Source: Bremerella volcania (GTDB lineage: Bacteria; Planctomycetota; Planctomycetia; Pirellulales; Pirellulaceae). From it: a stretch of 64,000 nt of DNA. The stretch spans positions 3,596,001 through 3,660,000 of the forward strand of contig NZ_CP036289.1 of assembly GCF_007748115.1 (NCBI RefSeq), written 5' to 3'. The notes under the pieces were generated by a model, which was not told the DNA's origin, made no database searches, and saw only the letters and a list, made by a program, of their open reading frames with translations. The translations under genes and the position numbers were made by a program. Shown one piece after another: positions 1-64,000 of this stretch; positions within the stretch are counted from its first letter, which is position 1; the number at the start of each line of letters is the position of its first letter.

Positions 1-663
1 GATTCCCCGATCATCAAGGTCGATTCGGGCGAGGTCACCAGCTCCCATGGACAGACCTGGACGGCCGAGCGCATCGTCATCGCGACCGGTGCTTACTTTC
101 AGCATCTGTTTCCTGAAGCCCACCAGGCCGAACGGCTTCTGATTTGCAAACTGCAGATGATGCTCACCGAAGCCCAGCCTGCCGGGTGGAATCTCGGTCC
201 GCATATCGCCAGCGGACTGACCCTCCGTCACTATCCTTCGTTCCGCGATTGCCCTTCGTTGGCCGCCGTCAAACAGCGGTTCGCGGAAGACTCGCCCCAA
301 CTCGATCGCTATGGCATTCACGTGATGGCCTCGCAGGCCGATAACGGCGGCTTGATCCTGGGTGATTCGCACGAGTACGGGGACGATATCGAACCGACCG
401 ACAAGGCCGAGATCGACGCGCTGATGCTCGAGGAACTTCAAAAGATCATGAACGTTCCTAACTGGAACATCACCCGGCGCTGGCACGGCTTGTACGCCAA
501 GCACCCGACGCAAATGTGTTTCGTGTGCGAGGTTCGCCCGGAAGTTCTCGTCGTCAATGGTTTCGGTGGCAACGGAATGACCCTTTCCTTGGCCTTCTCG
601 GAATCGATCATCCATCGCTGGCGAAATTCCGCACAATGGGAGGTGCTTCATGGAACCAACTAA
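1..663 (+). CDS. FAD-dependent oxidoreductase, phosphonate-associated type (5' end missing)
   Basis: The reading frame is open from base 1, so the N-terminal FAD-binding part lies outside the window; about 220 C-terminal residues are present. The visible part has the IVIATGAY strand typical of DAO-fold flavoproteins near residue 23 and a C-terminal NGFGGNGMTLS segment that fits the FAD-contacting end of this fold. The last 14 bases overlap the phnX start at 650, so the two are translationally coupled. DAO-type oxidoreductases of this kind (TIGR03364-like) occur beside phosphonate genes and are thought to act on (N-alkylated) 2-aminoethylphosphonate or related amines. The family assignment rests on the fold signature plus the phnX linkage; the exact substrate is inference. 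Confidence 0.8.
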   Translation, partial: DSPIIKVDSGEVTSSHGQTWTAERIVIATGAYFQHLFPEAHQAERLLICKLQMMLTEAQPAGWNLGPHIASGLTLRHYPSFRDCPSLAAVKQRFAEDSPQLDRYGIHVMASQADNGGLILGDSHEYGDDIEPTDKAEIDALMLEELQKIMNVPNWNITRRWHGLYAKHPTQMCFVCEVRPEVLVVNGFGGNGMTLSLAFSESIIHRWRNSAQWEVLHGTN

Positions 664-1447
664 CACGGCAATCGAAACGTCGGCTCGCCTGGTCATCTTC
701 GATTGGGCCGGCACCATGATCGACTTCGGCTGTCAGGCCCCGGTCGAGGTCTTGCTGGCACTATTTGAGCAGCGCGGCGTACCAGTGAGCACCGCCCAGG
801 CTCGCGAACCGATGGGTGCCGCCAAACGGGATCATATCGCCGCGATTCTGGCGATGCCGGAAGTGGCGGATCGCTGGGAAGCCAGGTTCGGCGCGCGGCC
901 GGTGGAAGCGGACGTCGATGCGATCTATGCCGACTTCCTTCCGCTGCAAAAGCAGATCCTCAGTCAGCATGCCGGCGCGATCCCAGGCGCCGTGGAGGTG
1001 CTCAATCAATTGCATGAGCAGGGAATTCAGATCGGTTCCACCACAGGCTACACGCGTGAACTGATGGACGTGCTGCTGCCGTTTGCGATCAGCCAGGGGA
1101 TCACGCCCGACTATGTGCTGACCTCGGACGAAGTCGCGCAGGGGCGCCCTGCCCCGGACATGATTCAGAAGATCATGTCTCTGTCCGGCATCACCGACCC
1201 GGCCCAAGTGGTCAAAGTCGACGACACGCCGGTCGGCATCACCGCCGGCAAACGAGCCGGCTGCGTGACCGTCGCCCTGGCGGCTTCCGGAAACGAGCTA
1301 GGTTTGACGCAAGCCGAGTTTGAAACGCTTTCGCCGGAAGAGCGACACGAAAAGCTCGAGCCGATTCGCGTGATCTTCCGCGAAGCTGAAGCCGATTTCG
1401 TCATCGACACCATTGCCGATTTGCCTGCCATCCTTCCCCAGATCTAA
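650..1447 (+). CDS. phnX: Phosphonoacetaldehyde hydrolase (phosphonatase)
   Basis: A HAD-superfamily enzyme of 265 residues, the usual PhnX length. It cleaves the C-P bond of phosphonoacetaldehyde to acetaldehyde and phosphate, the last step of 2-aminoethylphosphonate breakdown, in the cytoplasm. HAD motif I FDWAGTMIDFG gives nucleophile Asp18, with Ala20 in the +2 position as is characteristic for PhnX. Lys59 in EPMGAAKRDHI fits the Schiff-base lysine of the cap domain. Motif II lies in GSTTGYTRE, and KVDDTPVGI supplies the acidic motif IV. The start at 650 sits inside the end of the upstream oxidoreductase. Only 8 bases separate it from the next gene, a secreted phosphatase, so all three may be one transcript. 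Confidence 0.93.
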   Translation: MEPTNTAIETSARLVIFDWAGTMIDFGCQAPVEVLLALFEQRGVPVSTAQAREPMGAAKRDHIAAILAMPEVADRWEARFGARPVEADVDAIYADFLPLQKQILSQHAGAIPGAVEVLNQLHEQGIQIGSTTGYTRELMDVLLPFAISQGITPDYVLTSDEVAQGRPAPDMIQKIMSLSGITDPAQVVKVDDTPVGITAGKRAGCVTVALAASGNELGLTQAEFETLSPEERHEKLEPIRVIFREAEADFVIDTIADLPAILPQI

Positions 1448-1455
1448 CGACTGCC

Positions 1456-3348
1456 ATGACTCACTTGATTCCACGGTTCGTCCTTGCTTTCGCCGTCCTC
1501 CTGACGGCTGCTTCCCACATTTGCCAGGCCCATGAAGGCCCCGATCCGTTGGCACGCTGGCGGTTTGATTCGCAGAGCATCGCCGCCGAAGGAGATGCCA
1601 CCACGCTACGTGCCCGTCGCGGCCCTGACGGGACCGTACTGGGCAAGCATCAGATCATTGGCGAAAAGTACGAAGAGGCGATCTTCCTCCCTGGCGAGAA
1701 GTCGGGCATCGTTGTGGCAGAAGATCACAACCAGGCCGCGCGCTTCTTACCGAAAGAATCACTTACCGTGTCAGCCGTAGTTTCGATCGATCGCGGGGAA
1801 AAGTGGGGCGGCCTGGTGGGGGTGATCCAGGACAACGGCTCCAGCGAAGCAGGCTGGTTGCTGGGTTACGATGAATCGACCTTCGCCTTCGCGCTGCGTG
1901 GCGAGATGGGCCCTGGCAGTCTGACGTACTTGCGGGGGACCACCAAGTACGAGCCTGGCAAACTGTATCACCTGGTTGCCGTGTACGATGGCAAGACGAT
2001 GGAGCTCTACGTGAACGGCAAGTTGGATGCGGAAAGCACCGCGCAGTCCGGCCCCATTCATTACCCGGCGAAAGCTCCCTTCATGATCGGGGCCTATCGC
2101 GATGACAACGAGTTCTACGGTCATCGCGGGCGGATTCGCGACGTGGTACTGTACGACCTGGCCGCCAAGAAGGCCTGGGTCGAGCATGACTACGAGCACA
2201 ACGCCGACCTGGCCAAGCTTCCCGCGGTGGAAATCCACGAACCGCTCGCCTTCGTGATCGATCCTTACCTGCAGTTCGGCACACAAACGACAATGACGGT
2301 GATGTGGCGATCGAATCGCCCTGCCATGGCCACGCTATGCTACGGAGAAACGGCCGACTGCCAGCAGCGAATCGATGTGCGTGACCTCAAAACGATTCAT
2401 GAAATCCGCATCGAGAACCTTCAGCCCGAGACGCAATATTTCTATCGCACCGAGACGCGCCTCGTGGAAGACGGAGAACCTCTTCTGAGCGAAGTGGCAA
2501 CGTTTCAAACGGCCGTCAACAGAGAAACGCCGTTCGCGTTCGCGGTGATCAGCGATACGCAAGGGAACCCGGCCGTCAGCGGCAAACTGGCCGGGTTTGC
2601 CTGGGAGCAGCGTCCCAGCTTTTTACTGCACCCGGGCGACCTGGTTTCCAACGGCCCGGATGACTCGCACTGGACGCAGCACTTCTTTCCGAGCATGAAT
2701 CCGCTGATCCGCCACGTGCCGTTCTACCCGGTTCTGGGAAACCACGAGCGAAACGCCCAGTACTACTACGACTATGTCTCGCTTCCCAATCCCGAGTACT
2801 ACTACACGTATCGATTCGGCAATGCCCAGTTCTTCATGATCGATACCAACCGCAACGTCGGCCCCGATTCCGAGCAGTACGCCTGGTTAGAGAAGCAGCT
2901 TTCCGAATCGGATGCCACTTGGAAATTCGTCTGCCACCATCATCCCCCCTACACCTCCGATGAGGACGATTACGGCAATCTCTGGAAGACCAACAAAGGG
3001 ACGCGCGGCGACGTCAAGGCTCGGCAGTTGGTCCCCCTTTACGAGAAGTATCACGTTGACATCGTGTGGAACGGGCATATCCATTCCTACGAACGCACCT
3101 GGCCGATTCGCGAGAACAAAGCGGTCGACGGGGGCGCACCGGTTTACATGATCACCGGCGGGGGTGGCGGTCACCTGGAAACGCCCGGCCCCATTCGCCC
3201 CTTCTTCATGAACACCGTTCGTCGCGGCCATCATTACGCGATGGTTCGGATCAACGGATCGAACCTCGAGTTTCAGGCCTACGATCTCGACAACCGTCTG
3301 TTCGATCAGATGGTAATCGAAAAGAAGGCGGACTCAGATCAGGAATAA
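1456..3348 (+). CDS. Secreted LamG-like plus purple acid phosphatase-like metallophosphoesterase
   Basis: 630 residues. A signal peptide (about 1-25, ending near CQA-HEG) is followed by a LamG/concanavalin-like lectin module (about 30-250), a fibronectin-III-like module typical of purple acid phosphatase N-termini (about 265-355), and a calcineurin-like metallophosphoesterase domain (about 365-620). Metal-binding motifs are in order: ISDTQGN, PGD with Asp395, GNHE, CHHHPPY and NGHIHSYER, so the dinuclear site looks complete. It probably acts in the periplasm or outside, releasing phosphate from organic esters; the lectin module could tether it to polysaccharide. It follows phnX by 8 bases, which would group phosphate-scavenging steps. 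Its 3' end overlaps the convergent RND gene by 10 bases. Confidence 0.85.
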   Translation: MTHLIPRFVLAFAVLLTAASHICQAHEGPDPLARWRFDSQSIAAEGDATTLRARRGPDGTVLGKHQIIGEKYEEAIFLPGEKSGIVVAEDHNQAARFLPKESLTVSAVVSIDRGEKWGGLVGVIQDNGSSEAGWLLGYDESTFAFALRGEMGPGSLTYLRGTTKYEPGKLYHLVAVYDGKTMELYVNGKLDAESTAQSGPIHYPAKAPFMIGAYRDDNEFYGHRGRIRDVVLYDLAAKKAWVEHDYEHNADLAKLPAVEIHEPLAFVIDPYLQFGTQTTMTVMWRSNRPAMATLCYGETADCQQRIDVRDLKTIHEIRIENLQPETQYFYRTETRLVEDGEPLLSEVATFQTAVNRETPFAFAVISDTQGNPAVSGKLAGFAWEQRPSFLLHPGDLVSNGPDDSHWTQHFFPSMNPLIRHVPFYPVLGNHERNAQYYYDYVSLPNPEYYYTYRFGNAQFFMIDTNRNVGPDSEQYAWLEKQLSESDATWKFVCHHHPPYTSDEDDYGNLWKTNKGTRGDVKARQLVPLYEKYHVDIVWNGHIHSYERTWPIRENKAVDGGAPVYMITGGGGGHLETPGPIRPFFMNTVRRGHHYAMVRINGSNLEFQAYDLDNRLFDQMVIEKKADSDQE

Positions 3349-6300
3349 ACGGCCACGCCGTCGTGTTGAAAGCTCTCGGCTGAAGTGCTCGTCTCGGTTT
3401 GCTTGGCCCGCTTGCAGGGCAGCCGCAGCGTCGCCGGGTTGGCCATCACCATGTGCGCGGTGGGGACGAAGGTCAATGCCAACAACGTCGCGCCCACCAC
3501 GCCGCCAGCGATCGAAACGGCCAGAGGCGGCCAGAACCCACCTCCCGACATCACCAGCGGCAAGAAGCCCACGACGGTCGTGGCCGTGGTTGCCAAAACG
3601 TGCCGGGTGGCTCGCATGACGACCTCGCGGACGGCAATCGGATCGCCAGCTTTTGCCTCGTCGTTTTCGCGCAGCGCGGCCAGCACCACGATCGAGTCGT
3701 TGATCGCGATCCCCACCAGACCCATCGTGCCGACGATGGCCATGAAGCCGAAGGGATAGCCAAAGATCCACAAGGCGGCCAGACCCAGCCCGACCGAGAA
3801 AAAGCCGACGGCGCCAATCAGCGAGGCGGCCCGGAACGAGCTAAACGAGAGCACCAGCGTCGCGACCATCAACACCATCAGCACGCCGACGCTGGACATC
3901 AAGTTGCCCACCGCCTGATCGCGCCCGTTCGCTTCGCCTCCCAATCCCATGCGGTATCCAGCGGGAAACTCAAATCCGGAAGCCGCGAGGCGGTCTTCGA
4001 GCTTCGTCAGAACGATCGAAGGAAGCACGCCTGCTTGGACGTATGCTTTGACCTCGTTCATCCGCAGGTTGTTCAAGCGCGTCACCGCGGAGATCTCTGG
4101 CTTCAGCTCTAAGGAACCGACCGCCGAGAACGGAACGGTGTTCAGCTTGCCTTCGTGAGCCATGCCGGGGACCACCAGGTCGAGCGAAGCGATATCGGCC
4201 AGGCTCGCGCGATACGACTGCGGTACGCGGACGCGAACGGGTAGCTCTTCCGTTTCTTCGAGGATGGTTCCCCCCAGGGCCCCTTCAGTGGAAGCCGCCA
4301 ACTGCTGGGCAACCTGGGCATGGCTCAGCCCTGCCAGACGTGTTTTCTCTTCGTCCAGCACCAACGCGAACTTCGGAAGGTCGTCTCCCAGGTCGCTTCG
4401 CGTGTGCGTTACCTCAGGGATTTGTGCCAGTTCAGCACGAACGCGTTCCCCGAGTGCACGCAGGACTTGAAGGTCCGGGCCGAACAATTGCAATTCGACC
4501 GGGGCATCGAACGGCGGCCCTTGTTCCAACTGCCTCGCCAACACGCGAGCTTCCGGTACGAACTCGTCGAACTCTTGCTGTAGCGCGTTGATCACCTCGG
4601 CGGCCCTTTCGGCCGATTTCAACTGCACGATGGCTTGACCATACGGCGCGTTGTTCTCGCGGCGGCGGACGATGTTGTAGTAAAACGACGGGGCGCTCTC
4701 CCCTAAGATCCAATCGATGCCGGTGACTTCTGGGTGTGTTTTGGCAATCTGACTGATCTTGCGGGCCGTCTGCGCAGTGTGATCGATCGACGCCTGCGGC
4801 GGTAGTTCCAGTTCGATCTGAAATTGATTGCGATCGGCCGGCGGGAAGAACTGCTCCGGCAGGTGCCTGGCCTGCACGAATCCAACAATCGGCAACACGA
4901 CCGAAAGCCCAATGCTCAAGAGAGGTCGAGCCAATAAGAAATCGAGCGTATTGCGCCACGCGGCGGCGAGCCGGGGGCTTTCCAATCCAATGGTCCACCA
5001 GTGGTGATCGCCATCCTGCTTCGAGTCGACAAACAGCGCCGCCAAGGCCGGGGTCACGGTCATTGCCAGCAGAAACGAACTGCCGATCGCAAGCATCACG
5101 CTGATGGCAATCGTGCCGACGAATTCACCCGCCGGGCCCGGCATCAGCGCGATCGGAGCGAATGCCAGCCCGGTGGTCAACGTACTCCCCAGCAGCGGAA
5201 TCGCCAGGTGACGTGCGCTGCTGGCAACCGCATGCGCGGCGTCGTCCCCTTCTTCCATTCGCGTTTTAACCTCGTCGACCATCACGATCGCGTTGTCGAT
5301 CAGCAGGCCCAGCGCGATGATGAGCCCTGTGATCGACATCTGGTGCATGGGAATCTCCATGAACCGCATGCCGGCCAGTACCATGAAAGCCGAGAGCGGC
5401 AATGCCGTGCCGACCACGATGGCACTTCGCCAGCCCATCATCACCAGGATGACGCTGACCACCGCCGCGCCCCCGATGGCCAGGTTCCACAACAAGTTGG
5501 TCAGGCGGGCCTCGACGTAGGGACTTTGCTCGAACATGCGGGACAGTTCCACTCCCTTGGGAAGTTCCGACTCGAACTGCGTGATGACTTGCTGCGCGCT
5601 GGCGTTCCAGACGTCGAGTCGGTAGTCGCTGCGCACGAGCGTCCCCAGCGTCACCGCGGCCTGGTCGTCGACGATGGCCATCTGCCGTGGCGGCTGGGCG
5701 ATTCCCTTGCTCACGCTGGCAATGTCACCCAGGCGAACGAACTTGCCGTCCTGGCCATACTGCACCGGCGTTTCGGAGATGCGATGGATCGAGTCCAGTT
5801 CGCTATCGACTTCCATCAGAAAGTTGGACTGCGACGAACGAACCTGGCCGGCCGATAGCTTGGCATCGCTGGCCGATAGATGCCGGGCAACGTCCGCCGC
5901 CGTGAGACCGATGCTGGCCAACTGCGCGGGATGGACCTCCACCGAGATCTCCTCTTCCGGCTCGCCGAACATCTCGACGTCTTCTGTCCCCGGCACGCTT
6001 CGCAGGCGATCTTCCAATTGTTCGGCCAGCCGCAACAGGATCGCGTAGCTTGGTTCGCCCTGTTGAGTCCATTTCAGGGCGACGATCGAGGCATAGGCCT
6101 TGGTGGTGATCAGCTCGATGTCAGGCTCGCCGACTCCTTCGGGGAAACCAACCTGGGCGTCGTCGAGCTTGTCGCGAATGCGGGACCAGATCTCCCCCAC
6201 CTCGTATACATCGTCCCGCAGTTCGATCACCATCGAAGAAGCCCCGGCGCGGCTGGTCGAGCGGATCTCTTTGATCTCTTCGACTTCCTGTAGTTCTTCT

Positions 6301-6509
6301 TCCAGACGATCGCTGACCAGGACCTCGACCCGGTCGCCGCGCGCCCCGGGAAACAGGGTCGTTACGATGGCGAAACGCGGCGTGAGCGTGGGATCTTCTA
6401 GCCGCGGCAGCACGAAGTACGAGGAGAGCCCCGCCACGATGATGACCGCAATGGTCAGGACCAGCATCCGTTTGTCACGATAGAATGCGTTGAACATGGA
6501 TTGGCTCAA
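3339..6509 (-). CDS. RND efflux transporter permease (AcrB/MexB-like superfamily)
   Basis: 1056 residues, normal for a full-length inner-membrane RND pump with 12 transmembrane helices and two periplasmic loops. TM1 is near residues 14-34; the TM4 relay segment reads GLLIDNAIVMVDE with Asp405 and Asn406. AcrB has two aspartates here, so the second is replaced by Asn. A TM10-like segment GLVGIAINDSIVV is also present. The start codon overlaps the stop of the membrane-fusion gene by 4 bases (ATGA), so they are co-translated. No outer-membrane TolC-like gene is adjacent. The substrate cannot be read from sequence; hydrophobic drugs or metabolites are likeliest. Confidence 0.92.
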   Translation of the reverse strand: MSQSMFNAFYRDKRMLVLTIAVIIVAGLSSYFVLPRLEDPTLTPRFAIVTTLFPGARGDRVEVLVSDRLEEELQEVEEIKEIRSTSRAGASSMVIELRDDVYEVGEIWSRIRDKLDDAQVGFPEGVGEPDIELITTKAYASIVALKWTQQGEPSYAILLRLAEQLEDRLRSVPGTEDVEMFGEPEEEISVEVHPAQLASIGLTAADVARHLSASDAKLSAGQVRSSQSNFLMEVDSELDSIHRISETPVQYGQDGKFVRLGDIASVSKGIAQPPRQMAIVDDQAAVTLGTLVRSDYRLDVWNASAQQVITQFESELPKGVELSRMFEQSPYVEARLTNLLWNLAIGGAAVVSVILVMMGWRSAIVVGTALPLSAFMVLAGMRFMEIPMHQMSITGLIIALGLLIDNAIVMVDEVKTRMEEGDDAAHAVASSARHLAIPLLGSTLTTGLAFAPIALMPGPAGEFVGTIAISVMLAIGSSFLLAMTVTPALAALFVDSKQDGDHHWWTIGLESPRLAAAWRNTLDFLLARPLLSIGLSVVLPIVGFVQARHLPEQFFPPADRNQFQIELELPPQASIDHTAQTARKISQIAKTHPEVTGIDWILGESAPSFYYNIVRRRENNAPYGQAIVQLKSAERAAEVINALQQEFDEFVPEARVLARQLEQGPPFDAPVELQLFGPDLQVLRALGERVRAELAQIPEVTHTRSDLGDDLPKFALVLDEEKTRLAGLSHAQVAQQLAASTEGALGGTILEETEELPVRVRVPQSYRASLADIASLDLVVPGMAHEGKLNTVPFSAVGSLELKPEISAVTRLNNLRMNEVKAYVQAGVLPSIVLTKLEDRLAASGFEFPAGYRMGLGGEANGRDQAVGNLMSSVGVLMVLMVATLVLSFSSFRAASLIGAVGFFSVGLGLAALWIFGYPFGFMAIVGTMGLVGIAINDSIVVLAALRENDEAKAGDPIAVREVVMRATRHVLATTATTVVGFLPLVMSGGGFWPPLAVSIAGGVVGATLLALTFVPTAHMVMANPATLRLPCKRAKQTETSTSAESFQHDGVAVYS

Positions 6510-7846
6510 TTCTCTGACTCACTTGTTGGATGGATACGGACGTGCATGTCCGGCACTAAACGGTTCACGCCGCTGGCAATGACGCGTTCGCCGGAGGATA
6601 ACGTACCACGCACGAACGAACGCTCGCTCTCGCTGTAGATGATCTCCACCTCGCGGCGCTGGACGCGGTGGTCTTCTTCCACGACGTACACCGACCAAAG
6701 ACCGCGCGAACCTTGCAGCAGCGCGGAATTGGGAAGCCAGAAACCTTCTTCATTTCGCTCGCTGGCCAGGGAAACGCGGGCGACCTGAGCCGGCACCCAG
6801 CCACGCGACGTATTGGCATCGAGTGAAAGGACGACGGTCTGCGTGCGGGTGATCGTGTCGAGTTCGGGGACGATGCCGGTGACCTTTGCCTGACGCGTTT
6901 GATCGTCGACCGTTACCGGCAGGACGTCGCCCGCCGACAACGAAGTCGCCGCTTCAGGTGGCAAGCCGAACCAGGCTTCGAGTGGTTCGTGCTGGACGAG
7001 CCGGAACACGGCCTGGCCGGCAGTGATCACGGCCCCTTCATCAAAGTTGCGCCGTGCGATGGTGCCGGAGAAAGGAGCCACCAGCCGAGTGTCTTCTTGT
7101 TCGTGCTGGAGATCGACCAGTTGGGCTTCGAGTCCGGCGACGCGTGCTTGCTGGGCGTCGATCTGTTCGACTCGCGTTCCCTGGCGCAGTTCCTCCAAGC
7201 GACTTTTCGCCGCGTCGAGTCGACCTTGTGCGGCTTCGGCCCCGAACACGGCGTCTTCCAAGGTCTCGCGCGAGATAGCGCTACGCTCGATGAGTTGCTC
7301 GCGACGTTTCTTGTTGGCCTGTTGCAGTTGCAGTTCGGCATGGAGTTGGCGGACCTCCGCCTCGGCGGCTGCGATGACTTCCTCGCGCGGCCCCGCTTTG
7401 AGTTCTTCCAGAATGGCCAGTTGCTGGGCGTGTTCGGCTTTCGTTTGGGCGATTCTCGCCGACAAGTGACGATCGTCGAGCACGGCAAGCTGGTCGCCGG
7501 CCTGGACGTGATCTCCTTCGTCGACTGAAAGCTGGGTGATCTTGCCAGGCAGTTCGAAGCTAAGCTCGCTGGTCTTGGCGGCTACGAGCACGCCGGTGTA
7601 GGTGCGCTGGGCCGCGTAACTTCCTTGCGACTCAAGCGTCACGACTTCGACCGGCATGGGCTGTGCCTCTGGCGCCGACATGGGCTGGGCATTGGCGAAC
7701 GGATAGTTCCAGTAAAGAACTCCCCCGACGAGCATACCCATGAGAGTCGCGCCCACGACACGAAACGTCCAAAGTTGACGTTCCGTCCATTTTTGGCCAA
7801 AAAAAGACTCACTCGAGGGTGAGTAGTTGCTGGTACTCATCGGCAA
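6506..7846 (-). CDS. RND efflux periplasmic adaptor (membrane fusion protein, HlyD/AcrA family)
   Basis: 446 residues. A short cytoplasmic N-terminus is followed by one transmembrane anchor (about 31-48, VVGATLMGMLVGGVLYW), not a lipobox. Then come a lipoyl-like half motif (GKITQLSVDEGDHVQAGDQLAVLDD), a long alpha-helical hairpin rich in Glu, Ala and Gln (about 120-245), the second lipoyl half (APFSGTIARRNFDEGAVI) and a beta-barrel region. It would bridge the RND pump to an outer-membrane channel. The start at 7846 overlaps the end of tetR by 38 bases; the Met at 7840 is an equally good start. The 5' coding region contains two sequences resembling the tetR operator. Confidence 0.9.
   Translation of the reverse strand: MPMSTSNYSPSSESFFGQKWTERQLWTFRVVGATLMGMLVGGVLYWNYPFANAQPMSAPEAQPMPVEVVTLESQGSYAAQRTYTGVLVAAKTSELSFELPGKITQLSVDEGDHVQAGDQLAVLDDRHLSARIAQTKAEHAQQLAILEELKAGPREEVIAAAEAEVRQLHAELQLQQANKKRREQLIERSAISRETLEDAVFGAEAAQGRLDAAKSRLEELRQGTRVEQIDAQQARVAGLEAQLVDLQHEQEDTRLVAPFSGTIARRNFDEGAVITAGQAVFRLVQHEPLEAWFGLPPEAATSLSAGDVLPVTVDDQTRQAKVTGIVPELDTITRTQTVVLSLDANTSRGWVPAQVARVSLASERNEEGFWLPNSALLQGSRGLWSVYVVEEDHRVQRREVEIIYSESERSFVRGTLSSGERVIASGVNRLVPDMHVRIHPTSESEN
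7757..7789. promoter_or_regulatory. Two operator-like sites inside the MFP gene
   Basis: The minus strand at 7771-7757 reads TGGACGTTTCGTGTC, matching the first 12 of 15 bases of the palindrome upstream of tetR. The plus strand at 7775-7789 reads TTGACGTTCCGTCCA, matching 13 of 15, and is followed by a TTTTGGC run like the one after the upstream palindrome. The two sites lie 3 bases apart. They fall within codons for the N-terminus of the adaptor, so coding constraint may explain part of the match. Confidence 0.35.
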
Positions 7847-8543
7847 AGGTCTCCGTCAGGGCCTTATGAAAAACGGCCTCGTAGTCGTGTTCGGTCGAAA
7901 GCGCTTTCCACCCAAAACCGTCCAACATGTGGTTGATGCAACCCCGAATCGCCAGTGTGGGGTCTACAATCCCAATTTCGTCCAGCGCTCCGCTGGTCGA
8001 CATGATCGAAAACGATCCGAAATTGATCGCCCACATGCCGAACACCATGTCCTCCGGCGTCATCTGGCCAGGCAGGGATAAATCCCCTTGGTTGACGGCG
8101 TCTCGGACGATTCCAGCCACGATTCCCGTGCATGCCTGTTCGCAGGTACGCATCACGTTTTGCCGCTTTTCCGACGTTTTTTCCCAGATCGAAGACAAGC
8201 GAACGACCTGCTCGACATGGAAGTGGCTCGGATAAAGCCGAACAAATAACTCACAAGCGACCGCCACGGCGGTCAACCGTTCGCGCGAGGCCCCGCGAAA
8301 CAGCGATGCCCTCTGAAACAAGGAGGTGCGCTTCTTCTGGGTCTCGACGGCCAGCGCCAGGATGATGTCTTCTTTGTTGGGAAAATGCCGGTAAACGGTC
8401 CCTTTTCCATACTCAACCGCTTCGGCGATTCGATCCATGCTCAAGCCCAAGTAACCATCCCTCAGCAGCATTTCGCGTGCTACCGAGAGGATCTGGGCTT
8501 CGCGGTCCTGGATTTCTCGCTGTTTACGGCTTAGTGTTGGCAT
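7809..8543 (-). CDS. TetR/AcrR-family transcriptional repressor of the efflux operon
   Basis: 244 residues. The N-terminal TetR helix-turn-helix is clear: ILSVAREMLLRDGYLGLSMDRIAEAV, then GKGTVYRHFPNKEDII (about 18-64). The remaining 180 residues form the ligand and dimer domain, with no recognised effector signature. It is the first gene of a minus-strand operon with the adaptor and RND pump, its 3' end overlapping the adaptor by 38 bases. A TGGACG-TTT-CGTCCA palindrome lies 13 bases before the ATG, which suits autoregulation and control of the whole operon. Such repressors usually release DNA when they bind pump substrates. Confidence 0.92.
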   Translation of the reverse strand: MPTLSRKQREIQDREAQILSVAREMLLRDGYLGLSMDRIAEAVEYGKGTVYRHFPNKEDIILALAVETQKKRTSLFQRASLFRGASRERLTAVAVACELFVRLYPSHFHVEQVVRLSSIWEKTSEKRQNVMRTCEQACTGIVAGIVRDAVNQGDLSLPGQMTPEDMVFGMWAINFGSFSIMSTSGALDEIGIVDPTLAIRGCINHMLDGFGWKALSTEHDYEAVFHKALTETFADEYQQLLTLE

Positions 8544-8855
8544 CAGTGATCATTATGGACGTTTCGTCCACTTTTGGCAAGAGAAATTTGCTTCTGTTCT
8601 AACGGAATCGGCCTGGCAGCGACAATATCTTGCGACGGACTTGCTGAAAATCAGACCGAATGACCTTGTTATCAAGAATAGTACGCCGTAATCGGCGATT
8701 CGCACACCCCCAACACCTCCCCCATAATGGCCAGCAGGCGTATCGAGATTTCACGAGGAATTGGCTAGAGTCTCAACTTTACCCTGCTACAATGATTCCG
8801 ATTCTTTTCCATTTATTCTTCTCACTCCTCCCCGTGACCGTTGAGGATGCTTGGA
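8544..8855. other. Divergent intergenic region between tetR and the SHD1 gene
   Basis: About 310 bases. It holds the tetR operator at its left end. A TACAAT hexamer at 8788-8793 is a possible -10 box for the SHD1 gene, though no good -35 at normal spacing was seen. No convincing gene was found here; the plus-strand open frame from 8660 runs out of frame into the SHD1 gene and looks spurious. Confidence 0.5.
8556..8570. promoter_or_regulatory. Palindromic operator upstream of tetR
   Basis: TGGACG (8556-8561), TTT spacer, CGTCCA (8565-8570): perfect 6-base arms. The position, just before the tetR start codon, is typical of a TetR self-operator. The region also faces the plus-strand SHD1 gene about 285 bases away. 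Confidence 0.6.
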
Positions 8856-10868
8856 ATGACTCCTATCCGCTTCTTATCCCATCGCTATTTGTGGATCGCT
8901 GCTATCTGCGGCGTGTTGTTACCTCACCTAGCACTCGGCGGCGAACCAACCGGTGCTTTGTCGAAGTATGCCGAGAACCGGACATGGGTCGACGCCACCG
9001 GCAAGTTCCAGATCGGTGGGACCTTGAAGATGGCCGACGAGAAGCAGGTGCAGATCCTCAAGTCGGACGGTCGAGTCGTCACTGTTCCGCTCGACAAGAT
9101 GAGTGAGAAGGACCGCCTGTTTGTCGAAGAGTTCCTGAAGGCGGAAGCGGCCCAAAATGATCCCAACAATCCGTTCGCCGGGGGTGAACCAGAGAATCCG
9201 TTTGCCGGAGGTCAGCCCGCCGCAGCGATGCCGGCCACGACGGGCAACGCCGCGCCACCACCGGCGGGCATTGGCCGGGTAAACAAGGTGAACGTGACCT
9301 CGGGAGGGGCGCGCCCTCTGAGTCTCGCGCCGGGGCGAGAGTTCTGGTCGGTCAAGCCGCCGGTCGCGCTTCCGGAAATTTCGCTCGAAGACTCGATCAT
9401 CACGGTCCCCCTGGCCAAGCCCTTCTTCGGCAAGATGGCCATGGGAGTCGCCGGCCGAGCACCCACCGTCGTCGTCAACGTGTATCAGGAAGGTCGCAAG
9501 GCCTCCGACAACTACGGCCGATTCATGATCGTTGATCCCATCACCAAGAACACCTCTCGCGAGATGGAATTCGAACAGCCTTACCGTATCGTCGCGGTCG
9601 CCCCCAATGCGAAGATGTTCGCAGCGATTCGTGTCGAAGGCTGGGACACCGGCAACGATCTTGCTCTGTTTACGATCGATGATCAGGCGATTACTCCTCT
9701 GTATGAATTCACCGTGGGGGGAGGCAGTTGGAAGGAATTCACGTCGGCGCACTTTCTGCCCAACAACCGCCTGGCGGTGATCACCAAAGATAAGAAGCTG
9801 ACGTTCTGGGACCTGAGCGGCTCGGTGCCGCGGGGGGTGCTGCAAGGGGAACTTCCCCATTCGGTACACGTCAGCTTTTCACCGGCTGGCGAATTGATGG
9901 CCTTTCCGGCCAAGCAGTACGTGGGCTTTCTGGACACGGCCAGTGGAAACCTCGTCGGTAGCATCCAGCCCGAGTCCGACGTCGAGCGGGTCGCCTTGTC
10001 AGCCGACGGCAAACGCGTCGCCGTGAAGTTGTGGGACAAGCTGGTCATCTACAGCATGGAGGACGGCTCACACCTCAAGACGATTCCCGTGGCTGACACG
10101 GGCGATGGCGAACTGAAGTGGGTAGGTGATTACGTCAAGTTGGAGGACACCATTTACGATATCGAGCGCAGCTTGCCTCTATGGACGTACAACTCGCGAG
10201 GTTCAGCCAACCAGCTTTACGACAATCGCATGTTCGCCGTTTTCGGGGACAAGCAGTCGAGCCAATTAACGATCACTACCTTGCCGCACGACACGGCGCT
10301 TCATTCCGCGGAAACGGTCGATCCCAAGACCCTTTACGTGATGTCGCCTGGGAGTAAAGCCCGCGTGAATTACCAATTCGTGAACGTGTCAGCCGAGGAT
10401 CAGCGGCAAATCGAAGAGGCGGTCAGTGCCAAACTGAAAGAGTGTGGCTGGGTGAACGACAACAGTGCCAGCGTCGTTCTGGAAGTCTCGGTGAAGGAAG
10501 GCGAGCAGAAAGAAGAAGAGTACTATACCGAGAAAAGCCGCACGCTGGGTGGCATCGTCCTTCCCCCGACTCCACGCCCCTTCGGTGGTCGTCCGACGGG
10601 ACCGACCGAGAAGGTCAAGTTCCGTCCCTGGATTCACAGCTTCGTCCTCAAGAACGGCAATGACGTCTTGTTCAAAAGCGAGTACACACGCGGCGCGCCA
10701 AGTAGCTTTCAAACCGAGGAAGACGAATCCCTGCAGACCGCCGTGTTAAAACACATCCACCCCAACCCGAAGTGGTTTAGCGGGATCAAGATGCCATCGT
10801 ACATCTTGAAGTCGACCATCAAAGAGGGTTTGGGGAAGTCGAACATCACGGCCTCGGGCTTGAACTAG
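8856..10868 (+). CDS. Secreted SHD1-domain protein with NPF motifs and beta-propeller-like region
   Basis: 670 residues from the ATG at 8856, preferred because GAGG lies 9 bases upstream; upstream in-frame starts exist at 8847 (ATG) and 8841 (TTG). A signal peptide (about 1-28) precedes an SHD1 domain (Sla1 homology domain 1, about 42-94, RTWVDATGKFQIGG through PLDKMSEKDRLFV). A low-complexity linker follows with NPFAGG twice (NPF at 105-107 and 114-116), then Pro/Ala-rich sequence. Residues about 165-430 contain repeated strand patterns like a WD/YVTN propeller; the rest is a planctomycete-type C-terminal region of unknown role. SHD1 in yeast Sla1 binds NPFxD signals, so the neighbouring NPF copies may be internal or intermolecular ligands. 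Cellular role unknown. Confidence 0.78.
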   Translation: MTPIRFLSHRYLWIAAICGVLLPHLALGGEPTGALSKYAENRTWVDATGKFQIGGTLKMADEKQVQILKSDGRVVTVPLDKMSEKDRLFVEEFLKAEAAQNDPNNPFAGGEPENPFAGGQPAAAMPATTGNAAPPPAGIGRVNKVNVTSGGARPLSLAPGREFWSVKPPVALPEISLEDSIITVPLAKPFFGKMAMGVAGRAPTVVVNVYQEGRKASDNYGRFMIVDPITKNTSREMEFEQPYRIVAVAPNAKMFAAIRVEGWDTGNDLALFTIDDQAITPLYEFTVGGGSWKEFTSAHFLPNNRLAVITKDKKLTFWDLSGSVPRGVLQGELPHSVHVSFSPAGELMAFPAKQYVGFLDTASGNLVGSIQPESDVERVALSADGKRVAVKLWDKLVIYSMEDGSHLKTIPVADTGDGELKWVGDYVKLEDTIYDIERSLPLWTYNSRGSANQLYDNRMFAVFGDKQSSQLTITTLPHDTALHSAETVDPKTLYVMSPGSKARVNYQFVNVSAEDQRQIEEAVSAKLKECGWVNDNSASVVLEVSVKEGEQKEEEYYTEKSRTLGGIVLPPTPRPFGGRPTGPTEKVKFRPWIHSFVLKNGNDVLFKSEYTRGAPSSFQTEEDESLQTAVLKHIHPNPKWFSGIKMPSYILKSTIKEGLGKSNITASGLN

Positions 10869-10874
10869 GTTCTA

Positions 10875-11612
10875 TCAACCGCGGCGCGCGTTGCGGTAGT
10901 CGCGCGGCGACATCCCGGTCGCGCGGCGAAACTGCCGCGTGAAAGCGCTTTGATCCGAGTAACCGGCCTGCATGGCGATGCTCGAGATCGACTCGTCCGA
11001 GGTCCTCAGGCGGCGCTGAGCCAGGTCGATGCGCAGCTTCAATAGCCACTGACCAGTCGTCAGACCGAACACGCGTCGCATGCGGCGGTCGAGTTGATAG
11101 GAGGACATTTCCGCAATAGTTGCCAGATCGGCGACGCTGGGTGGATCATGCAAATTGGCTTCGGCGAAGTTGATCGCGGCGATCACGTGCTGATATTCGT
11201 CGGTCGAAAGATCAGGCAGGCGAAGGTCCTGGGAAACCCCCACCAGTCCGACCACTTCGCCTTGCCGGTTTCGTAGCGGCAGTTTGCTGGTCAGACACCA
11301 CCCCACGTCACGGGTCGCATAGAAATGAAGTTCCAGCTGCCCCACCAATGGTTGCCCCGTTTCGAGCACTTTGCGGTCCTGGTCTTCAAAACTTTGCGCA
11401 AGTGGCGGACGTAACACCTCGCCTGGCAGGCGGCCCAGCAGGTCGCTCTTGCTTTGCGCTCCGCAGCGCTGGACGAGCGTGTTGTTGACGACCAGGTACT
11501 GCCCCTTGGTGTTTTTGATGAAAAACACAATGTCAGGGAGGTGGTCGAACAGCTCTTCGCCGGTGAAAGGCTTGTCCAATTGACCGAGAATATCTTGAAT
11601 TTCCGAGATCAT
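10875..11612 (-). CDS. PAS domain plus AraC-type DNA-binding regulator
   Basis: 245 residues. An N-terminal PAS sensor (about 18-130; LPDIVFFIKNTKGQYLVVN, then GEVVGLVGVSQDL) is joined to a C-terminal AraC/XylS double helix-turn-helix (about 140-243; QLDRRMRRVF, SISSIAMQAGYSDQSAFTRQFR). The PAS domain probably senses a small molecule. It is transcribed divergently from the lyase/oxidoreductase pair, with a near-perfect palindrome between them, so it most likely controls that operon. It is clearly paralogous to the regulator at 20222, which precedes putA. Its 3' end lies 6 bases from the convergent SHD1 gene. Confidence 0.9.
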   Translation of the reverse strand: MISEIQDILGQLDKPFTGEELFDHLPDIVFFIKNTKGQYLVVNNTLVQRCGAQSKSDLLGRLPGEVLRPPLAQSFEDQDRKVLETGQPLVGQLELHFYATRDVGWCLTSKLPLRNRQGEVVGLVGVSQDLRLPDLSTDEYQHVIAAINFAEANLHDPPSVADLATIAEMSSYQLDRRMRRVFGLTTGQWLLKLRIDLAQRRLRTSDESISSIAMQAGYSDQSAFTRQFRRATGMSPRDYRNARRG

Positions 11613-11654
11613 AGGCCCCTTCTTCGTATGTGCGCAAATTCAAGTCGCAATTGG

Positions 11655-11677
11655 GCCGTTTGTCAAGACAAAACGGC
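11655..11677. promoter_or_regulatory. Near-perfect palindrome in the divergent promoter region
   Basis: GCCGTTTGTC (11655-11664), AA, then GACAAAACGGC (11667-11677): 10-base arms with one extra A on the right. It lies between the divergent starts at 11612 and 11747 and is a candidate operator, though AraC proteins more often bind direct repeats. Confidence 0.5.
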
Positions 11678-11746
11678 TGCCGGAAGGGTAATATCAGGGA
11701 AAGATCGAATCTACCTCCGGCCTTACCTTATTACCGAGTAGCGCTA

Positions 11747-12694
11747 GTGAACGATAAATCGCAAGTTTTCCGCGGCTGTATTCCGGCACTCATGACACCC
11801 TGCCACGCCGATGGCACGCCCAACTTCGAGGCCCTGGTCGCCAAAGGGAAAGAGCTGATCGACGTCGGCATGTCGGCAGTCGTTTATTGCGGTTCGATGG
11901 GAGACTGGCCCCTGCTGACCGACGCCCAGCGTCAGGAAGGGGTTCGCCAGTTGACCCAAGCAGGCGTGCCGGTGGTTGTTGGAACCGGGGCTCAGAACCC
12001 AAAGCTCGCTGCAGTGCACGCCGCGCATGCGAAGCAGGTGGGGGCCGCTGGCTTGATGGTGATTCCTCGCGTCCTTTCCCGCGGCACGTCGAAGCTTGCC
12101 CAGCGCGATCACTTCTCGGCCATTCTCACCGCGGCTGGCGACTTGCCGGCGGTGATCTACAACAGTCCCTACTACGGCTTTGAAACGAAAGCCGATTTGT
12201 TCTTCGACCTGCGACGCGAGTTTTCAAACCTGGTTGGGTTCAAGGAATTTGGCGGAGCAACCTCGCTGACCTATGCCGCCGAACATATCACCGGAACCAA
12301 CCCTGACCTGGTGTTGATGGTGGGTGTCGATACGCAGGTCTACCACGGTTTTCTCCGCTGCAACGCCAAGGGAGCCATCACCGGCGTTGGTAACGCGCTG
12401 CCCAAAGAGATTTTGCGACTGGTCGAGTTGTGCGAGAAGGGAGCCGCCGGCTGTGCCCAATCGCGCAAGCTGGCCTGGGAACTGAACGAGGCCCTGACCG
12501 TTCTGTCGACCTTCGACGAGGGCCCCGACCTGGTGCTGTATTACAAGTATTTGATGGTCCTCGAAGGGAACTCTGAGTACGAACATCACTTCAACGAAAC
12601 CGACAAGCTGAGCCCCAGCCAGCGCGACTACCTGAAAGCTCAGTGGGAACTTTTCCGCAAGTGGTGGGATTCGTGGCCGGGCTCGCAAGGTTAG
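11747..12694 (+). CDS. DHDPS/N-acetylneuraminate lyase family protein (probable pyrroline-hydroxycarboxylate deaminase or related lyase)
   Basis: 315 residues from GTG 11747; the open frame extends upstream to 11630, but family similarity begins at FRGCIPALMTPC just after this GTG. It is a (beta/alpha)8 class I aldolase-type enzyme: the Schiff-base lysine is Lys166 in VGFKEFGG and the catalytic tyrosine Tyr138 in YNSPYYG. The usual GTTGE phosphate or carboxylate loop is GSMGDWP here, so it is not canonical DapA. It is followed 37 bases later by a DadA-type amino-acid dehydrogenase, a pairing found in trans-4-hydroxyproline degradation, where the lyase deaminates pyrroline-4-hydroxy-2-carboxylate. 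Sialic acid lyase is a weaker alternative, given the symporter fusion at 15906. Confidence 0.8.
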   Translation: MNDKSQVFRGCIPALMTPCHADGTPNFEALVAKGKELIDVGMSAVVYCGSMGDWPLLTDAQRQEGVRQLTQAGVPVVVGTGAQNPKLAAVHAAHAKQVGAAGLMVIPRVLSRGTSKLAQRDHFSAILTAAGDLPAVIYNSPYYGFETKADLFFDLRREFSNLVGFKEFGGATSLTYAAEHITGTNPDLVLMVGVDTQVYHGFLRCNAKGAITGVGNALPKEILRLVELCEKGAAGCAQSRKLAWELNEALTVLSTFDEGPDLVLYYKYLMVLEGNSEYEHHFNETDKLSPSQRDYLKAQWELFRKWWDSWPGSQG

Positions 12695-12731
12695 TTTCCA
12701 CCCGCGTCAATGCTTCGTTGGACAGTGCTCC

Positions 12732-13994
12732 ATGATTACGGCCTCGCATCCTGAAAGTGTGCTGATTGTTGGTTCCGGTATTGTAGGAATCGCTTGTGCG
12801 CACTATTTATCGAAACAGGGATTGAAAGTCACCGTGATCGATCGCGGCACGATCGCGGGTGCCTGTTCGCATGGGAACTGCGGCTACATTTGCCCTAGCC
12901 ACGTGTTGCCGTTGACCGAGCCAGAGGCCATTCGCACGGCGGCGAAGTCGCTCTTGCAACCCAACGCCCCGTTTCGTGTGAAGCCTCGCTTCAGTCCGGC
13001 GATGTGGAACTGGATGTGGCAGTTCGCCCGCCGCTGCAATCACCAGCAGATGCTAACCGCTGGCGCGGCGCTCAAGTCGATCCTGGATGCTTCGATGACC
13101 GAGTACCGCCGACTGGTCCAGGAAGAGTCGCTCGACTGCGAGTGGAAAGAAACCGGTCTTCTGTACGTGCTTCAGACCAAGAAGGGAATGCGCTCGTTCG
13201 TCGAGACCGATCGGTTTCTGACCGATCACTTCGGCGTATCGGCGCAGCGAATCGACGGCAGTGAGCTTTCCAAGTTCGATCCCGCTTTGAACGATAACCT
13301 GGCCGGGGCGTTTCACTATACAGGCGATGCATCGGTTCGTCCTGATCGCCTGAATGCTGATTGGGTAGCCAAGCTGAAACAGCGCGGCGTCACGTTTCTG
13401 GAAAATTGCGAACTGCAGCACATCGAAAAAGAGAAAGGCCGGATCGTGTGCTTGCAGACGTCTCAGGGCCAGCTTGAAGCCGATCAGTTTGTGATCGCGA
13501 CAGGTGCCTGGAGCACGCGGCTGGGCAAGTCCTTGGAGTGCCGCATTCCGATTGAGCCAGGCAAGGGATACTCGGTTACGATGTCGCGGCCGGCTCCCTG
13601 CCCCAAGTATCCGATGCTTCTGCCGGAACACAAAGTGGGTGTCTCGCCGTTTGAAGGAGGCTACCGTTTGGGGTCGATGATGGAGTTCTGCGGCTACGAC
13701 GAGTCGATCCCTGAGAAGCGCATTCAGCAACTGCGTCAATCGGCCACGCCCTATTTGCGGACCCCGGACACCAAAGAGACGCAAGCAACCTGGTACGGCT
13801 GGCGGCCGATGACTTGGGATAGCTTGCCGATCATTGGGCAGGTACCTCGACTGCAGAACGCTTACCTGGCGACCGGGCACAACATGCTCGGTCTGAGCAT
13901 GGCCACGGCGACCGGGCGACTGATCAGCGAAATGATGACGCGACTGACTCCGCACATCGATCCCAAGCCGTACTCTCCCCTGCGATTTGCTTAG
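12732..13994 (+). CDS. DadA-type FAD-dependent D-amino acid (D-hydroxyproline?) dehydrogenase
   Basis: 420 residues with the DAO fold. The N-terminal dinucleotide-binding motif reads VLIVGSGIVGIACAHYL (about 10-26), followed by SHGNCGYICPSH, which resembles the DadA region around the flavin. QFVIATGAWS is the second FAD motif, and WYGWRPMTWDSLPIIG and TGHNMLGLSMATATG are the conserved C-terminal flavin contacts. It oxidises a D-amino or imino acid, passing electrons to the membrane chain. Next to the DHDPS-family lyase and a PAS-AraC regulator it is a good candidate for cis-4-hydroxy-D-proline dehydrogenase. The epimerase and the final aldehyde dehydrogenase of that pathway are not in the window. 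Confidence 0.85.
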   Translation: MITASHPESVLIVGSGIVGIACAHYLSKQGLKVTVIDRGTIAGACSHGNCGYICPSHVLPLTEPEAIRTAAKSLLQPNAPFRVKPRFSPAMWNWMWQFARRCNHQQMLTAGAALKSILDASMTEYRRLVQEESLDCEWKETGLLYVLQTKKGMRSFVETDRFLTDHFGVSAQRIDGSELSKFDPALNDNLAGAFHYTGDASVRPDRLNADWVAKLKQRGVTFLENCELQHIEKEKGRIVCLQTSQGQLEADQFVIATGAWSTRLGKSLECRIPIEPGKGYSVTMSRPAPCPKYPMLLPEHKVGVSPFEGGYRLGSMMEFCGYDESIPEKRIQQLRQSATPYLRTPDTKETQATWYGWRPMTWDSLPIIGQVPRLQNAYLATGHNMLGLSMATATGRLISEMMTRLTPHIDPKPYSPLRFA

Positions 13995-14092
13995 TTCCCG
14001 CCGCAGAAGTACATTTCTTGGGAAGTTGTCCCTGCTTCGGTCTCGTTTTTGATTAGAATGTGGGGACTCCCTTTCCCATCCCCCTCCTTAAA

Positions 14093-15682
14093 ATGCTCCA
14101 CTGTTTGAGGTGTCCCTTGAAACAAACAGTCCTATCGTTTGCGCGAATTTCGACTGCGGTTGTTCTGTCGCTGGCTTGTCTGTCATCCTTTGCCGCCACC
14201 AGTCAGGCCGCCGAGGATGCCAAGCGTCCCGATCGCAACGTTATCTTCTTCATTACCGATGACGAAAGCCCCACGCTAGGTTGCTACGGCGACCCGGTTG
14301 CCGTCACGCCAACCATCGACGCGTTGGCCAAAGATGGAACGCTGTTCCGCAATGCGTTCGCCACCACGGCCAGTTGCAGTGCCAGCCGCTCGGTGGTGAT
14401 GACCGGCCTGCACAATCACATGAACGGCCAATACGGGCACACGCACCATTTCCACAAGTTCTCGTCGTACCACGATGTGGTCAGCCTGGCCCTTCCACGC
14501 TTGATGGCCCAGGCCGGCTATCGCACCGGCCAGTGCGGCAAGTATCACGTCGCTCCCGAAGCGGTCTTTCACTTCGACCAATACATTCCCGGCAACACGC
14601 GCTCCCCGGTCGAGATGGCGAATAACTGCAAGGACTTCATCACCGAAGCAAGCGATAAGCCATTCTTCCTGTACTTCGCCACCAGCGATCCGCACCGCGG
14701 TGGCGGCAACGATCAGACTTCAGAGCTGGAACTGAAGCCGAACCTCTTCGGCAACAAGCCCAACAAGAAGGCCTATCCCGGGATCGAAGAAGTCTTCTAC
14801 GACCCTGCCAAGGTTCCCATTCCTGAGTTTCTGCCAGACACGCCTGACACGCGGGAAGAGTTGGCCCAGTACTACCAGTCCGTTTCGCGTATCGATCAAG
14901 GGCTAAAGCAGCTGGTCGACATCTTGAAAGAGAACGGTCTGTACGACAAGACGATGATCGTCTTCACATCCGACCACGGCATGGCGTTCTCGGGCGGCAA
15001 AACGACCGTTTACGAAGGGGGCCTGCGTGTTCCTTTCGTCGTGCGAGATCCCTACCAGGAAAATCGCGGCGTGGAAACCAATGCGATGATCAGCCACGTC
15101 GACATAACTCCTTCGATTCTCGACTTTGCCGGGGCCCTGGATCGCGAAGCACAGCGTCCGAAGCATCCGATCAACGCGAATGCCTTCTGGAAGCAGCGCG
15201 GCGAAGCCCTGAAAGAGAATCGCAACGGCGGCAACAAGTTCGATCAGTATCACGGCAAGTCGTGGATTCCGCTCTTGGGCGATCCGGAAGCGACCACGCA
15301 CGATTCGATCTTCGCGTCGCACACGTTCCACGAGATCCAGATGTACTACCCGATGCGAGTTTATCGCGACAACCATTTCAAGCTGATTTGGAATATCGCC
15401 CACAAGCTCGACTATCCGTTCGCGTCTGACCTGTGGGCCGCATCGAGCTGGCAAGCTCAGTTCCAAAAGGGTGAAGATGCCCCTTACGGCAAGAAGACCG
15501 TTGGCGAGTACATTCATCGTCCCGAGTTCGAGTTTTACAACGTCGAAACCGATCCGCATGAATCGCTGAACCTGGCCAACGATCCGGCCTACGCGAAACA
15601 GCTGGAAGCGTACAAGGCCAAGCTCAAAGCCAAGCAGAAAGAGCTGGACGACCCTTGGATCATGAAGTGGGACTACGAATAA
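14093..15682 (+). CDS. Secreted type I sulfatase
   Basis: 529 residues from ATG 14093 (a GTG at 14060 would extend it 11 residues, but the signal peptide fits the ATG). Signal peptide about 1-39, ending SQAAED. Alkaline-phosphatase-fold sulfatase: ITDDESPTLGCYG supplies the calcium-binding aspartates, and Cys95 in SCSASR is the residue to be converted to formylglycine (consensus C-x-P/A-x-R, here with Ala in place of Pro). TSDHGMAFSG is the second metal motif, and YEGGLRVPF follows. It would desulfate polysaccharides in the periplasm or outside. A strong terminator follows the gene. Confidence 0.92.
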   Translation: MLHCLRCPLKQTVLSFARISTAVVLSLACLSSFAATSQAAEDAKRPDRNVIFFITDDESPTLGCYGDPVAVTPTIDALAKDGTLFRNAFATTASCSASRSVVMTGLHNHMNGQYGHTHHFHKFSSYHDVVSLALPRLMAQAGYRTGQCGKYHVAPEAVFHFDQYIPGNTRSPVEMANNCKDFITEASDKPFFLYFATSDPHRGGGNDQTSELELKPNLFGNKPNKKAYPGIEEVFYDPAKVPIPEFLPDTPDTREELAQYYQSVSRIDQGLKQLVDILKENGLYDKTMIVFTSDHGMAFSGGKTTVYEGGLRVPFVVRDPYQENRGVETNAMISHVDITPSILDFAGALDREAQRPKHPINANAFWKQRGEALKENRNGGNKFDQYHGKSWIPLLGDPEATTHDSIFASHTFHEIQMYYPMRVYRDNHFKLIWNIAHKLDYPFASDLWAASSWQAQFQKGEDAPYGKKTVGEYIHRPEFEFYNVETDPHESLNLANDPAYAKQLEAYKAKLKAKQKELDDPWIMKWDYE

Positions 15683-15713
15683 CGTCGCACACTTCGAGGC
15701 AATCAATGGAGCG

Positions 15714-15747
15714 AAGGCCCTTCAAAACGTATTGAAGGGCCTTTTTT
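15714..15747 (+). terminator. Rho-independent terminator after the sulfatase
   Basis: AAGGCCCTTCAA (15714-15725), loop AACGTA, TTGAAGGGCCTT (15732-15743), then a T run to 15747. A perfect 12-base stem and a U tract, 31 bases after the sulfatase stop. Confidence 0.93.
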
Positions 15748-15905
15748 AAGCGCGATATGGTATCGAAATAGAGCGAATCGCAGAAATAAACGCCAGAAAT
15801 ATTTCTGCCAATTGAGTTCTGCTTAAATCTCTGCCAACATGAGCCCCCACCCGCGGCCCACCGCGGTCGTTCATCTTCATCTGCGAAACATTCAAAAGGT
15901 CTCCG

Positions 15906-18527
15906 ATGCTCTTCCGACGGAATCTTTTCCGGCGTACGCTTCTCGTCGTTGCGATCGCTCTGCTCGCTTTTTCATCGGCTCGAGTTGGCCGGGGAGAAAC
16001 GCATCTCGACTGGAACAAGCTACCCGATCTCCCCAACCCGCTGGGTGTCGCCGGGCCATTCGCCGGGATCAGCGGCAGCGCGCTGATCGTCGCTGGCGGC
16101 GCGAACTTTCCGCAGCCCGTCTGGCAATCCAATAAGCAGTGGGTCGACACGATCCATGTACTGGCTCCGACAGACGAGGGCTACGCCTGGAAAGAGGGAG
16201 GCTCGCTGCCTCGTCCGACGGCATACGGAGCGAGCGTTTCGACCAGGCATGGCGTCCTCTGCGTGGGAGGCAACGACGCCGAGCAGGTCTTCTCCGACGC
16301 GTATTTTTTGAGATGGAATGGGCAGCAGATCGAGACGGTCCCTTGCGCTCCCCTGCCCCGACCGATCGTCTACGCTCAAGCCACGATGATCGGCGAGACG
16401 GTCTACGTTGCCTGCGGTCAGAGCGAGCCAGCACTTTCGAGCGCGACCAACGCGTTGTGGAGTCTCGATCTTTCGCAGCCAGGCCAGCCGAAGGACTTCC
16501 AGTGGAAGGAGTTGCCGCCGCTGCCAGGGCCGACGCGTGCGTTCGCGATGGTCGCCGCTCAGCATGATGGCTTCAACGATGCGATCTACGTCATCGGAGG
16601 GCGCCGCGATGCCGACGGACAGACGCAGTTCTTACAAGATGTCTGGCAGTTCGTCCCCAAGACCAACACCTGGCGGCAACGGAAAGATGCCCCGCGTGTG
16701 ATGATGGCCGGCGAGGCCATTGGGGTTGGCCAGAGTCACATCTTTGTGCTCAGCAGGGCCGACCAAAGCAACTGGGGCAAGGAGGATGAGCTTAAAGACA
16801 ACCATCCTGGCTTCCCTAAAGAAGCCTACGCCTACCATACGATCACCGACTCATGGATCCGCGCCGGTGAAACGCCAGCCAGTCCGGTGACGACCACTGC
16901 CGTTCGCTGGGGCAACTCGATCATTCTGCCCAGTGGAGAAATCCGCCCTCGCGTCCGCTCGCCACACATCTGGAAGATCACACCGAGTACGCCTGCGAAG
17001 AGCTTTGGCGTATTGAACTACGTGGTCCTGTTCGGTTACTTGCTGGCGATGGTCGGGATTGGGGTTTATTTCACGCAGAAGAACAAGAACACCGACGACT
17101 ACTTCCGCGGCGGGAAGCAAATCCCCTGGTGGGCGGCTGGCTGTAGCATCTTCGCGACGATGCTCAGTTCGTTGACCTTCACCGGGCTGCCTTCCAAGGC
17201 ATTCGCCCAAGACTGGGTCTACGCGGTCTCGAACTTAACGATTCCCTTCGTCGCGATTCTGGCGGTCTTTGTGGCCCTGCCATTCTACCGTCGCATCGAT
17301 GCGACGAGTGCTTACGAATACCTGGAAATGCGATTTGGACGTCTGACGCGCATGTTTGCCAGCATGAGCTTCGTCTTCTTCCATCTCTTTCGCATGGCGA
17401 TCGTGATGTCGCTCACTGCTCTGGCCCTGGCCGTGGCAACGCCCTTGACGCCGGTGCAGTCGGTTCTGTTGATGGGCGTGTTGAGTATTGTCTACTGCAC
17501 TATGGGGGGCATCGAGGCGGTGATCTGGACCGATACGATCCAAACGTTCGTCCTCTTGGGCGGGGCCATCCTGGCACTTGCCTTGCTTGTTGGCGGCATA
17601 GAAGGCGGCTTCGCCGGCTTTTGGGAAATTGCCCACACGGCGGACAAATTCAACATGGTCAATGCGAACTGGGACGTCACCAACGCGCAGGTCGCGCTGT
17701 GGGTCATCGTGGCCGGGGCCGTTGCCCAGAACGTCTCTTCGTACACGGCCGACCAGGCAGTCGTTCAGCGGTACGTAACGACGTCCACTGAAAAACTCGC
17801 CGCTCGATCGATCTGGATGAGTGCCATCCTGACGATACCTGCAACCCTTCTCTTCTTTGGCATCGGCACGGCACTGTTCGCCTACTACCAAAGCCAGCCA
17901 GACAAGCTCGATCCGCTGATCACGACCGATCAGATCTTTCCGCTGTTCATCGCGCGGGAAATTCCCGTGGGGCTGGCAGGGCTGATCGTGGCAGGCGTAT
18001 TCGCCGCCGCCCAGTCGACCGTTTCGACCAGCATGAACTCCTCGGCGACGACCATCATCGTCGACTTCCTTCGCCCGCTCAGCTTCTGCACGACCGAACG
18101 TGGTTACCTGAATGCCGCCAGGATCTGTACCTTCGCGGTGGGAACCATCGGAACGCTTCTCGGTTTGCTGTTTGTGAATCCCGATATTCGTTCGCTGTTC
18201 GATGCGTTCATCATGATCCTGGGAATCTTCATGGGAATCCTGGGTGGACTGTTTCTGCTGGGGGCGTTCACGCGAAGAACGAATCAGCTGGGGGCGCTTT
18301 GCGGCGCGTTGGTTGGAGCCGTCACGATGCTTGCTCTTTGGAAGTTCACCAAGGTGAACGGCTTCGTTTACCCAGCGGCGGGACTGTCGGTTTGCTTTAT
18401 CGTCGGGTACCTGGCCAGCTTTGTTACCGGTCAATCGCCGCGAGATCTTTCCGGCCTGACGATCTACGATGCCCCGACCAGTGACGCAGACCATGTGCAG
18501 GTGGAGGTCAGCCATCCGGCGAACTAA
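15906..18527 (+). CDS. Kelch mutarotase / sodium:solute symporter fusion
   Basis: 873 residues. A signal-like N-terminus (about 1-34) precedes a six-bladed kelch-type propeller (about 38-355; repeated LPRPTAYGASV, VCVGGND, YVIGGRRD patterns) of the cyclically permuted mutarotase/NanM type. From about 370 the protein becomes an SSS-family transporter with about 13 helices (YFRGGKQIPWWAAGCSIFATMLS; AQSTVSTSMNSSATTI near the sodium site). A periplasmic sugar-epimerising propeller would be tied to an inner-membrane importer, with sialic acid the best-known substrate of both parts. No adjacent kinase or epimerase confirms this. The stop overlaps the convergent gene at 18524 by 4 bases. Confidence 0.85.
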   Translation: MLFRRNLFRRTLLVVAIALLAFSSARVGRGETHLDWNKLPDLPNPLGVAGPFAGISGSALIVAGGANFPQPVWQSNKQWVDTIHVLAPTDEGYAWKEGGSLPRPTAYGASVSTRHGVLCVGGNDAEQVFSDAYFLRWNGQQIETVPCAPLPRPIVYAQATMIGETVYVACGQSEPALSSATNALWSLDLSQPGQPKDFQWKELPPLPGPTRAFAMVAAQHDGFNDAIYVIGGRRDADGQTQFLQDVWQFVPKTNTWRQRKDAPRVMMAGEAIGVGQSHIFVLSRADQSNWGKEDELKDNHPGFPKEAYAYHTITDSWIRAGETPASPVTTTAVRWGNSIILPSGEIRPRVRSPHIWKITPSTPAKSFGVLNYVVLFGYLLAMVGIGVYFTQKNKNTDDYFRGGKQIPWWAAGCSIFATMLSSLTFTGLPSKAFAQDWVYAVSNLTIPFVAILAVFVALPFYRRIDATSAYEYLEMRFGRLTRMFASMSFVFFHLFRMAIVMSLTALALAVATPLTPVQSVLLMGVLSIVYCTMGGIEAVIWTDTIQTFVLLGGAILALALLVGGIEGGFAGFWEIAHTADKFNMVNANWDVTNAQVALWVIVAGAVAQNVSSYTADQAVVQRYVTTSTEKLAARSIWMSAILTIPATLLFFGIGTALFAYYQSQPDKLDPLITTDQIFPLFIAREIPVGLAGLIVAGVFAAAQSTVSTSMNSSATTIIVDFLRPLSFCTTERGYLNAARICTFAVGTIGTLLGLLFVNPDIRSLFDAFIMILGIFMGILGGLFLLGAFTRRTNQLGALCGALVGAVTMLALWKFTKVNGFVYPAAGLSVCFIVGYLASFVTGQSPRDLSGLTIYDAPTSDADHVQVEVSHPAN

Positions 18528-19411
18528 ACTTCGGCGGCAGCTCGGCTGATCAGTTGCCGGGCAACGGTCTGCACGCCGGTGTGCTCGTAGTAGTCGGTCG
18601 TCATGTCAATCACCGACGCCATCCAGTCCATGCTTCCTTCCCAGCGATCGGAAACTCCCTTCAGACTACCGGCGACCTTTTCGACCGTGATGCTGTGCTT
18701 GGCGACGAAGTTGCCTGCCCAGTCCTTAATCGAGCCAAGTCCTTCTTTCATGAAACCAAGTTGCTCTTTGGTCGAGTCGCCGGGAATCATCCCCGAGACG
18801 CGCTGAAAGCGTTCGTTGCCGGCCAGCTCCGTCATGCCGGACGAATCGAGCATACCCATCGCCTTCGAGACGAAGTCAGGGCCAAGTGGCAAGACTCCAT
18901 CCACGCACACCAGTGCCGTCATCCGCATCAATGCTTCATGTCGATAGTCGGCCAGCGACTCGACGAAGTCGCCAATGCTATCCCCCGGCAGTCCATTGAG
19001 CGAGCAAAACGCAACGATCTCGGCAACCAACTTCAGGCCAAGATCGACCGCTTGCGTCGTATCGGCCTTGGGGGTGACATTGTTCAAGAAGCTGAGAAAG
19101 CTGAAGTTTTCAGCCATCTTGGAAAGAAAAGACGCAAACCCGGCAACCCCTTGGGTCGAATCGATCGTCTGGTAAAGCCATAAGGCCCGCTGATAACCTT
19201 GCGACGAATCGTTGAACAGGAAGATCGCCCGTTCGCCGACTTGTTGAATGAACTTCTCGTCGGTCGACTTGGTGACGTCCTTCACCATCCCCTCAAAGCT
19301 GGTGATGTTGGTATATTCGCCCGGCGTCACCCAGTCGAGCGCCCCAAGTAGGCCAGCCGTCAGTCCCATGCTTGGCAGATCGTCAACGACTTTAAAGAAA
19401 GGTCGTGCCAT
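18524..19411 (-). CDS. Conserved-looking protein of unknown function
   Basis: 295 residues, no signal peptide, no clear transmembrane helix and no motif I recognise. The composition is ordinary for a folded helical protein, with several amphipathic stretches and a mid-protein hydrophobic segment (VAEIVAFCSLNGLPG). It is followed at the N-terminal side by a lipoprotein gene 48 bases upstream on the same strand, so the two are probably one operon. No function is proposed. Confidence 0.75.
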   Translation of the reverse strand: MARPFFKVVDDLPSMGLTAGLLGALDWVTPGEYTNITSFEGMVKDVTKSTDEKFIQQVGERAIFLFNDSSQGYQRALWLYQTIDSTQGVAGFASFLSKMAENFSFLSFLNNVTPKADTTQAVDLGLKLVAEIVAFCSLNGLPGDSIGDFVESLADYRHEALMRMTALVCVDGVLPLGPDFVSKAMGMLDSSGMTELAGNERFQRVSGMIPGDSTKEQLGFMKEGLGSIKDWAGNFVAKHSITVEKVAGSLKGVSDRWEGSMDWMASVIDMTTDYYEHTGVQTVARQLISRAAAEV

Positions 19412-19459
19412 GATTCGTTATTCCTTACCAGAAGAACTGCGAAGGTCGCCACCCAACGG

Positions 19460-19963
19460 CTAAAACGCGTTGGCCAATCCACCCAGATCGAACTTCTCGA
19501 GCCACTTCATCCGGTCCTCTTTGGTCAACGCGTCTCCTTCCGATTGAATTTGAACCTGAAAGCGATCGGCTACCAGCATCGAAGTTGTGTCGTCGCGATG
19601 GACAACGGGGTAACCTTGAACGGAAACGGTCGACCCCTGGTACTTATCGCGAGCCGCCGGATTGTTACGCGTGTCGGAAATCGAAAGCATGGCGAGCAGT
19701 TTGCCATCGCGGTAAAGCGAGGCCTGCGAAAAGCCAGCTTTCTCTTGCTTGTAGACGATATCGATACCGTCCGTCTGGGCAGGAAAGAACTTGTTGAATA
19801 CCGCCCCGTCCAGCGCGGCCTCGGAAACGGCGGTGGATCCATCCTGGGTTGCCTGTTGGGCCGCGTCCCAACGCGACTCCGACTCCCGACAACCAAAAAG
19901 CACAGGGCAGAAGACCAAAATCAGAAGCAAAAACCGTCGCGAGAATGCCTGGCAGTTGTTCAT
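19460..19963 (-). CDS. Small lipoprotein of unknown function
   Basis: 167 residues. The N-terminus has basic residues, a hydrophobic stretch and the lipobox LFGC (Cys about residue 25), so it is a predicted lipoprotein. The mature part is polar and contains a possible beta-rich segment (SLYRDGKLLAMLSISDTR). It lies upstream of, and on the same strand as, the unknown 295-residue protein; a 258-base region separates it from the divergent PAS-AraC gene. Confidence 0.8.
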   Translation of the reverse strand: MNNCQAFSRRFLLLILVFCPVLFGCRESESRWDAAQQATQDGSTAVSEAALDGAVFNKFFPAQTDGIDIVYKQEKAGFSQASLYRDGKLLAMLSISDTRNNPAARDKYQGSTVSVQGYPVVHRDDTTSMLVADRFQVQIQSEGDALTKEDRMKWLEKFDLGGLANAF

Positions 19964-20221
19964 GGAAAACCACCCCCGATGGTCGATAAAAGAGAAGCAC
20001 CTTTCCCCTCAACGTACCCGATGCACCAAGAAGTTTCCCTCGAATTCCGTGCAAAAAATCAGATCTTAAAATTCTCTCGACTTCGACCGGAGATAGCCTA
20101 TCCCATGGCATGCCCTGAAGTCGCACGGGTAGCGGAATGCTCTCTCGGGCGATATGAATAAATGGAAAGCAATGGGACTGGGCTAGATTGCGACGATTGA
20201 GCGCGCCACGTAGGAAGTCGG

Positions 20222-20941
20222 ATGAGATACGAGTTTCAAGACGGATTGCTCGAGCAGATTTTTGACTGCCTGGGGGACGTGGTTTACTGCGTTAAGGATT
20301 TGCACGGACGTTATACGTTCGTCAATCATGCATTCGCCGAACGCATCGGCGTGGCCGACCCTTCCGAGCTGATCGGGAAACAGGCCGCCGAGTACTTCCC
20401 TCCGGAACTGGCCAAAGTTTACGACGACCAGGACCGCGAAGTGATACGCACCGGTCAACCACTTCGCGATCAATTGGAGTTGATCTCTCAGGCTGATGGC
20501 TCGCGGGGATGGTATTTGTCGAACAAGTTCCCGCTTCTCAATAGCAGCGGCGAAACGATCGGCCTGGTAGGCGTTTCGCAGGACCTGAAACAACCCAGCG
20601 ACAGCGACCTGGAACTGGCCGACTTAAAGGTGGTCGTCGACCACATTCGACAGCACATTGCCCAGCCGCTGAAGACGGAAGAGCTTGCCGAACAAGTCAG
20701 TCTATCCGTCACCCAGCTCGATCGACGGATGCGCCGCGTGTTTCGTCTCTCCACGAAGAAATTCGTGATGAAGTATCGGTTGGATCTGGCCCAGCAGCTG
20801 CTAGTCTCCAGCGAAAAGTCCCTCTCAGAAATCGCTTTGGAGTGTGGTTTTAGTGACCAAAGCGCCTTCACCCGGCACTTTGGCGCGGCTGCCAATCAGA
20901 CGCCGCTTGCCTACCGAAAGTCGCACCAGAAGCAGGGTTAG
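20222..20941 (+). CDS. PAS domain plus AraC-type regulator, probably of putA
   Basis: 239 residues, same architecture as the regulator at 10875: PAS (about 10-120, GDVVYCVKDLHGRYTFVN through IGLVGVSQDLK) and an AraC-type HTH pair (about 135-235, QLDRRMRRVFRLST, SLSEIALECGFSDQSAFTRHF). Long identical stretches (GLVGVSQDL, QLDRRMRRVF, SDQSAFTR) show recent paralogy. It stands 140 bases upstream of putA in the same direction. PutA here lacks the N-terminal DNA-binding domain found in autoregulating PutA proteins, so a separate proline-responsive regulator is expected; this gene is the obvious candidate. Confidence 0.9.
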   Translation: MRYEFQDGLLEQIFDCLGDVVYCVKDLHGRYTFVNHAFAERIGVADPSELIGKQAAEYFPPELAKVYDDQDREVIRTGQPLRDQLELISQADGSRGWYLSNKFPLLNSSGETIGLVGVSQDLKQPSDSDLELADLKVVVDHIRQHIAQPLKTEELAEQVSLSVTQLDRRMRRVFRLSTKKFVMKYRLDLAQQLLVSSEKSLSEIALECGFSDQSAFTRHFGAAANQTPLAYRKSHQKQG

Positions 20942-21032
20942 GAAAAACAGAACTTTTTTTCCCAGTCGCATTTTTACGGAAACCAGCACGCCCGGCGCCG
21001 GAAATGCTCAATACCGTTAAGGGTAGTCATTT

Positions 21033-21059
21033 CTAGAATTCAGTGAACTGAATTACTAG
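21033..21059. promoter_or_regulatory. Palindrome just upstream of putA
   Basis: AATTCAGT (21037-21044), GA, ACTGAATT (21047-21054) is a perfect inverted repeat, flanked on both sides by CTAG (21033-21036 and 21056-21059). It ends 23 bases before the putA GTG. It could be an operator or, as RNA, a hairpin with a TGAA loop in the leader. Confidence 0.5.
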
Positions 21060-21081
21060 GCTTACCCTTGAAGGTGCATTT

Positions 21082-24000
21082 GTGTCTATCGTTACGCCGT
21101 CGCAGCGAAAAATGGATATTTCGGTCTTTGACGTCATCGCCCAGGAAGCGATTCCGCTTGCCGCGGAGATCCTTCAGGCATCGAAGGGACGTGAAACCAG
21201 CCAGGACCGAGCTAACCTGGCCAAGGTAGCCGGGCTGATCAGCGATCACGACGGCAAAGAGCTAACCGTCGCGATGGTCGACCAGGTGCTGCGAATTAAA
21301 AATCCGCGTCGCTCGGCGCATCATCTGCGGTCGCTGGTACAGCAGTACGGACTGCCCAAGTACTTCAGCCCGCTCGATCGATGTTTACTTCAGCTAGGCG
21401 TATGGGCCGCTCAGGTGGCACCAAGCGTTGTGATGCCGCTGATTCGTAAGCGCATTCAAGCCGACTCGTCCCACGTGATCATCTCGGCCGAGCCGAAACC
21501 ATTTGCGCGCTACCTGGAACAGCGCCAGCGCGACGGCATTCGCATCAACTTGAACCAGCTTGGCGAAGCCGTTCTTGGCGAGCAAGAAGCCGAGCGCCGA
21601 CTGCAATTGTATCGCCGGCGCCTTGAAGATCCGGCGATCAAATACGTTTCGGTGAAGCTATCGTCGGTCGCGGCCCATATCAGTTTGACGGGGTATCAAG
21701 AAACGCTTCCCGAGTTGAAAGAGCGGCTGCGCGTACTGTATCGCGCGGCGATGAGCCAGGGAGAAGGCAAGCACAAGTTCGTAAATCTCGACATGGAAGA
21801 ATATCGCGATCTCTACCTGACGGTCGACGTCTTCCGCTCGGTGCTGGAAGAGCCTGAGTTTCACGATCTGTCGGCGGGCATCGTTCTGCAGGCCTACCTG
21901 CCTGATTCCCATGCCGTGCAAAAGTCTCTGACGCGGTGGGCGAAACAGCGTGTCGCGGCGGGCGGAGCCGATATCAAGATTCGCCTGGTCAAAGGAGCGA
22001 ACCTGGCCATGGAGCAGGTCGAAGCCTCGCTCAATGGCTGGCCCCAAGCACCCTACCACACCAAGACCGAAACCGACGCCAACTACAAGCGTATGGTCGA
22101 GTATGCCTTCCGGCCGGAAAACGCCGAAGCAGTACGCATCGGTCTAGCAAGTCATAACTTGTTTGATATTGCGTTCGCACTACGCCTGGCCCAACACCGC
22201 GAGGTTACTCGGCGTGTCGACTTCGAGATGCTCGAAGGGATGGCAAACGCCCAGGCTCGCGAGATGCGTGATCGCACGGGCGACCTGCTGGTCTACTCTC
22301 CTATTTGCTACGACGCCGATTTCGACTCGGCGGTCGCTTACCTGGTTCGTCGCTTCGACGAGAACACCCAGCCAGGCAGTTTCCTCGGTTCGCTCTTCGC
22401 CATGGAAGTCGACTCGCCTGCCTGGCACGACCAAAGCCAACGGTTCCTCGACGCCTGCCGTCTGGCACAGTCCGATCAGCTGGCCAGCACACCCAACCGC
22501 ATCCAGGACCGGGGCACCGAGCACATCACGCCTACGAATGCAGACGAACCCTTCACCAACGTTCCCAATACCGATTTTGCGATACGTGCCAATCGCCAGT
22601 GGATTGAAGAACTGGTCGATGTATGGCGAGGCAAGACGTTCGGCACCATTCCCATGCAAGTCGGTGGCGTGGAAGAGACGACCGAGAACCTCTCGCAGGG
22701 GCTCGATCCATCGCGACCCGGAAAGGTTCTCTATCGCTTCGCCAACGGTGACGCTTCGCACGTCGAACTTGCCTTGCAAACGGCTACTAGTGCTCAACCG
22801 ACTTGGGAAGAATTGGGAGTCGAGAAGCGTGGGCAGATTCTACGGCAATTCGCTGTCGTGGCCGCCCAGCAGCGTGGCGAAACGATCGGAATCATGATGG
22901 GGGACGCGGGCAAGGCCGTTTCCGAGAGTGATGCCGAAATCATCGAAGCGATCGACTTTGCCGAGTACTACAGCCGCTCGCTCGATACCGCAGGATGGGA
23001 CGACGGGACGACCTCGTCGCCGGCCGGCGTGGTAGTGGTCACGCCGCCGTGGAACTTCCCGTACGCGATTCCTGCCGGTGGTTGCCTGGCCGCGTTGATG
23101 GCCGGCAACAGCGTCATCCTGAAGCCAGCTCCCGAGACCGTACTGACGGCGTGGCACTTGGCTTGTCAGCTATGGGAGGCAGGCGTTCCCCGCGACGTTC
23201 TGCAATTCCTTCCCCTGGTCGACGGCGACGACGGTAAGAAGTTGCTGAGCGATCCTCGTACCTCAATCGTCGTTTTGACCGGTGCCTACTCGACGGCTCA
23301 GCTGTTTCGATCGTGGCGGCCAGAGATGCGGCTGTATGCCGAGACCAGCGGTAAGAACAGCATGATCATCTCGTCGGCGGCCGATCTCGATCTGGCGATC
23401 AAAGACCTGGTGCGCAGCGCCTTCGGTCACGCAGGCCAGAAGTGCTCGGCAGCGAGCCTGGCGATCGTATTGCGCGATGTATACGAAAGCGATCAGTTCC
23501 GCAATCAGCTGCGCGACGCGGCAGCCAGCTTGCGTGTCGCTCCGAGCTGGGATCTCTCGGCCGACGTCACGCCGATCATCCGCCCTCCGCATGCCGAACT
23601 AAAGCGAGGTCTGACCCAGCTCGACCCCGGCGAATCTTGGCTGCTGGAGCCCAAGATGATCGACGACAATCCGTGCCTGTGGAGCCCTGGCATTCGGCTG
23701 GGCGTGAAGCCTGGTAGCTGGTATCACCGCACGGAATGTTTCGGTCCGGTGCTGGGGATCATTTGCGTCAATTCCTTTGAAGAGGCGATCCGCATTCAGA
23801 ACGATAATGAGTTCGGCCTGACCGGCGGTTTGTATTCGCTGGATGTCGACGAGATCGAAACATGGCGCGAGTCGGTCGAAGTTGGCAATGCCTACATCAA
23901 CCGCACGACGACCGGCGCGATTGTTCAGCGGCAACCGTTCGGCGGCTGGAAGCATTCCGCCGTAGGCCCAGGTGCCAAAGCTGGCGGACCGAACTACGTG

Positions 24001-24639
24001 GCGGCATTCCGAGATTGGACGGAGAACGCTCTCCCCACAAGCAATCAACCACCGTCATCTAAACAGAGTGACCTGGTCACGAAGCTCTGCGAAGGCCTGG
24101 CCTCGGACGAAGATCGCCAAGAGCTACATGCTGCCGCGGCAAGCTATGCATACTGGTGGGATCAATGCTTCTCGCTCGAGCATGATCCGTCGGCACTCCA
24201 TGGCGAGACGAATCACTTCCGCTATCGCCCGTTGCCGTCGCATGTCGTGCGTGCCGTGGGAGACGATGTGTCGACAGTTGACTTGGCGAAGAGTTTTCTG
24301 CTGTGCCACATCGCCGATATTCCATGGGAGTTGAGTACCGACTCGACAAGCGATTGGTTGGCCATGCTGCCTGCGGTGATGAAGCAGCAGGCCTGCGTGG
24401 AAACCGAGGAGCAGTTCACCCAGCGGTTGTCGCAATTGGAACCGGGTAGCCTGCGACTTGTCGGTACGTCCGATCTCGGTTCGATCGAAAAGCTGAAACG
24501 CTGTGGCTATCGGATCTTGAGTTCCCACTGCTACTCCAACGGTCGGCTCGAATGGCTCGGATTCCTGAGGGAGCAATCGGTCACTGAAATCGTCCACCGG
24601 CACGGAAACACGACATCTCGGCAACCACAGCGGCGATAA
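21082..24639 (+). CDS. putA: Bifunctional proline dehydrogenase / L-glutamate gamma-semialdehyde dehydrogenase
   Basis: 1185 residues from GTG 21082, chosen because AAGG lies 7 bases upstream; ATG 21112 is an alternative. The FAD-dependent proline dehydrogenase barrel spans about 60-450 (KYVSVKLSSV, RLVKGANLAMEQ, RIGLASHNLFD). The NAD-dependent aldehyde dehydrogenase spans about 520-985, with VVVTPPWNFPYAIPAG, general base Glu754 in ETSGKN and nucleophile Cys788 in GQKCSAAS. Together they turn proline into glutamate with substrate channelling. There is no ribbon-helix-helix domain, so it should not be a DNA-binding PutA. About 190 residues follow the aldehyde dehydrogenase fold and may be the extra C-terminal domain of long PutA proteins. 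Confidence 0.93.
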   Translation: MSIVTPSQRKMDISVFDVIAQEAIPLAAEILQASKGRETSQDRANLAKVAGLISDHDGKELTVAMVDQVLRIKNPRRSAHHLRSLVQQYGLPKYFSPLDRCLLQLGVWAAQVAPSVVMPLIRKRIQADSSHVIISAEPKPFARYLEQRQRDGIRINLNQLGEAVLGEQEAERRLQLYRRRLEDPAIKYVSVKLSSVAAHISLTGYQETLPELKERLRVLYRAAMSQGEGKHKFVNLDMEEYRDLYLTVDVFRSVLEEPEFHDLSAGIVLQAYLPDSHAVQKSLTRWAKQRVAAGGADIKIRLVKGANLAMEQVEASLNGWPQAPYHTKTETDANYKRMVEYAFRPENAEAVRIGLASHNLFDIAFALRLAQHREVTRRVDFEMLEGMANAQAREMRDRTGDLLVYSPICYDADFDSAVAYLVRRFDENTQPGSFLGSLFAMEVDSPAWHDQSQRFLDACRLAQSDQLASTPNRIQDRGTEHITPTNADEPFTNVPNTDFAIRANRQWIEELVDVWRGKTFGTIPMQVGGVEETTENLSQGLDPSRPGKVLYRFANGDASHVELALQTATSAQPTWEELGVEKRGQILRQFAVVAAQQRGETIGIMMGDAGKAVSESDAEIIEAIDFAEYYSRSLDTAGWDDGTTSSPAGVVVVTPPWNFPYAIPAGGCLAALMAGNSVILKPAPETVLTAWHLACQLWEAGVPRDVLQFLPLVDGDDGKKLLSDPRTSIVVLTGAYSTAQLFRSWRPEMRLYAETSGKNSMIISSAADLDLAIKDLVRSAFGHAGQKCSAASLAIVLRDVYESDQFRNQLRDAAASLRVAPSWDLSADVTPIIRPPHAELKRGLTQLDPGESWLLEPKMIDDNPCLWSPGIRLGVKPGSWYHRTECFGPVLGIICVNSFEEAIRIQNDNEFGLTGGLYSLDVDEIETWRESVEVGNAYINRTTTGAIVQRQPFGGWKHSAVGPGAKAGGPNYVAAFRDWTENALPTSNQPPSSKQSDLVTKLCEGLASDEDRQELHAAAASYAYWWDQCFSLEHDPSALHGETNHFRYRPLPSHVVRAVGDDVSTVDLAKSFLLCHIADIPWELSTDSTSDWLAMLPAVMKQQACVETEEQFTQRLSQLEPGSLRLVGTSDLGSIEKLKRCGYRILSSHCYSNGRLEWLGFLREQSVTEIVHRHGNTTSRQPQRR

Positions 24640-24727
24640 GGTGGCTCGATAGAACGCGGTCCGAGTCGATGGTATGATGGCAGCTCTGGAAAAACCCTCC
24701 CTAATTTCCCCATCGACTCACGTTCTC

Positions 24728-26161
24728 ATGCACATCCTTCGCACGCTCGTCCTGGTTGCCGTCTGCTCGCTGACCTCTGCCGCCATGGCGGCAGAGCGCC
24801 CCAACATCGTTTGGATCATCGCCGATGACCTTAGCCCCGAGTTGGGCTGCTACGGCTACCAAGGGGTCAGCACGCCCAACATCGATCGGCTTGCCAACCA
24901 GGGGCATCGCTATACGGCGGCGTTTTCCACCGCGCCGGTCTGTTCGTCGTCGCGATCCGCGTTCATTACCGGGGTGTATCAAACGGCCACCGGGACGCAC
25001 CACCACCGCACCGAAGTCAAACGCCCACTGCCAAGTCCAGTCGCGCCGATCCTTGCGCTACTAAAAGATGCCGGGTACTATCTGAGCAACGGCAACAACA
25101 CGCTGACGCGCGCCGGCAAGACCGACTACAACTTTACCACCACCGGCAACTTGTTCGACGGCATCGACTGGTCGAAGCGTGCCCAAGGGCAACCCTTCTT
25201 CGCTCAAGTTCAGATCCACGAACCGCACCGCCCGTTCGTGCAAGCCAAGGACGTCACTCGGGCCGACGACGTCGAGATTCCTACGTATTACCCTCAGCAC
25301 CCTGTCATCCGAGCAGATTGGGCGAACTATCTCGCCAGTATCGAAACGCTCGATCAACATGTCGGCGCATTGCTTCAGCGGCTCGAAAAAGAAGGGGAAC
25401 TCGACAACACGGTGATCTTCTTTTTCGGAGACCACGGCCGGCCTCATTATCGCGACAAGCAGTGGCTCTACGACGGAGGCCTGCGCGTGCCGCTGCTGGT
25501 GCGCTGGCCGGGACATTTGCAGCCTGGTGTCGTCAAGCCCCATTTAGTCAGCCTGATCGACGTCAGCGCGGCCACCATCGCGGCGGCAGGCATCGCGGTT
25601 CCCCCGTGGATGGATGGCCAGGATTTTCTTGCCAGCGACTTCAAGGGTCGAGAAAGGATCTTCGCGGCGCGCGATCGATGCGGCGATGCGGTCGATCGAA
25701 TTCGCTGCGTGCGAACCGACTCGTTCAAATATATTCGCAACGACTTCCCCGAACGCCCCTACACGCAGACAAGCAGTTACAAAGAGCTTCAATACCCCGG
25801 CATGACGGTCGCTCGTGTGCTCAAGCAGCAGGGCAAGCTGGAAGGTCCCCCGGCGGCTTTCTGGGAAGAGTCTCGACCGGCGGAAGAGCTGTACGACCTG
25901 AATGCCGACCCGGACGAAACCAACAACGTTGCCGGTGATCCAAAATACCAGAAGGTATTGGCCGATCTTCGAGGTGACCTCGATCAGTGGATCGCCGATA
26001 CCAACGATCAAGGCTATCAACCCGAACCTAAGCTGCAAGACACCCTCAAGGCCAGTCGAAAGTGGTCTGACAAAGCATACGATCGCCGCGGCATGACGCG
26101 CGACGTCGAGCCGCAAGCGTATCTCGAATGGTGGGAGAAAGAACTGGGGCTCAAGCAGTGA
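24728..26161 (+). CDS. Secreted type I sulfatase with CSSSR site
   Basis: 477 residues from ATG 24728; in-frame ATGs upstream would add a non-signal N-terminus. Signal peptide about 1-22 (AAMAAERP). Calcium-site motif IADDLSPELGCYGYQG, and Cys72 in VCSSSRSAFITG as presumed formylglycine precursor. The usual position-3 Pro or Ala is Ser, a variant found in planctomycete sulfatases. FFGDHGRPHY is the second metal motif; YDGGLRVPLLVRWPG follows. Target: a sulfated glycan, identity unknown. It ends 9 bases from the convergent GNAT gene. Confidence 0.9.
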   Translation: MHILRTLVLVAVCSLTSAAMAAERPNIVWIIADDLSPELGCYGYQGVSTPNIDRLANQGHRYTAAFSTAPVCSSSRSAFITGVYQTATGTHHHRTEVKRPLPSPVAPILALLKDAGYYLSNGNNTLTRAGKTDYNFTTTGNLFDGIDWSKRAQGQPFFAQVQIHEPHRPFVQAKDVTRADDVEIPTYYPQHPVIRADWANYLASIETLDQHVGALLQRLEKEGELDNTVIFFFGDHGRPHYRDKQWLYDGGLRVPLLVRWPGHLQPGVVKPHLVSLIDVSAATIAAAGIAVPPWMDGQDFLASDFKGRERIFAARDRCGDAVDRIRCVRTDSFKYIRNDFPERPYTQTSSYKELQYPGMTVARVLKQQGKLEGPPAAFWEESRPAEELYDLNADPDETNNVAGDPKYQKVLADLRGDLDQWIADTNDQGYQPEPKLQDTLKASRKWSDKAYDRRGMTRDVEPQAYLEWWEKELGLKQ

Positions 26162-26170
26162 CGCCACGTC

Positions 26171-27106
26171 CTAGCTGGTCTCAGGCATGAAGGTCGGCAT
26201 GACGATCCCCTGAGGCTTTTTCCAATCGCCTCGAACCTGGGAAAAGTGCAGCTCGCAGTTTCTCGCTCCCCAGCTGTACAGTTGTTGGACCAGTTGGTTC
26301 GCTTCTACCGGAACGAGCCAGACTGGCGTGCGGCCGGCGTGATGCTGTAGCTCGAAATAGATTAGCGCCGCGGCGTCTTCCTCCGTTCGCATCGCACCAG
26401 GCCCCAGCATGTTCGAGCCTGGGTGGAATACCGAGGCCAGGAACCCATCGATACTGCCGGTGTCGTTCTCGATGACCGACATGTGCCACAGGCCAGACTG
26501 GTTCTCCAGAAAGTGGCGATAGTCGTCTGGCCGCCGAATGTGATGTAGTTCCTCTTCCAGCGCGACGATTGCATCGAGATCTTCACGGGCTGCCTGGCGA
26601 ACGCGATCCAATCGCTGTGGCGGAATGCCTCGTTGAATGCCTTCCGGGGGAACTTCCAAGTACATGTCTTGAAAGGTCATGCGGGGAACGAAGCCGGCAC
26701 GGTTGTAGAGCGAAAACGAATCGAGATTCACGGCGCTTGATACCAGCCGCACCGGTTGGTCCTCTTTCTCCGCGACGGCGATGACGAAGTCCAACAGCTT
26801 CCGCGCGACCCCTCCGCCGAAGTGATTGGGATGAACGTTCATGATTCCCAGCGACATATGCGACGGGCGAGGATGATAGAAGCATGACCCGGCAATCGCT
26901 CCTGTTTCATCACACTGGGCCAAGACGCAGCAGCCAGGATCGAGGGCCTGGTACACGTCGCAAAACACGCTGGCAACCGAGACGTCGCCGGTGAAGATCG
27001 GCGGACGAGCATGCGACTGGTACCAGGCGTTGGTCGAATGGTAGATCAACGACGTCACTTCATCTTGATCTTCGGTCGTCATCGATCGAATCGTGTAGCT
27101 CGACAT
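26171..27106 (-). CDS. Tandem GNAT N-acetyltransferase
   Basis: 311 residues with two GNAT-like halves. The N-terminal half (about 4-155) has a recognisable acetyl-CoA region, MNVHPNHFGGGVARKLLDFVI, followed by NLDSFSLYNRAGFV. The C-terminal half (about 160-305) is more degenerate, with VEANQLVQQLYSWGARNCELHFSQ. Such tandem proteins often have one catalytic and one non-catalytic domain. Substrate unknown. Its neighbours do not suggest a pathway. Confidence 0.82.
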   Translation of the reverse strand: MSSYTIRSMTTEDQDEVTSLIYHSTNAWYQSHARPPIFTGDVSVASVFCDVYQALDPGCCVLAQCDETGAIAGSCFYHPRPSHMSLGIMNVHPNHFGGGVARKLLDFVIAVAEKEDQPVRLVSSAVNLDSFSLYNRAGFVPRMTFQDMYLEVPPEGIQRGIPPQRLDRVRQAAREDLDAIVALEEELHHIRRPDDYRHFLENQSGLWHMSVIENDTGSIDGFLASVFHPGSNMLGPGAMRTEEDAAALIYFELQHHAGRTPVWLVPVEANQLVQQLYSWGARNCELHFSQVRGDWKKPQGIVMPTFMPETS

Positions 27107-27335
27107 GTTTCGTCCTGAATCGCGGCTGGCGGCTGGCTAGGTTATTGACGATATTCTGCAACGATCGGAATCTTCCTGCCACCCTGCCGGCAGTGGGATC
27201 ATTTTCATGGAGAAAAGTCTCGCCTTATTTCCGACAATCCATTAGAATGGCAATTCGGGCACCGCGGTACCATTCCATGCCCTTCCCCCTAATCTTTTCG
27301 ATTTCCCTCCTTCCCTGTTCGAGCGTGGCTATCGC

Positions 27336-29822
27336 ATGACCAAGCTGCCTCATTCAACCTATTTCGTTCGCCTTCGAACGATGATCACAGCGATTGTCGT
27401 TGTCGGCCTCGTGTCGGGGTTTGCTCTTGCAGCAGATTCCGCATCACCGTCGGATGTGAGCTTTGCGAAAGAGATCTACCCCCTTCTGCATAAGGCATGC
27501 TTCGAGTGCCACGGGGTCGATACGCAAGAGGCCGGATTACGCGTCGACGAGCGTGCCGCGCTTTTCGATTCTGGCAGCGTTGTACCTGGGCATCCCGAAG
27601 ATAGCGAACTACTGCGTCGTGTGACCTTGCCCAAGGGGCACGACGAGATCATGCCGGCGGTGGGCGATCCCCTCTCACCTGGCGAAGTTCGTTCTCTTCG
27701 CCGCTGGATTGCCAGCGGAGCAAACTGGCCTGAGGACTTCACTCCACCCAAGCACTGGGCTTACGTCAAACCAGAGCGGCCGGAACTTCCCGAGGTGAAA
27801 CGCAAGCAGTGGGTTCAGTCGCCGATCGACCGGTTCGTTCTGGCCAGGCTCGAATCGGCTGAGCTGGAACCGTCACCGGCGGCCACGCCGGAGAAGCTGC
27901 TCCGCCGCGTCCACTTCGACTTGATCGGTCTTCCGCCGACGCCTGCCGAGGTAGATGCCTTCGTTGCCGATCCCTCTGCGGAACACTACCGACGCATCGT
28001 GGACGAGCTTCTGGCACGACCTCAGTTTGGCGAACGCTGGGCCCGCCCCTGGCTGGACCTGGCGCGCTATGCGGACTCGCACGGCTTTCAGCGCGACGAC
28101 CTCCGCGATATTTGGGCCTATCGCGATTGGGTCATTCAAGCAATGAACGATGACATGCCGTTTGATCGATTTACGATCGAGCAGATCGCCGGCGACCTCT
28201 TGCCCGATGCGACCGAGTCGACGCGAATCGCGACAGGTTTTCATCGCTGCGCGCCGACGAACGTTGAAGCGGGCTCCCTCCCCGAAGAAACCCGAACCGA
28301 ACAAATCATCGACCGCGTCAACACCACGGGAGCCGTATGGCTGGGGACGACGCTGGAATGCTGCCAATGCCACGACCACAAGTACGATCCTTTTCTAATG
28401 AAGGATTACTACCGGATGCTGGCCTTCTTCAACAGCACCAAACGCGAGGCCGACCGCACCGATCCCAAAAAGCCCAGCTCGATTGCGTTCCAAGGTCCCT
28501 CAATGGATCTGACAGATCCCGAGAAAGAGAAGCGCCGTAAGCAGCTACAAACGCAACAAGCCGAAATTAAGAAACAAAAGACGCAACGACGGGGCGAACT
28601 CGAAGCGGACCTGAAGACTTGGGTCACCAGCATCGAGGCCGAAGCCATGGAGTCGATGCCAGACCCGGTAAAAAAGGCGATCGCCAAAGGCCCGGAAAAG
28701 TGGACGGATAAGGAAGAGAAGACACTCCTGGACTTTTGCATCGAGCAAGACACTTCGAGTCAGAAGCTGGACAAGCAGCTCAGCAAGATCGAGCGAGACC
28801 TGAAAGCCGCCCAGCCAGACACCACGCTGGTAATGATCGAACTTGAAGAGATGAGACCGACCCATATCTTCGAGCGAGGAAACTACCAAAGCCCTGGCGA
28901 GTTGGTTGAGCCCGGCACGCCCGAGGCGCTGCATGCGATGCCGGAAGGGCCAGCCAATCGACTGACGCTGGCACGTTGGCTTGCTTCGCAAGAGAACCCC
29001 TTGGTTGCCCGCGTGGTGGTCAACCGCTGGTGGGCGGAACTCTTCGGCCAAGGGATCGTGGCCACCGAAGAAGACTTCGGCATCAAAGGAGAGTTGCCCA
29101 CGCATCCACAGCTGTTGGACTGGCTGGCGGTCGAACTGATGGAAAACGGCTGGTCGCGCAAACAGCTTCTCCGCGAGATCGTTCTTTCGGCGACCTACCA
29201 GCAGTCGTCGAATATGACCAAACAACTACTGGAAGTCGACGATCAGAACAAGCTGCTGGCACGCGGGCCGCGTATTCGAATGGATGCCGAAATGATCCGG
29301 GACAACGCCCTGGCAATTTCGGGACTGCTGAGCCTCAAGCAGTTCGGGCCTCCGATTCGTCCCTATCAACCCAGTGGCATTTGGACCAAAGTGGGTGGCC
29401 AGAAGTACAACTACCAGGTCAGCCCCGGCAGCGAACAACATCGCCGCGGGATTTACGTCGTTCTGAAACGGGGTTCCCCCTACCCCAGTTTTCTGAACTT
29501 CGATGCGACCGCGCGGCTCGCCTGCACGGTGCAGCGATCGCGAACGAATACTCCGCTGCAGGCCCTCACGCTGTTGAACGACCCAGTCTATGTCGAGGCC
29601 GCCCAGGCCTTGGCCAAGCGTATTCAAACGGAAGCCAAGGATCAGCCGCTTGACGAGCAGTTGAATTACGCCTTCCAGTTGTGCACCGCGCGGTCGCCCA
29701 GCGAATCGGAAATGGCAACCCTGAGAAATCTGGTCCAGCTTTATCCCGACGACGCCGACAAAGCGTGGTTCAACGTTTCGACGGCCTTGTTGAACCTGCA
29801 CGAAACCATCACCAAGGACTAG
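27336..29822 (+). CDS. Planctomycete cytochrome c (PSCyt1) - DUF1549 - DUF1553 protein
   Basis: 828 residues. A signal peptide (about 1-32) precedes a c-type haem-binding segment with CFECH (Cys55, Cys58, His59) in a PSCyt1 domain (about 45-130). DUF1549 covers about 160-365 (PIDRFVLARLE, ERWARPWLDLARYADSHG). A charged coiled-coil-like insert lies at about 385-500. DUF1553 covers about 540-800 (NRLTLARWLASQENPLVARVVVNR, RSRTNTPLQALTLLND). These proteins are abundant in planctomycetes and nearly always precede a DUF1501 gene, as here with a gap of 9 bases. They are thought to be envelope redox or polymer-degradation components; the reaction is not established. Confidence 0.92.
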   Translation: MTKLPHSTYFVRLRTMITAIVVVGLVSGFALAADSASPSDVSFAKEIYPLLHKACFECHGVDTQEAGLRVDERAALFDSGSVVPGHPEDSELLRRVTLPKGHDEIMPAVGDPLSPGEVRSLRRWIASGANWPEDFTPPKHWAYVKPERPELPEVKRKQWVQSPIDRFVLARLESAELEPSPAATPEKLLRRVHFDLIGLPPTPAEVDAFVADPSAEHYRRIVDELLARPQFGERWARPWLDLARYADSHGFQRDDLRDIWAYRDWVIQAMNDDMPFDRFTIEQIAGDLLPDATESTRIATGFHRCAPTNVEAGSLPEETRTEQIIDRVNTTGAVWLGTTLECCQCHDHKYDPFLMKDYYRMLAFFNSTKREADRTDPKKPSSIAFQGPSMDLTDPEKEKRRKQLQTQQAEIKKQKTQRRGELEADLKTWVTSIEAEAMESMPDPVKKAIAKGPEKWTDKEEKTLLDFCIEQDTSSQKLDKQLSKIERDLKAAQPDTTLVMIELEEMRPTHIFERGNYQSPGELVEPGTPEALHAMPEGPANRLTLARWLASQENPLVARVVVNRWWAELFGQGIVATEEDFGIKGELPTHPQLLDWLAVELMENGWSRKQLLREIVLSATYQQSSNMTKQLLEVDDQNKLLARGPRIRMDAEMIRDNALAISGLLSLKQFGPPIRPYQPSGIWTKVGGQKYNYQVSPGSEQHRRGIYVVLKRGSPYPSFLNFDATARLACTVQRSRTNTPLQALTLLNDPVYVEAAQALAKRIQTEAKDQPLDEQLNYAFQLCTARSPSESEMATLRNLVQLYPDDADKAWFNVSTALLNLHETITKD

Positions 29823-29831
29823 CGTGACGCG

Positions 29832-31238
29832 ATGAGCATCGAAAACCAACCACCAGCCATGACGCGTCGCGGGTTTCTGCAAAACTCAGGCATCGGGTTT
29901 GGCGGCATCGGGCTGGCGTCTCTCCTGCAGCAAGAGACGATCGCCGGAACGCTCCCCGCGCATGTCATGCCGCGGGCCAAGCACGTAATCTATCTGCATA
30001 TGATCGGCGCTCCTTCGCAGTTGGATCTGTTTGAACCGAAGCCGGAGCTGGTCAAACGCCACAATCAACCGTGCCCCGCGGAAGTCACCAAGGACCGCGA
30101 TTTTGCTTTCATTGGCAAGACGTCCACGCTCGCCGGTTCCCCCTTTAAATACACCCAGCATGGCGCGTGTGGTCACCACTTTTCGGAACTCTTGCCCCAC
30201 CTGGCCGGCGTTTCGGATGAGATCGCGATGATCCATTCGATCCATACCGAAGAGATCAACCATGCCCCGGCGCAGATGTTCCTGCACTCTGGCTTTGGTC
30301 GCGGCGGTCGTCCCAGTTTCGGATCTTGGGTTTCGTATGGTCTCGGATCCGAGAACGAAAACCTGCCAGGCTACATCGTTCTATTAAGCGGTCCTAAAGG
30401 GGGCGCAGGCACGAGTCTTTGGTCAAGTGGTTTTCTGCCCAGTATTCACCAAGGAATTCAGTTCCGCTCCGAAGGAGACCCGGTCCTGTTTCTCTCCAGC
30501 CCGAAAGACCACACCGCACAAGACCGCCGAAATGTTCTCGACGCCTTGTCCGATCTCAACCGGCAGCAGCTGGCAACCACCGGCGATCCCGAGATTGAAA
30601 CACGGATCGAGCAGTACGAGATGGCCTTCCGCATGCAGGCCTCGGTCCCGGATCTGATGAACTTGGAAGGGGAAACGAAGGAAACACTCGCCCTTTACGG
30701 GGCCCAGCCTGGCAAGGCATCGTTTGCCAATAACTGCTTGCTGGCTCGGCGACTGGTCGAACGAGGCGTGCGGCTGATCGAACTCTACGATGCCGACTGG
30801 GACCATCATAGCGGGCTCGATAAACGCCTACCGGCCAAGTGCAAGGAAACCGACAAGCCGATCGCCGCGCTGATCAGGGACCTCAAGCGGCGTGGACTGC
30901 TGGACGATACCTTGATCGTCTGGGGTTCCGAATTTGGCCGAACGCCACTTCGCCAAGGGGGAAATGCCAAAGGAAACTCCGTGGCAGGCCGCGACCATCA
31001 CAAAGACGCATTCACCATGTGGCTGGCCGGGGGGGGCGTAAAAGGAGGCGTCAGTCACGGTCGCACCGATGACTTCGGCATGGACATCGTCGAGAATGGC
31101 GTCCATGTTCATGACCTTAACGCCACCATTCTGCATCTCCTGGGCATCGATCACGAGCGGCTCACGTACCGTTACCAAGGTCGCGAATTCCGCCTGACCG
31201 ACGTCCACGGGAGCTTGATTCGTCCGATTCTTGCCTGA
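29832..31238 (+). CDS. Tat-exported DUF1501 protein
   Basis: 468 residues. The N-terminus contains a twin-arginine signal, TRRGFLQ, followed by a Gly-rich hydrophobic stretch (about 16-37). DUF1501 proteins belong to the alkaline-phosphatase/sulfatase-like superfamily, and conserved family segments are visible: [32 protein letters not shown], and [17 protein letters not shown] with [17 protein letters not shown]. It forms an operon with the PSCyt1-DUF1549-DUF1553 gene. Folded export by Tat suggests a cofactor or metal acquired in the cytoplasm. Enzymatic activity unknown. Confidence 0.92.
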
Positions 31239-31430
31239 CCGCCGCTGGTAAATTTCTCTAGGTGTTGGACATTATTTACAAGGAAACCTCCTAGGAATGG
31301 GTGGTAGACTGAACACCCCAAGCAGCCCGCCGCGGTTGTTTTGGTTCACCTTACGGGGCATGACGCCCTGGTCATTCCCTCCCAGTACCCTCATCCCGTC
31401 TTGCCTTTTGCCCGACAAAGGATCCCGACC

Positions 31431-34400
31431 ATGCGAACGATCGTGATCTCCGCCTGCGCTGTCTGCTTCTTGTGTTGCCTCGTATCGGCATTACCGGCAG
31501 CCGCCCCTGAAGGTCATCTTCCCAAGGGAGGTGACGGTCGACCGTTGAACCTCGACTTCGAGACCGGCACGCTCCAAGATTGGTCGGCCCACGGGGAAGC
31601 TTTCCAACAGCAGCCGATCGAAGGTGACACGGTCAATCGTCGACGCGGCGACATGAAGAGCCAGCACCAAGGCAAGTTCTGGATCGGCGGGTACGAACGT
31701 AAGCAGGATCAGCCGATCGGCACGCTTACCTCGGTCCCTTTTAAGGTCACGCACCCTTGGGCGGCATTCTTGCACAACGGTGGATCTGACGGAAAAACGC
31801 GGGTTGAGTTGGTCGATGCTGAAAACGACAAGGTCTTCTATTTCACCGTCGGCGAAGCACGTGAAAACATGCGACTGGTCGTGGTCGACTTGAAACGCAT
31901 GCAAGGCAAAAACATCTATATTCGCCTGGTCGACGAGCATCGCGGCGGTTGGGGACACTTGAACTTCGACAACTTCCGCTTCTACGACGAAGCCCCCGCC
32001 AAACCGAAGCCGCCTCAAAAACCACTCGTGGCGGATGACTACCCGCACGCAGGCCTATCGGCCGAAGAAGCGGCGGCCGCCATGCGGTTGCCGGAAGGAT
32101 TCTCGGTAATCGTGAGCGCCGCCGAGCCTGACGTCACGCAGCCGATCGCCATGGCCTTGGACGATCGCGGGCGGCTGTGGGTCGCGGAAGCGTTTGAGTA
32201 CCCACTGCGTGCCAAAGATGGCGAGGGACGCGATCGCATCCTGATTTTTGAAGACAACGACGGAGACGGCAAGTTCGATAGCCGGAAGGTCTTTTACGAG
32301 GGGCTGAATCTCGTCAGTGGCCTGGAAGTTGGTTTTGGTGGCGTCTGGGTCGGGGCGGCTCCCTACCTGCTTTTCATCCCCGACGAAAACGGCGACGACG
32401 TCCCTGATGCCGAGCCTAAGGTGCTGCTCGACGGTTGGGGATATCAAGACACGCACGAAACGCTCAACGCGTTCATCTGGGGTCCCGATGGCTGGCTCTA
32501 TGGCTGCCACGGAGTGTTTACCCATTCCCATGTGGGCAAGCCCGGGGCACCCGACTCGGAGCGGCAGCGGATCAACGCTGGCATCTGGCGTTACCATCCC
32601 CTGCGGCACGAGTTCGAAGTATTCTGCCACGGCACGAGTAATCCTTGGGGGGTCGACTTCAACGACTACGGTCAGGCATTCGCGACCGCCTGTGTGATTC
32701 CGCATCTCTACCACATGATTCAAGGGGCAAGGTACCAGCGCCAGGCCGGTTCGCACTTCAACCCGCACACCTACAACGATATCAAGACCATCGCCGACCA
32801 CCTGCACTATCTGGGTGCCACTCCGCATAGCGGCAACAACAAATCGGACGAGGCCGGCGGCGGACATGCGCACGCAGGCGCGATGATCTACCTGGGCAAT
32901 CGCTGGCCCAGCGAGTACCGCGGCCAGATCTTCATGAACAACATTCATGGCCAGCGTCTGAATGTCGACATCCTGCAGCCGGAAGGCTCAGGCTACGTGG
33001 GCAGTCATGGTCCTGACTTCCTGCTTACCCGAGATCGAGCTTCTCAAATTTTGAATATCCGCTATTTGCCGGATGGGAATGCCTACATGATCGACTGGTA
33101 CGACATGCAGGCCTGCCATAGCCGAAATGCCGACGTTCACGATCGCAGTAACGGCCGCGTTTACAAAATCTGCTACGGCAAGAGCGAGTCGGTGAAAGTC
33201 AACCTGCCCGGTATGAGCGACCTGGAACTGGCCGAACTCACCTTGCACGTGAACGACTGGTACGTACGCCATGCCCGCAAGGTCCTGCAACATCGAACGT
33301 CGAGGGTTGAGATCGCCCCGGACGCAATCGCTCGCCTGAAAGAGATCGCCAGCACGCATGCCGATGCCACGCGACGCCTGCGCGCCTACTGGACATTGCA
33401 TGCGATTGGTAAGCTCGATGCCCAGCAGATCGAACAGATGACCAACGATACCGATGCCTATGTTCGCGCGTGGGCATTTCAATTGGCATTAGAAAAGAAT
33501 CATCAGCCTTCGAAGTCCCTCGAGCAAATCATGGTACGTTTGGCGAAAGAGGATCCGTCACCGGTCGTTCGGCTGTACCTGGCATCGGCAGCCCAGCGGA
33601 TGTCGCTCGACTCGCGTTGGGACTTGTTAACCGCCTTGACCTCTCACCCCGAAGACGCCCAGGATCACAATCTTCCGCTGATGTACTGGTACGCCGCCGA
33701 ACCGCTGGCCGATGCCGCACCTGAGCGTGCGTTGGCATTGGGGTTGGCCGCGAGCGAGTCGATACCACAATTGGGTCAGTTCATGCTCCGCCGGATCGGC
33801 AGTGGTGACTCGAAGAGTTCGCTGGCAACGCTCGTCAAAGGACTTTCCACCGTGGAAGCTCCAGCCACTCAGCTCACGTTCCTGAAAGCCATGCGAACGG
33901 CCCTGGCTGGGCGGCGTCAAGTTGCCATGCCGGCAGGCTGGGAAAAGGTAAGTGGCAAGCTAATGTCGGGTAGCCATGGCGAAGTTGCCGTGGAAGCAAC
34001 CGCGTTGGGCGTTACCTTTGGCGATGCCAACGCGCTGCAGCGAATGCGTCACTTGGCCCAGGATGAAAGCGCCGACCAGCGCTCGCGCACTGCGGCGATC
34101 GAAGCCCTGCTTGCCGCCGCCGACCCCAACTTGCCGAGCACGCTGCAGTCGCTGCTTGGCAATCCCACCTACCGCGAAGTCGCTCTGAAGGGCCTCGCCC
34201 AGTACGACGATCCTCAGACGGCAAGCAAAGTGCTCGCGCTGTACGGGCAGATGTCCCCCACTGCCAAACGTTTGGCCCTGGCTACGTTGTGTTCGCGACC
34301 GGCGTATGGCAAAGCCTTGCTTGCGACGATCGCTAGCGGAGACATTCCTGCGAGTGATCTGACCGCTGATCTGGTTCGCCAGCTTTCGAACCTGCAGGAC

Positions 34401-35474
34401 AAGGAGATCGATACGCAGCTTGGTTCGGTCTGGGGTTCGATCCGCGATACCCCCGAAGAAAAGGCCCAACTGATCGAGCAGTACAAAAAGTTAATCGCCC
34501 AGAAGAACCTGCCGAAGGCCGACCTGGAACTGGGCCGCGCGATCTTCGCCAAGACCTGCCAGCGGTGTCATACGCTGTACGGTGTTGGCGGAGCGGTCGG
34601 ACCTGATCTGACCGGCTCGAACCGGGCGAACCTCGATTATCTGCTAAGCAACGTCGTCGACCCGAGTGCCGTGATGGCCAAGGAATATCAGCCTTCGATC
34701 ATTCTATTGGATTCCGGTCGCGTACTAACGGGCATCGTTCGCAAGGAAGATGAAAAGACAATCGTGCTGGAAACGGCCGAAGACGTTCTGACGCTTCCCA
34801 AAGAAGAAATCGAAGAACGACGTCTCAGCGACAAATCAATGATGCCCGACGATCAGTTGCGACCGTTTTCCGAGCACGACGTGCGTTCGCTGGTGGCCTA
34901 CCTGCAAGGGAAAGGACAAACGGCGCTCTTGGCAACGCCCGAGAATGCCGTGGAACTCTTCAACGGTACCGACCTGAAGGGGTGGTCAGGCGATCCCGCG
35001 CTGTGGTCTGCCGAAGAGGGAGAGATCGTTGGCAAGACGACCAAAGGGATTCCGCACAATAGTTTCCTCGTGAGTGACCTTGCCGCGGAAAACTTCCGCC
35101 TGACCATGGAAGTTCGCTTGGTGAAGAACGAAGGAAACAGCGGCGTGCAATTCCGCAGCCAACCATTGGCCGGCGGATCGGTCAAAGGATATCAGGCCGA
35201 TATCGGCGCCGGCTGGTGGGGCAAGCTCTACGAGGAGCACGGCCGTGGTCTGCTTTGGGAAAAATCAGGCGAACCGCACTTGAAGCCGGACCAGTGGAAC
35301 ACATACGAAATCGTCGCCCATGGACCCGATATCAAGACGTTTCTCAATGGTCAGCCGTGCGTACAGCTGCATGATGACCAGGGAGCCAAACGCGGCGTTT
35401 TCGCCTTACAACTTCATTCCGGCGGACCGACCGAAGTCCGATTCCGCAATTTGAAGTTGGAAATTCTGCCCTAA
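31431..35474 (+). CDS. Giant secreted PVC-type dehydrogenase-like / haem / DUF1080 protein
   Basis: 1347 residues from ATG 31431 (signal peptide about 1-24). Domain order: a jelly-roll-like N-terminal module (about 35-185, LNLDFETGTLQDWSAHG to LNFDNFRFYDE), a PVC-type membrane-bound dehydrogenase/propeller domain (about 205-590, RLPEGFSVIVSAAEPDVTQP), HEAT-like helical repeats (about 610-1000), a PVC-type haem-binding domain with CQRCH (Cys1043, Cys1046, His1047), and a C-terminal DUF1080 glycoside-hydrolase-like module (about 1160-1347, LFNGTDLKGWSGDP). It is probably involved in oxidative or hydrolytic attack on a sugar polymer in the periplasm; mechanism unknown. Confidence 0.9.
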   Translation: MRTIVISACAVCFLCCLVSALPAAAPEGHLPKGGDGRPLNLDFETGTLQDWSAHGEAFQQQPIEGDTVNRRRGDMKSQHQGKFWIGGYERKQDQPIGTLTSVPFKVTHPWAAFLHNGGSDGKTRVELVDAENDKVFYFTVGEARENMRLVVVDLKRMQGKNIYIRLVDEHRGGWGHLNFDNFRFYDEAPAKPKPPQKPLVADDYPHAGLSAEEAAAAMRLPEGFSVIVSAAEPDVTQPIAMALDDRGRLWVAEAFEYPLRAKDGEGRDRILIFEDNDGDGKFDSRKVFYEGLNLVSGLEVGFGGVWVGAAPYLLFIPDENGDDVPDAEPKVLLDGWGYQDTHETLNAFIWGPDGWLYGCHGVFTHSHVGKPGAPDSERQRINAGIWRYHPLRHEFEVFCHGTSNPWGVDFNDYGQAFATACVIPHLYHMIQGARYQRQAGSHFNPHTYNDIKTIADHLHYLGATPHSGNNKSDEAGGGHAHAGAMIYLGNRWPSEYRGQIFMNNIHGQRLNVDILQPEGSGYVGSHGPDFLLTRDRASQILNIRYLPDGNAYMIDWYDMQACHSRNADVHDRSNGRVYKICYGKSESVKVNLPGMSDLELAELTLHVNDWYVRHARKVLQHRTSRVEIAPDAIARLKEIASTHADATRRLRAYWTLHAIGKLDAQQIEQMTNDTDAYVRAWAFQLALEKNHQPSKSLEQIMVRLAKEDPSPVVRLYLASAAQRMSLDSRWDLLTALTSHPEDAQDHNLPLMYWYAAEPLADAAPERALALGLAASESIPQLGQFMLRRIGSGDSKSSLATLVKGLSTVEAPATQLTFLKAMRTALAGRRQVAMPAGWEKVSGKLMSGSHGEVAVEATALGVTFGDANALQRMRHLAQDESADQRSRTAAIEALLAAADPNLPSTLQSLLGNPTYREVALKGLAQYDDPQTASKVLALYGQMSPTAKRLALATLCSRPAYGKALLATIASGDIPASDLTADLVRQLSNLQDKEIDTQLGSVWGSIRDTPEEKAQLIEQYKKLIAQKNLPKADLELGRAIFAKTCQRCHTLYGVGGAVGPDLTGSNRANLDYLLSNVVDPSAVMAKEYQPSIILLDSGRVLTGIVRKEDEKTIVLETAEDVLTLPKEEIEERRLSDKSMMPDDQLRPFSEHDVRSLVAYLQGKGQTALLATPENAVELFNGTDLKGWSGDPALWSAEEGEIVGKTTKGIPHNSFLVSDLAAENFRLTMEVRLVKNEGNSGVQFRSQPLAGGSVKGYQADIGAGWWGKLYEEHGRGLLWEKSGEPHLKPDQWNTYEIVAHGPDIKTFLNGQPCVQLHDDQGAKRGVFALQLHSGGPTEVRFRNLKLEILP

Positions 35475-35626
35475 ACCAAGTCTTCGGCATATCTCCTTTG
35501 GAAAAACTCCCTCGCTGGCTCACTTTCAACCTGCCAGCGAGGTAATATAGAGCATATGCTGTGCGGCTCTCAGGCACGCCTGCACGACCTTCCTACCCTT
35601 CAAGCTCCTCCCAGAAAACACAACCC

Positions 35627-38600
35627 ATGACGACACTCTATTCGCGCCTCCTTCTCTCTTTGACTGTTAGCTTGGCCCTTGGAAGTTCTCTGCTGGCAGC
35701 CGAAGAGCAATTCCAGGTCTTGTTCAACGGAAAGGACCTTTCCGGTTGGAGGGGACACGACAAGTTCTGGTCGGTCCAAGATGGATCGATTGTCGGTGAA
35801 ACGACCTCCGAGAACCCAACCAAGGGGAACACGTTTCTCGTCTGGCAAGGCCCCGAACTGAGTGACTTTGAGTTCCGCTGCAAGGTCCGCTTCCAGGGCA
35901 ACAACTCCGGCGTGCAATATCGTAGCGAGATCGTCGATGCCGATAATTATGTCCTCAAAGGGTACCAGGCCGATCTGCATCCGAAGCAGGAATACTTCGG
36001 AATGCTCTATGGCGAAAAGACCGGCCGAGGCATCATCGCTACCCGCGGCGAGCAAGTCATGATCAACGCCGAAGGGAAAAAGGAAGTCACCGGCAAGGTT
36101 GGCGATGGTACCCAACTGACCGACGACGAATGGAACGATCTGCGAATCGTCGTCGTCGGCCACCGCCTTATTCACCAGGTCAACGGCGTCACCACGGTTG
36201 ATGTAACCGACAACAGCAAAGAGGCCTTGCTGAAGGGCGTCCTGGGTTTGCAGCTTCACCAGGGTCCTCCGATGAAGGTTGAATTCCGGAACCTTCTTCT
36301 CCGCGAACTCAAGGGAGACCAGGCAAAGGCCATTCTCAACGAAGCGATCGCCTCAGGCACACCCAGCGAGAAGACCGCATCCGATACGCCTACCGATTTG
36401 GCTCCCGAGTCCAACGAGGCCTGGCTCACCACCGAGCCCATCGCCAAGTGGATCTGGGCCAAAGATTCGCCTGACGGTCACAAGCTCAACCTTCGCAAGT
36501 CGTTTGAAGTTGGCGGCCAGGTCAAAGCGGCTCGGCTGTATGCCACGTGCGACAATAGCATGAAATTGATCCTCAATGGCAAGCCCATCAAAAGCAGCAA
36601 CAACTGGCAGTCGCCCATCGAACTGAACGTCACCAAGTCGCTCAAGCCAGGCAAGAACGTTCTGGCCGTTGCCGGCGAAAACGAAGGTGGCGTCGCCGCG
36701 CTGGTTTTGAAGCTGGTCGTCCAGCTTGCCGACGGCACGAGGCAAACGATCGTCACCGACGAAAGCTGGAAGATCAGCGACGCGAAAGCAGCCGGATGGG
36801 AGCAAGTCACCTTCGACGATGCAAGCTGGACCAAGCCTACCATCAAGGGCACCTTGGGGGATGGTCCCTGGGGCATCCCCAACTACACTTCTCAGACCGC
36901 CAAAGGGGAAGCCAAGGACCCGCTCAATCCCAAAAACATACTGACCGCACCGGGTTTCGTAGTGGATCACATCTACACGGTCCCCAAAGAACAAGGGAGC
37001 TGGGTTTCACTTACCGTCGACCCCAAGGGACGTTTCTACGCGTGCGATCAAGGGGGAGCTGGCCTCTACCGCATTACTGTTCGTGAAAACGAGCAGCCAC
37101 GGATCGAGCCTGTCTCGGTCGATGCCCTCAAGTCGATCTCCGGCATTCAGGGGATGATCTGGGCCTTCGACAGCCTCTGGGTCCATCGCAACGGCGGTCA
37201 CCTCTATCGCTTGACCGACACCAACGGCGATGACAAGCTCGACACGGCCGAAGAGATCCCCGGCGGGACCGGCGGCGGCGAGCATGGTAACCACGCCGTG
37301 ATCGTGACCGAGGATGGACGCGAACTTTATCTTGACGGAGGCAACCATGCCGCACTCGGCGAATACATGCAGACGCATGTCGCGACTTGGGACGAAGATC
37401 TTTTGCTGCCGCGAATGTGGGATGCCAACGGTCATGCTCGCGGTCGGCTTGCCCCTGGCGGATGGGTCACGCGTCTGAACCCCGAAACGAAAGAACAAAC
37501 GGTCTACACGATCGGCTTCCGCAATCAGTACGACATCGATAAAAACCGTTTCGGTGACGTCTTCACTTACGATGCCGACATGGAATGGGACCTGGGCCTT
37601 CCGTGGTATCGCCCGACTCGCATTTGCCATGTGGCCAGCGGTGCTGACTATGGCTGGCGTAGTGGCAGCGGCAAGTGGCCAGCCTATTACGAAGACAGCG
37701 TTCCACCGGTGGTCGACATCGGTCCTGGTTCGCCAACCGGCGTTGTCTCCGGCGCGGGTACCGCCTTTCCGACTCGCTACCAGGATGCTCTCTTCGCACT
37801 CGACTGGACCTTCGGTACGATCTATGCCATTCACCTCAAACCGCACGGAGCCGGCTACCAAGGCGAGGCCGAGCCTTTTACCTTTGGCTCCCCTCTTCCC
37901 GTAACCGATGCCATTGTTGGCGAGGATGGTGCGTTGTATTTCACCATCGGTGGACGAGGAACGCAGTCGGCCATGTTCCGCGTTCGCTATATCGGTGACG
38001 AGTCGCTCGACGTTCCCAGCGAAGTCGATCCCGCGGCCGCCGAGGCCCGCATGAAACGGCGTCAACTGGAAGCATTCCACGGAACGAAAGCACCGGCAGC
38101 GGTTGAGTTTGCCTGGCCGTTTCTTTCCAGCGAGGACCGTTTCCTGCGAAATGCCGCGCGCGCTGCGATTGAAAGCCAACCGGTCGAGACGTGGGCCGCT
38201 TCGGTATTCACCGAACCCAACCCACAAGCCCACGTGACGGCAGCCGTTGCCCTGGCACGCATGGGCAGCCAAGAGCACCGAGCACCGCAACTGGCCAGCC
38301 TTGTGAAGATGGACGCCAAGTCGCTCGACAAGGGACAACTACTTGGTCTTTTGCGGGCTTACGCTCTTACGTTCATTCGACTGGGTGCCCCAACCGAAGA
38401 AGAACGCACGCAGATCATTGCTCAGCTCGATCCGCTGCTTCCCAGTAGCGACGCCGACGTCAATACCGAACTGATTCGTGTTCTCACGTATCTTCGTGCC
38501 GATAGCGTCGTTGCCAAGACGATGACCTTGATCGAAGAGCGTTCAACTCCCGAGATTCCTGACTGGTCGACGCTTGCCTCACGTAATGCCCGGTATGGCG

Positions 38601-39388
38601 GGACGGTGAATGCCTTGCTGAATAACCACCCGCCGACACGTGAACTTGGCTATGCGTTCATCCTGCGAAACATGCGCACCGGCTGGACGCTCGATCAGCG
38701 TAAGGCGTACTTCACCTTTTTGAACGAAGCGGCCAAGGCCTCTGGCGGTGCCAGTTACCCAGGCTACCTCACGCGCATTCGCGACGAAGCACTGGGCAAC
38801 TGCACCGATGCCGAGCGTAAGGCACTCGAAAGCATTACCGGCGAAGACTTCAACCCGGTTCCCGATTTCCCGATCGCCAAGATCGAGGGCCCCGGCAAGG
38901 AGTACACGTTGGATTCTGCCATGGCAGCCGTTCGCGGCAAGCCTGACTTCGAGCGTGGCCGTTCGCTTTTCTTTAGTGCCACGTGCGGCAAGTGCCACCG
39001 CCTGGGAACGCTCGGCGGAAGCATCGGTCCCGACCTGACCAGCATTCCGCACAAGTTCGATCAGCGCTACGTCGTTGAAGCGATCGTCGATCCGAGCAAG
39101 CATATCTCCGATCAATATGGATCGTCGGTGGTGCTGCTGGACAGCGGCCGGGTCGTGACAGGCCTGCTCGTCGAAAATGACGACGAGGTCACTATCTATC
39201 CGAACGAACCGAACGCTGAACCGGTGAAGGTTGCCCGGGATGAAATTGAAGACGTTCAACCGTCTCCCGTTTCGCAAATGCCGAAGGACCTGCTCAATCC
39301 TCTGAGCCCGGAAGAAGTTCGCGATCTGGTGAACTATCTGATGGCCTCCGGCAACCCCAACGACAAACGCTACAGCAAAGGCAAGTAG
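35627..39388 (+). CDS. Giant secreted DUF1080 / PVC-type dehydrogenase-like / haem protein
   Basis: 1253 residues from ATG 35627 (signal peptide about 1-21). Domain order: DUF1080 (about 27-225, LFNGKDLSGWRGHDK), a jelly-roll module like the N-domain of rhamnosidases (about 270-410, KSFEVGGQVKAARLYATCDNSMKL), a propeller/dehydrogenase-like domain (about 440-785), HEAT-like helical repeats (about 800-1080), and a PVC-type haem domain with CGKCH (Cys1120, Cys1123, His1124). It follows the 31431 gene by about 150 bases in the same direction and has DUF1080 at the N-terminus where that protein has it at the C-terminus. Confidence 0.9.
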   Translation: MTTLYSRLLLSLTVSLALGSSLLAAEEQFQVLFNGKDLSGWRGHDKFWSVQDGSIVGETTSENPTKGNTFLVWQGPELSDFEFRCKVRFQGNNSGVQYRSEIVDADNYVLKGYQADLHPKQEYFGMLYGEKTGRGIIATRGEQVMINAEGKKEVTGKVGDGTQLTDDEWNDLRIVVVGHRLIHQVNGVTTVDVTDNSKEALLKGVLGLQLHQGPPMKVEFRNLLLRELKGDQAKAILNEAIASGTPSEKTASDTPTDLAPESNEAWLTTEPIAKWIWAKDSPDGHKLNLRKSFEVGGQVKAARLYATCDNSMKLILNGKPIKSSNNWQSPIELNVTKSLKPGKNVLAVAGENEGGVAALVLKLVVQLADGTRQTIVTDESWKISDAKAAGWEQVTFDDASWTKPTIKGTLGDGPWGIPNYTSQTAKGEAKDPLNPKNILTAPGFVVDHIYTVPKEQGSWVSLTVDPKGRFYACDQGGAGLYRITVRENEQPRIEPVSVDALKSISGIQGMIWAFDSLWVHRNGGHLYRLTDTNGDDKLDTAEEIPGGTGGGEHGNHAVIVTEDGRELYLDGGNHAALGEYMQTHVATWDEDLLLPRMWDANGHARGRLAPGGWVTRLNPETKEQTVYTIGFRNQYDIDKNRFGDVFTYDADMEWDLGLPWYRPTRICHVASGADYGWRSGSGKWPAYYEDSVPPVVDIGPGSPTGVVSGAGTAFPTRYQDALFALDWTFGTIYAIHLKPHGAGYQGEAEPFTFGSPLPVTDAIVGEDGALYFTIGGRGTQSAMFRVRYIGDESLDVPSEVDPAAAEARMKRRQLEAFHGTKAPAAVEFAWPFLSSEDRFLRNAARAAIESQPVETWAASVFTEPNPQAHVTAAVALARMGSQEHRAPQLASLVKMDAKSLDKGQLLGLLRAYALTFIRLGAPTEEERTQIIAQLDPLLPSSDADVNTELIRVLTYLRADSVVAKTMTLIEERSTPEIPDWSTLASRNARYGGTVNALLNNHPPTRELGYAFILRNMRTGWTLDQRKAYFTFLNEAAKASGGASYPGYLTRIRDEALGNCTDAERKALESITGEDFNPVPDFPIAKIEGPGKEYTLDSAMAAVRGKPDFERGRSLFFSATCGKCHRLGTLGGSIGPDLTSIPHKFDQRYVVEAIVDPSKHISDQYGSSVVLLDSGRVVTGLLVENDDEVTIYPNEPNAEPVKVARDEIEDVQPSPVSQMPKDLLNPLSPEEVRDLVNYLMASGNPNDKRYSKGK

Positions 39389-39400
39389 TCGCTAGCGACT
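39387..39400. other. Perfect palindrome between two convergent stop codons
   Basis: AGTCGCTAGCGACT lies across the junction of the giant haem gene (stop at 39386-39388) and the convergent lipoprotein gene (stop at 39400-39402). As RNA it could form a 5-base stem with a CTAG loop from either strand. There is no clear U tract, so terminator activity is uncertain. Confidence 0.35.
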
Positions 39401-39831
39401 CAGACCTTTCCTCGCGATCCGCTGGCAGTCGGCTTGCGGATCGCCGAGGCTGGGATATCAAAAGCGTTCTGCGAATCTGCAGTCGGCAGGTTTACGTCGG
39501 TTTCGTAGGGATCGAACAGAGCATTTCCCATCGGCAGTTCGTTCGCAGGACTGGCTTTGCCGTCATATCCCTGAATGACGACGTGATGCGGTCCACCTGT
39601 GGGTCCGCGGCCACCTTCGGCCGTGTCAAACTTACCGTCACGTATCTCAGCGTAACCGCCTGGCCCTGTGTTGCCAGGAGAAGGGGTCAGCATGATGGTG
39701 CCCGCGGGAACTGGCTTGCCGTCATAGGTCACGGTACCGCGGACATCGAAACGTTGGATACCCGATGAATCGTGGCAACCACAAAAAACAGCCAGCGAGA
39801 AAAGCAAAACGATGGGGAATCGATTATTCAT
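39400..39831 (-). CDS. Small lipoprotein partner of the DUF1559 protein
   Basis: 143 residues from ATG 39831; the longer open frame to 39987 is rejected because the Met at 39831 starts a clean lipoprotein signal with lipobox VFCGC. The mature part (RGTVTYDGKPVPAGTIML) is a carboxypeptidase-regulatory-like beta sandwich common in planctomycete lipoproteins that pair with DUF1559 genes. It lies 97 bases downstream of the DUF1559 gene on the same strand. Role in the envelope unknown. Confidence 0.85.
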   Translation of the reverse strand: MNNRFPIVLLFSLAVFCGCHDSSGIQRFDVRGTVTYDGKPVPAGTIMLTPSPGNTGPGGYAEIRDGKFDTAEGGRGPTGGPHHVVIQGYDGKASPANELPMGNALFDPYETDVNLPTADSQNAFDIPASAIRKPTASGSRGKV

Positions 39832-39928
39832 TTTCTTGGGTCTAGAAGTAGAGAGACGAGAAGATCGGTAGCTCGGCAACGATTGTGAGCTTGCCGAGCG
39901 TCCGCCGTCGAACCAGTTCGTTTGCAGC

Positions 39929-40858
39929 TTAGTTCCGCACCACTGGTTCACCACCATCGCGGCTGGCGTTGGAAAGCAGCACGCCAAAGTCGATCGTTTC
40001 TGGAAGAAATGCGACCGAGCCGTCCACGTTCAGGAACATGGCTCCGCCTGGATGCTCGCTGCCAAACGAGATGTCGTTGAACTGCGTGACGTGCTGCGAA
40101 TTGATGGGGTAGGCCAAATTCTTCACTCCCGATGCCCAACATCCGCCGCTGGTGCCGGCCGAGCCGCGCGTCCAAGGTCGGTAACGAGCGAAGTCGGCGC
40201 CGCCTGAGGGCTTATCCCACGACTTCTCACCGATCATCAACGTGTTGGAGGTTCCGTCGGTAACATCCCGGAAGGCTCGATTCTGATTCGTACGAAGCAT
40301 TCCCTGATCCGCAAGACCGCCGTGGGAACTAACCGGGCAAGTACCACCGGTGGAAGAGTAATTACCGACGTACGCATTTGAGGAAACAGGGTTGGTCCCC
40401 TTGGGCCCCATCACACCGTAGTAGTGCGTCGTGTACTTATCGGTATGTCCCGAGTCGGTGGCCTTTTCAAGCGTACCGCTAGGGCATAAAAAACCATCGA
40501 CACGGTGGGTGGCATGCTGCACCTTATTGGTCTGGGCATAGCCGCCGGCCGTGAAGGCAAACAGGTCGTACAGCGCCGATTCCTCCATAAACGGCAGCAC
40601 CGAAACGTGCCAACTCAGTTCGGTCTCTTGATGTCCCCCCGATGGCAGTTTGCCGAAGGTATCGTGGTAGTTGTGCAGGGCCAGCCCGAGTTGCTTCAAA
40701 TTGTTACTGCATTGCATCCGCCGCGCGGCCTCGCGTGCCTGCTGCACGGCTGGCAATAGCAAAGCAATCAGCACACCGATAATGGCAATCACAACTAGTA
40801 ATTCAACGAGCGTAAATCCTTTGTATTTCCCGGAAGAAAAGCCCACTCGAAACGTCAT
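39929..40858 (-). CDS. DUF1559 prepilin-like protein
   Basis: 309 residues. The N-terminus is a type IV prepilin/pseudopilin signal: KGFTLVELLVVIAIIGVLIALLLP, with cleavage expected before Phe. A helix AVQQAREAARRMQCSNNLKQL and the DUF1559 region follow (NYHDTFGKLPSGG; C-terminal FLNVDGSVAFLPETID). Pirellulaceae carry many copies; they are thought to be surface or periplasmic pseudopilin-like proteins. The divergent ECF sigma gene starts 172 bases away. Confidence 0.94.
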   Translation of the reverse strand: MTFRVGFSSGKYKGFTLVELLVVIAIIGVLIALLLPAVQQAREAARRMQCSNNLKQLGLALHNYHDTFGKLPSGGHQETELSWHVSVLPFMEESALYDLFAFTAGGYAQTNKVQHATHRVDGFLCPSGTLEKATDSGHTDKYTTHYYGVMGPKGTNPVSSNAYVGNYSSTGGTCPVSSHGGLADQGMLRTNQNRAFRDVTDGTSNTLMIGEKSWDKPSGGADFARYRPWTRGSAGTSGGCWASGVKNLAYPINSQHVTQFNDISFGSEHPGGAMFLNVDGSVAFLPETIDFGVLLSNASRDGGEPVVRN

Positions 40859-41030
40859 GAAATGACTCCAACATGTAGGAGAGATAAGAAGAAAACGAGG
40901 AATATTGCCTCTCCTCTAAAAGAACAGAGCACTTCCACGCAGAATTGGACATTCCTGCTCAGATTTTTCTGACGAAGTTTTTCTGTCCAAAATCAGCATG
41001 TTAGGCTCTAACTGCTAGGAGACCCAATTC

Positions 41031-41603
41031 ATGCCCGAATCCGACGACGAAAACGATCGCCCAATGCCCAGTCCCCCAGGTGGACCCACCACCCGGGACG
41101 AGGAATTCGTGCAGCTTTTTACGCTGAATCAGCACCAGATTTACATCTATCTGGTCAGCCTGGTCCACGACCAGAATTCCGCGGACGATATTTTTCAAGA
41201 GACGATGTTGGTTCTGTGGCGCGAGTTCGAACGTTTTGAGTCCGGCACCAACTTCATGGCGTGGTCATGCACGGTAGCCCTGAATCAAGTCCGGGCGTGG
41301 CGAAAGAAACAGCAGCGAGACCGGCTTCAGTTTTCCGACGAGTTTCTCGATGCCCTCAGCCAGGAACTCGATTCCAGCGCGGACTACCTCAAGAAGCGGT
41401 ACGAGTTGCTGCATGATTGCATCGCCAAACTTCCACAACATCATCGTCAACTGATTGCCTACCGCTATTCGTCTGGGCATGCCATCAACGAAATCGCCGA
41501 ACAAACTCAACGCAGTATCGACGCCGTTTATCGCCTGCTCAGTCGCATACGGCGCAGCTTGCAAGATTGCGTAACCGATCAACTCATCCTCGAGGACGCG
41601 TGA
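41031..41603 (+). CDS. ECF-type sigma-70 family sigma factor
   Basis: 190 residues. Region 2 (about 22-95) has IYLVSLVHDQNSADDIFQETMLVLW and NFMAWSCTVALNQVRAWRKK; region 4 (about 130-180) has LIAYRYSSGHAINEIAEQTQ and DAVYRLLSRIRRSL. AGGAGA at 41017-41022 with a 9-base spacing is a good ribosome site. The stop codon overlaps the start of the FecR-like gene by 1 base, so this is a sigma/transmembrane-partner pair of the type common in planctomycetes. Confidence 0.93.
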   Translation: MPESDDENDRPMPSPPGGPTTRDEEFVQLFTLNQHQIYIYLVSLVHDQNSADDIFQETMLVLWREFERFESGTNFMAWSCTVALNQVRAWRKKQQRDRLQFSDEFLDALSQELDSSADYLKKRYELLHDCIAKLPQHHRQLIAYRYSSGHAINEIAEQTQRSIDAVYRLLSRIRRSLQDCVTDQLILEDA

Positions 41604-43066
41604 TGAACGCCCCAGAACACCTAGAAGAATTCCGCGAGCTGTGCGAAAAGCTTCTCGAAGACCGCATCACGGCCCAAGAGATGACGCGACTTGAGATGCT
41701 GTTCCTTTCTTCGCAGCCCCTGCGGCGCGAGTTCGTCGAGCTTTCACACCTGCACGCCTCATTGGCTTCCATGGCCCGCAAAGCAGGCTGGCAAGCAATC
41801 CTCGATGGCGAAGCTTCTACGCCAGAAACACAAGCATCCAAGCAAGCATCGCTGCCAGGTCCTTCCGGCGGCAAAACCAGGATCTGGACCGCCGTCGCGG
41901 CGACCCTGGCGTTGGCACTTTCACTGGTGATGATCCTCCGTCCCGCTCCGCAGGCCCCGAAGAACCTGACCTTCGCGACGATCTCGACCACCGACGGAAG
42001 CCGCTGGATCTCCGCTTCGATCCCCACGGCCAACGACACCCGTATCGGGGTTGGTCGCGTCCAACTCGCCGACGGCATCGCGAAGTTCGTCTTCGATAAC
42101 GGCGCCAAGGTCGAGATCGAAGGGCCTGCCGACTTCGAAATCTTTAGCGACATGCGATGCGAACTGCACACGGGAAAACTGGTCGCGACGATGAGCCCGA
42201 CCTCGAAGGGTTTTTCGATCGAAACGCCTGACGCGCTGCTCATCGACCAAGGCACCAGCTTTGGCGTGAACGTGACCGACCAGGGCATGTCGAGCCTGCA
42301 GGTCTTCGACGGCCTGGTCGATATCAAGCACCACGAAAGCGGCACCAAGCTTTCGATCCGCGAACAGGAAGCAGCCGAGATTTCGCAGCAAGGGGTTGCC
42401 AAGTATTCAAACTTTACGGAAGCATTCCGCGGCGGTTTCAGCAAGTCGGATAGCGAGGAGGAACGTCGCCAGATCCAGCTTACCACCGCCACCGGTGCCG
42501 GCCAGGACCAATGGATCATTCGTGATCCGGACGAGCGATACGGCCCGGACGACCTACTGATGATCAAGCTCGCCAAACGTGACTACAAGCAGTTCGACCG
42601 TAAGATCTACCTTCAGTTCGATCTGACGAAGATCGATCTCACGCGATTGGAAGAGGCTTCGTTGACGATGACTGCCTCACCGACCGGAATCGGCTATGCG
42701 TCGCGAATGCCGGACGCCACCTTCGAGGTCTTTGCCCTGACCGACGACCAACTCGATGCCTGGGCGATGGACGATCTGACCTGGGAAAACGCACCCGCGA
42801 ATGTTCCCTCAGGCGACCAACTCGACGAAACCAAAACCACGCCCTTGGGAACGTTCACGATTCCCCGCGGTCGAAAACAGGGTACGTATTCGATATCGGG
42901 TGCCTCCCTGGTCGACCTCATCAAGTCGGACGCCAATCGACTGGTTACTCTCATCATTGTTCCCAAGACGCGTGAAGCAATCAGCGGCGCGCTCGTCCAT
43001 GGCTTCGCCGCCGGCAACCACTTAACCTTGCCCCCACCTACCCTTCGACTCATCATGGAGAAATAG
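41603..43066 (+). CDS. FecR-like transmembrane protein with DNRLRE-type C-terminal domain
   Basis: 487 residues from ATG 41603. A cytoplasmic N-terminus (about 1-95, a putative sigma-binding region) precedes one transmembrane helix (about 98-115, IWTAVAATLALALSLVMIL). A FecR domain follows (about 140-285, VQLADGIAKFVFDNGAKVEIEGPADFEI; TPDALLIDQGTSFGVNV), then a DNRLRE/disaggregatase-like beta domain (about 315-487, QFDLTKIDLTRLEEASLTM). It probably senses an outside signal and controls the sigma factor. The DNRLRE domain suggests surface or polysaccharide contact. Confidence 0.85.
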   Translation: MNAPEHLEEFRELCEKLLEDRITAQEMTRLEMLFLSSQPLRREFVELSHLHASLASMARKAGWQAILDGEASTPETQASKQASLPGPSGGKTRIWTAVAATLALALSLVMILRPAPQAPKNLTFATISTTDGSRWISASIPTANDTRIGVGRVQLADGIAKFVFDNGAKVEIEGPADFEIFSDMRCELHTGKLVATMSPTSKGFSIETPDALLIDQGTSFGVNVTDQGMSSLQVFDGLVDIKHHESGTKLSIREQEAAEISQQGVAKYSNFTEAFRGGFSKSDSEEERRQIQLTTATGAGQDQWIIRDPDERYGPDDLLMIKLAKRDYKQFDRKIYLQFDLTKIDLTRLEEASLTMTASPTGIGYASRMPDATFEVFALTDDQLDAWAMDDLTWENAPANVPSGDQLDETKTTPLGTFTIPRGRKQGTYSISGASLVDLIKSDANRLVTLIIVPKTREAISGALVHGFAAGNHLTLPPPTLRLIMEK

Positions 43067-43107
43067 GTTTGTCCCTTTCCAAATTCCCCCCTAGCGCGAT
43101 CAGCACG

Positions 43108-45585
43108 ATGGTTCATCGACGACTTGCCTGTCTTACCGTAGTTTTGTCATTGGCGTTTTCCAGCTTCCTACTGGCGGACGAAGCGAAGACCGAAGCCAAG
43201 CCGCGCAGTATCAGCGGCATATATCCTCACCTGGCCTATTGGAACGATCATGGCGAATGCGGAACCGGCGCAGTCGTTCCCTGGGCAGGCAAGCTGTGGG
43301 TCATCACCTACGGCCCTCACTACCCCCATGGCTCTACCGATCAGCTCTACTCCATCACGCCCGACATGCAGATCGAAGCCTTTGCGGGAAGCGTGGGGGG
43401 TACTCCGGCCAATCGCATGATTCACAAGGAAACCAATCAGCTATTGATCGGCCCCTATGTGATCGACGAGAAGGCGAACATCCGCGTCATTCCACCCGAC
43501 GCTATGCCCGGTCGACTGACCGGTAATGCTCGGCACTTGTTCGATCCTACCGGCAAAGCCTATTACGCGACCATGGAAGAAGGCTTCTACGAAGTCGACC
43601 TGAAGACGCTGGAAGTGACCGAGCTGTTCCAAGACGATCAGTCGCACGGCAAGAAGGTTGGTCCTGACCCAACCGCTCACGACGTCCCCTACGCCGCACT
43701 CCCTGGTTATCACGGCAAGGGTCTCTACTCCGGACAGAACCGTTTGATCTACGCGAACAACGGCGAAGCTTCGGGACTTGCTCGCTCGCGCCCCGATGTT
43801 CCTTCCGGCTGTCTGGCCGAGTGGGACGGAAAGAGCAAGACCTGGCAGGTCGTTCGCCGCAATCAGTTCACCGACGTCCGCGGCCCTGGCGACTTGCTCG
43901 GTAATCCCCACCCCGAAACTGATCCCGTTTGGGCCATCGGCTGGGATCACCGCTCGCTACTGCTGATGCTGCTGGACGAGGGAAAATGGTACACCTACCG
44001 CCTGCCCAAGGCCTCGCACTGCTACGACGGCGCCCACGGCTGGAACACCGAATGGCCACGCATTCATGACATCGGCGAAGAGGATTTCGCCATGAATATG
44101 CACGGCATGTTCTGGCATTTTCCCAAGACGTTTACCCGAGCCAACTCTGCTGGCATCGCTCCCCGTTCCACCTATTTGAAGGTGATCGGCGACTACTGCC
44201 GCTGGAACGACCAACTCGTGTTCGGCTGCGATGATGCCGCTCAAAGCGAGTTCCTCAATACCCGCCGCGCCAAAGGCAAAGTCGCCGGGCCAGGTCAGTC
44301 GCACTCCAACTTGTGGTTCACTTCGACCGATATCCTCGACAAGCTGGGGGCCCCAATCGGACGCGGGAGTGTCTGGCTGAATGACGATGTGAAAGCAGGC
44401 GTGCCGTCCGATCCCTATCTCTTCTCAGGCTTCGAGCGCCGTTCACTATGCCTGTTTCACGACGCGAAGACACCGGTAACGTTCAGCCTGGAAGTCGACC
44501 GCGAGGGCAAGGATCAGTGGATCGAACTGACGACCGTCACCGTACCGGCAGGCGAAACCATCTGGCATAGTTTCCCCCAAGAGGAAGCTGGCGTCTGGCT
44601 GCGTATCGCTACCGATAAGGACTGCCCGAAAGCGACCGCCCAGTTCCAATATGCCAATAGGGACGTCCGGGATACGGACGAGGCAACGATCTTCGAAGGA
44701 CTACGCAAGCCGGGTTCGACAGCCTACTCGGAAGGGATCGTTCGCGTTCGTGGCAATCGCCTGCAAACGATGTCCTTCGCAGCGACCCAGGTCGTCGATG
44801 GCCAGCCGACCCATGAAGGCCTCTACGAACTCGACGCCAACTTGAACCTGACCAACAAGCATGACCGAATTGCCTTCGAGTGGACTCACGACAACGCCCC
44901 CATTCCAGAAGGCGTGCTGACATTTGACGACGCATCCATTCTGTACGTCGACGACGAAGGGAATCGCTGGCGTCTTCCCCGAAGCACCAAGACCGACATT
45001 GCTGGCTTTGGGCCGTTACGAATCGCGCGCGAGGTGGCCACCGAGCGTGACCTGTTTAACTGCGGTGGCACGTTCTATGAACTGCCTGCCCGCAACGCGA
45101 ACGGGATCGCCAAGATTCGTCCCGTCTGCAGTCATCCCTACGCGATCAACGACTACTGCAGCTACCGCGGAATGATGATTCTGACCGGCGTCGATTCCGG
45201 CGCTTCCGGCGAGCACATCATTCGCTCCGAAGACGGCCGCGTCGCCGTCTGGGCAGGTGTGATCGACGATCTGTGGAAGCTCGGCAAACCCGTTGGCGTC
45301 GGAGGTCCCTGGAAGAACACCCAGGTCACTGCCGACACCCCTTCCGATCCGTACCTGATGACCGGGTACGACAAGAAGACCCTCGCGGTTTCCAGCGATA
45401 AGCCAACCGATATCCGCGTCGAAGTCGATGTCGATGGAACCGGCACCTGGCGAATTTACCAGACGCTGAGCCTCGGTGAAGGAGAGAACAAGTCCCTCTC
45501 GTTCCCGGAAGAATTTCAGGCCTATTGGGTTCGCCTGGTATCTTCGCACGACGCGACCGTCACCGGGCAGTTGACCTACGAGTAG
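43108..45585 (+). CDS. Large secreted protein with duplicated C-terminal module, function unknown
   Basis: 825 residues from ATG 43108 (a TTG at 43069 would extend it 13 residues). Signal peptide about 1-25. The N-terminal two-fifths look like a repeat/propeller protein (ITYGPHYPHGSTDQLYSIT, YYATMEEGFYEVDLKT). Two copies of a beta module occur at about 430-525 and 740-825, both with the pattern PSDPYL plus G-aromatic/aliphatic-K/R and a later VxVD region. It follows the sigma/FecR pair closely and may be co-transcribed. No enzyme motif was recognised. Confidence 0.82.
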   Translation: MVHRRLACLTVVLSLAFSSFLLADEAKTEAKPRSISGIYPHLAYWNDHGECGTGAVVPWAGKLWVITYGPHYPHGSTDQLYSITPDMQIEAFAGSVGGTPANRMIHKETNQLLIGPYVIDEKANIRVIPPDAMPGRLTGNARHLFDPTGKAYYATMEEGFYEVDLKTLEVTELFQDDQSHGKKVGPDPTAHDVPYAALPGYHGKGLYSGQNRLIYANNGEASGLARSRPDVPSGCLAEWDGKSKTWQVVRRNQFTDVRGPGDLLGNPHPETDPVWAIGWDHRSLLLMLLDEGKWYTYRLPKASHCYDGAHGWNTEWPRIHDIGEEDFAMNMHGMFWHFPKTFTRANSAGIAPRSTYLKVIGDYCRWNDQLVFGCDDAAQSEFLNTRRAKGKVAGPGQSHSNLWFTSTDILDKLGAPIGRGSVWLNDDVKAGVPSDPYLFSGFERRSLCLFHDAKTPVTFSLEVDREGKDQWIELTTVTVPAGETIWHSFPQEEAGVWLRIATDKDCPKATAQFQYANRDVRDTDEATIFEGLRKPGSTAYSEGIVRVRGNRLQTMSFAATQVVDGQPTHEGLYELDANLNLTNKHDRIAFEWTHDNAPIPEGVLTFDDASILYVDDEGNRWRLPRSTKTDIAGFGPLRIAREVATERDLFNCGGTFYELPARNANGIAKIRPVCSHPYAINDYCSYRGMMILTGVDSGASGEHIIRSEDGRVAVWAGVIDDLWKLGKPVGVGGPWKNTQVTADTPSDPYLMTGYDKKTLAVSSDKPTDIRVEVDVDGTGTWRIYQTLSLGEGENKSLSFPEEFQAYWVRLVSSHDATVTGQLTYE

Positions 45586-45608
45586 GTGCTCATCCATGGT
45601 GACAACAC

Positions 45609-45636
45609 GCCAGCGGCAATAATTGATGTCGCTGGC
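45609..45636 (+). terminator. Possible hairpin after the large secreted protein
   Basis: GCCAGCG (45609-45615) pairs with CGCTGGC (45630-45636) around a 14-base loop, 24 bases past the stop codon. There is no U tract, so it is a weak terminator candidate or a transcript-end stabiliser. Confidence 0.35.
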
Positions 45637-45757
45637 TGTGGGCTAAGGATTCAGGAATTTCCTAGAATCCGCCGCCCCCTAACTTGATTGTGGCGCACCA
45701 CCCGGCCAAAATGCGAAACGTCTTGGATGGACGATCTTTTCTGCAACATGGCGCGAG

Positions 45758-47209
45758 ATGGATGTCATGATATCGATTGATGAGGATTTCATCGCGGCGG
45801 CAGCTCCTAATGCAGCGGCAGCCAAGAATGGACGCGGGCTCGTACTGAAAAACAAATTCATCGCGCTGCATCACTCCGACGACAAATCGCTGCTGTTTGG
45901 CGAGTGTCAGGGAAGTGGCAAGACGCCGTATCTTTGCTCGGCCGACTTTACCAACCCCCAATCGGTCACCTATCGCTGCAGTTGCCCCAGCCGGCAGTTT
46001 CCCTGCAAGCACTCGCTAGGACTCCTATACGCCTACGTCGAAGGCAAGTCGTTCACGCCAAGCGAGGTCCCCGAGTCGCTACAGGAGAAGCGCGAGAAGG
46101 CCGCCGCCAGGGCCGAAAAGAAAAAAGTCGATGCGGCCAAGCCTCGCAAGGTGAACAAGTCGGCCTTGGCCAAAAAGATCAAAGCCCAGCTCGATGGCCT
46201 CGATCTGCTCGAAAAGCTGACGTTCGACCTGGTACGACTCGGCATTGGCAATATGAATGCCAAGTCGGCCAGCGAAATCGAGAAGCAGGCCAAGCTGTTG
46301 GGTAACGCTTATCTGCCTGGTGCCCAGTCGGCGCTGCACGATTACACCAAGCTCTTCTTCGACGAGGAGGAAGTCAAAACAACGGCCGCCCAGGAAGCCG
46401 TCTACAGCGAGGCCCTCGACCAGTTAGGACGGCTCCATTCACTGGTGAAACAAGGACGTTCTTATCTTCAGAACCGCCTGGACGATCCTGAGCTTGCGCC
46501 AGAAACAGAAACTTCGATTGCTGCCTGGCTAGGACACGCCTGGCAGCTTCGCGAGCTGAAAGATGCTGGCCTCGTGCAGTCCGACGTGCAACTCGTTCAA
46601 CTGGCTTTCAACAGCTACGACGATGTGGCCCGCCGCGAATGGGTCGATACGGGTACCTGGATGAATCTCAGCACGGGGGCCATTCAACTTACGCAAAACT
46701 ATCGTCCCTACTCGGCCGCCAAGCACATCAAAGCGGAAGACAGCTTCTTCCAGGTTGCCCAGGTTAGTGAGCTATGCGTCTATCCCGGCGATGTGAATCC
46801 GCGCATCCGCTGGGAAGGGATGACCATGCGACCGCTCGAAGCCAACGACTTCAAAAGGATTCGCAGCTTTGCGCACGACAGCTTTGCCGAGGTCATCAAG
46901 CAGGTAAAAAACCAACTCAAAAGTCCCTTGGCCGATAAGTTGCCGGTGTATGCGTTGAACTTCGATCGCATCGGCCGCGTTGGGGATCAACTGGTCGTTC
47001 AAGATTCCCAAGGACAGCGACTGGTTCTCACCGAAGTGGGTCTCGCCGAAGAGCCAAGTACCTGCAATCTTTTGCCCCTCTTGCCCTCTTCGCGGCTGGC
47101 TGGGCAGATTCTGATCGCTCGCTTTCGACATGACCTCGATACGCGCAAGCTACAGGTCAAACCGTTGTCGATCGTCACGTCCACGTCCATTGATCGCCTC
47201 ACGTACTGA
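45758..47209 (+). CDS. SWIM zinc-finger protein, first gene of the MoxR/VWA cassette
   Basis: 483 residues. The SWIM motif is complete: Cys74-x-Cys76-x6-Cys83-x-His85 in CSCPSRQFPCKH. A Lys/Ala/Glu-rich coiled-coil-like segment (about 105-145) separates it from a helical C-terminal half of unknown fold. SWIM fingers bind nucleic acid or protein. The gap to the HEAT gene is 35 bases, and all five genes to 53789 run in the same direction with overlaps or short gaps. Alternative start: ATG 45767. Confidence 0.85.
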   Translation: MDVMISIDEDFIAAAAPNAAAAKNGRGLVLKNKFIALHHSDDKSLLFGECQGSGKTPYLCSADFTNPQSVTYRCSCPSRQFPCKHSLGLLYAYVEGKSFTPSEVPESLQEKREKAAARAEKKKVDAAKPRKVNKSALAKKIKAQLDGLDLLEKLTFDLVRLGIGNMNAKSASEIEKQAKLLGNAYLPGAQSALHDYTKLFFDEEEVKTTAAQEAVYSEALDQLGRLHSLVKQGRSYLQNRLDDPELAPETETSIAAWLGHAWQLRELKDAGLVQSDVQLVQLAFNSYDDVARREWVDTGTWMNLSTGAIQLTQNYRPYSAAKHIKAEDSFFQVAQVSELCVYPGDVNPRIRWEGMTMRPLEANDFKRIRSFAHDSFAEVIKQVKNQLKSPLADKLPVYALNFDRIGRVGDQLVVQDSQGQRLVLTEVGLAEEPSTCNLLPLLPSSRLAGQILIARFRHDLDTRKLQVKPLSIVTSTSIDRLTY

Positions 47210-47244
47210 CGTCGCATACCCCAATTGGTTGGAGGAGTCTTCCG

Positions 47245-49059
47245 ATGAGTATCGCGGTTCTCGCCCAGGTCTACGACGAAGTACGTCGACTCTCAATCGC
47301 CGGCAGTAGCGTCGCCCCGGGTGACTTTCGTTTAAAGAAACTGATCGCCCCGCTCGAAAAGTCCGGCGAAAAGGCACCGGTTTTCAAGAAGGTCGCCGAA
47401 TCGGTCAGCAAAGTCATCGAAAGCAACGAAACCACTTCTGCCGAAGCACTGCTCGACTTGAGCACCCTGGTCAACGCCATCCTTTACACGCAAGGGGAAG
47501 TCGGTGCCGAAGGAGACCTGGAACCGGTAGAGCAGATCGGCGAAGGCATCCTCCCCAAACGGACGCCGGCCAGCTTGCTGAAATCGGTCGCCACGGCCCT
47601 GACGACCGCCGGCTCGGGGCGGCTGGAACTAGTCCAGGAGTCTCTCGCGCAAGATCCCTTCCCCGACCCACGGCTACTCGGGCCCGCCATCGATGCGCTC
47701 GATGGTTCCTACTACGAGGTTGGCGACCTGGTCGAGAAGGCCGTTCTCCCCCAGTACGGCAAGTCCATCGTTCCGATCGTGCTCGAAAAGTTCGACCGCA
47801 AAGGAGGGGCTGGCGATGCCCGGCGACTATCGCTGTTGCATCGCGTCGATCCTGAGGGAGCCGAATCGATCATTCATGAAGTGCTCGAGGACGGTTCGAG
47901 CGAGGTGAAAATCGTCGCGATCTCGAAGCTGCGCGATCCGAAGAGTGTTCCCTTTCTGATTGAACAATCGAAAGCCAAGGCGTCCAAAGTGCGCGACGCC
48001 GCATTCTCGGCTCTTGCTGAAATCGACAGCGACGAGGGCGCGAAGTATCTCATCGAGCGGATGAAAGAGAAAGGACATCTGAGGTCGATACGCGAAGGGC
48101 TCAAGAGCCGTCACCCAAAGGCCGTGAAAGTGCTGCTGGATGAAACGCGCGCGGCCTGGCAAACGCTGCTCGACACGAAGGAGACCGACAAGAAGGCGCA
48201 CGAGGCAGCCCACACTCGCCTGGTAACGCTTCTGTCGGCCCTCGAGCATCGCAGCGACAAGGAAACAGAGAAGCTTCTTCTCGAGCTGTTTCCGCAACGG
48301 GCTGCGATCACTAAGGCCGAAGGGAAACATGGCGCCAAGACATGTTCCGATTGTATCTTAGCCCGTATGTCGGAGTGCAGCGACAAAACGCGCGAATTGC
48401 TCATTGCCGAGCATGAGACCTACGAAGACTACGAACTGGCCATCGCCGCCCGAGCGGCCCTGCAACAAGATGACCCGGCCAAGTTCTACGACGTCTTCCA
48501 CGTCTATATCGAGAGCGGCAAAAACGCGAAAACCAAGAAGCGATCCGCTCAGTCGAAGGCCGAAGCGATCACCCAGGCAATCTGCAACGAGATAGGCTCG
48601 GTCTATCACTACTGGTACGAAATCATCAACCAAGAACGCGAGCAGGAAGTCGTCCGAAAACGCGACCAATTCGATCCTCGCTGGCTCGACCTGGCCGTCA
48701 AGCATAACAACATGGAATTGGTCTACGCGTTGGCTCGGCCCGATCACAAACCGGCTCACAAGGCGCTCGAGGCGGAACTCCAGAAACGCCTGAAGGCGAA
48801 ACGGGTCGACTATCACCTGATGGACTTCGTCCAGGCAGTCGTCCGCGCGAAGCACCCGGACTCGGCCGACCTGATCATTGAAACGATCCGAAATGCCAGT
48901 AAACGCGGCACCGGCTATTACGCATATGCCCTGGCCCGCTTGATTCCTGCGTTGGACAAAAGCGCACTACCGAAACTCGAGGCGCTCTTAAGCGAACTGC
49001 CTGACAACGAAGCCGACCGCTACGTGTTGGCCGTGGCCGAACTGAAGAACCGCCGCTGA
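47245..49059 (+). CDS. HEAT-repeat protein of the MoxR/VWA cassette
   Basis: 604 residues, no signal peptide. GGAGGAG at 47231-47237 with a 7-base spacing supports the start. About 180-340 and again toward the end there are helical repeats of HEAT/Armadillo type (SSEVKIVAISKLRDPKSVPFLIE, KASKVRDAAFSALAEIDSDEG, ALARLIPALDKSALPKLEALL). It is probably a scaffold for the neighbouring ATPase and VWA protein. The stop shares one base with the next in-frame ATG at 49059, though the likelier start of that gene is 49104. Confidence 0.85.
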   Translation: MSIAVLAQVYDEVRRLSIAGSSVAPGDFRLKKLIAPLEKSGEKAPVFKKVAESVSKVIESNETTSAEALLDLSTLVNAILYTQGEVGAEGDLEPVEQIGEGILPKRTPASLLKSVATALTTAGSGRLELVQESLAQDPFPDPRLLGPAIDALDGSYYEVGDLVEKAVLPQYGKSIVPIVLEKFDRKGGAGDARRLSLLHRVDPEGAESIIHEVLEDGSSEVKIVAISKLRDPKSVPFLIEQSKAKASKVRDAAFSALAEIDSDEGAKYLIERMKEKGHLRSIREGLKSRHPKAVKVLLDETRAAWQTLLDTKETDKKAHEAAHTRLVTLLSALEHRSDKETEKLLLELFPQRAAITKAEGKHGAKTCSDCILARMSECSDKTRELLIAEHETYEDYELAIAARAALQQDDPAKFYDVFHVYIESGKNAKTKKRSAQSKAEAITQAICNEIGSVYHYWYEIINQEREQEVVRKRDQFDPRWLDLAVKHNNMELVYALARPDHKPAHKALEAELQKRLKAKRVDYHLMDFVQAVVRAKHPDSADLIIETIRNASKRGTGYYAYALARLIPALDKSALPKLEALLSELPDNEADRYVLAVAELKNRR

Positions 49060-49103
49060 TGACATCGTTCACATCCAACTCACCCCATAGCAAGGATCCT
49101 CCC

Positions 49104-50228
49104 ATGGCGAAGAAGTCGACTTCCTCCGCCGCGAACAAGACGGACTCAAGCGGCGATCTTCGCGCTCCGGCCGAACAGATGTTTGCCGAAGAGATCGAGG
49201 CTTTGATCAAGGAAGACAAGCACGACAAACCACCAGGCTGGAAGATGTCGGCCAGGGCCGTGCATACGTACATCTGCGGTGGCAAGGCCGGCAAGCTCGA
49301 CATTTCTCCCAAGTACATTGGGCACAACCGCCTGGTCGAGATTGCAATCGCCACGCTTGTGACCGATCGAGCACTGCTGCTGATTGGTGAGCCCGGCACG
49401 GCCAAGAGTTGGCTCTCGGAACACCTTACGGCCGCCATCAATGGCGATTCCACCAAGGTGGTTCAAGGCACCGCCGGCACCACCGAAGAACAGGTCCGGT
49501 ATACCTGGAACTACGCGATGCTCATCGCCCATGGCCCCAGCAGGGAAGCATTGATCAAAAGCCCCATCTTCCGCGCGATGGAAAGCGGCAGCCTGGCTCG
49601 GTTCGAGGAAATCACGCGCTGCGCGTCTGAGGTCCAGGACGCGATGATTTCGCTTCTATCCGAAAAGCGGCTTTCCGTTCCTGAACTGGCGGTCGAAGTC
49701 CCGGCCCAAAAAGGGTTCTCGGTGATCGCGACCGCCAACACGCGCGATCGCGGCGTGAACGATATGTCGGCGGCTCTCAAACGGCGATTCAACATCATCG
49801 TCCTTCCCACCCCCAGTTCGATCGAAACCGAGATCGAGATCGTCGGAAAGCGGGTCCAGGAACTTGCGTCGAACCTGGCCCTTAAATCGGAATTGCCGGC
49901 CACCGATGCGATCGAGCAGGTCGTGACCATCTTCCGCGAACTGCGCAGCGGGCAGACCCTTGATGGCAAGAATAAACTGAAGTCCCCATCCGGGGTTCTT
50001 TCTACGGCGGAAGCCATTTCGGTGCTGGCTAACAGCATGGCCCTTTCCGCCAGCTTCGGCAGCGGCCGCGTTTCCGCCGAAGACATCGCCGCAGGCCTGC
50101 AGGGCGCGGTGGTGAAAGACGAAGAGAAAGATCGCATCGCCTGGCAAGAATACCTGACCAACGTTCTAAAGAAGCGAGGCTCGGACTGGCGGCCGCTTTA
50201 CAAAGCCTGCTCGGAGCATAATTCGTGA
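49104..50228 (+). CDS. MoxR-family AAA+ ATPase
   Basis: 374 residues from ATG 49104, preferred because AAGGA lies 7 bases upstream; ATG 49059 would add 15 residues and couple it to the HEAT gene. Walker A GEPGTAKS (95-102); the Walker B strand ends FEEITRC with Phe167-Glu168-Glu169 instead of the usual Asp-Glu. Sensor 1 is in VIATANTRDRG, and the arginine-finger/sensor region is ALKRRFN. MoxR ATPases act as chaperones, usually with a VWA partner, supplied here by the gene at 52587. The end overlaps the GTG start of the DUF5682 gene by 4 bases. Confidence 0.9.
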   Translation: MAKKSTSSAANKTDSSGDLRAPAEQMFAEEIEALIKEDKHDKPPGWKMSARAVHTYICGGKAGKLDISPKYIGHNRLVEIAIATLVTDRALLLIGEPGTAKSWLSEHLTAAINGDSTKVVQGTAGTTEEQVRYTWNYAMLIAHGPSREALIKSPIFRAMESGSLARFEEITRCASEVQDAMISLLSEKRLSVPELAVEVPAQKGFSVIATANTRDRGVNDMSAALKRRFNIIVLPTPSSIETEIEIVGKRVQELASNLALKSELPATDAIEQVVTIFRELRSGQTLDGKNKLKSPSGVLSTAEAISVLANSMALSASFGSGRVSAEDIAAGLQGAVVKDEEKDRIAWQEYLTNVLKKRGSDWRPLYKACSEHNS

Positions 50229-52573
50229 GCTGGCAGATCCCAGTCTTCGGCGTACGTCACCTCTCACCGATGGGAGCCTGGCAGCTGCGCGCCTATCTCG
50301 ACGAGATACGCCCCGAGGTGATTCTCGTCGAAGGGATCGACGATGCCACGCCGCTGGTCGGCGATATGACTCGTAAGACGACACATCCCCCGATCGCGAT
50401 CCTGGCCTATACCGATACGCTCCCTGTTCGGACGATCGTCACCCCCTTTGCCCGGTACAGCCCCGAATACCAGGCCATCCTTTGGGCAGCTGAAAATAAG
50501 GTCGAGGCCCAATTCTTCGATCTTCCGTCGGAATGTTTCCTTGGTTTGATCGACGCCGAATACGAACGGCGCGACAAGGAGCGGCGCGAGGCGTTGGAAG
50601 CGGCTGAAAAGGAAACAGCAGAGACTGAGTTCTCCGACCCGGATGAGATCGCCACGCCACTCGATCAGCCCAAGCTTTCGCTTTACCAGCGCGTGGCCAG
50701 GCAGGCTGGCGAAACCGACTTCGAGACCTATTGGGAACGCCACTTCGAGCACAACCTGGCTCAGGGAAGCTACCGCGGTTCCTCGTACGAATTCGGGGCC
50801 GCCGTGCGTGACCTGGAAGAAGCCCAACCGCATTGGCGGGCCGAGAACCTCGTTCGCGAGGCCTACATGCGTCGTCGCATTCAACAGACCATCGACGATG
50901 GCACGCCACCGGAAAAGATCGTTGCCGTTGTGGGTGCATTTCATGCCCCAGTGCTGCGTGGCGATCTACCAGCAATGACCGACGAGGAACTGGCTTCGCT
51001 GCGTCGCCGATCGAGCAAACTCACGTTGATGCCCTACTCCTACTTCAAGCTTTCCTCGCAGTCTGGCTATGGGGCTGGCAATCGGGCGCCGGCCTATTTC
51101 GAGTTGCTTTGGCGATCGCTTAACGAAGGAAACGTTCGCGCGCTCTCGCATCGTTATCTATCGCAGGTTGCTACCAATTTAAGAAACGCAGGCACGCACC
51201 GCTCGACGGCTGAGGTCATCGAGGGGGTTCGCTTGGCCGAGACCCTCTCGGCACTCAACGGAGGGCATGCTCCTACCTTGACCGATCTACGCGACGCGGC
51301 GGTCACGCTGCTTGGCCACGGAGAACTGACCGCCGTGAAGGATGCGTTGGTACGGGTCGATGTGGGAACCGAGATCGGTGAATTGCCGGAGGGGGTCAGC
51401 CAGACGTCGATCCAAGCCGACTTCGAACGCGAACTGAAGCGGCTCAAGCTTTCAAAATACAAGACCGCCGTCCAGCAGACGCTGGATCTCGATCTGCGTG
51501 AAAATCGCCAGGTATCGAGTGAAGAAGCCGCGTTCCTGGACCTCAATCGGTCGTCCCTGTTTCATCGTCTCAGGATGCTCGATGTTCCCTTTGCCACGTG
51601 GAATCATACGCGTCAACAGTCGACCACGTGGGCCGAACGGTGGGTGGTGCAGTGGACGCCTGAAAGCGAGATTGCCTTGGTTGAGGCCGTGCTGGAAGGA
51701 GAAACGATCCTCCTGGCGACCGCGTTCCGCTTCAACACGCTACTGGAAAAGAGTCGCACAATCGCCGATGCCGCCAAGCTGGTCAACGATGCTTGCCAGT
51801 GCGGAATGATGGAAGCCATGGACCAGGCCCGGCAACGGCTGCAAGAGCTATCGTCCGGTACGTCTGACTTTGTGGCCATTGCTCGGGCAGCGTTTGAGTT
51901 GGCCCAGGTCGTACGCTACGGTAACGTCCGCCGCTTTGATCCCGAACCGCTGATTCCCTTGATTGAGGAACTCTTCGTTGAGGCCTCGCTGGCACTTTAC
52001 TCGGCCGCTAATTGCGACGACAGTGCCGCCGCGAGCCTGCTGGAAGCGATCGACCAGGTGAATCGTGTCGGGTTGGAATTCGCCGAACGGGTCGAAGAGA
52101 GTCTTTGGACCGATCGCCTGCAACAACTGGCCGACTCCGACGATCGCAATCCGCTTTTATCCGGTTACGCGTGTGCTTTATTACTGGAACGCGGACTGAT
52201 TCCCAACGAGGCCCTGTCGCGGGAAGTCTCGCGGCGATTGTCGCCTGGTGTTCCGGCCGACCTGGGAGCCGGCTGGTTCGAGGGGCTTGCCCAGCGCAAC
52301 CGCTACGCCTTGTTGGCGCGGCAAACACTGTGGGAGCAACTCGCCGAGTACGTGGCTTCGCTGGATGATGACCAATTCAAACGGGCACTCGTCTTCCTCC
52401 GCCGAGCTTTCGCCCAGTTTCTCCCTCGCGAACGACGTCAGATTTGCGAGAACCTGGCAGAACATTGGGGGCTCAATCGGGATGAGACCGCAGAGCTTCT
52501 GGAAGCTCCGCTGAGCGATGAGGAAGAAGAAAAACTCTCGGATCTGAACGAATTCGACTTCGACGACTTTTAG
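50225..52573 (+). CDS. DUF5682-family protein of the MoxR/VWA cassette
   Basis: 782 residues from GTG 50225; GGAG lies 8 bases upstream and the GTGA overlap couples it to the ATPase. The N-terminus PVFGVRHLSPMGAWQL, VILVEGIDDATPL, and VVGAFHAPVL near residue 240 resemble the metal-site strands of the TraB/ChaN/EreA-like fold, to which DUF5682 may belong. The C-terminal two-thirds is helical and unknown. DUF5682 genes are found beside MoxR and VWA genes in many bacteria. Enzymatic activity unproven. Confidence 0.8.
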   Translation: MSWQIPVFGVRHLSPMGAWQLRAYLDEIRPEVILVEGIDDATPLVGDMTRKTTHPPIAILAYTDTLPVRTIVTPFARYSPEYQAILWAAENKVEAQFFDLPSECFLGLIDAEYERRDKERREALEAAEKETAETEFSDPDEIATPLDQPKLSLYQRVARQAGETDFETYWERHFEHNLAQGSYRGSSYEFGAAVRDLEEAQPHWRAENLVREAYMRRRIQQTIDDGTPPEKIVAVVGAFHAPVLRGDLPAMTDEELASLRRRSSKLTLMPYSYFKLSSQSGYGAGNRAPAYFELLWRSLNEGNVRALSHRYLSQVATNLRNAGTHRSTAEVIEGVRLAETLSALNGGHAPTLTDLRDAAVTLLGHGELTAVKDALVRVDVGTEIGELPEGVSQTSIQADFERELKRLKLSKYKTAVQQTLDLDLRENRQVSSEEAAFLDLNRSSLFHRLRMLDVPFATWNHTRQQSTTWAERWVVQWTPESEIALVEAVLEGETILLATAFRFNTLLEKSRTIADAAKLVNDACQCGMMEAMDQARQRLQELSSGTSDFVAIARAAFELAQVVRYGNVRRFDPEPLIPLIEELFVEASLALYSAANCDDSAAASLLEAIDQVNRVGLEFAERVEESLWTDRLQQLADSDDRNPLLSGYACALLLERGLIPNEALSREVSRRLSPGVPADLGAGWFEGLAQRNRYALLARQTLWEQLAEYVASLDDDQFKRALVFLRRAFAQFLPRERRQICENLAEHWGLNRDETAELLEAPLSDEEEEKLSDLNEFDFDDF

Positions 52574-52586
52574 CAGGACGCAGCTG

Positions 52587-53789
52587 ATGGATGCAGAACA
52601 ACTCGCACGCTGGCGTCTGATTCTCGGGGCAGCCTCGCAGGAATCGCTCGGCGGTATGGGGCCTGGCTGCAGCTTGTCGGCTGAGCAGATGGAAATGGAC
52701 GCCGCCCTGGCAGAGATCTACGGCGGCGGCGACGAAGAGCTTTCTCAGGAAGACTGGGCATCCGGAGAGAAGAAAGTGGGACATGGCCCTTCCAAGGGTC
52801 GCGTTACGCCGAAGGTTGCCAAATGGCTCGACCAGATTCGGAACTTCTTTCCGACGGACGTGGTGACCTTGATCCAGCACGATGCCATCCAGCGGCGCGG
52901 GATGAAGGAACTGCTGTTTGAGCCAGAGATTCTTTCCAAGGTCGAGCCCTCGCTGGACCTGGCGAGCACCGTGCTCGAACTAAAGAACCTGGTACCCGAG
53001 AAAGCGAAAGAGGCGGCTCGGGATTTGGTACGAACCGTTGTGGAAGACATTCGCCGCCGTCTGGAACAGCGTTTTGTCCAAGCGGTTCGCGGAGCACTCA
53101 ATCGAAATCGGCATTCCCCTTTTCGCAGTTTGCCGAATCTCGATTGGACGCGAACCATTCGACAGAACATCAAGAATTACAATCCGACGCTCAAAACGAT
53201 CATCCCCGAGCAAATCTCGTTTTTCAGCCGACAGCAGCGGCAAAATGACTGGAACATCATCATCGCGATGGACCAGTCAGGGTCGATGCACTCGTCCCTC
53301 ATTTTCGGCGGCATCATGGGAGCGATCCTGGCCAGCATGCCGGCCGTGGAAACGCACGTAGTGGCGTTCAACCATGAAGAAGTCGTCGACCTGACCGAGC
53401 ATTGTCACGACCCGGTCGATCTGCTCTTCGGCGTTCAGCTAAGCGGAGCCGAGGACTATTGGATGGCAACCAGTTACTGCGAGCGTTTCATGCACACGCC
53501 TGACAAGACGCTGTACATTGTGTTGGGTGACCTGTACGACACAAGCCCCAACGAAAACCGTTTCGTCCGCAAGATGGAGGGGCTTTTGGAAGGAGGTCTC
53601 AAAGCGATCGGCCTTCTGGCCATTTCCGATCAAGGCAAGCCCTCGTACAACGAAAATCTGGCCAACAAGCTGGCGAGACTGGGCATGCCCTGCTTTGCCT
53701 GTACGCCTAACCGCCTGCCGGACATGCTTGAGGCCGTCTTGCGTGGCAACGATCTAAAGAAGTTCGCCGAGACAGCAACCGACAAGTAG
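52587..53789 (+). CDS. VWA-domain protein (CoxE-like) of the MoxR/VWA cassette
   Basis: 400 residues. The N-terminal half is helical. The VWA domain (about 222-385) has MIDAS motif DQSGSM with Asp229, the Thr-containing loop MATSYC, and GDLYD with Asp315, so metal binding looks intact. It is preceded by only 13 bases after the DUF5682 stop. VWA proteins commonly work with MoxR ATPases as metal-dependent adaptors. It is the last gene of the cassette, followed by a 258-base gap. Confidence 0.88.
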   Translation: MDAEQLARWRLILGAASQESLGGMGPGCSLSAEQMEMDAALAEIYGGGDEELSQEDWASGEKKVGHGPSKGRVTPKVAKWLDQIRNFFPTDVVTLIQHDAIQRRGMKELLFEPEILSKVEPSLDLASTVLELKNLVPEKAKEAARDLVRTVVEDIRRRLEQRFVQAVRGALNRNRHSPFRSLPNLDWTRTIRQNIKNYNPTLKTIIPEQISFFSRQQRQNDWNIIIAMDQSGSMHSSLIFGGIMGAILASMPAVETHVVAFNHEEVVDLTEHCHDPVDLLFGVQLSGAEDYWMATSYCERFMHTPDKTLYIVLGDLYDTSPNENRFVRKMEGLLEGGLKAIGLLAISDQGKPSYNENLANKLARLGMPCFACTPNRLPDMLEAVLRGNDLKKFAETATDK

Positions 53790-53802
53790 CGAATCATTCG
53801 GC

Positions 53803-53864
53803 AAAACCTGCCAGGATTCACTCCGCATCGTAACCCTTGCGAACATTCCACGTAAAAACCTGCC
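53803..53864. repeat. Direct repeat in the leader of the hybrid kinase gene
   Basis: AAAACCTGCC occurs at 53803-53812 and 53855-53864, start-to-start 52 bases, about five helical turns. It lies in the region between the VWA gene and the kinase and might be a regulator-binding pair; by length alone it could be chance. Confidence 0.25.
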
Positions 53865-54047
53865 CGGCTATTGGTTTGTCGGTAAAAGATTAGAACAAAA
53901 GTCTTTTCGCAAGATTTCGCTCTTTTAGAATAAGAGATAGGCGTAACTGCCCCATTCGCTAGTTTCGCCCTCCTTTTCACACCATCACCACATCAGACGT
54001 TTGCCGCCAGGAAGGTAGGCACCCCTTGGGGAAGGATGCGCTGCGCG

Positions 54048-56803
54048 ATGCCTGAAAATATCCGCATTCTCCTGATCGAAGACTCACCCAAAGAGGCTGG
54101 GCTGGTCGAGCGATATCTGCGCGAAGCGGAAGAGAACTTCTCGGTCGTTCACGTCGATCGTCTCGACACAGGTCTCGCCAAGCTAAAGGCCGGCCAGATC
54201 GACGTCATTTTGCTCGATCTTGACTTGCCCGACAGCCACGGCCTGGAAACCATTCGGTCGCTGCACGCCAAGTCGCCCCATTTGCCGGTCGTCGTCCTTT
54301 CCGATCGAGTCGATCGTGACTTAGCCGCCCGAGCCATTCAAGACGGCGCCCAAGATTGTCTTCCCAAGTCGAATGTCGATCCCGATTCGCTCACCCGATG
54401 CGTCCGCTACGCGATCGAGCGAACGCATCGCCAACTGGTCGAATCGACGCTGGAAAACTCGGAGGCCCGTTACCGCGGTCTCGTCAATTCGCTTCCCGTC
54501 TGCGTCTTGCAGAAGGACTTGGACGGAAGATTTATCTTCGCCAACCAGGCGTACAGCGACTTCACGGGGCACGTCGTCGAAGACATCCTGGGCAAGACCG
54601 ACTTCGACCTCTCGCCGCCCGACGTGGCGGAAAAGTTTCGCGAGGACGATCGCAAGGTGTCAGAGTCGGGCAAGCAATTCCGCGACATCGAGGTCAACAC
54701 GACCGATGGGCATACCTCGTGGGTCGAAGTCATCAAGTCCCCGATTCGCGACGCTCACGGAAACGTCGTTGGCACCCAGGCCATCTTCTGGGATGTTACC
54801 GAACGTCAAATGGCCGTCGACGCGTTGCTAAAAGCAAAGGAAGCCGCCGAAGAGGCCAATCGCGCCAAGAGCGAGTTTCTGGCAAACATGAGCCACGAGA
54901 TTCGCACGCCGCTCAACGCCGTCATTGGCATGGCCGAACTGCTGCTCGATACGTCCCTCACGCAGACGCAACGTGACTACCTGAAAATGGTGCACGAGTC
55001 GGGCGAGTCGCTTTTGTCGGTTATCAACGACATTCTCGATTTCTCAAAGATCGAGGCCGGCAAGCTCGACCTGGTCAGCAAACCATTCGACCTGCGTGAA
55101 ACCGTGGGCGATATGATGAAGCCGCTTGGCGTCCGGGCAGGCGGCAACGGCTTGGAACTGACATGCCATTTTGAATCGGACGTTCCGGCGGTGATTGAAG
55201 GAGATCCTCACCGGCTCCGCCAGATTGTCGTGAACCTGGTAGGCAATGCGATCAAATTTACCGAACAAGGCGAGATCGACTTCGATGTCTCGGTCGAGTC
55301 ACGAGACAACGGCAATGTCGAGCTTCATTTCCAGATCCGCGACACCGGCATCGGTATTCCGGAACACAAGCTGGGAACGATCTTCGAAGCTTTCGAACAG
55401 GCCGATTCAGGTTCGACTCGGCAGTACGGCGGAACTGGCCTGGGTTTGGCCATTTGTGCTCGACTCGTCGATTTGATGGGGGGCAAGATTTGGGTTGAAA
55501 GCCAAGTCGGGCACGGTAGCACGTTCCACTTCACGGCCCCTTTCCCTGTGACACGCGCCGATAGAGTACCGCACCCTCGGGCAGCCGCCCGCATCCAAGG
55601 CACCCGCGTACTGATCGTGGACGACAATGCCACCAACCGGACGATTCTGGATGAAATCGCACGAAGTTGGGGAATGCGAACGCAGCTGGCCGCCGATGCC
55701 GAAGAAGGCCTGATGCTTCTGAAAGAAGCCTATTCGATAGGCGACCCTCATGCGGTTTTGTTGACCGACGTCGAAATGCCCGGCAAGGACGGCATCGACC
55801 TGATCACCGCAATGCGTGACATCCCCAACTTGAAGGATACGCTGGTCATCGTACTCAGTTCCTCAGAACGCCCCACCACGCGGAAGCGGTGTGAAGACCT
55901 GAGAATCAGTTCCTTTCTGATGAAGCCGGTGAAACAGTCGGAACTATTCGATGCGATCATCGTGGCCCTTGGCGTTGCTTCGCCTGAGGATGAAAACGAA
56001 GTCAAGTCGATTGGAAGCCTACCAAAGATTCGCCCGCTCAAAGTTCTGTTGGCGGAAGACAACCGGGCCAACCAGCGCCTGGCGATCGCGCTGCTGGAAA
56101 AATGGGGCCACGACGTCACGCTCGCCGAATCAGGCAAGCAAGCCGTCGACCATTGGGAGCGCGACAAGTTCGATTTAGTCGTGATGGACGTGCAGATGCC
56201 GGAGATGGATGGCCTGCAGGCAACACGAATCATTCGCCAGCGCGAACAAGAGCGCGGCGGGCATGTACCGATAATCGCCATGACCGCGCACGCTCTGGCC
56301 GGCGATCGCGAGAAGTGCCTGGACGCCGGAATGGATGGCTACACGTCCAAACCGCTGCGAATCCAGGAATTGCATCAGGCAATTGCTCAGTTCTTCGCCT
56401 CAGATTCCCCTACCAAAGATCAGCAACAGCCTACGGTGTCGGCGGACGAGCCTCGGGTTGACTGGTCTCATGCGCTGCGGGCATGTGATGGTGACAAAGA
56501 TTTGTTCTTCGATCTGCTGCACCTGTTCCTGGAGGAAACACCAGAACTACTGGATGCGCTGGACAAAGCAATCGAAGAGGAGAATTACGAGGCCATCCAC
56601 CGCTCGGCTCATACGGTGGTCGGTTCGCTTCGTATCATTGGCCCTTCCGAAGCAGGCAACGTTGCCCTACAAATCGAGAAAGTAGCCCACCAAGGCACAG
56701 TCGACGGGGCCAGGGACCTCTCTCAGCAACTACGCAGCCATATCGATACGCTTTTCGAGGAAGCGTCTCACGTTGTTGAGGGCCGACAGACACTCCCCTA
56801 GCG
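54048..56803 (+). CDS. Hybrid sensor histidine kinase (REC-PAS-HisKA-HATPase-REC-REC-Hpt)
   Basis: 917 residues from ATG 54048, where similarity to receiver domains begins ([13 protein letters not shown]); ATG 54036 is also possible. An N-terminal receiver (about 1-120, [13 protein letters not shown]) precedes a PAS domain (about 135-255). The HisKA box has His283 in [12 protein letters not shown], and the ATPase region has [12 protein letters not shown] and DTGIGIP. Two more receivers ([12 protein letters not shown] with [24 protein letters not shown] with [12 protein letters not shown]) and a C-terminal Hpt domain ([14 protein letters not shown]) complete it. No transmembrane segment, so it is a cytoplasmic phosphorelay. 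No partner output regulator adjacent. Confidence 0.93.
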
Positions 56804-56972
56804 GGTTAGGCTGCTGGTGCCTGCAAACTCGCGTGTCCCCAAGAAAATCGTCGATCTTTCCGCAAATTGGGAATAGGATTCGCATAGATTTTTTCGACAT
56901 TGGTAAGATACGGTCGAGAGCCGTCAGGATGACGGTGACCAGCTTGATTTGTGCGCACGTTTAGCAACTTTT

Positions 56973-56992
56973 GTAGGCACAATAGTGCCTAC
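56973..56992 (+). promoter_or_regulatory. Hairpin just upstream of the glucosidase ribosome-binding site
   Basis: GTAGGCAC (56973-56980), AATA, GTGCCTAC (56985-56992): a perfect 8-base stem with a 4-base loop. GGGAG at 56998-57002 and the ATG at 57007 follow at once. It could be an operator or a translational control hairpin; no T tract follows. Confidence 0.5.
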
Positions 56993-57006
56993 TCGATGGG
57001 AGATCT

Positions 57007-59742
57007 ATGCCTGAAGCGGAATGGGAGCGGCTTACTGCGGAGGCTCGTCGAGACGAGGGAGCAAATTGGCGGCGGTGGGGGCCCTACCTGGCGGAGCGAC
57101 AATGGGGCACCGTGCGAGAAAGCACGGTCAACGCCGAACCCTGGCTTAACTTCACCCACGAAGAGGCTCGATGGCGAGCCTATCGGTGGGGTGAGGACGG
57201 CCTCTTGGGCATTTCTGATCGGCAATGTCGTCTTTGCTTCGCATTGGCCCTCTGGAACGAGAAAGATCCCATTCTCAAAGAGCGTCTATTCGGGCTGACT
57301 GGCCCCGAAGGGAACCATGGCGAAGACGTTAAAGAGGCATACTACTACCTCGACTCGACCCCTACGCACTCTTACCTGAAGGCACTCTACAAGTATCCTC
57401 AGGCCGAATTCCCCTACCAACAGCTGCGAGACGAAAACGCTCGTCGAAACCGTCAAGAGCCGGAGTTCGAACTGACCGATACCTGCATCTTCGACGAAGG
57501 GCGCTACTTCGACGTCCAGGCCGAGTACGCCAAGGCAACCCCTGAAGACATTCTGATCCGGATCACCGTCTTCAATCGCGGACCGGATGAGGCACCCATT
57601 CACCTGTTGCCGACATGGTGGTTTCGTAACACTTGGGCTTGGGGCCCTACGCTGGAAAAGCCGGAAGCCAAACCGTACCTCTCGGAAGTCAGCCCCGATC
57701 AGCTCAAGGTCCGCCACGAAACCCTGGGCGACTATCGAATCTTCGTCGATGAAGGTCCTGGCGGCGAGACGCCGCCTTGGCTGTTCACCGAGAACGAAAC
57801 GAATACCTGGCGTTTCGAAGATGGCGAAAGCCGACGTCCTTCGTGCAAAGACGCATTTCACCTGGCGGTCGTCGATGGCATGGAAGGGGTCGTTAATCCC
57901 AAGCCCAGCGGCACGAAAGCTGCGGCACACTTTCAGTGCACTGTCCCTGCTGGGGAGTCGGTTCAGTTTCGCCTGAGGATCGCTCCTACCGGTGAACTTC
58001 CCGCGACCCCTTTTGGAGCCGAGTTCGAGGAAGTCTTCGCCCAACGTATCAACGAGGCTGATTGCTACGCCAGGTCGCGAGTTTCTTCCGGCTTATCGGA
58101 AGATGAACAAACGGTCCTTCGCCAGGCTGACGCCGGCCTTCTGTGGACCAAACAGTTTTACCACTACGTCATCCCGCGATGGCTGGAAAATGAAGGCAAT
58201 CCCAAGAAGAACGCCGACATAGCGATGCCCGGCGCGCCCAGTCCTCGCAATGCCGACTGGGGACACTTGTACAACAAGAACATCATCTCGATGCCTGACA
58301 AGTGGGAATATCCCTGGTATGCGGCATGGGATTCGGCGTTTCATTTGATACCGTTTGCCAAGATCGATCCCTTCTTCGCCAAGGATCAAGCGATCTTGTT
58401 CCTCCGCGAATGGTATATGCACCCCAACGGCCAATTGCCGGCCTACGAGTGGAACTTCAGCGATGTCAACCCTCCGGTGCATGCCTGGGCATGTTGGCGG
58501 GTTTACCAGATGACGGCTTCCAACGGCGACCGCGATCGTGTCTTCCTGGAACGCGTTTTCCAGAAGCTGCTGTTAAACTTCACTTGGTGGGTGAATCGCA
58601 AAGACATTCGTGGAAAGCATGTCTTCAGCGGCGGCTTCTTAGGGCTCGATAACATCGGGATCTTCGACCGCTCGAAACCGCTTCCCACCGGAGGACACCT
58701 GGAACAGGCAGACGGGACCGCCTGGATGGCCTTCTACAGCTCGAGCATGCTCTCGATCGCCTTCGAACTGGCCGATGGCAACCCGGCCTACGAAGACATG
58801 GCTTCCAAGTTCTTTGAGCATTACGTCTCGATCGCCGAGGCGATGAACAGTTTGGACGGGACGGGACTGTGGGACGAAGAAGACGGCTTCTATTACGACC
58901 ACCTGCATCTCGACGGAAAGAGCATCCCCTTGAAGATCCGCTCCATCGTGGGGCTGATTCCACTGCTGACCGTCGACGTGATCTTCGAGAAAACGATCGC
59001 CAAACTTCCCGCGTTTCGCAAACGCATGGATTGGTTTCTCAATTTCCGCCCGGAACTGACCAAGTTCATGACCTACATGGAGAAAGAACCGGAAGGGGAA
59101 AACGACGGGCATCGACTGCTGGCGATTCCTACCAAAGATCGCCTGATGCGGATGCTCCGATATTTGCTGGACGAAGACGAGTTTCTCTCCCCGTACGGAA
59201 TTCGATCCCTGTCGAAGTACCACGAAGAACATCCGTTTGAATACGAACTGCACGGCGAGCGACTTTGCGTAAAGTACTTGCCGGCCGAGTCCGACAGTGG
59301 GCTGTTCGGTGGCAACTCGAACTGGCGCGGACCAATCTGGTTCCCACTCAATTACCTGATCATCGAGGCGCTCGAACGATACCATCAGTTTTACGGCAAG
59401 TCACTGCGGGTCGAATGTCCGGCACGCAGCGGCAAGTACATGGATCTACAGCAAGTCGCTGACGAGATTCGCAAACGATTAGCCAAACTATTCTTGGCCG
59501 ATTCCGAAGGGGACAGACCCAGCTATGCTCGTACCGAAGTGCTGTTAAAGGACCCGCACTGGCGCGACTTGGTGTTGTTCTACGAGTACTTCGACGCCGA
59601 AACCGGCAAAGGCCTGGGCGCCAGCCATCAGACCGGCTGGACGGCGCTGATCTCTCCGATTCTGGGTACCCTCGCCTCACGCCGAAATGAAGCCGCCGCC
59701 GCGGCAACCAGCCCTAAGAAAACGCTGAGCAAGCAAACCTGA
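57007..59742 (+). CDS. GH63-like glucosidase (MGH1-type domain)
   Basis: 911 residues, no signal peptide, so it is cytoplasmic. The (alpha/alpha)6 catalytic region covers about 370-890 ([36 protein letters not shown]-type turns; [34 protein letters not shown]), after an N-terminal beta domain ([18 protein letters not shown]). Proteins of this size and type are annotated as glucosidases related to GH63, a family acting on alpha-glucosides including glucosylglycerate-type compatible solutes. The substrate cannot be read here. A hairpin lies just before its ribosome site. Confidence 0.85.
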
Positions 59743-59860
59743 CCGTTCCCCTTACGGCTTTCAGCTTCCGAGCAATCTTGGACATCCACAAGCCCGTTCT
59801 GCTAAAACAAGATGCGAGCAGAACTGTTTTTTGCGTTTGTTACTGCAAGAGAGCCGCACC

Positions 59861-61816
59861 ATGCAGAAGCTTCTGGGGTTACTCCTTTCGTTTTGGTTGG
59901 CAACTGCCTGTCTGGCCAACCCGATGCCGCCAGGATTGTCACAACCGCTGCCGGAATCATTCCCGGAACTGTACCAGTTCACCGACACTTGCCACGTCTA
60001 CATTCTAAAGCACGACGCCGACGCGCTTTTGATCAATGTCGGCGCAGGCCAGCTATTCGACGTGCTGCCGAAGATCGGTATCAAGCGCGTCGACAAGATT
60101 CTTCTCAACAACCACCATCGAGAAAATCTGCAAGGGTTTGCCCGCGTCGATACGAGCGCGACCGAGGTTTCCGCCTCCAAGATCGAAGCCGAGATCCTTC
60201 AGTCACCTGCCAGCTTTCGTAAATGGTATCCAACACTAGGTGACCAGTACTCGGTCTACGGTGCCAGCTATGCCCGTCCGCCACAAAAACCGATTCCCGT
60301 CGATCAACCGTTGGAAGACAACGCCGAATTCACTTGGCACGGGTACCGCATACGGTGCCTCTTGACGCCAGGACACTCGCCGGGCGAGGTGACCTATCTG
60401 ATCTCGAAGAATGGCCAAACGGTGGCCTTCTCCGGAGGGCTCATGCATGACGGATCGCGGTTTACCAACTGGTTCGACTCAGAGTGGGACTACGGCTTCG
60501 CAAAAGGAATCGACGCGTTGACAGCCTCAGTCGATCGACTCATTGCAGAAGACTTTAACGTCATGCTGCCGATCCAGGGACCAGCCATTCGCGATGCAAA
60601 AGCTCAGCTGAAGACCTACCGAGAACGCCTTGATACGTTTCTCGCCGCATATATTCGCGGCTACCCCGTCTTCGACAAAGACCCGGACAAACGCGATCGT
60701 ATTTCCAAGCCGACCGAGATCCCTCACCTGAATCAAGTCACGCCCCATCTCTACAAACTGAACGACGAGTTCCAAGGCCGAAACTTCTCAATCATTGTTT
60801 CCGATAGCGGTCATGGGCTGATCCTCGACTGCGGCCTCTTTCCCAAGTCAGTGCTGGAAGAAGTCATCCTCGGCCTTCGGCAGCACAGAGGTCTGAAACA
60901 GATCGACGCGTTCTGGATCTCCCACATGCACGGCGACCACTTCCTGCATGGTCCACTGCTCCGAGAGAAGTACGGAGCCAAGGCCTGGACGCTCGATAAA
61001 ATCGTCGACCGCTGCGAGAACCCACGAAAGTATGACTACGCAGCCCTGGTATCCGCCTACGGCGATGGCTTCGACGGCATGCCGATCGACAAAGGCTTTG
61101 CTGACGGGGAAACGATTGACTGGGAAGGCTATAAGATTCAAGTCGACTGGCTACCCGGCCAAACCGAGTTCGGCTGTTGTCTGTGGTTGGAGATCGACGG
61201 CAAACGAATCGCGTTCACCGGAGACAATTTATTTGGTGACCCACGGGACGAAACCCAAACGGCTCATGACTGCGTCGTCGCACGCAACAGTGCCATCCTT
61301 GAGGAAGGTCACATCCTGGGCAGCAAGTACCTGCTCGATTTGAAGCCTGACATCGTCATGGCCGCCCACGGATACGTGATGCCGGAACCACAAGGAATCC
61401 TTCAGCGGTACCACAACTGGTCAAAAGAGATGGCTGCCCTTTTCCGAGAGATGCTGCCAGAAAAGGACTACGAATATCTCTTCGATCCCTACTGGGTATC
61501 GGCTTATCCCTACCGCGTGAACCTGATTGACGGCAGGCCACACCGGGTGGTCATCACGGTCCGCAATTTCCGAGACCAACCGCAGAAGCACCGCGTGAAG
61601 TTGGTTCTCCCGGAAGGGATAACCGCTGAGCCTGCCATCCTTGAGGGAACGGTCCCCGCGGAAAGCAGGCAGTCTTACGAGATTCAGATATTGGCAAAGG
61701 ATCCGGATCGTCTTGCTGAGGTCGAAATCATCCCGCTTGATATCGAACTCGATGGAAAGCACTACGGTCAGTGGTTCGATTTTCTGATCGGTCGTCAAAG
61801 CAATTCATCGAACTAG
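59861..61816 (+). CDS. Secreted tandem metallo-beta-lactamase-fold hydrolase
   Basis: 651 residues from ATG 59861; signal peptide about 1-20 (CLA-NPM). Two MBL-fold halves are present. The first (about 35-280) has lost HxHxDH (NNHHRENLQG at 83-92) but keeps TPGHSPG with His172. The second (about 295-520) has intact SHMHGDH (His355, His357, Asp359, His360), Asp455 in TGDN and His503 in AAHGYV, but has Gln434 in PGQTE where a metal-binding His is usual. A C-terminal beta-sandwich region (about 550-651) follows. Substrate unknown; periplasmic or outside. Confidence 0.88.
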   Translation: MQKLLGLLLSFWLATACLANPMPPGLSQPLPESFPELYQFTDTCHVYILKHDADALLINVGAGQLFDVLPKIGIKRVDKILLNNHHRENLQGFARVDTSATEVSASKIEAEILQSPASFRKWYPTLGDQYSVYGASYARPPQKPIPVDQPLEDNAEFTWHGYRIRCLLTPGHSPGEVTYLISKNGQTVAFSGGLMHDGSRFTNWFDSEWDYGFAKGIDALTASVDRLIAEDFNVMLPIQGPAIRDAKAQLKTYRERLDTFLAAYIRGYPVFDKDPDKRDRISKPTEIPHLNQVTPHLYKLNDEFQGRNFSIIVSDSGHGLILDCGLFPKSVLEEVILGLRQHRGLKQIDAFWISHMHGDHFLHGPLLREKYGAKAWTLDKIVDRCENPRKYDYAALVSAYGDGFDGMPIDKGFADGETIDWEGYKIQVDWLPGQTEFGCCLWLEIDGKRIAFTGDNLFGDPRDETQTAHDCVVARNSAILEEGHILGSKYLLDLKPDIVMAAHGYVMPEPQGILQRYHNWSKEMAALFREMLPEKDYEYLFDPYWVSAYPYRVNLIDGRPHRVVITVRNFRDQPQKHRVKLVLPEGITAEPAILEGTVPAESRQSYEIQILAKDPDRLAEVEIIPLDIELDGKHYGQWFDFLIGRQSNSSN

Positions 61817-61975
61817 CGGATGCTAAAACTATTTGACTCCCCCCTCTGCAGAGAGTCTAATAAGCACCACTTTTGGAAACCCCACTTATCTCCATTTCCA
61901 CAGGGTTCGATCGACTGATTTCGCCCTTGGCGACCGATTCAAATCCTCTTCTCCGCTCCATGAAAGACATTGCCG

Positions 61976-62602
61976 ATGATCATCTTTGGTACGCGCGGAA
62001 TCACCTCGACCGTAGAAAGCAATCAGTTTAACTGCCCACAGTGCCGCACCAAGCGCGACGGCAGTCTGAAGAATGTTAGCACGTTTTTCACCCTCTACTT
62101 CATTCCTCTCATCCCGATGGGCTCGCGTGGAAAGTACGTCGAATGCCATTCATGCGGCGGTAATTTTGCCGAAGAGGTTTGGCAATACGACCCGGATCAG
62201 GAGCACGCCGAGACGATGCAGAAGATGCTGCGGGTCATGATTATGGCAGCCTTGGCCGACGAGGAAGTCGATCGTTTCGAGCGGGCCGAGATCAAGAAGC
62301 AGTACATGGAGCTGACCGGGCTGCCGGTCGCGGACTCGACCCTCGACCAGGAAATCAAAATGGCGGTCGAATCTCAAGTCACGCTGAGTCGGTTCGTCGG
62401 CGGAATGGTCGACGGGCTTTCGGGACATGGCCGGGCCTTGGTTCTCAAGCTCGCTTACCACGTCATGAGTGCCGCCGGCGAAATGACGCCTTCTCAGGAT
62501 CGAGCGTTAGATCAACTGGCCGATACGCTTGGCATCCAGAAAGTCCAACTCATGGAGCTGATTAAGCACTTCCAGGAATCGCAGCACGAGGAATTAGCCT
62601 GA
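61976..62602 (+). CDS. Zinc-ribbon protein with TerB-like C-terminal domain
   Basis: 208 residues from ATG 61976; a TTG at 61970 would add 2. The N-terminal zinc ribbon has NCPQCRT and VECHSCGG (two Cys-x2-Cys pairs), with a hydrophobic segment between them (FFTLYFIPLIPMG). The C-terminal region (about 85-200) is a helical TerB/DjlA-like domain (VMIMAALADEEVDRFERAEIKK; VMSAAGEMTPSQDRALDQLADTLGI). TerB-like domains occur in envelope stress and membrane-associated proteins. The stop shares one base with the following gene's ATG. Confidence 0.83.
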   Translation: MIIFGTRGITSTVESNQFNCPQCRTKRDGSLKNVSTFFTLYFIPLIPMGSRGKYVECHSCGGNFAEEVWQYDPDQEHAETMQKMLRVMIMAALADEEVDRFERAEIKKQYMELTGLPVADSTLDQEIKMAVESQVTLSRFVGGMVDGLSGHGRALVLKLAYHVMSAAGEMTPSQDRALDQLADTLGIQKVQLMELIKHFQESQHEELA

Positions 62603-62883
62603 TGCCGCTCTTATCGCCTCGTGGCGCGGTGACGTTCGTCGCAGGGCATTTGCTTCATCTGATTCTCGTCCTGTTACCGACTCTCATATTGTCCGTTAAC
62701 GGAGTCGGTCAGGCTTCCGTTACGTTATTTGCCGTGCTGGTCACAGCGGCTGCACTAATCGAAAGCCTGCTCGTTACGCCACCCCAGCTGGAAAGCCAGC
62801 ATGACCCGCGTGCCTTGCAAGTCGCGGCTCTTGTCGGACTGATCATTCTGCTGACGTACTGGGGCACGGCGATTGCGCCATGA
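62602..62883 (+). CDS. Small membrane protein, unknown function
   Basis: 93 residues, overlapping the previous stop by 1 base, so co-translated with the zinc-ribbon protein. Three hydrophobic segments (about 8-30, 37-57, 71-90) predict transmembrane helices. No family recognised. Confidence 0.7.
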   Translation: MPLLSPRGAVTFVAGHLLHLILVLLPTLILSVNGVGQASVTLFAVLVTAAALIESLLVTPPQLESQHDPRALQVAALVGLIILLTYWGTAIAP

Positions 62884-64000
62884 TGGGTTATCTGCGACAC
62901 TGAGGCAATGGCGGTCAGGCGATTTTGTGACGGAGGTTGTCGCGGCCTGATCCGGTGTTCTCAGGTGCCTTTCTCATGTCGTCACGTTCGCCTGTTTCCC
63001 TTCAAGAGTGCTTTGCCGATCTGACCGATCCGCGGACTCGCAAGGTGACTTATCCGTTAACGAATATCGTGACCATCGCGCTGTGTGCGGTGATGAGTGG
63101 GGCGGATGATTTTGTGGCTATCGCCGACTGGGCCGAGATGAAGAAGGAGTGGCTGGGTAAGTTCCTTGATTTGAGTTCCGGCATCCCTTCGCACGATCGC
63201 TTTAATGCGATCTTGGCTTCGCTGAATCCGGCTGAGTTTGAGAAGTGTTTGCTGACTTGGATCACCGCCTTACACGAAATCACCGACGGGCAGATCATCG
63301 CGATTGACGGCAAGACGCTGCGGCGGAGTTTCGACAAGGCCAGCAGCAAGGCGGCCATTCACATGGTCAGTGCCTGGGCGACTGCCAATCATGTGAGTCT
63401 CGGCCAGGTAGTAACCGACGCGAAGAGCAACGAGATCACCGCCATTCCCAAACTGCTTGAAATCGTCGAGGTTTCCGGCAGTTTAGTGACGATTGACGCT
63501 CAAGGTTGCCAACAGGACATCGCTCAGAAGATCGTCGACCAGGGAGCCGATTATTGCCTGGCCGTGAAGCGCAATCAGCCGACCCTCCACGATTCGATCG
63601 AAGATTTTTTTGTCGCGCAGCAGGAAAGCAATTTCAAGCGAGCCAAAGTACACCGTCACGAAACGCACGAGAAAGGGCATGGTCGCGAGGAGTCGCGTTC
63701 CTATTATATCTGCCCTGTGAACGACGAGATCATCACACGAGATCGTTGGTCGAACTTGAGGGCGATCGGGATGACGATCAATATCGTGAAGCAAGGCGGG
63801 AACGAGACGAGCGAGGTGCGATACTATATCCTGAGCAAGTACCTTTCCGGCAAGCGTTTCGCCGAGGCCGTTCGCGGTCATTGGGGCATTGAAAACAGCC
63901 TGCACTGGCAACTGGACGTGACGTTCGGTGAAGATCAATCTCGCATCCGCAAAGGGCACGCCGACGCCAACTTTAGCCTGCTACGAAGGACGAGCCTGAG
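62884..64000 (+). mobile_element. ISAs1-family insertion sequence, left part
   Basis: An IS element starts in the 62884-62975 gap and continues past the window. The left end cannot be fixed because the matching right inverted repeat is outside the window. It follows directly after the small membrane protein gene, which appears intact. Confidence 0.75.
62976..64000 (+). CDS. ISAs1-family DDE transposase, 3' end beyond window
   Basis: The frame is open from ATG 62976 to the window end (341 residues visible), with no stop or frameshift. Its start reads MSSRSPVSLQECFADLTDP, typical of ISAs1 transposases. Catalytic triad: Asp111 in AIDGKTLRRSF, Asp174 in TIDAQGCQQDI and Glu306 in GHWGIENSLHW. Probably an active or recently active copy. 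Confidence 0.93.
   Translation, partial: MSSRSPVSLQECFADLTDPRTRKVTYPLTNIVTIALCAVMSGADDFVAIADWAEMKKEWLGKFLDLSSGIPSHDRFNAILASLNPAEFEKCLLTWITALHEITDGQIIAIDGKTLRRSFDKASSKAAIHMVSAWATANHVSLGQVVTDAKSNEITAIPKLLEIVEVSGSLVTIDAQGCQQDIAQKIVDQGADYCLAVKRNQPTLHDSIEDFFVAQQESNFKRAKVHRHETHEKGHGREESRSYYICPVNDEIITRDRWSNLRAIGMTINIVKQGGNETSEVRYYILSKYLSGKRFAEAVRGHWGIENSLHWQLDVTFGEDQSRIRKGHADANFSLLRRTSL

Follow-up and report, generated by a model that had tools for sequence, protein, structure and literature searches.

We have examined a 64-kb stretch of the Bremerella volcania genome (NZ_CP036289.1), hereafter the window, in which five co-directional genes on the forward strand make up a cassette at positions 45758-53789, with intergenic gaps of 35, 44, -4 and 13 bases. 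The genes and their features are listed in Table 1. A preliminary description had proposed this layout as well as the identities of the five products, and both are borne out, by the gene coordinates and by a Pfam scan in which all five proteins scored above the curated cut-offs (SWIM, E 6.4e-6; HEAT_2, 5.4e-7, covering residues 212-276 of the HEAT protein; AAA_5, 2.2e-37; DUF5682, 6.6e-150; VWA_CoxE, 3.9e-35). The genes for the YehL-type MoxR ATPase, the DUF5682 protein and the CoxE-type VWA protein are adjacent. The longest MoxR frame starts at 49059; we have set the start codon at 49104, because close relatives have 373-374 residues. The cassette had also been said to lack export signals, and indeed none of its products has a strongly hydrophobic N-terminus (peak 15-residue hydropathy of 0.37-1.16 versus 2.28 for the upstream neighbour). 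That upstream neighbour has no Pfam family and the other flank is a hybrid kinase. The G+C content of the cassette is inside the range of its surroundings. No RNA element emerged, Rfam giving nothing at the gathering threshold, and a search for sigma-70-like promoters came back empty, against 2.0 expected in shuffles.

Table 1. Genes, domains and motifs of the cassette (window coordinates; A3 and A1 are the 63-row and the broader 26-row DUF5682 alignments).
Feature	Position	Strand	Evidence or remark
SWIM zinc-finger protein, 483 aa	45758..47209	+	Pfam SWIM; distant relative of E. coli YehQ
SWIM zinc-binding motif CxC..CxH, CSCPSRQFPCKH, residues 74-85	45977..46012	+	
Predicted OB-fold pair, residues ~273-473	46574..47176	+	AlphaFold2
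HEAT-repeat protein, 604 aa, exchangeable slot	47245..49059	+	Pfam HEAT_2
MoxR-type AAA+ ATPase, YehL kind, 374 aa	49104..50228	+	AAA_5
DUF5682 protein, 782 aa, related to YehM of E. coli	50225..52573	+	Pfam DUF5682
Proposed Tiki/TraB/ChaN-like N-terminal domain, residues ~1-290	50225..51094	+	Profile matches, motif order
First GxxH motif, G9-H12	50249..50260	+	63/63 in A3; A1: H 26/26, G = P in 9/26
Conserved Glu E36, 24 residues past H12	50330..50332	+	63/63 A3, 26/26 A1
RExxM motif, R211-M215	50855..50869	+	R and M: 63/63 A3, 26/26 A1
Second GxxH motif, G237-H240	50933..50944	+	63/63 A3, 26/26 A1
C-terminal part of the DUF5682 protein, all-helical solenoid	51659..52552	+	Predicted helices 479-776 (AlphaFold2)
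VWA protein, 400 aa, related to YehP of E. coli	52587..53789	+	VWA_CoxE
MIDAS motif 1, DQSGS, D229-S233, intact	53271..53285	+	
MIDAS threonine position, here Glu (E289)	53451..53453	+	G-A-E in 12/103 rows
MIDAS last Asp, D315, intact	53529..53531	+	Invariant in 45 aligned sequences

The cassette is a real, conserved unit. The window's DUF5682 protein served as the query for selecting 80 similar loci from named genomes; 67 of them have all five families and 61 the exact order of the window; the five-family loci occur in Planctomycetota, Paenibacillus, Clostridia, Bacteroidota and Verrucomicrobia. The five-gene cassette proposed in the preliminary description thus withstood a comparison that could have found the families together only rarely. 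Counted by whole genome, 31 of 294 from the phylum have DUF5682; these include 16 of the 17 with the SWIM profile (Fisher p 5e-17), which rules out a chance assembly of neighbouring genes, and all seven with a strong HEAT-profile match (p 8e-8). Genomes devoid of DUF5682 contain two HEAT matches, both weak and partial (E 1.5e-12 and 7.3e-11), and the type-A SWIM profile finds nothing in 15 of the 31 genomes with DUF5682. Individual loci depart from the rule: in L127 and L136 DUF5682 has neither a MoxR nor a VWA gene as its neighbour, in L075 the MoxR gene is some 390 kb away, and in L093 and L094 SWIM and HEAT are missing nearby. DUF5682 was found in 13 of 40 relatives, and genomes of the genus either have the whole cassette or lack it, with the flanking genes the same in both cases. 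A sixth constant component was sought and rejected, the largest flanking clusters occurring in only 17 and 12 of the 80 loci, with 15 of the 17 being from Paenibacillus. Genes of unrelated Pfam families (RtcB, HsdR_N-like, GNAT, PEBP, AAA-ATPase_like, TonB) are inserted in four clostridial copies and one Bacteroidota copy.

By sequence, the cassette is related to yehL-yehM-yehP-yehQ of E. coli K-12, which encode homologous MoxR, DUF5682 and VWA proteins in identical order. In BLASTP, the MoxR protein matched YehL (MoxR YehL subfamily) with 41% identity over 355 columns (E 2.6e-86), the DUF5682 protein YehM with E 2.3e-24 and the VWA protein YehP with 33% identity (E 1.4e-65). The SWIM protein gave no significant plain BLASTP match to YehQ (E 1.0); their homology emerges from profile comparison with hhalign (probability 96%, p 2e-9 over 379 columns). 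The two arrangements differ in that the SWIM gene comes first in the window, not last, that the window's HEAT protein lacks the DUF4132 domain of YehI, the product of the gene upstream of yehLMPQ, and that the MIDAS threonine is changed in the window. The preliminary description had not named yehLMPQ as a relative. Of 5426 E. coli genomes, 5301 contain yehLMPQ DNA, 5162 of them over more than 80% of its length, and 5320 of 5322 places are chromosomal; the RefSeq annotation of E. coli K-12 names no function for these near-core genes, which is why the cassette matters. The literature on the DUF names and the yeh genes, the latter covered in part, gave no account that explains the cassette, and among the matches listed for the yeh names most were unrelated by title. 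The crosslink of YehQ in PMC8163845 stems from a match to the entrapment database and hence is not an interaction.

The MoxR, CoxE-type VWA and DUF5682 genes form a constant core, with SWIM and HEAT as a second gene module. DUF5682 and VWA are a single polypeptide in seven of 40 phylum loci (L054, L056, L069, L070, L076, L077 and L078) and in one further locus of the 80 (L150). SWIM and HEAT are a single polypeptide in L051, and in one genome (G024) a SWIM-DUF5691 part and a MoxR-DUF5682-VWA part lie some 350 kb from each other; these fusions and the split set delimit the two modules. A protein of L051 at 5383-7422 has no Pfam match. The distance matrices of the five proteins (69 sets) correlate with r 0.78-0.96 (permutation maxima <=0.16), and such correlation is also expected under plain vertical descent. 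Fusions, split set and correlated divergence together support the earlier proposal of a larger machine that would be built on the MoxR-VWA pair. The HEAT slot is exchangeable, being occupied by a window-type HEAT protein, by DUF5691 (profile matches in 10 of 40 phylum loci) or by DUF4132. The window's HEAT protein resembles DUF5691 in profile (probability 90%, p 1.8e-6 over 169 columns) and YehI with a probability of 6% only, so that no DUF4132/YehI-type companion is found in the window.

The N-terminal part of the DUF5682 protein is proposed to be a Tiki/TraB/ChaN-like domain and a putative hydrolase. It presents a GxxH motif, a Glu, an Arg/Met pair and a second GxxH in the order and with the approximate spacing of the Tiki superfamily (the EreC residues used for comparison are from the relevant part of PMC7979712), an assignment that is new in the present analysis. 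All 89 aligned rows, a total in which the window is counted twice, have H12, E36, R211, M215, G237 and H240. The distance from His to Glu is 24 in 89 of 89 DUF5682 rows, 26 in 28 of 28 TraB and 28 in 21 of 29 ChaN sequences (up to 33); from Met to His it is 24-26 (A3) or 19-27 (A1), as compared with 24 in 18 of 28 TraB and in 12 of 29 ChaN sequences. Apart from DUF5682 itself, the Pfam family matched most often was TraB_PrgY_gumN (10 of 37 DUF5682 members at E<=1, best 1.4e-4), followed by the ChaN family (Cofac_haem_bdg; four of 37 N-termini, best 0.0036), with the window's own TraB match under the Pfam cut-off (E 0.0076; 16.6 vs 26.8 bits). Alignment to TraB and ChaN by hhalign gave p values of 2e-4 to 8e-3 at low probabilities of 5-47% (the best p at 47%), spanning ~30-65 columns only around the RxxxM-GxxH stretch, versus p>=0.09 for reversed controls and 0.12-0.63 for unrelated families (VWA, HEAT, SWIM, DUF5691); with one DUF5682 alignment, p was just 0.004 (ChaN) and 0.008 (TraB). 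ChaN binds haem, and a Tiki-type motif is therefore no proof of catalysis. The full-length AlphaFold2 model (mean pLDDT 89.8) found nothing at E<=0.001 with Foldseek; the 50 rows listed were mostly solenoids, importins and adaptins being the best. A PDB sequence-profile search with DUF5682 gave weak, unrelated matches only; with the SWIM and VWA proteins it gave nothing useful.

In the SWIM protein, C74, C76, C83 and H85 of the zinc-binding motif are invariant in 53 aligned sequences. Its C-terminal region is predicted to contain two OB folds (mean pLDDT 91.2, b-b-b-a-b-b twice), likewise a new assignment and, if the model is right, a possible nucleic-acid-binding part of the protein. Seven PDB chains matched at E<=0.001 with Foldseek, two of the Oxytricha telomere-end-binding protein and five that we take to be of HIN type, with RPA70 just behind, at low TM-scores (~0.2-0.4) and with the matched range not given. 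The Tiki-like and paired-OB assignments open the way to direct experiments on YehM and YehQ. For the MoxR protein, a search of PDB sequences gave five hits at E<=0.001, every one a midasin (best E 3e-11), and the protein barely passes the bpMoxR cut-off (27.4 vs 27 bits).

The VWA protein had been described as MIDAS-intact, which holds for the DxSxS motif and the late Asp but not for the Thr, replaced by Glu. The full DxSxS-T-D set of the NorQD/CoxDE chaperones, as the motif is defined in the pertinent part of PMC13036017, is accordingly incomplete. Among 103 unfused VWA rows (of which W_VWA and L083 are one gene), 91 have GGT, one of them (L123) without the DxSGS pattern, and 12, including the window's, have GAE. 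Because the Thr is changed, a NorD-like grip on the substrate may be weakened in the window's clade.

Our preferred reading, to which we assign a probability of about 45%, is that the cassette specifies a cytoplasmic machine of YehLMPQ type, in which a MoxR/VWA remodeller and a Tiki-like hydrolase would be aimed by a nucleic-acid-binding SWIM/HEAT arm. A MoxR hexamer would drive the VWA protein as NorQ drives NorD, a step supported by the mechanism in the NorQ/NorD part of PMC13036017. The VWA protein would hold DUF5682, whose Tiki/TraB-like domain could act as a hydrolase, with protein as its most likely substrate and with the motor feeding or gating it. Nucleic-acid-bound targets would be reached through the SWIM/OB-fold protein and the HEAT scaffold, and the most likely job of the machine would be the remodelling or removal of DNA- or RNA-bound proteins under stress, such as DNA damage. 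The predicted OB folds and the WGR domains in three of six DUF4132 proteins scanned speak for this reading, and so, as a possible link, does the strong induction of DRA0166, which encodes a DUF4132 protein in Deinococcus radiodurans, when DdrO is depleted (relevant part of PMC8533742). The more specific version, a new kind of ATP-driven hydrolase in which MoxR ring and VWA adaptor drive DUF5682 as a Tiki-type peptidase, guided to nucleoprotein by a SWIM, OB-fold and HEAT arm and conserved from E. coli (YehLMPQ) to Planctomycetes, is doubtful.

A role in stress or conflict had been suggested at the outset. In a conflict or anti-phage system, a MoxR + VWA threshold would release a toxic DUF5682 effector once the SWIM/OB arm sensed foreign nucleic acid. 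MoxR-vWA pairs are the core of conflict systems described in section 7 of PMC7159879, the distribution of DUF5682 is patchy (31/294 and 13/40) with presence or absence as a block, and plasmid copies lie near restriction-modification and PDDEXK genes in Iodobacter, a PDDEXK nuclease and a recombinase in Hymenobacter, and toxin-antitoxin, recombinase and transposase genes in Methylosinus. A PADLOC scan of the five proteins, however, returned a single match (E 0.012), matches turn up in just one phage record out of 50,697 and in 36 plasmid records out of 72,556, and a Pfam scan of the five proteins found no FtsH, beta-propeller or other ternary partner. These results, with the near-core, chromosomal status in E. 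coli, weaken the case for a typical mobile defence island, and we regard the conflict reading as unlikely. Mobile phage defence is less likely because 5162 of the 5426 E. coli genomes hold most of yehLMPQ. The evidence leans instead, weakly, towards nucleic-acid-linked remodelling or a stress role.

Two further readings bear on DUF5682. In the first, it would carry metal or haem as ChaN does and could serve a chaperone of the NorQD/CoxDE kind for metallo-cofactor insertion or enzyme maturation; membership of the VWA_CoxE family, the Cofac_haem_bdg matches and the proposal, in the part of PMC13036017 on NorQD, that iron is inserted through MoxR-driven twisting of the VWA partner speak for it. 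We think this quite improbable, given that, in the Pfam scan of neighbours, neither gene flanking the window's cassette proved to encode a known metalloenzyme, that nucleic acid is what the predicted OB folds and the SWIM and WGR domains indicate and that the MIDAS Thr is lost. DUF5682 might also be a dead Tiki-like scaffold in a pure AAA+ remodeller, a small-midasin-like machine acting on ribonucleoprotein or nucleoprotein. The midasin matches and the predicted solenoid fit this; a dead scaffold would have no need for six invariant motif residues, and we hold it to be improbable.

Amongst known systems, NorQ/NorD, CbbQ/CbbO and RavA/ViaA share the MoxR ATPase with a VWA partner; the relevant parts of PMC13036017 and PMC3893208 give nitric oxide reductase and respiratory complexes as targets and do not mention DUF5682, SWIM or HEAT partners. 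The MoxR-vWA ternary conflict systems have the same core with further partners (section 7 of PMC7159879), whereas their four defining third components (VMAP, inactive STAND, FtsH, VWA-fused beta-propeller) are absent from the window's five proteins and three neighbours, as far as Pfam models them. The described target of CbbQO is rubisco. Plasmid clusters of the SWIM-DUF5691-AAA-DUF5682-VWA kind in Rhizobium, Deinococcus, Methylosinus and Hymenobacter have the same five slots in identical order, the VWA gene being unannotated and found by profile in the latter two; they differ from the window in DUF5691, only distantly related to its HEAT protein, and in a small extra gene before DUF5682 in Hymenobacter and one other cluster. 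With the Tiki/TraB/PrgY/ChaN/EreA-like superfamily, DUF5682 shares the GxxH-E-RxxxM-GxxH order at similar spacing, but the window's protein scores under the Pfam cut-off, is joined to a long helical solenoid and is encoded with an AAA+ motor: if our reading is right, this would be an AAA+ machine employing a Tiki-type hydrolase.

The five genes for SWIM, HEAT, MoxR, DUF5682 and VWA proteins lie on the plus strand, separated by 35, 44, -4 and 13 bases; the coordinates in the window bear out the co-directional layout and spacing given in the preliminary description. The MoxR reading frame is open from 49059, but the 373–374 residues of its close relatives fit a start at 49104 and the gap of 44. 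All five proteins score over the Pfam cut-offs (SWIM, HEAT_2, AAA_5, DUF5682 and VWA_CoxE), and the G+C content of the cassette is inside the range of the surrounding DNA. None has a strongly hydrophobic N-terminus, unlike the upstream neighbour, in keeping with the earlier remark that the cassette lacks export signals. The VWA protein had also been called "MIDAS-intact", which is wrong: it keeps DxSxS and the late Asp, but the threonine of GGT is replaced by Glu. Amongst 103 unfused VWA rows (the window gene is counted twice, also as L083), GGT is kept in 91 and Glu occurs in 12, all from the window's phylum: eleven type-A cassettes (defined below) and locus L051.

Coordinates of the cassette, its neighbours and individual loci
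Location	Positions	Feature
Window	45758-53789	cassette, + strand
Window	54036-56801	downstream hybrid sensor kinase (PAS, HisKA, three receiver domains, Hpt), kept near the cassette site across the genus
Window	57007-59742	glycoside hydrolase, MGH1-like / GH63-type
L069 (G279:C58)	1957-19499	types C and A head to tail on a single contig; the type C set is DUF4132-MoxR-DUF5682/VWA fusion-SWIM
L233 (Hymenobacter radiodurans plasmid)	8980-11272	DUF5682 annotation broken up into three overlapping pieces
L145 (clostridial)	12313-14749	HsdR_N-like nuclease gene and RtcB RNA ligase frame between DUF5682 and VWA
L148 (clostridial)	4327-5532	HsdR_N-like nuclease gene between DUF5682 and VWA
L074	6324-7388	HEAT gene duplicated inside the cassette
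L102, L145, L147, L154		HEAT gene duplicated inside the cassette
L049 (type A)	12062-14202	two added frames between HEAT and MoxR: 606 aa (weak DUF4261 match) and 102 aa
L167 (genus genome)	3558-8999	other frames in the cassette-site interval
L166 (genus genome)	3209-5052	other frames in the cassette-site interval
L127 (Capnocytophaga periodontitidis)	9082-12756	DUF5682 gene without neighbouring MoxR or VWA, flanked by RHS-repeat and DinB-family genes

We scanned genomes with a DUF5682 alignment (A2) and examined the best 80 of at least 571 confirmed stretches, a sample therefore biased to the window's type. The five families, far from rarely co-occurring, recur as a unit: all stand together in 67 of these best 80, chosen by DUF5682 similarity, and 61 of the 80 have the order SWIM-HEAT-MoxR-DUF5682-VWA. 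Four other loci carry additional HEAT copies, in one more the SWIM and HEAT genes have changed places, and L089 has all five families with a long overlapping frame. At seven of the 13 remaining loci, the contig stops close to the match (L092, L132, L137, L138, L148, L151, L159), and six are without some parts despite long flanks (L091, L093, L094, L127, L136, L150).

DUF5682 occurs in 31 of 294 genomes of the window's phylum. The type-A SWIM profile matches in 17 of the 294, 16 of which also have DUF5682 (Fisher p 5e-17), the lone exception (G252) being a genome 68% complete; strong HEAT profile matches occur in seven, all with DUF5682 (Fisher p 8e-8), and two weak partial HEAT matches in genomes outside the DUF5682 set. 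The type-A SWIM profile has no match in 15 of the 31 DUF5682 genomes, several of which carry a SWIM form like E. coli YehQ. Pairwise distances of the five proteins correlate (r 0.78–0.96, 69 sets), a pattern that vertical descent would produce too.

Four types were defined on 40 loci, drawn from the phylum and from closer relatives. Type A has the gene order of the window. Type B consists of SWIM, DUF5691, MoxR, DUF5682 and VWA genes, the middle gene being identified in two cases by Pfam scan (one with a HEAT repeat over the cut-off) and at ten loci by profile. Type C (DUF4132 protein, MoxR, DUF5682, VWA, SWIM) has the order of E. coli yehI-yehLMPQ; the Pfam scan of six DUF4132 proteins found WGR in three and HEAT repeats in one, and neither in E. 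coli YehI. In type D, MoxR is followed by DUF5682 and VWA in one polypeptide, then a YehQ-like SWIM protein. Profile comparison relates the window's HEAT family to DUF5691 (prob 90%, p 1.8e-6), and does not show a relationship with YehI (prob 6%). Deinococcus taeanensis and Rhizobium have plasmids with annotated type B sets; on those of Hymenobacter radiodurans and Methylosinus, the VWA gene is left unannotated, and the fragmented annotation in the former makes the DUF5682 gene look broken.

In BLASTP comparisons with E. coli, the window's MoxR matches YehL (41% identity, E 2.6e-86), DUF5682 matches YehM (E 2.3e-24), named a DUF5682 protein by RefSeq, and VWA matches YehP (33% identity, E 1.4e-65). 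SWIM against YehQ gives E 1.0, so this homology rests on a profile match. PF18934 matches E. coli and Deinobacterium chartae amongst 14 control genomes.

Within the window's genus, the genes flanking the cassette site are conserved. Four genomes (G000, G205, G297, G298), one of them the window's own, have the cassette flanked by the upstream gene and the kinase; in G294 and G300, these genes adjoin without it, spaced by about 460 and 290 bases. The cassette is, thus, gained or lost as a block. In G296 and G299, other frames occupy the interval together with the glycoside-hydrolase gene found after the kinase in the window; G295 (68% complete) was counted in neither state. The other frames at L167 and L166 suggest that the site may be variable.

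Fusions and a split set divide the cassette into two modules, a MoxR/DUF5682/VWA side and a SWIM/HEAT side. A DUF5682-VWA fusion occurs in seven of the 40 phylum loci and in L150 (among the best 80 of at least 571), and a SWIM-HEAT fusion in L051, where the SWIM finger is slightly under the Pfam cut-off. In G024, about 350 kb separate a SWIM-DUF5691 pair from MoxR-DUF5682-VWA. G306 has a solitary DUF5682 gene and keeps a 78%-identical MoxR gene about 390 kb away.

The N-terminus of DUF5682 is probably Tiki-like, judging from its sequence. H12, E36, R211, M215, G237 and H240 are invariant in 63 type-A (A3) and 26 broader (A1) sequences, the window's being in both; the first Gly of the first GxxH is Pro in nine of the 26. 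The His-to-Glu spacing is 24 in every row, and Met to second His 24–26 (A3) or 19–27 (A1). TraB proteins (from 28 of 30 phylum loci) have GxxH, Glu 26 later, RxxxM (24/28) and GxxH 24 after the Met (18/28); ChaN-family proteins (29 of 30) have GxxH, Glu 28 later (21/29), Met and GxxH 24 later (12/29). EreC uses H50, E78, R261 and H289 (PMC7979712). TraB and ChaN are both placed in the Tiki group. In a Pfam scan of 37 DUF5682 N-termini, TraB was the commonest family after DUF5682 (10/37, best 1.4e-4; the window's own scored under the cut-off), followed by ChaN (4/37, best 0.0036). With hhalign, three DUF5682 alignments gave p 2e-4, 0.004 and 0.0006 against ChaN and 0.003, 0.008 and 0.003 against TraB, at probabilities of 5–47% and aligned only around RxxxM-GxxH; reversed controls gave p ≥0.09, unrelated families p ≥0.12, and the accepted relatives TraB and ChaN, compared with each other, 1.7e-5 (prob 79%). 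AlphaFold2 models the protein with high confidence (mean pLDDT 89.8); none of the Foldseek matches to the full chain reached E ≤0.001, and most of the 50 rows listed were solenoids.

The SWIM protein is predicted to carry OB folds. In its model (mean pLDDT 91.2), a helical part lies between the SWIM region and two b-b-b-a-b-b units. The PDB matches that reach E ≤0.001 number seven, five HIN-type chains (4jbm, 3rn2 and 4jbk are HIN domains) and two of Oxytricha telomere-end-binding protein, and are followed by RPA70; TM-scores are low (0.2–0.4), with matched ranges not given. Both HIN and RPA70 consist of OB folds in tandem. Nucleic acid is also indicated by the WGR domains of type C, a domain described as DNA-binding (PMC7824862). 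These domain assignments, Tiki-like DUF5682 and predicted OB folds, are the new and testable part.

That the cassette is a mobile defence system is a reading against which the evidence counts: yehLMPQ DNA is present in 5301 of 5426 E. coli genomes (over 80% of its length in 5162), and relatives are encoded in only 36 of 72,556 plasmid and one of 50,697 phage records. Neither YehL nor TraB appears as a term in PMC7159879, the paper on conflict systems. No mention of DUF5682, DUF5691, DUF5724, PF18934 or PF18944 was found in 5.39 million open-access papers, so the cassette may be described in subscription journals, which this set mostly lacks. Leads on function come from a DUF4132 gene of D. radiodurans strongly induced on DdrO depletion and MolR, said to belong to the LexA regulon (both PMC8533742); yehH and yehQ, tabulated as uncharacterised genes in a multiple-stressor study (PMC9501238); and yehQ, wild-type or mutated, among genes tested for butanol tolerance (PMC6442406).

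The MoxR protein reads GEPGTAKS at Walker A in 98 of 114 rows and A-x-x-RRF in the arginine-finger region in all 114. RFEE stands at Walker B in 70 rows, the pattern fitting none of the remaining 44, and puts Glu at the place where Asp is usual. YehL is included amongst seven MoxR subfamilies (PMC3893208). In NorQD, a finger of the VWA protein sits in the MoxR pore, and twisting of the partner has been proposed (PMC13036017). By analogy, the observed gene set, homology and fusions could reflect a complex in which the VWA protein would be moved by the MoxR ring and would hold DUF5682 as a putative hydrolase, and SWIM and HEAT would provide targeting by aiming the machine, perhaps in a stress role. 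The cassette is a conserved set of five genes and a variant of the MoxR-VWA kind.
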